Assembly (NCBI GenBank): GCA_028694375.1
Contig: JAQUTN010000006.1
Coordinates: 1 to 37,741 of the forward strand
DNA from: Bacteroidales bacterium
GTDB lineage: Bacteria; Bacteroidota; Bacteroidia; Bacteroidales; UBA1402
DNA: 37,741 nt
Direction: 5' to 3'
The notes beneath the pieces were generated by a model. That model did not search any database and was not told the origin of the DNA. It saw nothing but the letters and a program-made list of their open reading frames with translations. Shown here in pieces: positions 1-37,741 of this stretch (position 1 is the first letter of the stretch; each line of letters starts with the position of its first letter). The position numbers and the translations under genes were made by a program.

Positions 1-598
1 AGGAGGTCTGCATTCTGCCCAGAATGGTGTTGGTCACCCTGGTTACGCTGCCTTTGCCGTTGCAGGTGCTGCAGGTGGAATAGGCAGAACCGCCTTCGGC
101 CCCGCTGCCTTTGCAGTGAGAGCAGGCAACTTGTTTTTTGACTTTGATCTTTTTTTCGGTACCGTAGGCGATTTCCCTGAGATTGAGTTTGACTTTGACT
201 CGCAGGTTGGAACCACGGCTTACCCTGGGTTCACGTGAACCGCCAAAGCCGCCGAAACCTCCGAAACCGCCAAAGCTGCTCCCTCCGAAGTGCCCTCCGA
301 AGATGTCGCCAAATTGCGAGAAGATGTCTTCCATCGAAAAACCTCCACCCGAAAAACCGCCACCGGCCGCCCCTTCCACACCGGCATGTCCGTATTGGTC
401 GTAACGTTGCCTTTTATCGGGATTGCTTAAGATCTCGTAAGCCTGGGCTGCTTCTTTAAATTTCTCTTCGGCTTCCTTATCTCCCGGATTTTTGTCGGGA
501 TGGAATTGAATGGCTTTTTTTCGGTAGGCTTTTTTTATTTCCTCTTCGGTGGCATTTTTTGACACCTCCAGTACTTGATAATAATCTCTTTTCGCCAT
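1..598 (-). CDS. dnaJ: Chaperone protein DnaJ (3' part cut off by window edge)
   Basis: Hsp40 co-chaperone that delivers substrates to DnaK and stimulates its ATPase. Translating the minus strand from the ATG at 598 gives a J domain that begins [10 protein letters not shown] and has the HPD motif at residues 33-35. A Gly/Phe-rich linker follows, with repeated GGFGG units around residues 80-115. The start of the cysteine-rich zinc domain (CSHC and CSTC motifs) appears just before the sequence ends. The frame stays open to base 1, so only about 199 codons of a protein usually near 380 residues are seen. grpE lies 36 nt upstream on the same strand, so the two are probably cotranscribed as part of the DnaK system. 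I saw no CIRCE-type inverted repeat upstream of the pair. Confidence 0.96.
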
Positions 599-634
599 AA
601 TAAAATGTTCGTTTTCTTAGGCCTGCACTATGAT

Positions 635-1243
635 TCAGTTTGCTACTATTACTTTGGCAAAACGAATCACTTTATCGTGCATTAAATAGCCTTTTTGAAT
701 GCAGTCAACCACTTTGCCACGTTGTTCTTCGTCTGCGGCAGGGATGGTTGTAATGGCATCGTGTAAATCGGTGTTGAAGTCCTGGCCCTGTGTTTCGATA
801 GCTACTACGCCGTGTTGTTTCAGATAGGCGGTCAGTTTTTTGTAGATCAAGTCCATGCCTTCTTTGATCGCAGTTGTTTCATTGTTGTCCTGAATAGCGG
901 CCAGTCCGCGCTCAAAATCGTCCACTACGCTCAAAATCCCTATCAGTACAGCTTCGCCTCCTGTTTTTATAAGCTCGGCTTTTTCGCGTATGCTGCGCTT
1001 GCGGTAATTGTCGTATTCAGCCAGCAAACGCAAATTGGATTCTTTGAGTTGATTATACTCCGATTCCAGCTCCTGCATTCGTTGTCTGGAGTTTGATTCT
1101 TTGCTTTGTTCGTGATGTTTGCTTTTGCCTTTTTTGTGTTCGGAAGCTGCTTCGGTTTCCTGAGAATTGTTGACCTCGGCTTGTTCTTTTTCGGGGAGTT
1201 CCTCCTGCATATGTTCGGTTTTGGGCTCTTTTGTTTTGTTCAT
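635..1243 (-). CDS. grpE: Nucleotide exchange factor GrpE
   Basis: GrpE releases ADP from DnaK and so resets the chaperone cycle in the cytoplasm. The 202-residue product has a highly charged, Glu/Lys-rich and probably disordered N-terminus (about residues 1-55). A long coiled-coil helix follows (about 56-110, including LLAEYDNYRKRS, the typical GrpE dimerisation segment), then the beta-wing domain ending with VVDCIQKGYLMHDKVIRFAKV, which matches the family signature. Length is normal. It precedes dnaJ with a 36-nt gap on the same strand. The 117-nt gap upstream, to the end of gcvP, shows no clear TAnnTTTG element, so its promoter was not identified. Confidence 0.95.
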   Translation of the reverse strand: MNKTKEPKTEHMQEELPEKEQAEVNNSQETEAASEHKKGKSKHHEQSKESNSRQRMQELESEYNQLKESNLRLLAEYDNYRKRSIREKAELIKTGGEAVLIGILSVVDDFERGLAAIQDNNETTAIKEGMDLIYKKLTAYLKQHGVVAIETQGQDFNTDLHDAITTIPAADEEQRGKVVDCIQKGYLMHDKVIRFAKVIVAN

Positions 1244-1360
1244 AATGTGGATGTCTAGAAATCAATGCTTGTCGTCTTTACAGCAAAAAGCTTGCCTGAA
1301 TAGAATATATGGCCGATTTGTCAGTAATGAGGGATGAATGTTGGCGATATTGACAATCTG

Positions 1361-4204
1361 TCAGCAACTGCAGCAAATCAGGTTACGGTCTCCGTAGGCG
1401 TTGTCCACCCGTGATACCGGAATTTGAAATTTATTGCCTTCTATCCAGCTCAGCGGATAAGCAGCCCGACTCCGGGGATAGGCATAAGGCCATTCGTCTG
1501 CCATCAACAGGTATTCTGCATGAGGAGCGTTCACCAGCAAATTGTTATCTGCCGGATGGCTGCCATTCCGAATTTCTTCGATTTCGGCGTATATGCTTTC
1601 CATGGCCTGAACAAAACGATCCAGCTCTTCCAGACTTTCGCTTTCGGTAGGTTCTATCATCAGGGTTCCGTGTACGGGAAAGGAGAGGGTGGGGGCGTGA
1701 AAGCCGTAATCCATCAGGCGTTTGGCAATATCGGTTTCACTGATGCCGGCTTCTTTGAATGTCCGGCAATCTAAGATCAGTTCGTGTGCCACATAGCCTT
1801 CGCTGCCGGTATAGAGAACAGAAAAATTCGACTTCAGGCAGGCAGCCAGATAATTGGCATTGAGTATGGCTACTTGAGTTGCCCTTTTCAAACCCGCTGT
1901 TCCCAGCAGGCAAAGGTAGGCGTAGGTGATGGGCAGCAACATGGCGTTGCCGTAAGGAGCCGAAGCTACGGTAATGCCCTCTTTTTTGTCCCGGGGGTCA
2001 AGGGGCAAATACTCTGCCAGATGGGCGGCGCAACACACCGGCCCTGCACCCGGACCTCCACCGCCGTGGGGCATGGCAAAGGTTTTGTGCAGGTTCAGGT
2101 GGCAGATGTCCGCTCCGATAAATCCCGGGCTGGTCAGGCCAACCTGAGCATTCATATTGGCTCTGTCCATATAGACTTGCCCGCCGTATTGATGAATGAC
2201 TTGACACATTTTGCGTATGCCGGGCTCAAAAATGCCGTGAGTAGAGGGATAGGTAATCATGCAACCGGCCAGTCTGGCAGCGTTTTCGCGAGCTTTGTTT
2301 TCCCAGTCATCGAGGTCAACGTTCCCTCTGTCATCGCATTTAACCTGAACTATAGAAAAGCCGGCCTGGGCGGCACTGGCAGGATTGGTTCCATGCGCTG
2401 AGTCGGGAATCAGTATCAGATCTCTGTCCGATTGATGACTGGCTTTGAAATATTCCCTGATCACCCTCAGACCGGTATATTCGCCGGCAGCTCCGGAATT
2501 GGGTTGCAGTGAACAGGCTGCAAAGCCGGTAATGGCACAGAGTTGTTGCTCCAGTTGTTTAATGATGCTGAGGTAGCCGGCTGCCTGTTCTTTGGGGGCC
2601 AAGGGGTGGATCTGACCGAATTCCGGCCGGCTCAGAGGCAGCATTTCCGAAGCGGCATTGAGCTTCATTGTGCAGGAACCCAGCGAAATCATGGAGTGCA
2701 CCAGCGAGATATCCTTACGTTCCAGTTGTTTGATGTAGCGCATCATAGCTGTTTCGGAACGATAGGAATTGAAAACAGGCTGTTGCAATATCGGCTCTTT
2801 GCGCAACAGACTCTCGTCGAGGGAGCAGATGCTGTTCCAATCTTCTTCTTCGACAGGCACAGGTAAGTTGCCGGCAGCCGAGGCAAAGACTTCGATCAAG
2901 TCGTTCAAAGCCTGATTGTCGACAGTTTCATCCAGGCTCAGCCCCACGATGTCGATCTGGGGATAATAGCAGAGATTGATTCCGGCAGCTTCGGCCACCC
3001 TACGTAGGGTTTTGGCATTGAGGCCGGCGGGCAGCTTAATTTTCAAAGTGTCAAAAAAGGAGCTGTTTTCCTGTTCGTAGCCGTAAACCTCCAGCGCATC
3101 GTTCAGGTAGGACGTCATGCCGTGAATGCGTGTAGAGATATCATGCAAGCCTTTGGGCCCGTGGTAAATGGCATAGAAGCCCGACATGATGGCCATCAGA
3201 GCCGTGGCTGTGCATATATTAGAGGTGGCTTTGTCGCGTTTGATGTGTTGTTCGCGGGTTTGCAGAGCCAGACGGTAGGCTGTTTTGCCTTGGCTATCTT
3301 TGGATTGGCCTACAATACGGCCCGGCATCTGACGCTTGAATTCTTCGCGGGTGGCAAAAAATGCGGCTGCCGGCCCACCGTAGCCCATGGGTATGCCAAA
3401 ACGCTGCGAAGATCCGAATACGATGTCGGCACCCCATTTGCCGGGAGCTTCCAGCATAACCAGTGCCATCAGGTCGGCAGCCACGGCCAGTTTCAGGCCT
3501 GCTTTGTGTATTCTTTCGGCAAAACTCCCATAATCTTCTACCTTGCCTTCTGCGTTGGGGTATTGCAACAGAGCTCCAAAATAGGAATTGTCTGGCCTGA
3601 AGGCAGCATAATCGCCGAGGACCAGTTCGATGCCTTGTTCCGAACAACGTGTCCTGAGCACAGCCAGAGATTGCGTAAACAAGCCCCGGTCGACAAAAAG
3701 TTTGTTGGCTCCCGATTTCTCCTGTTCCCGGCTGCGCAGGTTGAACATCATGTGAGCTGCTTCGGCAGCCGAGGTGGCTTCGTCTAGCAGGGAGCTGTTC
3801 GAAAGCGGCAGCCCGCAGAGCTCACAGACCATGGTTTGGAAATGCAACAAGACTTCCAGACGGCCCTGGGAAATTTCGGCCTGATAAGGTGTGTACGAGG
3901 TGTACCAACCCGGGTTCTCGAAGACATTGCGCAGAATAACGGCAGGCGTGATGCTGCCGTACCAGCCCTGTCCTATATAAGAGCGAAACAGCTGATTTTG
4001 GGCAGCCAGGTTCGCAATATGTTCCGCAAAACGGGCTTCGGACATCGGTTCGGTCTGTTCCGGTTCCTGAGGCAGACGGATATCTCCGGGCAAGGTTTTG
4101 TCAATCAATTCTTCAAGACTGTTCAGGCCGATTTTGGCGATCATTTTTTGTTCTGCTTCGGGCCCGATGCCGATGTGGCGTTCGGAAAAAAGGAGGGTAT
4201 TCAT
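1361..4204 (-). CDS. gcvP: Glycine dehydrogenase (aminomethyl-transferring), P-protein of the glycine cleavage system
   Basis: The pyridoxal-phosphate-dependent P-protein decarboxylates glycine and passes the aminomethyl group to the lipoyl H-protein. At 947 residues it is the single-chain form with fused N- and C-terminal halves, the usual size. The N-terminus (FSERHIGIGP) is typical. The PLP lysine is K707 in HLNLHKTFAMPHGGGGPG, followed by the glycine-rich loop. The motif SLGSCTMKLNA at the start of the C-terminal half is also present. It begins 10 nt after the stop of the M24 peptidase gene on the same strand, so the two are likely one operon. The T- and H-protein genes are not in this window. 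No riboswitch-sized leader precedes the operon. Confidence 0.97.
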   Translation of the reverse strand: MNTLLFSERHIGIGPEAEQKMIAKIGLNSLEELIDKTLPGDIRLPQEPEQTEPMSEARFAEHIANLAAQNQLFRSYIGQGWYGSITPAVILRNVFENPGWYTSYTPYQAEISQGRLEVLLHFQTMVCELCGLPLSNSSLLDEATSAAEAAHMMFNLRSREQEKSGANKLFVDRGLFTQSLAVLRTRCSEQGIELVLGDYAAFRPDNSYFGALLQYPNAEGKVEDYGSFAERIHKAGLKLAVAADLMALVMLEAPGKWGADIVFGSSQRFGIPMGYGGPAAAFFATREEFKRQMPGRIVGQSKDSQGKTAYRLALQTREQHIKRDKATSNICTATALMAIMSGFYAIYHGPKGLHDISTRIHGMTSYLNDALEVYGYEQENSSFFDTLKIKLPAGLNAKTLRRVAEAAGINLCYYPQIDIVGLSLDETVDNQALNDLIEVFASAAGNLPVPVEEEDWNSICSLDESLLRKEPILQQPVFNSYRSETAMMRYIKQLERKDISLVHSMISLGSCTMKLNAASEMLPLSRPEFGQIHPLAPKEQAAGYLSIIKQLEQQLCAITGFAACSLQPNSGAAGEYTGLRVIREYFKASHQSDRDLILIPDSAHGTNPASAAQAGFSIVQVKCDDRGNVDLDDWENKARENAARLAGCMITYPSTHGIFEPGIRKMCQVIHQYGGQVYMDRANMNAQVGLTSPGFIGADICHLNLHKTFAMPHGGGGPGAGPVCCAAHLAEYLPLDPRDKKEGITVASAPYGNAMLLPITYAYLCLLGTAGLKRATQVAILNANYLAACLKSNFSVLYTGSEGYVAHELILDCRTFKEAGISETDIAKRLMDYGFHAPTLSFPVHGTLMIEPTESESLEELDRFVQAMESIYAEIEEIRNGSHPADNNLLVNAPHAEYLLMADEWPYAYPRSRAAYPLSWIEGNKFQIPVSRVDNAYGDRNLICCSC

Positions 4205-4214
4205 ATATTTATGA

Positions 4215-5441
4215 TTATAAGCTTGTTAAGTCGATAATTTCTTCTTCGAGCAGGCTGATTTTTTCGCCTTGCTTCTTGCCGACAATAAAGGTGTTTTCGA
4301 TGCCAACGGCTCCAAGGCCCTCAATGACGAATTTTGGTTCCAGGGCGAGCACCATGCCTGCTTCCAGAACTTCTTTCATTTTGGGAGCAAGCACAGGCAA
4401 TTCGTTGATAACCAAACCAACCCCATGGCCGACAAAGCGGGCTTGCTGCCTCTTGCCCATAAAACAATCTGCCAGGCCCTGTGAGGCTACAAAGTCCAGT
4501 GAATAATGGTATAAATCTTCGCAGACTTCGCCCTCTTTCAATCTTTCTTGTAAGCGATCCTGTAGTTCCAGGGAGACCCGATGTGCTTTGTAGGCTTTTT
4601 CGGTGAGTTTTCCACAGGAAAAACAACGGGTAATATCGTCCAGATAGCCGGTAAAATTGCCGGCCATATCTATCATGACGCTTTGTCCGGGGAGAATGGG
4701 GCTGCCGTTGGCTCCGATAGGATTGGAGGGATGTCCGGCTCCACCCAAAGCGAAATCATAGGGAGAACTCGCAGAGGCATTGTCGCCGGTCAACACGCTG
4801 CCCATAAAAATATCCATATCGGCGCCGTAAGTTCTGAACAGACCCAGATTGCCGTTCCGGCGCATTACATACTCAAGTTCAATGGAAAGTTCCAAGTCTG
4901 TCATGCCGGGCCTGAAAAGTTGGGGTATGCTTCGATAGGAGGCAACATGCAGTTCCGCCGATTTGCGTATCAAAGACTGTTCGTAAGGGGTTTTTACACT
5001 GCGGGCTTTGCGCAGGGCCTGACTGCCGTTTATCAGCCGGCTGTCTGGAAAACACTCTTGCAACCTTGTCCATTCGGCGAAACTCAATTCATCGCCTTCG
5101 AGCATCAGCTTTTGGGCAGGGGCTAATCCCAGCTCTTTGAGAATTTCGGGTATTTGCTCCATTTTGCGAATCAGGTGAAAATGGGTCTGGTCCGGGTGCA
5201 GGCGGGGGCCTTGTTGCCCGGGTTCGTCGGTCAGGAATCCAATATCTTCGGCTTTAAGGTCCAGAGGGCGACGCACAAAGTGGACAGGTTCACCCCGGTA
5301 AGGTAAATAACAATAACCCTTATATATTTTGTTGTTGAGGTAATACAGGTTGACTGTGCTGCTTAGAAGGCAGGCATCGGCTTGCAGGGAGTTGAGTTGC
5401 TTCAGGATATTTTGACGCCTGAGAAGACCTTCGTTAATCAT
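4215..5441 (-). CDS. M24 family metallopeptidase (Xaa-Pro aminopeptidase-like)
   Basis: Predicted cytoplasmic metallopeptidase of the creatinase/prolidase/aminopeptidase P (pita-bread) fold, 408 residues. The N-terminal creatinase-like domain covers about residues 1-170, the catalytic domain 175-400. All five expected metal ligands can be seen: Asp in VMIDMAGNF, Asp in GYLDDITR, His in FVGHGVGL, Glu in LALEPKF and Glu in VGIENTF. This supports an active dinuclear metal enzyme that trims N-terminal residues next to proline, or a dipeptidase. The exact substrate cannot be read from sequence. It leads the likely operon with gcvP (10-nt gap) and is divergent from uvrA. A TATCTTTG element at 5509-5502 on the same strand is a plausible promoter. 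Confidence 0.9.
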   Translation of the reverse strand: MINEGLLRRQNILKQLNSLQADACLLSSTVNLYYLNNKIYKGYCYLPYRGEPVHFVRRPLDLKAEDIGFLTDEPGQQGPRLHPDQTHFHLIRKMEQIPEILKELGLAPAQKLMLEGDELSFAEWTRLQECFPDSRLINGSQALRKARSVKTPYEQSLIRKSAELHVASYRSIPQLFRPGMTDLELSIELEYVMRRNGNLGLFRTYGADMDIFMGSVLTGDNASASSPYDFALGGAGHPSNPIGANGSPILPGQSVMIDMAGNFTGYLDDITRCFSCGKLTEKAYKAHRVSLELQDRLQERLKEGEVCEDLYHYSLDFVASQGLADCFMGKRQQARFVGHGVGLVINELPVLAPKMKEVLEAGMVLALEPKFVIEGLGAVGIENTFIVGKKQGEKISLLEEEIIDLTSL

Positions 5442-5501
5442 TTGAATAACAGTATTTTAATCTTTTTTATACAGCCTCTGACCCGAAGCTTTTTAAAAGC
5501 G

Positions 5502-5509
5502 CAAAGATA
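5502..5509 (-). promoter_or_regulatory. Putative -7 promoter element of the M24 peptidase-gcvP operon
   Basis: Minus-strand TATCTTTG matches the Bacteroidota -7 consensus TAnnTTTG and lies about 60 nt upstream of the start at 5441. No clear -33 TTTG is present, so this rests on one element and its position. Confidence 0.5.
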
Positions 5510-5530
5510 GGCAATAAAAAAAATAATTCC

Positions 5531-5538
5531 TATCTTTA
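5531..5538 (+). promoter_or_regulatory. Putative -7 promoter element of uvrA
   Basis: TATCTTTA differs from TAnnTTTG only in the last base and lies about 45 nt upstream of the uvrA ATG, in the 142-nt divergent gap with the M24 peptidase gene. A weak match judged mainly by position. Confidence 0.35.
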
Positions 5539-5583
5539 CAGTCTTTTTCAAAACCGCTAAATAGAAAGCTGTTCAACTAACTT

Positions 5584-8403
5584 ATGCCCCAACAACGATA
5601 TATCGAGATCCAGGGAGCTCGTGTCAATAATCTTAAGAATATCAGTGTTCAGATTCCCGAAAACACCTTAACCGTAATAACCGGTTTGTCGGGTTCGGGA
5701 AAATCTTCTCTGGCTTTTGATACTTTGTATGCCGAAGGCCAGCGACGTTACGTCGAAAGCTTGTCGGCTTATGCCCGCCAGTTTTTGGGCAGGATGAACA
5801 AGCCGGAGGTGGATTTTATTAAAAATATTCCTCCGGCCATCGCTATTGAACAAAAGGTTAACACACGCAATCCCCGTTCAACGGTGGGCACTTCAACCGA
5901 AATTTATGAATACCTCCGCTTGCTGTATGCCCGGGTAGGCAAAACCTGTTCTCCCATTTCGGGCGAAGAAGTCAAGAAACACCGAACCCGGGATATTATA
6001 GAGTATGTGCTGAAATTTCCCGAAGGCAGCCGTTTTTTAGTGCTTTGTCCGCTAAATCTGCCCGGAGGGCGCAGTCTGCCAGAACATCTGGAAAGTTTTA
6101 TCAAGCAGGGTTTCAGTAGATTAGAATACAAGGGACGAGTAGTAAACATCGAGGATTTTTTGTCCGAAGACAACTCGATGACTTTGTCCGATATTGAAAG
6201 CATGCATCTGGTAATAGATCGCCTGGTGGTGCAAGCAGACGACAAACTGATACGCAGCCGGCTGGCCGACTCCATCGAAACTGCTTTTTACGAAGGCAAT
6301 CACAATTGTCTGATCCGTATGTTTGCCGGTGAAGGATCTGAGCTTCGGCATTTTTCCGATCGTTTCGAAGCCGACGGGATGGTGTTTGAAGAGCCGAACG
6401 ACCTGATGTTCAGTTTTAATTCTCCCGCCGGGGCTTGCCCTGTCTGTGAGGGTTTTGGCAAAGTACTCGGCTTGGACCCTGACCTGATTATACCCAACAA
6501 ATCCTTGTCTGTTTACGACGATGCCATTGTTTGCTGGAGAGGACCCAAAATGAGCGAGTGGAAAGATCGCCTGGTGGAAAATGCCGCTGCTTTTGACTTT
6601 CCAGTGTTTAAGCCCTGGTATCAGCTCACTGAAGCACAAAAACAACTGGTCTGGACCGGAAACGACTATTTCGAGGGCCTGAACGAATTCTTTCGTATGG
6701 TGGAATCCAATCAGTACAAAGTACAGTATCGGGTGATGCTTTCGCGCTACAGGGGCAAGACCATCTGTCCGGAATGCAAAGGTACCAGGCTCAAGAAGGA
6801 AGCTTCGTATGTAAAAGTAGGCGGACGCAGCATTTCGGAATTAGTCGATTTATCCATTCAGGATCTGAAGTCTTTTTTTGAACAACTGCAGCTGACTGCC
6901 AACGATAAAGCCATAGCCGAACGTCTACTTACCGAAATACAGGCCCGGATTAAATTTCTGATAGACGTAGGGCTGGGTTACCTGAGCCTCAACCGCTTGT
7001 CCTCCTCGCTTTCGGGGGGTGAAAGCCAGCGCATCAATCTGGCGACTTCGCTGGGCAGCAGCTTGGTAGGCTCATTATATATTCTGGATGAACCCAGTAT
7101 TGGTTTGCATGCCAGAGATACGGCTTTGCTGATCAAAGTACTAAAAGAACTCCGGGAATTAGGCAACACGGTGGTTGTGGTAGAACACGACGAAGAAATT
7201 ATCCAAGCTGCCGATTATATAATTGATATTGGCCCTCAAGCCGGCAGGCTGGGAGGGGAGCTCATGTATCAGGGCCCGGTAAGTGACTTGATGGAGTTTT
7301 CTAAATCAACTCAAGAGCAAAGCCATACCCTGAATTACCTGAGCGGAAAAGAAAAAATACCCCTGCCCGAATTGAGGCGTCCCTGGAACAATTACATTGA
7401 AATCGTTGCAGCCTGCCATCATAATCTCAAAAATATCGACGTCAAGTTTCCGCTGCATGTAATGACGGTAGTCACCGGAGTGAGTGGTTCGGGTAAATCA
7501 TCGCTGGTAAGAGATATCTTTTACGTGGCCCTGAAGAAAATCTGCAGCGAAACTACCGATACTTGCGGTTCGTACGGTGAACTCAGGGGAGATGTCCATA
7601 TGGTACACAACATAGAATTTGTCGATCAGAATCCCATAGGTAAATCATCGCGCTCCAATCCGGTAACCTACCTCAAAGCTTACGACGAGATACGCAAACT
7701 CTTTGCCGAACAAGCCCTGGCTAAGCAAATGGGCTTTACGGCTTCTTTCTTTTCATTCAATACCGACGGTGGACGTTGCGAGGCTTGTCAGGGCGAAGGG
7801 GTGGAAAGAGTCGAAATGCAGTTTATGGCCGACCTGGTGATGGTTTGCGAGCATTGTCACGGCAAACGTTTCAAGAGCGATGTGCTGGAAGTATTGTATC
7901 GCGAAAAATCCATCCACGACGTGCTCGAAATGACGGTGGACGAAGCCATAGATTTTTTTGGACAGACTAAGCAGTTTCTCGAAAAGAAAATTGTTAAACG
8001 TCTGCTGCCTTTGCAGGAAGTGGGCTTGGGTTACATCAAGCTGGGGCAGTCCTCTTCTACTTTGTCGGGCGGTGAAAGCCAAAGAGTTAAACTGGCTTTG
8101 TTTTTAAGCAACGAACGCGAAGAGCCAGGAGTTTATGTTTTTGACGAGCCTACCACCGGCCTGCATTTTCACGACATACATATTCTACTAAAAGCCCTGA
8201 ATGCTCTGATTGCCAAAGGGCACACCGTGGTCATTATTGAACACAATATGGAGATTATTAAATGTGCGGATTATGTGATAGACTTGGGCCCCGAAGGTGG
8301 AGAAGGGGGTGGGTACCTCCTTTATCAGGGTAAACCCGAAGCACTTTTGCACTGTAAAGAAAGCTATACGGCCCGGGCTCTGAAAAACCATTTAAAGGGC
8401 TGA
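5584..8403 (+). CDS. uvrA: Excinuclease ABC subunit A (UvrA)
   Basis: DNA damage recognition ATPase of nucleotide excision repair; it loads UvrB onto lesions. The 939-residue protein has two ABC ATPase halves. The first Walker A is GLSGSGKSS (about residues 34-42), with signature SLSGGESQR and Walker B region LYILDEPSIGLH. The second Walker A is GVSGSGKSS, with signature TLSGGESQR and VYVFDEPTTGLH. Both zinc modules are complete: CPVC with CPEC in the first half, CEAC with CEHC in the second. Full length suggests the UvrB-binding region is retained, unlike the shorter UvrA2 drug-resistance type. Bacteroidota often carry more than one UvrA paralogue, so this may not be the only copy. It is divergent from the M24 peptidase-gcvP operon. 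Confidence 0.95.
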   Translation: MPQQRYIEIQGARVNNLKNISVQIPENTLTVITGLSGSGKSSLAFDTLYAEGQRRYVESLSAYARQFLGRMNKPEVDFIKNIPPAIAIEQKVNTRNPRSTVGTSTEIYEYLRLLYARVGKTCSPISGEEVKKHRTRDIIEYVLKFPEGSRFLVLCPLNLPGGRSLPEHLESFIKQGFSRLEYKGRVVNIEDFLSEDNSMTLSDIESMHLVIDRLVVQADDKLIRSRLADSIETAFYEGNHNCLIRMFAGEGSELRHFSDRFEADGMVFEEPNDLMFSFNSPAGACPVCEGFGKVLGLDPDLIIPNKSLSVYDDAIVCWRGPKMSEWKDRLVENAAAFDFPVFKPWYQLTEAQKQLVWTGNDYFEGLNEFFRMVESNQYKVQYRVMLSRYRGKTICPECKGTRLKKEASYVKVGGRSISELVDLSIQDLKSFFEQLQLTANDKAIAERLLTEIQARIKFLIDVGLGYLSLNRLSSSLSGGESQRINLATSLGSSLVGSLYILDEPSIGLHARDTALLIKVLKELRELGNTVVVVEHDEEIIQAADYIIDIGPQAGRLGGELMYQGPVSDLMEFSKSTQEQSHTLNYLSGKEKIPLPELRRPWNNYIEIVAACHHNLKNIDVKFPLHVMTVVTGVSGSGKSSLVRDIFYVALKKICSETTDTCGSYGELRGDVHMVHNIEFVDQNPIGKSSRSNPVTYLKAYDEIRKLFAEQALAKQMGFTASFFSFNTDGGRCEACQGEGVERVEMQFMADLVMVCEHCHGKRFKSDVLEVLYREKSIHDVLEMTVDEAIDFFGQTKQFLEKKIVKRLLPLQEVGLGYIKLGQSSSTLSGGESQRVKLALFLSNEREEPGVYVFDEPTTGLHFHDIHILLKALNALIAKGHTVVIIEHNMEIIKCADYVIDLGPEGGEGGGYLLYQGKPEALLHCKESYTARALKNHLKG

Positions 8404-8425
8404 ACATCTCCCATAATCTTCAATA

Positions 8426-8452
8426 AATCAATCAATCAATCAATCAATCAAT
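8426..8452 (+). repeat. AATC tetranucleotide tandem repeat, 6.75 copies
   Basis: A perfect 4-bp tandem repeat (AATC) fills 27 nt of the 83-nt gap between uvrA and mscS and ends 34 nt before the mscS start. It is outside any coding frame. Such short repeats are prone to slippage and could change promoter or leader spacing for mscS and the pectin esterase gene behind it. Confidence 0.9.
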
Positions 8453-8486
8453 AATATAGAGTATAAACCTTATTAAAAAAAAGATA

Positions 8487-9419
8487 ATGGATACAACAAC
8501 AGTAGATTCAACGCAAAACAGCAGCTCACTATTTGAGCCTACAACCGTTACAGAAACCGTAACTCAGACAGTGGAATCAATGAGTCAGTTTTGGCAGAAA
8601 GCTCAAGTCTTTTTTACCGATGTTTTACTGGCCAACGTCCCCAGAATAATCATTGCCCTGGTATTGCTTTGGGTAGGATTCAAGCTGGTGAATTATCTGA
8701 CCAAGATGATTCGCAAAATTATGCATGCCCGTGACATGGAAAAATCCCTGCAGGACTTTTTGGGCTCCTTAATCGGTATAATACTTAAGGTGCTGATAAT
8801 AATGAGTGTCATGCAGATGATAGGCGTGGCAGTAACCTCTTTTATTGCCATTCTAGGTGCCGCCGGTTTGGCCATAGGTATGGCTCTGCAGGGCACACTG
8901 CAGAATTTTGCCGGCGGAGTTATTATTTTACTTTTGAAACCTTTTAAAGTAGGAGATTATATTGAGCAGGGTTCCAACAGCGGCTCGGTGATGAGTATTC
9001 AGATTTTTAATACCGTTTTGAATACTCCCGACAACAAAATTGTGATTGTGCCCAATTCCCAATTGGCAACCAATTCACTGATAAATTACACTAAATCTGA
9101 AACCCGCCGGGTAGATGTAAGTATTGGTATAAGTTACGGTGAATCCATCGACAAAGCCCGTAAAGTTATGCTAAATCTGGCTTCTACCTATCCTGTGATA
9201 TTACAGGAACCGGCTCCGCCCGTAGTTCATGTCACTTCACTTGGTGAAAGTTCCGTAAACCTCCAAATGAGGATGTGGGTGAAAACTGAAGATTACTGGC
9301 CTTTGTATTTCTCACTCAACCAGGCTGTTTACGATGAATTCAACAAGCAGGGCATTGAAATTCCTTTCAATCAACTCTCTGTTCATTTTGACGAAGGCGT
9401 TTTTGCAGCCAAAAAATAA
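8487..9419 (+). CDS. mscS: Small-conductance mechanosensitive ion channel (MscS family)
   Basis: Inner-membrane channel that opens under membrane tension during hypo-osmotic shock. The 310-residue protein has a polar Thr/Ser-rich N-terminus, then three predicted membrane helices: about residues 50-72, 88-112 and 116-140. The third is the Gly/Ala-rich pore helix, with LGAAGLAIGMALQGTLQNFAGG, the family hallmark. The beta domain follows, with PFKVGDYIE and the conserved VPNSQLATNSLINYT segment, then the alpha/beta C-terminal domain. Length matches E. coli MscS (286) with a small N-terminal extension. The next gene, a pectin esterase fusion, starts only 7 nt after its stop, so they may share a transcript. 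No TAnnTTTG element was found upstream, only the AATC repeat and A-rich sequence. Confidence 0.93.
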   Translation: MDTTTVDSTQNSSSLFEPTTVTETVTQTVESMSQFWQKAQVFFTDVLLANVPRIIIALVLLWVGFKLVNYLTKMIRKIMHARDMEKSLQDFLGSLIGIILKVLIIMSVMQMIGVAVTSFIAILGAAGLAIGMALQGTLQNFAGGVIILLLKPFKVGDYIEQGSNSGSVMSIQIFNTVLNTPDNKIVIVPNSQLATNSLINYTKSETRRVDVSIGISYGESIDKARKVMLNLASTYPVILQEPAPPVVHVTSLGESSVNLQMRMWVKTEDYWPLYFSLNQAVYDEFNKQGIEIPFNQLSVHFDEGVFAAKK

Positions 9420-9426
9420 ATAATAA

Positions 9427-11070
9427 ATGAAGTCGAAATTTTTATTGCTGGCCTTGGTTGTCGGTTTATTGCTGGGTTTTACTCCTGAACGAAAAATAGT
9501 CGTTTATACCATAGGTGATTCTACCATGGCCAACAAATCTCTGGACAATATGTCTTTGGAGCGAGGTTGGGGACAGGTGCTCGCTGCATATCTCGACAGC
9601 CGCTATGTGGAAGTTGACAATCACGCCCGCAACGGACGCAGTAGTTTGAGTTTTAGAAACGAAGGTCTTTGGGCTCCGATTTACGAAAAAATAAAACCGG
9701 GCGATTACGTTTTGATACAATTCGGACACAACGATGAAAAACCATCGCCCGACCGGCATACCGAACCGGGCAGTACCTTCAACGATCAATTGCGTCAGTA
9801 TGTGCTGGAAACCCGCGAAAAAGGAGGAGTTCCGGTCTTACTTACTCCCATCGTAAGACGCAAATTTGATGAGAATGCTCAGTTGATTCCTACACATGGA
9901 GATTACCCTCAGGCTGTACGCGATGTGGCTGCCGAGTTGGGAGTAATCCTGATCGACCATAACGTTTTGAGTCGAAAACTGGTGCAGGACCTGGGCCCCG
10001 ATGCATCGAAAGAATTGTTTATGTGGGTACAAGCGGGAACCAATCCGGCTCTTCCTCAAGGCAAAGAAGACGATACTCATTTGCGCGCTTTGGGTGCTAA
10101 ACGAATTGCCCGTTTGGTGTTGAACGAGATCAAAGAAAAGATCCCTGCTTTGGCTGTTCATGTCAGAGACTACGATTTTGTGGTGGCCAAGGATGGTTCG
10201 GGCGACTTCTTCAGTGTGCAGGATGCCATCAACGCGGTACCTGATTTTCGCAAAAACGGGCGGACGCTAATTTACATTCGCAACGGAGTTTACAAGGAGA
10301 AGCTGATTTTACCCGAAAGTAAGATAAATGTCAGTTTCATAGGTGAGAGTGTCGAACACACCATTTTGACTTACGACGATTACGCTCAGAAGTTGAATGT
10401 TTTTGGAGAATCAAAATCCACCTCGGGTTCCTCAAGCTTTTTTATGTATGCCCCCGATTTCAGAGCCGAGAACATCACTTTTGAAAATTCGGCGGGGCCC
10501 GTCGGTCAGGCAGTGGCTATTTTTGTCAGTGGCGACAGGGCGGTGTTCAAAAACTGCCGCTTTCTGGGTTTTCAGGATACGCTCTATACCTACGGCAAAT
10601 ACAGTCGTCAGTACTACGATAATTGTTACATAGAGGGCACCGTCGATTTTATCTTCGGCTCTTCCACTGCTGTGTTTAAGGATTGCGAAATCAGGAGTAA
10701 ACGTGACGGTTACCTCACTGCGGCCTCCACCCCCGAGGGCAGGGACTACGGCTATGTTTTCGTCAACTGCAGGCTTACGGCCGATCCCGGTGTGGAAAAG
10801 GTCTATCTGGGCAGACCCTGGCGTCCCTATGCTCAGACAGTGTTTATTCAGTGCGAGCTGGGAGACCACATTCGTCCCGAAGGCTGGCATAATTGGGGAA
10901 AAGTCTCCAACGAAAAGACGGCTTTTTATGCTGAACACAGATCAACAGGCCCCGGAGCGGATTTATCAGGCCGGGTGCCTTGGGCCAAAAAACTCAAAAA
11001 GAAAAAATTGGCTGCTTACACCATAGAAAAAGTACTGGCCGGCGACGACGGCTGGAATCCTTTGCAATGA
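9427..11070 (+). CDS. Secreted two-domain pectin esterase: CE12-type rhamnogalacturonan acetylesterase fused to CE8 pectin methylesterase
   Basis: Predicted to remove acetyl groups and methyl esters from pectin so that lyases and hydrolases can act. Residues 1-18 form a signal peptide. Residues about 23-240 are an SGNH hydrolase of CE12 type: GDST with the nucleophile S32, N69-G70 in ARNGRSS, FGHND with N102, and the D215/H218 pair in DDTHL. Residues about 248-545 are a CE8 right-handed beta-helix. It has the expected active-site residues: Q361 (GQAVA), Q383 and D384 (GFQDTLY), D407 (VDFIFG) and R463 (LGRPW). Both active sites look intact. It follows mscS by 7 nt and converges on a pectate lyase gene. 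The two activities are inferred from motifs; the exact substrate of the N-terminal domain is less certain than the CE8 assignment. Confidence 0.9.
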   Translation: MKSKFLLLALVVGLLLGFTPERKIVVYTIGDSTMANKSLDNMSLERGWGQVLAAYLDSRYVEVDNHARNGRSSLSFRNEGLWAPIYEKIKPGDYVLIQFGHNDEKPSPDRHTEPGSTFNDQLRQYVLETREKGGVPVLLTPIVRRKFDENAQLIPTHGDYPQAVRDVAAELGVILIDHNVLSRKLVQDLGPDASKELFMWVQAGTNPALPQGKEDDTHLRALGAKRIARLVLNEIKEKIPALAVHVRDYDFVVAKDGSGDFFSVQDAINAVPDFRKNGRTLIYIRNGVYKEKLILPESKINVSFIGESVEHTILTYDDYAQKLNVFGESKSTSGSSSFFMYAPDFRAENITFENSAGPVGQAVAIFVSGDRAVFKNCRFLGFQDTLYTYGKYSRQYYDNCYIEGTVDFIFGSSTAVFKDCEIRSKRDGYLTAASTPEGRDYGYVFVNCRLTADPGVEKVYLGRPWRPYAQTVFIQCELGDHIRPEGWHNWGKVSNEKTAFYAEHRSTGPGADLSGRVPWAKKLKKKKLAAYTIEKVLAGDDGWNPLQ

Positions 11071-11123
11071 AATCAGCCGATTCCGGTTTGTGATTAAAGA
11101 AATATTATCCGGTTTTAATAAGT

Positions 11124-11163
11124 AGAACGAGGGAAACTCAATGTATTGAGCTTCCCTCGTTCT
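11124..11163. terminator. Hairpin terminator between convergent pectin genes, possibly bidirectional
   Basis: A near-perfect 40-nt inverted repeat: AGAACGAGGGAA pairs with TTCCCTCGTTCT and the inner TCAAT pairs with ATTGA, separated by a small bulge and loop. It sits in the gap between the convergent esterase fusion and pectate lyase genes. T-rich sequence follows it on the plus strand (TTGTTT) and, more loosely, on the minus strand. Confidence 0.75.
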
Positions 11164-11213
11164 TTGTTTCGGCTGTTTTATATCAACTTAGAGCTGAATT
11201 CTAATCTATAGTA

Positions 11214-12872
11214 TCAAAGCAGTTTTCCTTTTTTGGCCAGAGTATCGAAATTGTTTTCCGGCTTAGTCCAATCTGTTTTTTTCCTGGGATCCATACCATT
11301 GATGTATTTTTCAATGTTAGTGTATCCGTCGCCGTTGCAGTCCTTGACAGCATCTGAGGGATCGTTGGGATTCAGTCCGTATTTGATTTCCCAGGCATCG
11401 GGCATGCCGTCGTTGTCGCTGTCTTTGCGGGGTTTACCCTGATAAGCAGGCAGGCCACCCACCTGAGTGATATCGTAAATAATGCCCAGTTTGTAGGAAT
11501 CGTCCTGTTGGCGGCGGGAAACCCGTAAGGCTTTCATGTCATTGAGCAAGGCATCGTAATTGCCGTTTTCGACGTATTCAATCTTGTTGCTTTTCACCTG
11601 ACGGACTATGCGTTCGTCTATCGGGTCGCGTTGGGGAATATTGGCGCCGGCATTTTTCAAAACAAATTTGTAGGCGGTTTTGGCATCAGTGATTTCTACG
11701 GGATTTCTCATGGGATTGATTTCTTTACGACGAGTAGTCGGGATCAGTTCCGGAGCGATCTCCTGAACACCTCCGTTCCAGTTGTCTTTGCTAACTTCGG
11801 CATTGCCTTCCATGTAGTTGCCTTCGATGTAAGCCCAATCGCTGCGGTTGTTACGGCCGTCCACTTTGAAAACCCGGTGCCCTATGGGTTCGTCTTTGGG
11901 TGTTACCGGACCGGGTTTAAAGTAATTGTTTACAATATTATAGGCATAGCCTGCTCCATCGCCGACACGGTGATACCAGTTGTAAATAACATTGTTCAGA
12001 TAGTTGATTTCTCCGCTCGACATAGAAGGGTTGCGTCCGGTATTGCATGCCCAGAGGTTGCGGACAAAAGTATTGTTCAAACCTCCGATGGTGCTGCCAA
12101 AGGAATGATTGTAGGTATCGAGGCCTTCCGAGGCAATGCAATTCTGGATGGTGACATTTACCGTCGGTAATTTGAGGTTTCGGCCTTCTTCGTTCATGTA
12201 CATATGGCGATAGACGGAAATGTTTTCGTCAGCACCCCAGCTGGCCGAAATGTGATCCAACAGAATATTTCCGACGGGATTACCGCCCAGTGCGTCTTCG
12301 CGGTCAGTCACATCGGTATTGCCGCGTCGAATACGTAAATGTCGGATTACCACATCGTGTGTGTCCATTTGTATGGATTCTCCAAAAACACATACGCCGT
12401 CTCCGGGAGCTGTTTGTCCGGCTATAGTGATGTAGGGTGCGCGTATGTGAATCGGAGATTTAAGGTAGATGACTCCGGCTACGTTAAAAACTACAATTCT
12501 GGCTCCTCCTGTTTCACAAGCCCAGCGCAGGCTGCCCGGACCCTCGTCGTTGAGGTTGGTAACTACCAATACTTTACCTCCGCGGCCGCCCGGAGTGTAC
12601 ATAGCGCCACCTTCGGCTCCCGGGAATGCGGGAATATCGGCTTTGACCAAATCTTCGGGTTTAGAGGCCCAGGGTACGTAAGGCCGGTTGTACTTTCCGG
12701 CTTCTTCCTTAATTATAGGTAAAGCCTTTGCAAAAGCCTGGTCAGAAATTTTTTTGCGGAGTTCTTTCTTTTGGTTCATCACCGCCTGACGTTCCGAAGG
12801 GATAGTGGGGTATTGTGCGCTCACAATACTTCCGGTGCCTATAAGCAGGCACAGCAATAGTAGTTTTTTCAT
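11214..12872 (-). CDS. Secreted pectate lyase, polysaccharide lyase family 1, with C-terminal calcium-binding repeat
   Basis: Predicted to cleave polygalacturonan by beta-elimination. The start at 12872 gives a clear signal peptide (MKKLLLLCLL to residue 20, ending VSAQ). An upstream in-frame start at 12920 would overlap a possible -7 element and lacks a good signal sequence. The catalytic parallel beta-helix covers about residues 80-400. It includes AGQTAPGDGV, VVIRHLRIRRG, the LLDHISASWGADE segment typical of PL1, and an HSFGSTIGG/NLWACNTGRNPSM region bearing conserved Asn/Arg residues. Residues about 484-527 hold two Asp-rich EF-hand-like loops (DSDNDGMPDAWE and DCNGDGYTNIEKY), resembling thrombospondin-3/dockerin-type calcium sites. 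Length is 552 residues. It converges with the esterase fusion, which would prepare its substrate. Confidence 0.9.
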   Translation of the reverse strand: MKKLLLLCLLIGTGSIVSAQYPTIPSERQAVMNQKKELRKKISDQAFAKALPIIKEEAGKYNRPYVPWASKPEDLVKADIPAFPGAEGGAMYTPGGRGGKVLVVTNLNDEGPGSLRWACETGGARIVVFNVAGVIYLKSPIHIRAPYITIAGQTAPGDGVCVFGESIQMDTHDVVIRHLRIRRGNTDVTDREDALGGNPVGNILLDHISASWGADENISVYRHMYMNEEGRNLKLPTVNVTIQNCIASEGLDTYNHSFGSTIGGLNNTFVRNLWACNTGRNPSMSSGEINYLNNVIYNWYHRVGDGAGYAYNIVNNYFKPGPVTPKDEPIGHRVFKVDGRNNRSDWAYIEGNYMEGNAEVSKDNWNGGVQEIAPELIPTTRRKEINPMRNPVEITDAKTAYKFVLKNAGANIPQRDPIDERIVRQVKSNKIEYVENGNYDALLNDMKALRVSRRQQDDSYKLGIIYDITQVGGLPAYQGKPRKDSDNDGMPDAWEIKYGLNPNDPSDAVKDCNGDGYTNIEKYINGMDPRKKTDWTKPENNFDTLAKKGKLL

Positions 12873-12917
12873 GCTCTTGAAAGCTAAATGTTTAGAATGG
12901 TTTTTAAAAATATCCGA

Positions 12918-12925
12918 CAAGAATA
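12918..12925 (-). promoter_or_regulatory. Possible -7 element of the pectate lyase gene
   Basis: Minus-strand TATTCTTG is one base off TAnnTTTG and lies 46 nt upstream of the chosen start at 12872. Weak; offered because its position agrees with the signal-peptide start. Confidence 0.25.
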
Positions 12926-12953
12926 AGCAGTACTTTTGAGCTTGTCAAGTCCT

Positions 12954-14396
12954 TTAGCTTTTTTTGAATCTAAGCTCATTATTCTTACCATTCTTTATAA
13001 AAAAAAGCACTAAAAAACAAATAGCTACCGCCAAACCGATGCCAACAGAGAGATAATTGTTCAATCCAAGACCTTCGGGTGCTGTCAGGATGTATGTGCT
13101 GCAAACAACAGTCATAAAAAGAGCCGGCAGTAAGGCTATAAAATAATTTTTGCCCTCGCGAAACAGATAAACACTCACAGCCCATAAAGTAAACACTGCC
13201 AGGCTTTGGTTCCACCAGGCAAAATACCTCCATATCACGGCAAAATTAATCTGTAACAAAATAAAGGCGGCTGCAAACAAAGGGAAACTCAGCAGGATGC
13301 GTTTATACAATTTCTTTTGATCGTAGTGAAATAGATCCGACATAATAAGTCTGCCTGAACGAAAGGCCGTATCGGCCGAGGTGATGGGAGCCGCCACAAC
13401 GCCCAGTAAAGCCAGTAATCCACCCAATTTGCCCAACCAGCCACGTGAAATGGTATCTACAGCCAGGGCGGCCGAATTCCCGTGTTCTGTCATAAAGAGT
13501 TGAAATTTTTCTATTCCTCCAAAAAAGGCCATACCCGCTGCTGCCCAGATTAAGGCCACGCAACCTTCGGCCACCATGGCTCCGTAAAACACTTTCCTGC
13601 CGTCGCATTCGGTTTTGATGCAACGAGCCATCAGGGGGGATTGCGTGGCGTGAAAACCCGAAATAGCCCCGCAGGCTACGGTTATAAACATCATCGGGAA
13701 AATGGGTAAATGATCCGCTCCGGGATGCAGGTTGCGCAATCCGGCCCGATTGAGTTCGGGCAGATTGTCCATATTAGGAATGAGTGTTACCAGTATGCCC
13801 ACTGCCATAAACAATAAAGCTAAACCAAAGACAGGATATATTCTTCCGATTATTTTATCTATAGGGAAAATGGTTGAGACAATAAAGTATATAAATATTA
13901 AAGCCATCCACCAGCGAATATCAATGATGCCTCCGCTTATTTTGTCCAGGATGTCGGCCGGCCCCGATACAAAGACGGTGCCTACGAGTATCATCAGAAT
14001 AATAGTAAAAAAACGCATGAAGGTGCGAACCGGTATGCCCAGAAAACGCCCCACCAACTCAGGCAGGCTCTCGCCTTTGTAACGTTCGGAAATCATCCCC
14101 GAAAAGTAATCGTGCAGCCCTCCGGCAAAAATTGTTCCCAGCGTTATCCACAGGAAGACAACCGGGCCGTACATAGCACCCATAAGGGCTCCAAAAATTG
14201 GCCCCAGACCGGCAATGTTCAAAAACTGAATCAGAAAGATTTTCCAGGTGGGCATGGGAACGTAGTCGACTCCGTCCTGCAGGTTGAAAGCGGGTGTCGT
14301 GTGGTTCTTTTCGGGTTTGAAAACTTTCTCAAGGTATTTTCCGTACAAAAAATAGCCGGCAATCAAGGCTGTAAAACAGGCAATAAAACTGATCAT
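12954..14396 (-). CDS. cstA: Carbon starvation protein CstA family transporter (short form)
   Basis: Multi-pass inner-membrane transporter of the CstA family. In E. coli, CstA and its homologue BtsT are linked to pyruvate and peptide uptake. The chosen start at 14396 yields 480 residues beginning MISFIACFTALIAGYFLYGK, a membrane helix. An upstream start at 14468 lies beyond the -7 element at 14439-14432 and is rejected. Family features include the conserved Gly/Pro-rich segment with IAGLGPIFGALMGAMYGP and the region GAISGFHATQSPLMARCI. At least a dozen hydrophobic helices are visible. It is shorter than E. coli CstA (701 residues); the short form is common in Bacteroidota. It is divergent from nifJ, which consumes pyruvate, supporting but not proving pyruvate as substrate. 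Confidence 0.88.
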   Translation of the reverse strand: MISFIACFTALIAGYFLYGKYLEKVFKPEKNHTTPAFNLQDGVDYVPMPTWKIFLIQFLNIAGLGPIFGALMGAMYGPVVFLWITLGTIFAGGLHDYFSGMISERYKGESLPELVGRFLGIPVRTFMRFFTIILMILVGTVFVSGPADILDKISGGIIDIRWWMALIFIYFIVSTIFPIDKIIGRIYPVFGLALLFMAVGILVTLIPNMDNLPELNRAGLRNLHPGADHLPIFPMMFITVACGAISGFHATQSPLMARCIKTECDGRKVFYGAMVAEGCVALIWAAAGMAFFGGIEKFQLFMTEHGNSAALAVDTISRGWLGKLGGLLALLGVVAAPITSADTAFRSGRLIMSDLFHYDQKKLYKRILLSFPLFAAAFILLQINFAVIWRYFAWWNQSLAVFTLWAVSVYLFREGKNYFIALLPALFMTVVCSTYILTAPEGLGLNNYLSVGIGLAVAICFLVLFFIKNGKNNELRFKKS

Positions 14397-14431
14397 GATA
14401 TTTTTTAAGACTAAGCCGAAACCGGCAATCG

Positions 14432-14439
14432 CAAAAGTA
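14432..14439 (-). promoter_or_regulatory. Putative -7 element of cstA
   Basis: Minus-strand TACTTTTG matches TAnnTTTG and lies 36 nt upstream of the cstA start at 14396. Its position excludes the longer reading frame starting at 14468. Confidence 0.5.
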
Positions 14440-14452
14440 CATCGAAAATTAT

Positions 14453-14460
14453 TATCTTTG
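14453..14460 (+). promoter_or_regulatory. Putative -7 element of nifJ
   Basis: TATCTTTG matches TAnnTTTG, 24 nt upstream of the nifJ ATG. It is only about 13 nt from the opposing cstA element, so the two promoters must overlap and may compete or share a regulator. Confidence 0.55.
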
Positions 14461-14483
14461 CGGACCATTTAATACAAAAAGTG

Positions 14484-17400
14484 ATGAAAAAGAAGAAATT
14501 TTTAACTTGTGACGGGAACCAGGCTGCCGCACACATATCGTATATGTTCAGTGAAGTGGCTGCCATTTATCCGATCACTCCTTCGTCTACCATGGCAGAA
14601 TACGTAGATGAATGGGCGGCTGCCGGACGCAAGAATATGTTTGGTGAAACAGTGTTGGTACAGGAAATGCAATCGGAAGCCGGTGCTGCAGGAGCAGTAC
14701 ACGGGTCTTTGCAGGCCGGAGCACTCACATCAACATATACTGCTTCTCAGGGTTTGCTGCTGATGGTCCCCAATATGTACAAGATTGCCGGAGAATTATT
14801 GCCTTGCGTGTTTCACGTATCCGCCAGGACCATAGCTTCGCATGCGCTGTCTATTTTCGGAGATCACCAGGACGTTATGGCCTGCCGTCAGACGGGTTTT
14901 GCCATGCTGGCCGAAGGTTCTGTTCAGGAAGTGATGGACTTGTCGGCTGTTGCCCATCTGGCTTCCATCAAAAGCCGGGTGCCCTTTGTGAATTTTTTCG
15001 ATGGTTTCCGCACTTCGCACGAAGTACAAAAAATCGAGATGCTCGAAACCGAAGACCTGGCTCCGCTGGTCGATCAGGAAGCCCTGGCTGCTTTCAGGGC
15101 TCGCTCCATGAATCCCGACCAACCCGTAATGCGCGGTATGGCCGAAAACCCCGACCATTTCTTCCAGCACCGGGAGGCACTCAATCCTTATTACGAAGTA
15201 GTGCCGGATATCGTTGCTGACTACATGAAAGAACTCAGCAAACTGAGCGGTCGTGAGTACAAACCCTTTACTTACTACGGGGCAGCCGACGCCGAACGCA
15301 TAATTATTGCCATGGGCTCCATTACCGAAGCCGCCAAAGAAGTGATCGACTACCTGATGGAAAAAGGTGAAAAGGTGGGTCTTATTTCCGTACATCTCTA
15401 TCGGCCTTTCTCGGTTAAATACCTGAAAGAGGTAATGCCTAAGACAGTAAAAAGAATTGCTGTACTGGACAGAACCAAAGAACCCGGAGCCAACGGCGAA
15501 CCGCTCTATCTGGACGTAGTCGAAGCTTTTACCACCAACAACGCCCTGGGTCTGGCCAAAATGCCATTTATCGTGGGCGGCCGCTACGGTTTGTCCTCAA
15601 AAGACACCACTCCTGCTCAGGTGCTGGCCGTATTCGAAAATCTGTCTTTACCCGAACCACGTAACCAGTTTACCATCGGTATAGTTGACGATATTACTTT
15701 TACCTCACTGCCCCAGGAAGAAGAAATTGCGTTGGGAGGCGAAAGCATTTACGAAGCCAAGTTCTATGGACTGGGTGCTGACGGTACGGTTGGAGCCAAC
15801 AAAAATTCCATCAAGATTATCGGAGATAATACCGATAAATATTGTCAGGCTTACTTCTCGTACGATTCCAAGAAGTCCGGTGGTTTCACCTGTTCTCACC
15901 TGCGTTTTGGCGACACTCCCATACGTTCCACTTATCTGGTAAACACCCCCAATTTTGTGGCTTGTCACGTGCAGGCTTATCTGAATTTATACGATGTTAC
16001 CAGAGGTTTGCGTCAAAACGGCACTTTCCTGTTGAATACCATCTGGGAAGGCGAAGAACTGGCCAAAAATTTACCCGCCAAGGTGAAGCGTTATTTCGCC
16101 AAAAAGAATATCAGTGTTTATTACATCAATGCTACCCAAATAGCTCAGGAAATAGGTTTGGGTAATCGTACCAATACTATACTCCAATCGGCTTTCTTCA
16201 GAATAACCAAGGTTATTGACGTTGAGCTGGCAATAGAACAAATGAAGAAATTCATTGTTAAATCCTACGGCAATAAAGGTGAGGACATTGTCAAGAAAAA
16301 CTACGCAGCTGTCGAAAGGGGTGGTGAATACAAACAACTCAAAGTTGATCCGGCCTGGGCAAATTTAGCCAACGACGAAGCGCCGGCCAATAATGACCCC
16401 GAATTCATCAACAAAGTAGTTCGTCCTATCAATGCACAAGACGGCGATCTGCTTCCGGTTTCGGCCTTCAAAGGCATCGAAGACGGTACCTGGATGACAG
16501 GAACAGCCCAATACGAAAAGAGGGGTGTCAGTGCTTTTGTTCCTGAATGGACAGCCGAAAATTGTATTCAGTGCAATAAATGCGCTTATGTCTGCCCGCA
16601 CGCTTCCATTCGTCCTTTTGTGATGGATCAGGTAGAAGCCGCCGCTGCCCCAGGATTTGACACTATCGAAATGAAAGCTCCGGCTTCCATGAAGGGTATG
16701 CAATTCCGTATTCAGGTTTCGGTGTTGGATTGTATGAGCTGCGGCAATTGTGCGGATGTTTGTCCGGGCAATCCCAGAGCCGGCGGTAAAGCCCTCAAGA
16801 TGGTTCCTCTGGAAACTCAGATGGGCGAAGTAGCTCATTGGGAATATTGTTCCAAAGAGGTCAAAAGCAAACAACATCTGGTCGATACTAAGCAAAACGT
16901 CAAGAATTCACAGTTTGCCACACCCTTGTTTGAGTTCTCCGGAGCTTGCTCGGGTTGTGGTGAAACGCCCTATGTTAAATTGCTGACCCAATTATTTGGT
17001 GACCGCCAGATAGTGGCCAATGCCACCGGTTGTTCCTCCATTTATTCCGGCTCAGTGCCTTCCACGCCCTATACCACCAACGAGCAAGGCCATGGTCCTG
17101 CCTGGGCCAATTCCCTGTTTGAGGATTTCTGTGAATACGGTTACGGTATGCAGCTGGCTTACGAAAAGATGCGTGAACGTCTCGTGAAACTTATGAGCGA
17201 CACGCAAGCATGCACCTGCTGTTCCGAAGAACTCAAAGCCCTGTTTACAGAATGGCTGAACGACCGTGAAGATGGCGACAAGAGTCGTGTTTTGGCCGAT
17301 AAGATCATTGCCGAAGTGAAAGACTGTGATTGCGATTATTGCAAGCAAATCAACAGCCTGAGCAAATACCTGGTTAAACGCAGCCAATGGATTATCGGTG

Positions 17401-18038
17401 GTGACGGTGCCGCCTACGACATCGGTTACGGAGGGTTGGATCACGTGATTGCCTCGGGCAAGAACGTCAACATCCTGGTGCTTGACACCGAAGTGTATTC
17501 CAATACCGGAGGCCAGTCGTCCAAGGCAACTCCGCTGGGAGCCATTGCTAAATTTGCCGCCGCCGGAAAGCGCATTCGCAAAAAAGATTTGGGAATGATT
17601 GCCACCACCTACGGTTACGTTTACGTTGCTCAGGTGGCCATGGGAGCCGATCAGGCACAAACCCTCAAAGCCTTCCGCGAAGCCGAGGCCTACGACGGAC
17701 CTTCGCTCGTCATCGCCTATTCTCCTTGTATCAATCACGGATTGAAAAAGGGTATGGGCAAATCCCAGGCCGAAGAAGAAGCAGCCGTAGCCTGCGGATA
17801 CTGGCAGCTCTGGCGTTACAATCCTCAGCTCGAAGCCGAGGGTAAGAATCCCTTTATGCTTGATTCTAAAGAACCCGACTGGACTCAGTTTAAAGACTTC
17901 CTTTTAGGCGAAGTCCGCTATTCTTCTGTTATGAAACAATACCCGGATCAAGCCGAAGAGCTGTTCAGGGCGGCCGAAGAAAATGCCCTTTGGCGTTACA
18001 AGAGTTATAAACGCATGGCCGGGCTAAGTTGGGAATAA
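14484..18038 (+). CDS. nifJ: Pyruvate:ferredoxin (flavodoxin) oxidoreductase, single-chain form
   Basis: Cytoplasmic enzyme converting pyruvate and CoA to acetyl-CoA and CO2 while reducing ferredoxin, the main pyruvate-using enzyme of strict anaerobes. The 1184-residue chain shows all expected domains in order. The pyrimidine-binding domain has AAIYPITPSSTMAE, followed by the transketolase-C-like and gamma domains. Two 4Fe-4S motifs are present: CIQCNKCAYVCP from C694 and CMSCGNCADVCP from C750. The cysteine pair CSGC (C822) belongs to the proximal cluster, and the thiamine diphosphate site has GGDGAAYDIGYGG near residue 973. The ATG at 14484 is preferred over an adjacent GTG at 14481. It is divergent from cstA and is followed by a strong intrinsic terminator, so it is probably transcribed alone. 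Confidence 0.97.
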   Translation: MKKKKFLTCDGNQAAAHISYMFSEVAAIYPITPSSTMAEYVDEWAAAGRKNMFGETVLVQEMQSEAGAAGAVHGSLQAGALTSTYTASQGLLLMVPNMYKIAGELLPCVFHVSARTIASHALSIFGDHQDVMACRQTGFAMLAEGSVQEVMDLSAVAHLASIKSRVPFVNFFDGFRTSHEVQKIEMLETEDLAPLVDQEALAAFRARSMNPDQPVMRGMAENPDHFFQHREALNPYYEVVPDIVADYMKELSKLSGREYKPFTYYGAADAERIIIAMGSITEAAKEVIDYLMEKGEKVGLISVHLYRPFSVKYLKEVMPKTVKRIAVLDRTKEPGANGEPLYLDVVEAFTTNNALGLAKMPFIVGGRYGLSSKDTTPAQVLAVFENLSLPEPRNQFTIGIVDDITFTSLPQEEEIALGGESIYEAKFYGLGADGTVGANKNSIKIIGDNTDKYCQAYFSYDSKKSGGFTCSHLRFGDTPIRSTYLVNTPNFVACHVQAYLNLYDVTRGLRQNGTFLLNTIWEGEELAKNLPAKVKRYFAKKNISVYYINATQIAQEIGLGNRTNTILQSAFFRITKVIDVELAIEQMKKFIVKSYGNKGEDIVKKNYAAVERGGEYKQLKVDPAWANLANDEAPANNDPEFINKVVRPINAQDGDLLPVSAFKGIEDGTWMTGTAQYEKRGVSAFVPEWTAENCIQCNKCAYVCPHASIRPFVMDQVEAAAAPGFDTIEMKAPASMKGMQFRIQVSVLDCMSCGNCADVCPGNPRAGGKALKMVPLETQMGEVAHWEYCSKEVKSKQHLVDTKQNVKNSQFATPLFEFSGACSGCGETPYVKLLTQLFGDRQIVANATGCSSIYSGSVPSTPYTTNEQGHGPAWANSLFEDFCEYGYGMQLAYEKMRERLVKLMSDTQACTCCSEELKALFTEWLNDREDGDKSRVLADKIIAEVKDCDCDYCKQINSLSKYLVKRSQWIIGGDGAAYDIGYGGLDHVIASGKNVNILVLDTEVYSNTGGQSSKATPLGAIAKFAAAGKRIRKKDLGMIATTYGYVYVAQVAMGADQAQTLKAFREAEAYDGPSLVIAYSPCINHGLKKGMGKSQAEEEAAVACGYWQLWRYNPQLEAEGKNPFMLDSKEPDWTQFKDFLLGEVRYSSVMKQYPDQAEELFRAAEENALWRYKSYKRMAGLSWE

Positions 18039-18073
18039 TTCGTGAGTTCTGATTATTTGTCAGACTCAAACAT

Positions 18074-18112
18074 AAAAAAAAGAAGGCTCCGCTTTACGGG
18101 GCCTTCTTTTTT
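18074..18112 (+). terminator. Intrinsic terminator of nifJ
   Basis: Stem AAAAGAAGGC(T)CCG with CGG(G)GCCTTCTTTT around a CTTTA loop, followed directly by a T run, about 36 nt after the nifJ stop. The A run on the 5' side gives partial bidirectionality, which could also serve ldhA on the other strand. Confidence 0.9.
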
Positions 18113-18177
18113 GGGTGCTGTCGGGTAAACAGATTCTGTTGTATGATGCCTGATGCTTTGAACTGAAAGGGCTTTTA

Positions 18178-19185
18178 TTATTTCATCATTTCAATACAGA
18201 CTTGGTTTTTGGGATCGATGCTGCCTTGTTCAAAATCGCTGAGATTCTTTAAAGTGGTGGCGGCAATCTGTGTCAGTGCGTTGTCGGTGAAATAGGCCTG
18301 ATGTGCCGTGATCAGAACATTGGGAAAGGTCATGAGTCTCGAAATCTTATCGTCCACAATGACCATTTCGGAAAGATCTTTAAAAAAGAGGTTTTCTTCC
18401 TGGGCGTACACATCTACGCCTAAATAGCCTATACGGCCATCTTTGAGAGCCTGAATGGCGGCATCGGTGTCTATGAGTTTGCCCCGGCTGGTATTGATGA
18501 TCATCACCCCTTTTTTCATCATGTTTAGGGAATTATGATTGATGATGTGCTTGGTTTCGGGGGTGAGGGGGCAGTGCAGCGAAATAATATCCGACAACCT
18601 GAATACTTCCTCCAGCGACAGATATTCCACATTTGACTCTTGCAGCTCTCTGTTGGGGAATTTGTCAAAGGCTATCACCTTACAGCCCAGGCCCTGCATA
18701 ATCTTTGAAAAGATACAGCCTATTTTGCCGGTACCTATTACTCCAATGGTTTTGCCGTTGAGATCAAAACCTGTAAGGCGCTCAATGGAAAAATTGCCTT
18801 CGCGCACCCTGTTGTAGGCTTTGTGGGTTTTGCGGTTCAGGGTCATAATCAGAGCCAGGGCGTGCTCGGCCACCGCATTTGGAGAATAAGCCGGAACCCT
18901 GAGCACCGTCATTTTTTGTTCGCAGGCGGCTTGGATGTCCACATTGTTGAAACCGGCACAACGCAATACAATAAGCTTGATTCCCAGTTCTTGTAGTTTA
19001 CCGATCAGTTCTTTGTCGATTTTGTCGTTTACAAATACACATACTGCCTCAAAATGCTCGGCCAGGCGGACAGTTTCCGTTTTGAGGCTGGCCTCAAAAT
19101 AGACAAGTTCGTGTTTCCGTTCCTGGTTCAGCTTGTCCAGGTATTCCCTGTCGTAAGATTTGGTGCTGAATACAGCGACTTTCAT
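18178..19185 (-). CDS. ldhA: D-lactate dehydrogenase (D-2-hydroxyacid dehydrogenase family)
   Basis: NAD-dependent enzyme reducing pyruvate to D-lactate in fermentation. The 335-residue product closely follows the E. coli LdhA layout. The Rossmann motif GTGKIG is at residues 151-156, the catalytic Arg is R234 in NTSRGKL, the catalytic Glu is in VYAQEE (residues 263-264) and the acid/base His is H295 in TAHQAYFT. These positions fall within one residue of those in E. coli LdhA, which favours D-lactate dehydrogenase over the wider hydroxyacid dehydrogenase family. The start is 14 nt after the cupin gene stop on the same strand, so it is likely the distal gene of that operon. With nifJ next door, two competing fates of pyruvate are encoded side by side. 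Confidence 0.93.
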   Translation of the reverse strand: MKVAVFSTKSYDREYLDKLNQERKHELVYFEASLKTETVRLAEHFEAVCVFVNDKIDKELIGKLQELGIKLIVLRCAGFNNVDIQAACEQKMTVLRVPAYSPNAVAEHALALIMTLNRKTHKAYNRVREGNFSIERLTGFDLNGKTIGVIGTGKIGCIFSKIMQGLGCKVIAFDKFPNRELQESNVEYLSLEEVFRLSDIISLHCPLTPETKHIINHNSLNMMKKGVMIINTSRGKLIDTDAAIQALKDGRIGYLGVDVYAQEENLFFKDLSEMVIVDDKISRLMTFPNVLITAHQAYFTDNALTQIAATTLKNLSDFEQGSIDPKNQVCIEMMK

Positions 19186-19199
19186 AGCCTTGTCATTTT

Positions 19200-19529
19200 T
19201 TATTGCTTAATCATGGTCAGCACCATTTTGAACGCTTCGACCGCTTTGAGCGCGTGGGGCAGATTGGCCGGCATGATGATGCATTGGCCGGACTCGAGAA
19301 TATGGGATTTTCCTCCCAGAATAATATCGGCTTTGCCTTCGACGATGTGTACCAATGCGTCAAAAGGAGCAGTGTGCTCACTCAGACCTTCGTTTTTGTC
19401 AAAGGCGAAGAGGCTGATATTTCCGGTGTCTTTTTTGAGTATTTGTTTGCTGACCACAGCCTGAGGAGCGTAATTTATACTGTCGGCATAGCTAAAGGCA
19501 AAGCCTTTTTCGAATTCGTTTCCTGTCAT
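19200..19529 (-). CDS. Small cupin-domain protein of unknown substrate
   Basis: A 109-residue single-domain cupin. Residues about 35-105 hold the conserved barrel, with the first motif around EHTAPFDALVHIVEGKA and the second around LESGQCIIMPANLPHAL. The His residues in both motifs could bind a metal. No other domain or signal peptide is seen. A longer frame starts at 19562, but a TATATTTG -7 element lies at 19567-19560, so the ATG at 19529 is the likely start. It precedes ldhA with a 14-nt gap and is probably cotranscribed with it. Small cupins of this type are found beside many metabolic genes; its role here is not known. Confidence 0.82.
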   Translation of the reverse strand: MTGNEFEKGFAFSYADSINYAPQAVVSKQILKKDTGNISLFAFDKNEGLSEHTAPFDALVHIVEGKADIILGGKSHILESGQCIIMPANLPHALKAVEAFKMVLTMIKQ

Positions 19530-19559
19530 AATAGTATATTTACTGGTGAATAATGAAGT

Positions 19560-19567
19560 CAAATATA
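19560..19567 (-). promoter_or_regulatory. Putative -7 element of the cupin-ldhA operon
   Basis: Minus-strand TATATTTG, an exact TAnnTTTG match, 31 nt upstream of the cupin ATG at 19529. It decides the start codon of the cupin gene. Confidence 0.55.
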
Positions 19568-19601
19568 CAAAATTCCTTTGGAAACAGGAGCTTTTGAATT
19601 A

Positions 19602-20210
19602 TTAATCTTCGTCTGTCTTCCGGGTAAAAGGGACAAAACGCACTGCCAGCTTGCGGGTGTAAGTCAACTGTCCTGCTTTTTTTTCGATCAGGATCAGGTA
19701 TTGCGTATTTCCAGAGGCCCCCAAGGGTATAATCATACGTCCGTTTTCCGCCAGTTGTTCAAGTAAATCCGGAGGGGTGTTTTCGATGGCGGCCGTTACA
19801 ACGATGGCATCGAAAGGGGCCATTTCCGGCCAGCCATTATAGCCGTCTGCTATTTTATAACGTATGTTTTTGTAGCCCAAAATGTCCAAAAGGTATTTGG
19901 CTTTTTGGCCTAGATCGGGAATAATTTCGATCGTATATACTTCCCGGGCCAGTTCGGCCAATATGGCTGTCTGGTAACCCGATCCTGTGCCCACTTCAAG
20001 CACTTTGTTACAGGCTCCGGCTTGTATGGCAGCTGTCATGTAGGCTACAATATAGGGTTGCGATATTGTCTGGCCCAGACCCAGGGGCAGGGCTGTATCG
20101 CTGTAGGCAAACGACTGCAGGTCTTCGGGTACAAACAATTTTCTATCGACAGCCTTCATGGCCTGCAGAATAGTTGGTTCGTTTATTTCCCTTAAAAAGA
20201 GCTCCTTCAT
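19602..20210 (-). CDS. pcm: Protein-L-isoaspartate O-methyltransferase
   Basis: Cytoplasmic SAM-dependent repair enzyme that methylates isoaspartyl residues in aged proteins. The 202-residue product begins MKELFLREINEPTI. It carries the family segments VDRKLFVPED, ALPLGLGQTISQPYIVAYM and the SAM-binding motif VLEVGTGSGYQTA, then DAIVVTAA and GRMIIPLG. All are diagnostic and the length is normal. An in-frame ATG at 20234 would fall next to the -7 element at 20243-20236, so 20210 is preferred. It is divergent from the large sensor kinase genes, and the cupin-ldhA genes behind it appear to have their own promoter. Confidence 0.95.
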   Translation of the reverse strand: MKELFLREINEPTILQAMKAVDRKLFVPEDLQSFAYSDTALPLGLGQTISQPYIVAYMTAAIQAGACNKVLEVGTGSGYQTAILAELAREVYTIEIIPDLGQKAKYLLDILGYKNIRYKIADGYNGWPEMAPFDAIVVTAAIENTPPDLLEQLAENGRMIIPLGASGNTQYLILIEKKAGQLTYTRKLAVRFVPFTRKTDED

Positions 20211-20235
20211 AATTCTTAAAGAATTTAAAAGCATT

Positions 20236-20243
20236 CAAAATTA
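20236..20243 (-). promoter_or_regulatory. Putative -7 element of pcm
   Basis: Minus-strand TAATTTTG matches TAnnTTTG, 26 nt upstream of the pcm start chosen at 20210. Confidence 0.45.
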
Positions 20244-20275
20244 AAGAATAAAAAGACAAAAACTCAGAAATACAC

Positions 20276-20283
20276 TATATTTG
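20276..20283 (+). promoter_or_regulatory. Putative -7 element of the signalling gene cluster
   Basis: TATATTTG, an exact TAnnTTTG match, 33 nt upstream of the ATG at 20317. It overlaps a TTG at 20281 that would otherwise lengthen the kinase by 12 residues, so it fixes the start at 20317. Confidence 0.6.
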
Positions 20284-20316
20284 CACTTTAGGTTTACCAT
20301 TTTTTCTGTTCCTGCA

Positions 20317-23300
20317 ATGATTAACAATCCATTTACGATCTCCTATATTGCTTCTGCGCTTATCTCTTTTGGTTTGATGACCTATATTTTTATGCGTAGA
20401 AAAGAGGGCATGAGCAGTTATATTTATTTGTTGCTGACCTGTACAGCTGGCTGGTCTTTGTTCTACGGACTCGAATTGGCTGCAACTTCGAGCGATGACA
20501 TTAAGTTTTATCTGCAGATGGAATACATTGGCATCAGTTTGTTGCCGGTTTTTTATTTGTTTTATATTATCACTTATACCAGGGCTGAGAAATTTTTCAA
20601 TAAGTCGTTTTACCCTTTCTTTTTTGTAATACCTCTTGTCACTATTGCCATGGTGATAAGCAACGATGTCCATCACCTGTTTTATGCCCAGTCTTCGTTC
20701 AAAACTCTGGGTTATTATTATTACCACGCATTTGTTCCCGGGCCGTTTTACTACATTCACGTGGTTTATTCCTATTCTTTGATTGCCACTGGTATCGTTT
20801 TGTTATTAAAGACTTATAAGGGGCAAAATAAAACACAACGAGCTAACATTTTGATTTTACTATCGGGTACTGTGGTTCCTTTTTTTACCAGTATAGCTTA
20901 TATGCTTGATTTCAGGCCTGAGGGTTTTATCGATCTAACTCCCTTGGGTTTTCTCATCATGTCAGTTATATTGGCCTATGGTGCTGTTAGTAATAAATTA
21001 TTCGAGATGACTCCCATCGTTCTGAATTATTTATACGAGATGATACCGGACGCCATTTTTGTACTGGATCGCAATTCAAATATTATCAATACCAATCCCA
21101 GCGCCCAAAGATTATTGAATTCGGGTATTATGGAAGAATGCCTCAAAAACGATGATTGTTTGCATTATGAGGATTTGCCCGATATAGAAGAAACACAGAA
21201 TAAGGAAGTAAAGGCGGGTGACAAGTATTTTTATATTACCAGGAAGGCCGTAACCGAAGGGAACAATAAGCAAATCGGCCTGATGCTGATAGTTAAGGAT
21301 GTTACTGAACTGAAAAATCTGGAACATATGCAGGAACTCCTGATGTCCATTGCCCTTAATTTTATCAATACCCCTCTGGATGAATACGAAAAGACGGTTT
21401 ATGTTTCGTTGGAAAAGATGGGGGGTTATGTGAACGCCGAAAGAGCTTATGTGGTCAATTACAATTACTCTAAGGGTATTATAAATTTAATCCATGAATG
21501 GCGCAAACAGGGAGTAAGTTCCATCTTTAATGAATTGCAGAATATAAATCTGGATGCTATCAAAGAACTGATTGATATTCATAATAACCGGGAGAGTTTT
21601 TTTGTCGAAGATATGCAGGTTTTGCTGGAAGGTAGTCCTTTGTATGAGTCGCTCAAATTCAGCAAAGAAAAAAGTTTTTTGGCCATTCCTATGTTCGAGG
21701 GCTCCAGTCTGATAGGCTTTTTGGGCTTCGACTGGTTATATAAAAATCATAAATACAGTCATAAAGAGCAGCAATTATTGCAATTGTTTGCTGAGATTCT
21801 GGTGAATTTGATCAGCCGGAAAGAAGTGAACAAAATTATCAAACAGCAGGCAGAGGTTGAAAGACTTACGGCAGAAATATCCTCTGATTTTGTACGTTCC
21901 AACAGTCAGAATATTCAGGAAGTAATTACAAAAACCCTCGAGAAACTTGGCCGCTTTATGCAGGTGGACAGTGCTTTTGTGTTTGAATTCTTTGAGGGGC
22001 AGGATTTTCAAATAAGAGAGTGGAGCCTGATTCCGAGAAATAAACCCCAACAATTGGCTTTGGCAAACTATAGCTGGCTAAACAGACAACTGGGCAAGGG
22101 AATGCTCCGCATCGACAAAGTGGAAGAAATGCCTCACGAAGCAGAAGCTGAACGAAACGACCTGATAGCCTGGGGTATCAAGTCAATGATTTCCATAGCT
22201 ATAAGAAACAATAACCAAACTATCGGAACCATGGGTTTTCAAATGCTCAGTCATCACCGACGCTGGAACGACGAAGATGCCAATTTGCTGAAAATATTCA
22301 GTAATATCATTGGTGAAGCCATGTTTAAGGTAGAGCGAGAAAAAGAACTCATACAGGCCAAAAATATGGCCGAATCGGCCAGTAAAGCAAAATCGGAGTT
22401 TCTCTCCAACACCAGTCACGAGATACGCACCCCTTTGAACGGTATGATCGGATTTACTGAATTGTTGCGCAACACCAAGCTAAATAAGGTACAGCTTGAA
22501 TATGTAGAAAACGCCATAATGTCGGCCAATACTTTGATGGCCGTAATAAACGATATTCTGGATTTTTCCAAGATTGAATCGGGTAAACTGGAACTGGACA
22601 TTGTGCATACTGACATTGTGCAACTGGTAGAAAAGGCCTCGGATATTGTAAAAATTATGGCCAGTCAAAAGGGTCTGGAACTTTTGCTGAATATTCAACC
22701 CGATACACCCAGGTATGCCTACGTTGATCCTATTCGCCTCAAACAGATCATGGTGAATTTGCTTAGCAATGCCGTTAAATTTACGACTAAAGGCGAAGTG
22801 GAAATCTCTCTGAGGTTCAAGGAAATAGATGAATTCCAGGCTCAGTTTATTCTGTCTGTACGAGATACGGGTATTGGAATTCGCGACGAAGACAAGAGTA
22901 AACTTTTTAAAGCCTTTTCGCAGGCTGATTCTTCCATAACCCGCAGATATGGGGGTACAGGTCTGGGACTCATCATCTCCAATTCTCTGGCCGAAAAAAT
23001 GGGCAGTAAAATCAATTTCACCAGCGAATATGGCAAAGGTTCTGTTTTTTCAATGAGCTTTGTCAGCCGCTACGAACGTAAACATACCGAAGACAGTGAC
23101 GGTAGTTTCCCGATAAAAAGAATACTGATTATTGACGATAACGAAAACAATCGCGAAATACTCGAACATAATTTCATGTATTGGGGCCTGGATTTCAGTA
23201 GTGCAGAAAGCGCAAAAGAAGCCATGGCTATACTCGAGAAGGACCCCGGTTTCGATGTCGTTCTGGTTGATTACAATATGCCCGAAATGGACGGTTTAAC

Positions 23301-24315
23301 AGCGGTTGCTGCAATGCGGGAAAAGAAACTGCTGAATCCCCAAAAACAGGCCATCGTTTTGTTGCACAGTTCTTCGGAAGATCACACGATAAACGAAAGA
23401 GCCCGTGAACTTCAGATCAGACAAACAATTACCAAACCTTTAAAAGCCAGCGATTTGCTATATTATCTAAAGCATTTATCCCTGGCTAATCCTGCCTTGC
23501 TGGTTTTAAAAGTTCCCGAAAGTTCGGTTATTCGGGAGAAACCGGCCGATTTCTCAAAACAATTTTGCATACTGGTGGCCGAAGATGTCAAAATGAATAT
23601 GATGTTAGTAGTTCAGCTTATCAGAAAGCGTTTCCCCAATGCCAGGATACTGGAAGCCTCTAATGGTAAAGAAGTTCTCGGATTGCTCGAAAACAATCTT
23701 CCCGACCTGATACTAATGGACGTGCAAATGCCTGTAATGGACGGCCTGGACGCTTGTCGCAACATTCGTACCCACAACAATCCTCAAGTAAGGAGCCTGC
23801 CTGTGATTGCCCTTACTGCAGGAGTTTCCAAATCGGAACAAGAGTTATGCAAACTGGCGGGGATGAGTGATTTTATTTCCAAACCTATTGATAAAAAGAT
23901 CTTGTATCAGACTATGCTGAAACACGCAGCTTCGGCCAGCGGAAAACAGCTGATTGAAGCCGGAGGCGAGGGAAAGCCTCAAGATGTTTCTTTGCATTTC
24001 AACAAAAAGAATCTGATGGATAAAATACTGGACGACAAAGATTTATATAAGCAGTTGATGTCGCAGTCTTTGAAAGAGTTCGACAAAGACGTAAATGAAC
24101 TGTTAGAAAAAGTAAAAACCTCAGATCAGGAAAAAATAAAAGCAGCAGCCCACAGGCTCAAAGGCAGTGCTTTCAACATGGAATTTACACGTCTGGGCAG
24201 CCTGGCCAGGGTAGTAGAACAAAATGCTGCCGATCCCGGTTTATTAAAGTCCGAGAGCGAAAAACTACAGTCCGAGTGGCTTAATTTAAAAGATATTATT
24301 GCAAACGAAGTATAA
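20317..24315 (+). CDS. Membrane hybrid histidine kinase: 7TM-PAS-GAF-GAF-HisKA-HATPase-REC-REC-HPt
   Basis: A 1332-residue sensor kinase. Residues 1-225 contain seven hydrophobic helices resembling the HisKA_7TM sensor. A PAS domain follows (about 238-340), then two GAF domains (about 340-505 and 515-680). The HisKA domain has phospho-acceptor H701 in SHEIRTPLNG. The ATPase domain has N814 (NLLSNAVKF), DTGIGI and GGTGLGL. Two receivers follow, with phospho-acceptors D985 (LVDYNMP) and D1135 (LMDVQMP), and an HPt domain with H1279 (AAHRLKGSA). Receiver threonine/serine and lysine residues also look intact, so a full internal His-Asp-Asp-His relay is possible. The signal is unknown. The next kinase gene starts 6 nt later and is a paralogue from HisKA onward. 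The chosen start agrees with the promoter element at 20276-20283. Confidence 0.93.
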   Translation: MINNPFTISYIASALISFGLMTYIFMRRKEGMSSYIYLLLTCTAGWSLFYGLELAATSSDDIKFYLQMEYIGISLLPVFYLFYIITYTRAEKFFNKSFYPFFFVIPLVTIAMVISNDVHHLFYAQSSFKTLGYYYYHAFVPGPFYYIHVVYSYSLIATGIVLLLKTYKGQNKTQRANILILLSGTVVPFFTSIAYMLDFRPEGFIDLTPLGFLIMSVILAYGAVSNKLFEMTPIVLNYLYEMIPDAIFVLDRNSNIINTNPSAQRLLNSGIMEECLKNDDCLHYEDLPDIEETQNKEVKAGDKYFYITRKAVTEGNNKQIGLMLIVKDVTELKNLEHMQELLMSIALNFINTPLDEYEKTVYVSLEKMGGYVNAERAYVVNYNYSKGIINLIHEWRKQGVSSIFNELQNINLDAIKELIDIHNNRESFFVEDMQVLLEGSPLYESLKFSKEKSFLAIPMFEGSSLIGFLGFDWLYKNHKYSHKEQQLLQLFAEILVNLISRKEVNKIIKQQAEVERLTAEISSDFVRSNSQNIQEVITKTLEKLGRFMQVDSAFVFEFFEGQDFQIREWSLIPRNKPQQLALANYSWLNRQLGKGMLRIDKVEEMPHEAEAERNDLIAWGIKSMISIAIRNNNQTIGTMGFQMLSHHRRWNDEDANLLKIFSNIIGEAMFKVEREKELIQAKNMAESASKAKSEFLSNTSHEIRTPLNGMIGFTELLRNTKLNKVQLEYVENAIMSANTLMAVINDILDFSKIESGKLELDIVHTDIVQLVEKASDIVKIMASQKGLELLLNIQPDTPRYAYVDPIRLKQIMVNLLSNAVKFTTKGEVEISLRFKEIDEFQAQFILSVRDTGIGIRDEDKSKLFKAFSQADSSITRRYGGTGLGLIISNSLAEKMGSKINFTSEYGKGSVFSMSFVSRYERKHTEDSDGSFPIKRILIIDDNENNREILEHNFMYWGLDFSSAESAKEAMAILEKDPGFDVVLVDYNMPEMDGLTAVAAMREKKLLNPQKQAIVLLHSSSEDHTINERARELQIRQTITKPLKASDLLYYLKHLSLANPALLVLKVPESSVIREKPADFSKQFCILVAEDVKMNMMLVVQLIRKRFPNARILEASNGKEVLGLLENNLPDLILMDVQMPVMDGLDACRNIRTHNNPQVRSLPVIALTAGVSKSEQELCKLAGMSDFISKPIDKKILYQTMLKHAASASGKQLIEAGGEGKPQDVSLHFNKKNLMDKILDDKDLYKQLMSQSLKEFDKDVNELLEKVKTSDQEKIKAAAHRLKGSAFNMEFTRLGSLARVVEQNAADPGLLKSESEKLQSEWLNLKDIIANEV

Positions 24316-24321
24316 GTAATC

Positions 24322-27300
24322 ATGAAGAAACACCAAACTAAAACAGACCAAAGTTTAAGCATTCGTCACTCATCCTACAAAAGTCGCTTATTGATTATCG
24401 GTATCATCTGTTCTTTGATTTTTTTCGTTTTTTATGTATTCAATTCCTGGAGGCAGGCCAATAAGGATTACGAGAAAAAGGCCCTGGATTTTGCTCAAAC
24501 CATCGGGCTTGTGTTAAACACCGTCAGACTGGAATTTCTTCAGGCCAGCCCAGGAGAAGAAAGTTCGGAATACTATCAAATTGTAAAGGAAAAATTGATC
24601 GACTTGGTCAGGCTGAATCCCGAAACTCGTTTTATTTATTTATTGAAGCAAAAAGAAGGCAAAGTGTACTTCATGGTAGACTCAGAACCGGTGGATTCAA
24701 AAGATTATTCTCCACCCGGCCAGGAATATTCCGATGCCGACACTGCCATCCTGACAGCCTTTCATGAAGCTGTGCCGGGAATTACAGAGCCCTACACCGA
24801 TCGTTGGGGGGAATGGAGAAGCGTAGTTGTGCCTTTGAAAAGCATACGCAACTCATCTGTTTATGCCTTATTGGCTGTTGATTATCCGGTGAGCCAATGG
24901 CGCAGGCTGGTTATGGACGAAGCTATGGATGATGCTGTTTACGCTCTTGCAGTGGTGTTGCTGTTGTTAAGTCTTTTCTTGATCATGAGCAAAAGCAATT
25001 CACTCAACAAGCAGGAAAGATTACGCAAAAGAGCCGAACAGCAAGCCATGGCCCTGCTGCATGTGGTTGAACAAAGTGATGATATTATTACGGTAAAAGA
25101 CTCGGAACTGAGGGTGTTTGCTGCCAACAAAGCATTTGCCCAGTCGGCCGGCTACGATGATTTTACCCAGGTTATTGGCAAAACGGATGCAGAGATTTTT
25201 AATATCCCGCCCGATGAAGAGCCTGTCAAAACCTATATGGAAGATGAGCGAAAAGCCCGCAATCTGAAGCCGGGAGAATATTTATTGCGAGAAGAAGAGT
25301 TAATCACGCATATCGGCGAAAGAAGAATCATTCTGACCAAAAAATACCCCATCTACGACAAAAACGACAACGTGCTGTTTACCGGCAATATTTCGCGCGA
25401 TATTACCGAACAAAAAAAGAACGAAGCCATTATCCGTTTCAACGAGATACAACTTAAAGAAGCTCAACGAATAGGAAACACAGGTCATTGGGATTACGAT
25501 GTGGAAAAAGATCTGCTGTTTTGGTCAGAGCAATGTTTTCGGATTTTCGGCCACGACCCGGAGCATTACGTCCCCGATTTACAATCTATGCTGGAGCAAT
25601 TCATTCCCGAAGACAGAAAACAATTTCTGCTGGCCATGAACGATTGTTACAACAGCCACTCCGAGTTCAAAATTGAACATTTTATTATTAAACCCGATGG
25701 AGAACAACGTTATGTAATGCAGAAGGCCAGAATGGAATGCGTAAACGGCAAACCTGTGAAGGTGTTTGCAACCATCAGCGATATTACGGAACGCAAAATG
25801 ATGGAGATCGAATTGCATAAATCTAAAGAAATTGCAGAAACAGCCTGTAATGCAAAGTCTGAATTTCTTTCGAATATGAGCCACGAAATCCGTACCCCTC
25901 TCAACGGTGTCATTGGTTTTACCGAATTGTTGTCAAATACACCCTTGAACAAAATGCAAAAAGAATACCTTGACAACGCCATAGTTTCGGCCAATTCTCT
26001 GTTGGGGATTATAAGCGATGTGCTGGATTTTTCCAAGATTGAAGCAGGCAAACTGGAACTCGATACAATATTAACCGATGTCCTGCAGCTGGTAGAGAGT
26101 GCTGCCGATATAATCAAAATACAGGCTTCGAACAAGGACATAGAACTCTTGTTAAATGTGCAGCCCGATTTGCCCCGTTACATGATGCTTGATCCGGTGC
26201 GTTTTAAACAAGTGCTGGTGAATCTGATGAATAATGCCGTAAAATTCACTCTTACAGGCGAAGTGGAACTTAAACTGAGTTTTATACGCCGGGACGAAAA
26301 CAAAGGAAAATTGACCGTGAGTGTGCGTGATACCGGTATAGGCATAAAAGAATCGGACAAAAGCAAATTGTTTAAAGCCTTTTCGCAGGCCGATACTTCA
26401 ACAACACGCAGGTACGGAGGAACCGGTCTGGGTTTGATAATTTCCAATTCCATTGTGAAAAAAATGGGAGGGGAAATCTTGTTCGAAAGTAAAATTGATG
26501 AAGGGTCCCTGTTTTATTTCACTCTGGAACTCAATTACGACGACGATCCTGCTCATGCCTTAAGCCCGATAAAAGACATTAAAAGTGTTTTGTTTGTAGA
26601 CGATAACGATAACAACCGTCTTATTCTGGAACGAACTTTTGAGTATTGGGGTATTGAATTCACCGGTTGCGAAAGTGGCTTGAAAGCCTTAAAACTTTTA
26701 CAGTCAGGTAAACACTTCGATTTGACTATTGTGGATTATCATATGCCTCAGATCGACGGACTTGAAACGATAAAATTGTTGCGAAAAGACGATCGTTTCG
26801 CTGCCGACAAGCTGCCTGTCATACTATTGCACAGTTCTTCCGACCACGATACCATTTATCACGCTGCCAAAGAATTGAAAATAGTGTATACCCTCACCAA
26901 ACCTGTTAAAGCAGTTGAACTTCATTATTACCTGCAAAAGCTTCATGCAGTCAACGAGGACAGTTACGAGCATTATTTACAGAATTTATCCAAAAGAGAA
27001 GAATCAAGTATTCGTACGCTAAAAAACAATCTAAAAATTATTATTACCGAAGATATCAAAATGAACATGTTGGTGATAGCCAATATGTTGAGGTATTTTA
27101 TGCCCAATGCCGAATTGTACGAAGCCGTCAATGGACAAGAAGCGATAGAAATGTTCGAAAAAGTTAATCCCGACCTGATATTAATGGATGTGCAATTGCC
27201 GGTCATGGATGGCCTGGAAGCTACCCGAAGAATTAGAAGCAGCGAAAACCCCCGGGCTAAAGATATTCCCATCATCGCTCTTACTGCCGGTGTTTCCAAT

Positions 27301-27774
27301 CAGGAAAAAGAGAATTGTTTCCTGGCAGGCATGAACGACTTTTTGCCTAAACCCATCGAAAAAGAGGCTTTATATCAGATTATAATCAAGAATGTACTAG
27401 GCCCCGAAGGGGCTGCTTACGAAACGGATGCCCTGTTTGAATCTGGTATTTATCATTTCAACGAAGACAAATTGTTGGAAAAGATCAACAAAGATAAAGA
27501 TCTTATGAAAAGCCTCCTGGAAATGGCCGTCGAAGAATATCCCGAATTTATCCGGCAAATGAGATCGGCCTGTGAGAATCAGGATGCTGCCGGTATTAAA
27601 TCCATAGCCCATACGCTCAAGGGCAGTGCTTACAATTTGGAGATGGCGCCTCTGGGTGATATTGCCCGAAAAATGGAATCTCAGCACGATGATCCTGAAG
27701 TTTTACCTATGTTACTCGAAAACCTGGAGAACGAATGGAAGAATGTGCAAAGCATTTTGCAGCAGAAACAATAA
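24322..27774 (+). CDS. Membrane hybrid histidine kinase: periplasmic sensor-PAS-PAS-HisKA-HATPase-REC-REC-HPt
   Basis: A 1150-residue sensor kinase. One membrane helix at about residues 22-42 and a second at about 206-226 enclose a periplasmic domain of some 160 residues that I cannot assign (possibly CACHE-like). Two PAS domains follow (about 240-375 and 375-500). Phosphorelay residues are H521 (SHEIRTPLNG), D805 (IVDYHMP), D956 (LMDVQLP) and H1097 (IAHTLKGSA), with the DTGIGI and GGTGLGL ATP-binding boxes present. The C-terminal half is clearly paralogous to that of the preceding gene, sharing for example RRYGGTGLGLIISNS. Only 6 nt separate the two genes, so they are surely cotranscribed. 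The different sensors suggest two inputs to one output. The unusual pair of receivers before the HPt is conserved in both. Confidence 0.93.
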   Translation: MKKHQTKTDQSLSIRHSSYKSRLLIIGIICSLIFFVFYVFNSWRQANKDYEKKALDFAQTIGLVLNTVRLEFLQASPGEESSEYYQIVKEKLIDLVRLNPETRFIYLLKQKEGKVYFMVDSEPVDSKDYSPPGQEYSDADTAILTAFHEAVPGITEPYTDRWGEWRSVVVPLKSIRNSSVYALLAVDYPVSQWRRLVMDEAMDDAVYALAVVLLLLSLFLIMSKSNSLNKQERLRKRAEQQAMALLHVVEQSDDIITVKDSELRVFAANKAFAQSAGYDDFTQVIGKTDAEIFNIPPDEEPVKTYMEDERKARNLKPGEYLLREEELITHIGERRIILTKKYPIYDKNDNVLFTGNISRDITEQKKNEAIIRFNEIQLKEAQRIGNTGHWDYDVEKDLLFWSEQCFRIFGHDPEHYVPDLQSMLEQFIPEDRKQFLLAMNDCYNSHSEFKIEHFIIKPDGEQRYVMQKARMECVNGKPVKVFATISDITERKMMEIELHKSKEIAETACNAKSEFLSNMSHEIRTPLNGVIGFTELLSNTPLNKMQKEYLDNAIVSANSLLGIISDVLDFSKIEAGKLELDTILTDVLQLVESAADIIKIQASNKDIELLLNVQPDLPRYMMLDPVRFKQVLVNLMNNAVKFTLTGEVELKLSFIRRDENKGKLTVSVRDTGIGIKESDKSKLFKAFSQADTSTTRRYGGTGLGLIISNSIVKKMGGEILFESKIDEGSLFYFTLELNYDDDPAHALSPIKDIKSVLFVDDNDNNRLILERTFEYWGIEFTGCESGLKALKLLQSGKHFDLTIVDYHMPQIDGLETIKLLRKDDRFAADKLPVILLHSSSDHDTIYHAAKELKIVYTLTKPVKAVELHYYLQKLHAVNEDSYEHYLQNLSKREESSIRTLKNNLKIIITEDIKMNMLVIANMLRYFMPNAELYEAVNGQEAIEMFEKVNPDLILMDVQLPVMDGLEATRRIRSSENPRAKDIPIIALTAGVSNQEKENCFLAGMNDFLPKPIEKEALYQIIIKNVLGPEGAAYETDALFESGIYHFNEDKLLEKINKDKDLMKSLLEMAVEEYPEFIRQMRSACENQDAAGIKSIAHTLKGSAYNLEMAPLGDIARKMESQHDDPEVLPMLLENLENEWKNVQSILQQKQ

Positions 27775-27817
27775 TTATTTAATCTGAACAAAAGACCATA
27801 AACCAGTATTAATTTGT

Positions 27818-27825
27818 TATATTTG
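27818..27825 (+). promoter_or_regulatory. Putative -7 element of the REC-kinase/sigma-54 activator pair
   Basis: TATATTTG, an exact TAnnTTTG match, 44 nt upstream of the ATG at 27869. It suggests that the last two signalling genes can be transcribed separately from the hybrid kinases. Confidence 0.5.
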
Positions 27826-27868
27826 CGATTCATGGGATGATTTGTTTTGTTTGCAAAAAAGAGAACGT

Positions 27869-28978
27869 ATGTCGTGCAATAAAAAACACCTTATTTATGT
27901 CATCGATGATAATCCGATGAATTTGTTGCTGACTTCCAAAATTCTTGAAAGTTACGGCTGCGAAACTCAGACTGCAGAAAGTGGCGCCGTTGCACTGCAG
28001 CTGATAAGGCAACAGAAACCTTCACTAATTCTGCTGGATATAAATATGCCCAATATGGACGGCTACGAAGTGTGTCGTCGGATCAAGGCCAAAGACGAGT
28101 GGGTGGACATTCCGGTCATTTTCCTGACAGCCAACACGCAAACCGAAAATCTGGTGGAAGGATTCAAGGTAGGCGGAGTCGATTACATAACCAAACCCTT
28201 TCGCAGAGAAGAACTTTGGGTACGGGTAATTACTCATCTCGAATTAGCAGATTCCAGACGGACCATTATGGAAATGAACCGTTCAAGAGATCGCTTATAT
28301 TCTATCATAGCTCACGATATTCGTTCTCCCTTGTCGGGCATACTTCAAACTCTGGAGGCTATAGATCAGGGTTATATTGGTTTGGAAGGTGACGAACTTA
28401 AAGAAATAATAAACTTACTCAAAGAACGTACCAAAGAAACCAGCACCTTGTTGAACAGCTTATTGCAATGGACCCGCATGCAAACCGACAGTCAGCAGTT
28501 GGAGTTCAAAGAGACCGATCTGTTTGTTCTTATTCAAAGTTGTATTGATTTGCTTCGTCCCAATGCCGAACAAAAACAATTAACTATAGAAGTGGAGGTA
28601 GAAGAAGAACTCAAAGCCTGGTGCGATGAACTCTCGGTACACACAGTAGTGCGCAACCTCTTATCCAACGCCATCAAATTTACCCCTCGTGGGGGGAAAG
28701 TGCGAATTTGTGCCAGCAAAAAAGAACTGCAGGCTTTGATCTCTGTCTCGGATAACGGCATAGGGATGAGCCCCGAAACCCAGGAGCGCATCTTTGCCAA
28801 AGGTCAGCATTACACAAGCACAGGTACCGAAAACGAGCAGGGTACAGGTTTGGGACTGATGCTGGTCAGGGAATTTGTCAACAAGAACAAGGGCAGTCTA
28901 CAGGTAGACAGTGAAGTCGGCAAGGGTACAGAATTCAAAGTGTTTCTTCCTTTGAAAAATGAACTGAATTATGGATAA
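27869..28978 (+). CDS. Soluble response-regulator histidine kinase: REC-HisKA-HATPase
   Basis: A 369-residue cytoplasmic protein without membrane helices. An N-terminal receiver (about residues 8-125) has the acidic pair in IDDN and phospho-acceptor D57 in LLDINMPNMDG. The HisKA domain has H149 in IIAHDIRSPLSG and the ATPase domain has NLLSNAIKF, DNGIGM and GTGLGL. Its receiver could accept phosphate from the HPt domains of the two upstream kinases and so control its kinase activity; that wiring is inferred. The stop overlaps the start of the sigma-54 activator gene by 8 nt, making that protein its likely partner. The ATG at 27869 is preferred over a TTG at 27842 because the latter lies too near the -7 element. 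Confidence 0.9.
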   Translation: MSCNKKHLIYVIDDNPMNLLLTSKILESYGCETQTAESGAVALQLIRQQKPSLILLDINMPNMDGYEVCRRIKAKDEWVDIPVIFLTANTQTENLVEGFKVGGVDYITKPFRREELWVRVITHLELADSRRTIMEMNRSRDRLYSIIAHDIRSPLSGILQTLEAIDQGYIGLEGDELKEIINLLKERTKETSTLLNSLLQWTRMQTDSQQLEFKETDLFVLIQSCIDLLRPNAEQKQLTIEVEVEEELKAWCDELSVHTVVRNLLSNAIKFTPRGGKVRICASKKELQALISVSDNGIGMSPETQERIFAKGQHYTSTGTENEQGTGLGLMLVREFVNKNKGSLQVDSEVGKGTEFKVFLPLKNELNYG

Positions 28979-30341
28979 AGCAGGCAGTAATATTTTGATT
29001 ATTGATGACGATCCTGTTTACAGAAGATTATCGTCATCCATTCTAAAGGAGCGTTTTACGGTATTTACCGCAGATTCTCCTTCGGCCGGATTCGAAACCC
29101 TCAAAAAAGAAAAGATCGATTACGTGATTTGCGACTACAGGCTTCCTCAAATGGATGGCCTGAGTGTTTTGGGAAAAATCAAAACCGATCATCCCCACAT
29201 CGAAGTTATCATGGTGAGCGATGCCGGTAATATGGATACCGTTATCGAAGCTTTGCGCCGGGGGGCAGTAGATTATTTCAAGAAGCCCTTTACACCGGCC
29301 GACATATGGATGTCTATCGAAAAAACACAACGTTTTTCCAAACTGAAAAAAGATTTTCAGTCAGAAAAGAACAAAAACAGCCAACTAAAGAAGTGGGTAG
29401 ACAAAGAAATGGGCTTACAGATGATGGGAGAATCTCCCATGATTGAAGAAATCAAAAACCAGATGCGCCTGGTGGCTCGCACTCCTGACACTTCAGTCTT
29501 GATTATTGGCGAAAGCGGTACCGGCAAAGAGTTGGTGGCCAGGGGTATTCACAATATGAGTGTACGCAGGGACGAGTTGTTTGGAGCCGTCAATATGTCG
29601 GCCATTCCCGAAAGCCTGTTCGAAAGTGAATTTTTCGGTCACAAAAAAGGCAGTTTTACCGGTGCTATTGCAGACAAAGCCGGCTGGTTCGAAACCACCG
29701 ACAAAGGCAGTCTGTTTTTGGATGAAATCGGTGACATGCCGCATAATTTGCAAGTGAAACTTTTGCGAGTGCTGGAAGAAAAAAAATACGTCAAAGTGGG
29801 AAATCAAAAAGAACAAACCTTTGATATCCGTATAATTGCAGCCACCAACAAGAGTCTCGAAGAAATATCCAATCCCAGGCTCTTCAGAACCGATCTTTTT
29901 CATCGCATCGGCACTTTTATTATTCATCTGCCGCCTTTGCGTGAACGCAAAGAAGACATTCCCTTGTTGGTAAAATATTTTGTGGCACAGTTCTCGGAAA
30001 AAATGGCCAAAACCAGCATTGAGGTTGCCCCCGAGGTTTATCCCTTGCTACAAAGCTATAATTTTCCCGGCAATATTCGTGAACTTAGAAATCTGATCGA
30101 AAGAGCTGTGATTTTGTGTAAGGACAGTATAATCAAAGCCGAAAACTTCGGGATAATTAACAAGTTAGTCCAAAGTGCTCCACACGAAGAAAGCTTCAAT
30201 TTGCAGGAAATCGAAAAAAGAGCCATCATCAAAGCGCTGGAAAACAGTGGCAAAGACCCGGCCCAAGCTGCCACATTGCTGAATATTGACTGCAAAAGCC
30301 TGTCCAAAAAGATGAAGCAGTATAATCTCTCTTTTATCTGA
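28971..30341 (+). CDS. Sigma-54-dependent response regulator (NtrC family): REC-AAA+-Fis-type HTH
   Basis: A 456-residue transcription activator of sigma-54 RNA polymerase. The receiver (about residues 6-122) has the IDDDP acidic patch and phospho-acceptor D55 in VICDYRLP. The AAA+ domain (about 153-390) has Walker A GESGTGKE at 180-187, Walker B in LFLDEIGDM, and the sigma-54 contact loop as GSFTGA at 227-232. The canonical loop is GAFTGA; Ala to Ser is a mild change. The C-terminus (about 410-456) is a Fis-type helix-turn-helix including [19 protein letters not shown]. It overlaps the REC-kinase gene by 8 nt, so the two are translationally coupled and likely a cognate pair. Target promoters are unknown; I did not find a convincing -24/-12 site in the gaps of this window. 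Confidence 0.93.
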
Positions 30342-30356
30342 TTTATTGGTAGAAAA

Positions 30357-30415
30357 GGGGCTTAGACAAGGCTTTCCCAAAAGAGGAACCTCCTGTCCCT
30401 AAGGTTTAGCGCCCC
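30357..30415 (+). other. Possible structured RNA leader before the polygalacturonase gene
   Basis: By eye, this 59-nt stretch can fold into a branched structure. GGGGC pairs with GCCCC at the outer ends, then TTAG with CTAA, ACA with TGT and GG with CC. Two small hairpins can form inside (CTTT/AAAG and AGG/CCT). An alternative hairpin CTAA-GGT-TTAG would compete with the main stem. It lies between the sigma-54 activator stop and the GH28 start, with no T run after it, so it is not a normal terminator. Function unknown; fold not computed. Confidence 0.3.
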
Positions 30416-30446
30416 AAAGCAAATATTGAATTTAACAGATAGCAAG

Positions 30447-31853
30447 ATGAAAAAAAACAGCCCGACCCTTTTGGCTATTTTGGTTTTTATAGCTGCCGTG
30501 ATTTTATTGTTGATGTACCGCACACCCAATAACATCTACCGTCCTGACGAAAAATTCAAAGCCATCTTACGTTCGGTCAAAGCGCCGGCCCTGCCCACGA
30601 ACCAATTGTCGATACTCAATTTTGGGGCAGTGGGCGATTCTGTTACCGATTGCAGACCAGCCTTCGATAAGGCCATGCAAGCTTGCCGGGAATTGGGCGG
30701 AGCCCGAATAATGGTACCGAAGGGTAAGTATTTTATGGATGGTCCCATTCATCTGGTCAGCAATGTTTGTCTGGATTTGCAGGAAGGAGCCGAACTCTTT
30801 TTCAGTTCCAATCCCCGCAGTTACCTGCCTGTAGTACGCAGCAGCTGGGAAGGCACATTCTTGTACAATTACAGTCCTTTTATATATGGTTACCAGCTAA
30901 AAAACATCTCCATCATTGGCAAAGGCAGCATAGATGGCCGGGCTGCCGGAAGTTTTGCTCAATGGGCCGAACTGGACGACAACGATCAGGCCCTGAGCCG
31001 CGAGATGAATTACGCCGGTACGCCCATCGAGGAGCGGATTTTTGGCGAAGGGCATTTTCTGCGTCCCCAGCTGATACAGCTTTTTGAATGTAAGAATATT
31101 CTTATAGAGGATGTTATGCTCAAAGATTCTCCGTTCTGGTGTTTGCATTTACTTAAATCGGAGAACATCACCGTCAGAGGAATCCGCTTTTCGGCTTTCA
31201 ATAAAAATAACGATGGTATAGATCCGGAATATTCCCGAAACGTGTTGATAGAAAACGTGCAATTCAATAATTCCGACGACAACGTGGCCATCAAGGCCGG
31301 CCGCGATTACGAGGGACGCAAAACCAATACTCCTTCCGAGAACATCATTATCCGCAATTGCAGTTTCAAAGGCCTGCACGCAGTGGTGATCGGCAGCGAA
31401 ATGTCGTCGGGCGTCAGAAACATATTTGTTCGCGACTGCGATAACGGAGGTTACCTGAAAAGGGGCATTTACCTCAAATCCAATCCTGACCGCGGAGGCT
31501 ATATAAAGAATATTTATATTGACAACCTGAAGCTGGACACAGTGGAAGACTGCTTTTTTATCACTTCCAATTATCAAAATCAGGGCAAGGGTTTTGAAAC
31601 CGAAATAAGGGATATATATGTCAACAATCTCCAGTGCAAGAAGGCCGAAAATGCCGGTATAGTGATTCAAGGCTTTGAAACCAAAAAAGTCCGTGATATT
31701 TATTTGAGTAACGTAAACATTGAGAAGGCTGCAGTGGGCCTGTTTATGGAGCATGCCGAAAACGTAGTGTTGGACAATGTAATCTCCGGAGGCAGAGTGG
31801 GAGCACCGTCAACAGCCAAAAAAACAGACTTACAACGAATTAAGCAAGAATAA
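30447..31853 (+). CDS. Glycoside hydrolase family 28 polygalacturonase-like enzyme, membrane-anchored or exported
   Basis: Predicted to hydrolyse alpha-1,4-galacturonosyl bonds in pectin. The 468-residue product has an N-terminal hydrophobic segment (residues 7-23) that could be a signal peptide or an uncleaved anchor; no lipoprotein cysteine follows. The beta-helix starts near residue 55 (LNFGAVGDSVTD). GH28 catalytic residues are recognisable: D256 and D259 in NNDGID, the pair D277-D278 in NNSDDNVAIKAG, H311 in the GLHAVVIGSE segment (in place of the usual GHG context), and R339 to K344 in RGIYLKS. The pattern suits an exo-acting bacterial GH28, though the cleavage mode is not certain. The ATG at 30447 is preferred to a TTG 21 nt earlier. 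It follows the sigma-54 activator by 105 nt containing a possible structured leader. Confidence 0.88.
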   Translation: MKKNSPTLLAILVFIAAVILLLMYRTPNNIYRPDEKFKAILRSVKAPALPTNQLSILNFGAVGDSVTDCRPAFDKAMQACRELGGARIMVPKGKYFMDGPIHLVSNVCLDLQEGAELFFSSNPRSYLPVVRSSWEGTFLYNYSPFIYGYQLKNISIIGKGSIDGRAAGSFAQWAELDDNDQALSREMNYAGTPIEERIFGEGHFLRPQLIQLFECKNILIEDVMLKDSPFWCLHLLKSENITVRGIRFSAFNKNNDGIDPEYSRNVLIENVQFNNSDDNVAIKAGRDYEGRKTNTPSENIIIRNCSFKGLHAVVIGSEMSSGVRNIFVRDCDNGGYLKRGIYLKSNPDRGGYIKNIYIDNLKLDTVEDCFFITSNYQNQGKGFETEIRDIYVNNLQCKKAENAGIVIQGFETKKVRDIYLSNVNIEKAAVGLFMEHAENVVLDNVISGGRVGAPSTAKKTDLQRIKQE

Positions 31854-31874
31854 TGCTTTTTTGAGCAAATAAAC

Positions 31875-31882
31875 TATCTTTG
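31875..31882 (+). promoter_or_regulatory. Putative -7 element of the GHMP kinase gene
   Basis: TATCTTTG matches TAnnTTTG, 23 nt upstream of the ATG at 31906, in the 52-nt gap after the GH28 gene. It suggests that the kinase, and perhaps galU, are not simply read through from the polygalacturonase gene. Confidence 0.5.
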
Positions 31883-31905
31883 TTGCTTAATCTAAGCTGA
31901 TCATC

Positions 31906-32895
31906 ATGATTATCGAGAGTAGAGCCTATGCGCGTGCCGGTTTGCTGGGAAATCCTTCGGACGGCTTTTTCGGTAAAACCATTTCCATCATTGTACGTAA
32001 TTTCGGTGCCGGTGTGTTGCTGTATGAATCGCCGGAACTGGTGATAGAAGAGGACGAGGAAGACCGTTTCCGTAATCTGCGTCATATGACCGAAACCATC
32101 AAAAAGACAGGTTATTACGGAGGTAAACGTCTGGTTAAGGCCGCCATTAAGAAATTCAGTGAATACTGCGATCAGGAGAGTATCCGACTTCCCGCCCGCA
32201 ACTTTACCCTGCGTTTTGGCACCACCATTCCCCGTCAGGTGGGGCTATCGGGTTCCAGTGCCATCATCACGGCCACTTTCAAGGCTCTGATGAAATTTTA
32301 CGAGGTACAGATTCCGCAGGAAGTGCTGCCAAGCTGGGTGCTCAAGGCTGAATCCGAAGAATTGTCTATTACGGCAGGTTTGCAGGACAGAGTAATACAG
32401 GCTTACGAAGGCTGTGTTTATATGGATTTTGATCGTGAATATATGAGCAAGCATGGTCGTGGCCGTTACGAAAGCCTAGATCCGGCCTTGCTTCCAAAGT
32501 TTTATATTGCTTACAAAACTCAGTTGAGCAAGGTTTCGGGTGCCGTGCACAATCCCATCAAGGAAAAGTTCGAAGCCGGAGACCCTTTGGTTTGCGACAC
32601 GCTGGCCCAGATTGCCGAAGTAGCCGAACAAGGCCGCACTGCCATCCTGAACAGGGATTACGATACCCTTGATCGTCTGATCAATCTGAATTTTGACTTA
32701 CGCCGCAAGATTTACCAGATCAGTCCCAATCATTTGGAATTGGTCGAAGCGGCACGTTCCTGCGGGCTTTCGGCTAAGTTTGCCGGCTCGGGAGGAACCA
32801 TTATTGGTATGTATCGCGACGAAGAAGCCCTGCATCGCCTCTTTGTAAAGATGAAGAGCTTGAATGCCAGGGTAATAAAGCCTTATATTATGTAA
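31906..32895 (+). CDS. GHMP-family sugar kinase resembling plant glucuronokinase
   Basis: Predicted cytoplasmic anomeric kinase converting a free sugar, most likely D-glucuronate or D-galacturonate, to its 1-phosphate. The 329-residue protein has all three GHMP motifs. Motif 1 is ARAGLLGNPSDGF (10-22), motif 2 is IPRQVGLSGSSA (108-119, the ATP loop), and motif 3 is KFAGSGGTIIG (291-301). The probable catalytic Asp is D161 in TAGLQDRV. As far as I recall the plant glucuronokinase sequences, the segments around motif 2, AGLQDRV, VYMDF and AEQGRTAILN are strikingly similar, more than to galactokinase or mevalonate kinase. galU follows 113 nt downstream and could turn the product into a UDP-sugar. 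Substrate assignment is inference; a heptose or fucose kinase is less likely. Confidence 0.8.
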   Translation: MIIESRAYARAGLLGNPSDGFFGKTISIIVRNFGAGVLLYESPELVIEEDEEDRFRNLRHMTETIKKTGYYGGKRLVKAAIKKFSEYCDQESIRLPARNFTLRFGTTIPRQVGLSGSSAIITATFKALMKFYEVQIPQEVLPSWVLKAESEELSITAGLQDRVIQAYEGCVYMDFDREYMSKHGRGRYESLDPALLPKFYIAYKTQLSKVSGAVHNPIKEKFEAGDPLVCDTLAQIAEVAEQGRTAILNRDYDTLDRLINLNFDLRRKIYQISPNHLELVEAARSCGLSAKFAGSGGTIIGMYRDEEALHRLFVKMKSLNARVIKPYIM

Positions 32896-32953
32896 AAGGA
32901 TTCAGGTTGGACACAAAATGACTGATAGCTAAACCAGACTGACTTGGATTCAA

Positions 32954-32990
32954 CCAAACCAAATCAAATCAAATTATACCAAACCAGACC
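32954..32990 (+). repeat. Imperfect pentamer repeat upstream of galU
   Basis: Seven 5-bp units varying around CCAAA/TCAAA (one unit degraded to TTATA) occupy the 113-nt gap between the kinase gene and galU, ending 18 nt before the galU start. The 9-mer AAACCAGAC also occurs twice in this gap, 50 nt apart (32931 and 32981). No promoter element was recognised here. Confidence 0.6.
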
Positions 32991-33008
32991 ATTCAGAATA
33001 GTACAACT

Positions 33009-33887
33009 ATGATTCGAAAAGCAGTAATCCCGGCAGCAGGGCTGGGAACACGATTTTTACCTGCCACCAAGGCGCAGCCCAAAGAAATGCTGCCAATTAT
33101 CGATATTCCCACCATACAATATGTGGTACAGGAATGTGTTGAATCGGGCATAGAAGACATACTGATAATCACGGGCAAAGGCAAGCGCTCCATCGAAGAC
33201 CATTTTGACCGTAATCCCGAGCTCGAAGAACGTCTGCTCAAAGAACGCGAAGACGAATATTGGTACAACGAACTCAGGCATATCGACAGCATGGCCAACA
33301 TCCATTTCGTACGTCAGAAAGAACAAAACGGCCTGGGCGATGCCATTTATTATGCCCGTTTCCATTGCGGCAACGAGGCTTTTGCCGTCTTGCTGGGTGA
33401 CAGCGTCAACGATTCGGTCATTCCCATTACCCAGCAAATGATAGACACCTACGAGCAATATCATCATACGGTAATTGCCGTGCAGCAGGTGGATGATAAT
33501 AAGGTGAGCCGTTACGGCATCATGGGCGGGACTTTTTTGAGCGACCGTATTATGCAAGTTTCCGAAATGGTAGAAAAACCTGCTCCCGGCAAAGCGCCTT
33601 CCAACTGGGCCGTGGCCGGACGTTATATTCTCACTCCCGAAATTTTTCAGGCCATAGAACAAACACCGCGCGGCAAGGGCAACGAAATTCAGATTACCGA
33701 TGCCCTGCGTATTTTGCTGCAAACCGAGAGCATCATTGCTATGAAAATAGAAGGGCGCCGTTACGACATCGGCAATAAGCTCGATTACCTGAAGACCACC
33801 GTCGATTTTGCCCTGAAACGCAAAGAATTTGCCGATGATTTTGCCGCCTATCTCAGAGAAAAACTCAGGGAATTCGATAAAGCCTGA
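33009..33887 (+). CDS. galU: UTP-glucose-1-phosphate uridylyltransferase (GalU type)
   Basis: Cytoplasmic nucleotidyltransferase forming UDP-glucose from UTP and glucose 1-phosphate. The 292-residue product has the N-terminal nucleotide-binding signature AAGLGTRFLPATKAQPKEMLP, the segment IEDILIITGKGKRSIEDHFD, and the catalytic-region pieces FAVLLGDSVND, VEKPAPGKAPSN and RYDIGNKLDYL. Length is standard for bacterial GalU. Its place right after a glucuronokinase-like gene raises the possibility that it accepts uronic acid 1-phosphates, as the plant UDP-sugar pyrophosphorylase does. However, the sequence motifs themselves are ordinary GalU, and another copy elsewhere in the genome cannot be excluded. 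A perfect 12-bp palindrome (33883-33894) overlaps the stop codon but has no T run. Confidence 0.92.
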   Translation: MIRKAVIPAAGLGTRFLPATKAQPKEMLPIIDIPTIQYVVQECVESGIEDILIITGKGKRSIEDHFDRNPELEERLLKEREDEYWYNELRHIDSMANIHFVRQKEQNGLGDAIYYARFHCGNEAFAVLLGDSVNDSVIPITQQMIDTYEQYHHTVIAVQQVDDNKVSRYGIMGGTFLSDRIMQVSEMVEKPAPGKAPSNWAVAGRYILTPEIFQAIEQTPRGKGNEIQITDALRILLQTESIIAMKIEGRRYDIGNKLDYLKTTVDFALKRKEFADDFAAYLREKLREFDKA

Positions 33888-34012
33888 GCTCAGGAGAAAG
33901 TCTGAAAAAGTATAATCTAACAGCTCCAGCCCGGAAACAGCCAGGATCCCGAAACGATGAAAACCCAAAAACAGGAATAATCCTACTAACTCAAGTATGC
34001 TTTTATAGAATT

Positions 34013-35632
34013 ATGAAAACTTCAATCAGTCTTTTAATTACAGTTCTTTTTTCGCTCAATCTTTTACAGGCCCAATACGTTTCCAAAGTATGGAAAGGCG
34101 ACCTGGGCGACGGACGTTATAAAAATCCTATTATTAATGCCGATTATTCCGATCCCGACGTTTGCCTGGGTGCCGACGGCTATTATATGGTGGCATCCAG
34201 CTTTAATTGTGTGCCCGGTTTGCCTGTGTTGTTTTCCAAAGACCTGGTAAACTGGAGTTTGGTGGGGCATGCGCTGAGCAAACAGATACCCGAAGATTTC
34301 TACAATAAGGTGCAACACGGCAGCGGAGTGTGGGCTCCTTCCATACGTTATCACAACAAGGAATACTATGTGTATTGGGGCAATCCCGATTTTGGTATTT
34401 TCATGGTAAAGGCCTCCAATCCCCGGGGCCCATGGACGGAGCCGCATTTGGTTAAAGCCGGCAAAGGCCTTATCGATGTTTGTCCTCTCTGGGACGAAGA
34501 CGGCAAAGCCTATATGTCTTTTGCACTGGCCGGCAGCCGGGCAGGGCTTAAATCCGTTTTACTCGTTGCCCCCATGAGCCCCGATGGTAAAAGTCTGATT
34601 GGCGAGCCGCGCATAATCTACGACGGACACGAAAGCAATCCCACCATAGAAGGGACCAAGTTTCACAAACACGAGGGCAAGTATTATATCTTTGCCCCCG
34701 CCGGCGGAGTATCTACCGGTTGGCAGGTGGTACTAAAAGCCGATCATCCCTATGGCCCCTGGCAGGTGCGCACAGTGATGCACCAGGGAAATACCAGCAT
34801 CAACGGCCCGCATCAGGGAGCCTGGGTAAGAACTCCGCAGAACGAAGATTGGTTTATTCATTTTCAGGATGTTGGCGTTATGGGAAGGGTGATTCATCTC
34901 AATCCTATGCAGTGGAAGAACGCTTGGCCGGTCATCGGCCTTGACAAAGATAAAGACGGTATAGGCGAGCCAGTTACCACTTACCGCAAGCCTGCTGTGG
35001 CTGCCAAAGTGCCTGTGTGTACGCCTGTGGAAAGCGATGAGTTCGACAAACCAAACTTGGGATTACAATGGCAGTGGCAGGCCAACCCCAACTTTAAATG
35101 GTATTACCTGAATCCCGCCAACGGAGGTAATTTGCGCTTGTATTCTTTTTATACATCCGGGGCAAAAAGCTTGTGGGATGCGCCCAATTTATTGCTTCAA
35201 AAATTTCCCGCCCCTGAGTTCAAGGCTACAACCAAAATTCGTATAGAGCCAGACAAACGCTACAAGGGCGAACGCGGAGGCCTGGTGGTGATGGGCATGG
35301 ACTACGCAGTGCTTTGCATCGAGAACACCGAGAATACCTTGCTGCTTACTCAAAATACCTGCAACAAAGCCGACAACAACGGTACGGAGAGAATAGTGGC
35401 TGCCGTGCCTTTGACTCAACAGGATATTTACCTCAGGGTAGAGGTGAAAGAAGGTCAATACTGTAGTTTCCATTACAGTCTTGATGGCCAAAAATTTATA
35501 CGTATCGGAACCGAATTCAAAGCCCGCGAAGGCAAATGGATAGGTGCCAAAATCGGTTTATTTTGTACCCGTCCCCAGGAATCGAACGATGGCGGATGGT
35601 TGGATGTCTCGCATTTCAGGATTGAACCTTGA
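34013..35632 (+). CDS. Secreted glycoside hydrolase family 43 enzyme (beta-xylosidase/alpha-L-arabinofuranosidase type)
   Basis: Predicted exo-glycosidase acting on xylose- or arabinose-containing side chains of plant polysaccharide. The 539-residue product has a signal peptide (residues 1-20, ending LLQAQ). A five-bladed propeller domain follows (about 35-330). The catalytic triad can be placed: base D47 in ADYSDPDV, the pKa-tuning D155 in GLIDVCPLWDEDG, and the acid E213 in PTIEGTKF. A C-terminal beta-sandwich (about 345-539), the accessory domain found in many GH43 members, completes the protein. The N-terminal pattern resembles subfamily 12, but I cannot confirm this without a search. Its stop overlaps the start of the TonB-dependent receptor gene by one base (TGATG), so the two are translationally coupled. 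In this locus, arabinan or rhamnogalacturonan side chains are plausible targets. Confidence 0.9.
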   Translation: MKTSISLLITVLFSLNLLQAQYVSKVWKGDLGDGRYKNPIINADYSDPDVCLGADGYYMVASSFNCVPGLPVLFSKDLVNWSLVGHALSKQIPEDFYNKVQHGSGVWAPSIRYHNKEYYVYWGNPDFGIFMVKASNPRGPWTEPHLVKAGKGLIDVCPLWDEDGKAYMSFALAGSRAGLKSVLLVAPMSPDGKSLIGEPRIIYDGHESNPTIEGTKFHKHEGKYYIFAPAGGVSTGWQVVLKADHPYGPWQVRTVMHQGNTSINGPHQGAWVRTPQNEDWFIHFQDVGVMGRVIHLNPMQWKNAWPVIGLDKDKDGIGEPVTTYRKPAVAAKVPVCTPVESDEFDKPNLGLQWQWQANPNFKWYYLNPANGGNLRLYSFYTSGAKSLWDAPNLLLQKFPAPEFKATTKIRIEPDKRYKGERGGLVVMGMDYAVLCIENTENTLLLTQNTCNKADNNGTERIVAAVPLTQQDIYLRVEVKEGQYCSFHYSLDGQKFIRIGTEFKAREGKWIGAKIGLFCTRPQESNDGGWLDVSHFRIEP

Positions 35633-37741
35633 TGAAAAAATACCTGCTGAGCTGCTTGCTGACTTTGCTGAGCCTCGCCCTCCCGGCGGCGGATATAACC
35701 ATTAGCGGATACATCTCTGACGAGGAGACAGGCGAAACGCTTATAAACGCTACGGTTTTCGACAGTATTTCGGGCAAAGGAGCCGTGAGCAATCTGTATG
35801 GTTTCTATACGCTTACACTGCCCGAGGGCCAGGTGCATCTTATCTATTCCTATCTGGGTTACAAGCCTCAGCGCTTTGTCTTCAGGGCCGATAACAACCG
35901 CCAACTGACGGTGCGTTTGCAAGCCAGTACCGAGCTCGAAGAAGTCGTGGTAAGCGGCAGGCAACACAAGGAGTTCGGAGTGTTGGGGACCCAGATGAGT
36001 ACAGTGGAGATTCCGGTGGCTCAAATCAAAAATATCCCTTCGCTGCTGGGCGAAAACGATGTTATCAAGGCTTTGCAGCTTTTGCCCGGTGTGCAATCGG
36101 GCTCAGAGGGCTCGGCGGGGCTTTATGTGCGGGGAGGCGGTCCGGACGAAAACCTCCTGTTGCTCGACGGAGTGCCAGTGTATAACGTGAATCATATGTT
36201 TGGCTTTTTTTCGGTGTTCAATGCCGATGCCATCAAAAACGTCACCCTGTACAAAGGCAATTTTCCCGCCCGTTTCGGGGGAAGGCTCTCCTCGGTAGTG
36301 GACATCCGCATGAACGACGGCAACGACAAGAGCTACCACGGCAATATCAGCGTCGGGCTGATCTCCTCCAAATTCAATTTCGAAGGCCCCATAGTGCGGG
36401 AGAAAACCAGTTTCAACCTGTCTTTTCGCCGCACCTATGCCGACTTGCTGGTTCAACCCGTACTCCAGGCTTACAGACTTAATATGGGAGGAGAGGTGGA
36501 CAAACTCTCGGCCGGTTATTATTTTTATGATTTCAACGGCAAAATCAATCATAAATTTTCGGATCAGGACCGTTTGTACCTGAGTTTTTATTCGGGCGAC
36601 GATGCTGTTTACGCTAAGGTTAGAGACAAGTACAGCGAGTCCAACGAATACAAATACATCTCCACCATAGGGCTGGACTGGGCCTGGGGCAACCTGATTA
36701 CGGCTCTGCGTTGGAATCACATCATCAACAGCAAAATGTTTTTGAATACCACAGCCTCTTATACCCGTTATCGTTTTGATATGTCCATAGGGATGAACGA
36801 AGAAAATTGGGAATACCAACCTCCAAAGTATTTTGCTTCCGATATATTAATGGGCTATCGTTCCGGGATTGAGGATTATACCATCAAAGCTGATTTGGAT
36901 TACACACCCAATCCCGGGCATACGATTAAAATGGGAGCTAATTATACTTACCACACTTTTAAACCCGGTGTAACGGTAGCCCAGTTCCAGATGGACGACG
37001 ATAGTATGCACCATACCCTGCTCGACACCACTTACGGCGACAGTTTTGTGTATGCTCACGAAACCATGCTTTATGTGGAAGACAACATTGATTTGGGCCG
37101 TTTTATTAAAGCCAACCTGGGCTTGCATTATTCTACTTTCTTTGTGCAGCAGCAGTTTTATCATTCCCTGCAACCCCGCTTGGGTTTGCGTTTTCTGTTT
37201 AGCGAGGATCTTTCGTTCAAGGCCGGGTACGCCATGATGAGCCAGTACATCCACCTTTTGTCCAACAGCAGCATCAGCCTGCCAACCGACCTCTGGGTGC
37301 CGGTAACCAAACGCATTACGCCCATGAGGTCGCATCAGGTGTCGGCCGGTCTGTTTTACAACCTCAACAATCTGGTCGATTTTTCGGTGGAAGGCTATTA
37401 TAAATCTATGTACAACATTCTGGAATACAAGGATGGAGCCTCTTTTATGGGCTCAACCACCGGCTGGGAAGATAAGGTAAGCATGGGCAGGGGCTGGTCT
37501 TATGGCCTGGAATTTCTGGCGCAAAAGTCTTATGGCCGCTATACCGGCTGGATTGGTTATACCTGGGCCAAATCGGAACGTCTGTTTGACCGCCCCGGCC
37601 AGGAGCTCAACAACGGGAAAGTGTTTCCGGCCAAATACGACCGCCGCCACGACCTGAGCATTACGGCAGCCTATAAGCTGAACGATCGTATAGATTTCGC
37701 AGCTACCTGGATATACAGCAGCGGCAATTGCGCCACCCTGG
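35632..37741 (+). CDS. TonB-dependent outer-membrane receptor with carboxypeptidase-regulatory-like N-terminal domain (3' end cut off)
   Basis: Outer-membrane gated channel for ligand uptake powered by TonB-ExbBD. About 703 codons are visible and the frame is open at the window edge. Residues 1-20 are a signal peptide. Residues about 22-105 are a carboxypeptidase-D-regulatory-like domain (ISGYISDEETGETLINATV). Residues about 125-235 are the plug, with LPGVQSGSEGSAGLYVRGG, LLLLDGVPVYN and YKGNFPARFGGRLSSVVDIRM. The beta-barrel follows. This plug pattern is that of a Bacteroidota receptor group that usually lacks a SusD partner, not of SusC, and no susD gene is seen before it. It overlaps the GH43 stop by one base, suggesting import of a product of that enzyme, though the ligand is unknown. 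Confidence 0.92.
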   Translation, partial: MKKYLLSCLLTLLSLALPAADITISGYISDEETGETLINATVFDSISGKGAVSNLYGFYTLTLPEGQVHLIYSYLGYKPQRFVFRADNNRQLTVRLQASTELEEVVVSGRQHKEFGVLGTQMSTVEIPVAQIKNIPSLLGENDVIKALQLLPGVQSGSEGSAGLYVRGGGPDENLLLLDGVPVYNVNHMFGFFSVFNADAIKNVTLYKGNFPARFGGRLSSVVDIRMNDGNDKSYHGNISVGLISSKFNFEGPIVREKTSFNLSFRRTYADLLVQPVLQAYRLNMGGEVDKLSAGYYFYDFNGKINHKFSDQDRLYLSFYSGDDAVYAKVRDKYSESNEYKYISTIGLDWAWGNLITALRWNHIINSKMFLNTTASYTRYRFDMSIGMNEENWEYQPPKYFASDILMGYRSGIEDYTIKADLDYTPNPGHTIKMGANYTYHTFKPGVTVAQFQMDDDSMHHTLLDTTYGDSFVYAHETMLYVEDNIDLGRFIKANLGLHYSTFFVQQQFYHSLQPRLGLRFLFSEDLSFKAGYAMMSQYIHLLSNSSISLPTDLWVPVTKRITPMRSHQVSAGLFYNLNNLVDFSVEGYYKSMYNILEYKDGASFMGSTTGWEDKVSMGRGWSYGLEFLAQKSYGRYTGWIGYTWAKSERLFDRPGQELNNGKVFPAKYDRRHDLSITAAYKLNDRIDFAATWIYSSGNCATL

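Follow-up and report, generated by a model that had tools for sequence, protein, structure and literature searches.

Two adjacent genes in the window (the whole 37,741-nucleotide stretch of DNA analysed here) probably encode a glucuronokinase and a dedicated glucuronate-1-phosphate uridylyltransferase, which together would form a salvage module for UDP-glucuronic acid (UDP-GlcA); judging from sequence, we give this reading a probability of roughly 0.7. In the proposed route, whose substrate, reaction order and product use we infer, the kinase would convert free D-glucuronic acid (GlcA) and ATP to GlcA-1-phosphate by phosphorylation at C1, and its GalU-type partner, a putative dedicated relative of UDP-glucose pyrophosphorylase with one acidic residue fewer in the sugar pocket, would convert GlcA-1-phosphate and UTP to UDP-GlcA and PPi. 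UDP-GlcA would then enter glycan synthesis without UDP-glucose dehydrogenase, and uronate catabolism would be handled separately by a UxaC operon. The earlier note had proposed a uronic-acid-1-kinase working with a pyrophosphorylase, and this still appears to be the best reading, given that the kinase falls outside the curated galactose, heptose and mevalonate kinase families, that the pairing is strongly conserved and that an aspartate whose equivalent contacts glucose is missing from the partner GalU.

The gene pair and the identity of the kinase

The features of the locus are:

30426..31853, + strand: GH28 glycosidase, neighbour (PF00295; NF049892 below cut-off)
31875..31882, + strand: TATCTTTG, a weak resemblance to the Bacteroidota -7 promoter element, 23 bp before the kinase start
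31906..32895, + strand: GHMP-family sugar-1-kinase, proposed glucuronokinase, 329 aa (PF00288, PF08544, AlphaFold2 model)
33009..33887, + strand: GalU-type uridylyltransferase, proposed glucuronate-1-phosphate uridylyltransferase, 292 aa (TIGR01099, co-occurrence, Ser132)
33399..33404, + strand: Asp131-Ser132 codons of the GalU-type enzyme (YngB Asp133/Asp134 by alignment)
34013..35632, + strand: GH43 glycosidase with a beta-xylosidase C-terminal domain, neighbour (PF04616, PF17851)

The description of a GHMP kinase beside galU was confirmed: both open reading frames lie on the same strand, separated by 113 bp, the kinase contains both the N- and the C-terminal GHMP domain (PF00288, 43.8 bits, cut-off 22.3; PF08544, 32.7 bits, cut-off 21), and its neighbour passes the TIGR01099 galU model (372 bits, cut-off 326.8). 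The GH28 gene lies 52 bp upstream of the kinase and the GH43 gene 125 bp downstream of galU, all four on the + strand. Third-position G+C is nearly equal in these genes (0.53-0.54), and their composition therefore shows no sign of recent import. The count of TATCTTTG across the window equals the chance frequency, and no -33 element was found to go with it.

The earlier note had placed the pair inside a pectin locus, which is only loosely correct. A pectinesterase gene lies at 9427-11070 and a weak match to pectate lyase at 11214-12920, both at least 17 kb away, with unrelated genes between. Gene context varies among the pair's relatives, which are generally not found among pectin genes, and we rejected a pectin-linked module on the basis of these neighbourhoods. 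Directly upstream of the GH28 gene, at 20281-30341, are four consecutive signalling genes encoding a 7TM hybrid histidine kinase with Hpt, a PAS hybrid kinase with Hpt, a receiver-histidine kinase and a sigma-54 response regulator, a possible phosphorelay. The last gene of the window (35629-37740), which runs off its end, encodes a TonB-dependent receptor with CarboxypepD_reg and Plug domains. Taken with the closest named relative of the pair, in Rufibacter tibetensis (see below), this receptor makes Bacteroidota the most likely origin of the window.

The kinase was compared with other GHMP families through curated profile scores. Its NCBIfam scores were far under the respective cut-offs for galactokinase (19/443 bits), heptose kinase HddA (32/600) and mevalonate kinase (55/163), on which basis these three identities were rejected; the proposition that it does not group with heptose or galactose kinases holds for these curated profiles. 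PDB sequence and profile searches returned distant GHMP kinases only. An AlphaFold2 model (pLDDT 92.6) gave galactokinases and the heptokinase WcbL as the best folds, a predicted architecture as expected for a sugar-1-kinase, with tied scores (Z ~31-32) that do not tell sugar kinases apart from one another.

A more specific lead came from a provisional version of the Arabidopsis GlcAK1 sequence, which is not a database record and serves as a lead only: the window kinase is 45% identical to it over 306 residues. With the same reservation, provisional GlcAK1 keeps 43 of the 47 near-invariant columns of the prokaryotic kinase family. Where it differs from the window kinase, its residues are seen in other family members at a rate of 0.168, versus 0.057 after shuffling (three times), and the provisional sequence is therefore not a mere echo of the window kinase.

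Co-occurrence, adjacency and spread of the pair

We surveyed the pair in four phyla. In the window's own phylum, the kinase is present in 11 of 395 genomes, and galU (at E<=1e-60) was found in the same 11 genomes and in 0/384 kinase-free genomes; the two genes adjoin in 10/11, galU being on another contig in the remaining one. In the phylum of the Lentisphaerae relative, where 98 of 288 genomes bear the kinase, 77 have both genes, 21 have the kinase with no strong galU match and 2 have galU only, such that galU occurs in 77/98 kinase genomes versus 2/190 others (Fisher p 1.4e-47, kinship ignored). Here, 62 of the 79 galU genes are direct neighbours of the kinase gene, which comes first in 61 of these pairs. 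In the Acidobacteria phylum, the kinase occurs in 18/297 genomes and the pair in 16 of 17 assessable ones, with galU first in the loci checked, and in the Asgard phylum the kinase occurs in 2/195 genomes, with no strong galU match next to it at either locus (0/2). The 21 kinase genomes lacking a strong galU match and the two Asgard loci speak against the salvage reading.

Adjacency was thus found in three phyla and in either gene order, as well as on a Rufibacter plasmid, and pairwise distances among the kinases correlate with those among their linked GalUs (r = 0.81; permutation maximum 0.14; kinship ignored). The two genes co-occur across hundreds of genomes far above chance (kinship ignored); a pairing that is not conserved, which the earlier note had named as a refutation, was thus not what we found. 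An incidental linkage is unlikely in view of how widely the pair is spread, of its occurrence in either gene order and of its exact co-occurrence, although the co-occurrence statistics ignore kinship.

Relatives sharing 44-56% identity with the kinase come from the archaeon Candidatus Sigynarchaeum and, among bacteria, from an Acidobacterium and two MAGs, one of which is labelled Lentisphaerae; none of the five genomes sampled from the window's own order has the kinase. Sequences of the window's phylum are scattered across the kinase tree, one group standing beside an Acidobacteria-phylum sequence. Among named organisms, Rufibacter tibetensis has the closest relative of the pair, on its mobilizable plasmid NZ_CP012644 (locus L174), where the two genes are annotated only as 'GHMP kinase' and GalU. 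The scattered tree and the plasmid copy point to horizontal movement of the pair. Two Acidobacteria-phylum kinases (L088 and L093) have one in-frame stop each (TAG and TGA), reflecting either decay or sequencing error.

The partner GalU and the choice of sugar

To find positions that distinguish the partner enzymes, we compared the sequences of 84 partner GalUs and 13 ordinary GalUs. The first-ranked of all positions was 132, which splits the two sets completely, with Asp (10), Met (2) or Val (1) in ordinary GalUs and Thr (59), Ser (22), Ala (2) or Cys (1) in partners. By alignment it corresponds to YngB Asp134, beside the Mg-binding Asp133; the window GalU has Ser132 and retains the Mg-binding Asp131. 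According to the YngB structure report (PMC7961091), Asp134 is predicted to contact the glucose moiety; the further contacts listed are Gly172, Glu191 and Val204. The equivalents of these last three are retained in the window GalU. Next to the Val204 equivalent, position 203 is mostly Ile or Val in ordinary GalUs and Ala in partners. Three of the 13 ordinary GalUs have Val or Met at position 132 (e.g. those of E. coli and Sinorhizobium), and Asp132 is therefore common, not universal, among them, a point against the salvage reading. To accommodate a carboxylated sugar, an enzyme of this type would presumably have to lose such an acid from its sugar pocket. The first tree of the GalUs requires two changes, as two origins of the partner enzymes would; once one long-branch row is dropped, a single split fits, with almost no support, and the partners may have arisen once or twice.

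The window's own genome also has an ordinary uronate catabolic cluster on another contig than the pair (C186; L191), where consecutive genes encode UxaC, a PfkB-family kinase, KDPG aldolase and an MFS transporter and a GH28 gene is close by. This bears on the possibility that the kinase is a galacturonokinase, with GH28 freeing galacturonate, the kinase forming GalA-1-phosphate and the GalU-type enzyme forming UDP-galacturonate. The GH28 neighbour is indeed related to alpha-D-galacturonidase (best NCBIfam match BT4155, NF049892; 320 bits vs a cut-off of 800), and the pocket change in GalU would fit any uronate. However, the UxaC operon, with its own GH28, deals with uronates, and the window kinase resembles provisional GlcAK, whereas plant galacturonokinase is reported to differ greatly in sequence from glucuronokinase (PMC3938481). 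Given this sequence difference and the lack of a conserved pectin context around the pair, galacturonate is less likely than glucuronate to be the substrate, and we consider this reading unlikely. The pectin and galacturonate framing of the earlier note is not supported, in view of the varying gene context, the separate UxaC operon and the reported divergence of the plant enzyme, and UDP-galacturonate as the direct product finds no support in this analysis.

Alternatively, the kinase might act on a neutral hexose, a deoxyhexose or a heptose, with the GalU-type enzyme activating the resulting 1-phosphate for cell-surface glycans. Some relatives do lie near glycosyltransferases or a DegT aminotransferase, and the kinase fold is close to galactokinase and WcbL, but we hold such a substrate to be unlikely: the scores for galactokinase, HddA and other curated families are far under cut-off, one relative (L160) adjoins a gene with UDP-glucose 6-dehydrogenase as its best match (629 bits, cut-off 757), and a neutral sugar leaves the loss of the glucose-contacting acid in GalU unexplained. 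It is highly improbable that galU is a housekeeping UDP-glucose pyrophosphorylase with an incidental place beside the kinase. Although this gene scores above the GalU equivalog cut-off and its genome has no other GalU gene, none of the phylum's 384 kinase-free genomes has a GalU of this family, so that housekeeping UDP-glucose must be made otherwise in them, and its exact co-occurrence with the kinase (11/395 genomes) led us to reject the housekeeping role at phylum level. The adjacency, moreover, recurs in several phyla, and one Acidobacterium (L004) has an ordinary GalU with a DD motif on another contig in addition to the linked GalU.

Relation to known routes to UDP-glucuronate

The textbook bacterial source of UDP-glucuronate is UDP-glucose dehydrogenase. 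None was detected in the window's own genome, although this absence may be a gap because the genome is 84% complete; the sole PF03721 match above threshold in that genome resembles TviB (447 bits, short of the TviB cut-off of 592). If the pair is a glucuronokinase with its own uridylyltransferase, bacteria can make UDP-glucuronate straight from scavenged glucuronate, bypassing the dehydrogenase. A gene called merely 'GHMP kinase' by RefSeq would then have a function, 'galU' annotations would be corrected in many genomes, and the pair would offer a two-enzyme cascade for UDP-GlcA production.

The direct route from GlcA to UDP-GlcA has so far been described in plants and lower animals, and the best reading of the window pair is as an unfused bacterial counterpart of plant GlcAK plus USP and of zebrafish DrGKUP. 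In the literature searched, we found no report of a bacterial glucuronokinase; one elsewhere is possible. In plants, glucuronate is supplied by MIOX, and the UDP-sugar pyrophosphorylase USP has a broad substrate range and belongs to a different size class. The same two reactions are proposed for the window pair, the kinase of which is similar to provisional GlcAK1, but its partner is of GalU type, and no MIOX (PF05153) match was found in the window's own genome (84% complete). MIOX is present in 3/11 kinase-bearing genomes of the phylum, and we rejected it as a general glucuronate source for want of linkage.

Like bacterial GalU and YngB, the window GalU belongs to the TIGR01099 family and retains the Mg-binding Asp and most glucose contacts; unlike them, it has Ser in place of the glucose-contacting Asp134 and is an obligate genomic partner of the kinase. 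The Bacteroides L-fucokinase/GDP-fucose pyrophosphorylase FKP shares the salvage logic of a GHMP sugar-1-kinase with a pyrophosphorylase, and the kinase model superimposes on the FKP structure 9iit (Z 29.7, rmsd 3.0, 319 aligned, 16% identity), but FKP is fused, makes GDP-fucose and is distant in sequence, whereas the window has separate genes.

The closest system described so far is the zebrafish glucuronokinase/putative pyrophosphorylase DrGKUP, a fused nucleotidyltransferase-glucuronokinase specific for GlcA that makes UDP-GlcA (Gangl et al. 2014, PMC3938481). Its authors found hardly any activity in the pyrophosphorylase domain, and they describe the related proteins of bacteria and archaea as consisting of the pyrophosphorylase alone (PMC3938481). 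The window pair likewise joins a GHMP kinase, here proposed to be a glucuronokinase, to a bacterial-type nucleotidyltransferase for the conversion of GlcA to UDP-GlcA. DrGKUP, however, is one protein with the nucleotidyltransferase first and a pyrophosphorylase domain of ~260 aa, in contrast to two genes with the kinase first and a 292-aa, full GalU-family member in the window. We tentatively suggest, as a possibility short of even odds, that the bacterial kinase-galU pairs are a mobile UDP-GlcA salvage module with its own GlcA-1-P uridylyltransferase and the source of the fused eukaryotic enzyme. Such pairs would supply what the zebrafish study was missing, a pyrophosphorylase homologue that is active, and, being unfused, would help in understanding why the zebrafish domain shows so little activity.

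No single frame with both nucleotidyltransferase and kinase domains was found at the window or the loci examined, and a prokaryotic fusion was rejected after some promising long frames proved not to contain both. Three more kinases adjoin another nucleotidyltransferase, an AglF-like one following the kinase in one case and a short GalU-like protein (~255 aa) directly preceding it in two (L132:3003-3770 and L151:4355-5116), with the order and size seen in the fused zebrafish enzyme. At some loci that lack galU, the gene after the kinase (L138:5323-8982 and L140:622-4230) encodes a ~1200-aa protein whose N-terminal part is a Ser/Thr protein kinase domain, and similar-sized open reading frames occupy the equivalent place in L141, L143, L144, L145 and L150.
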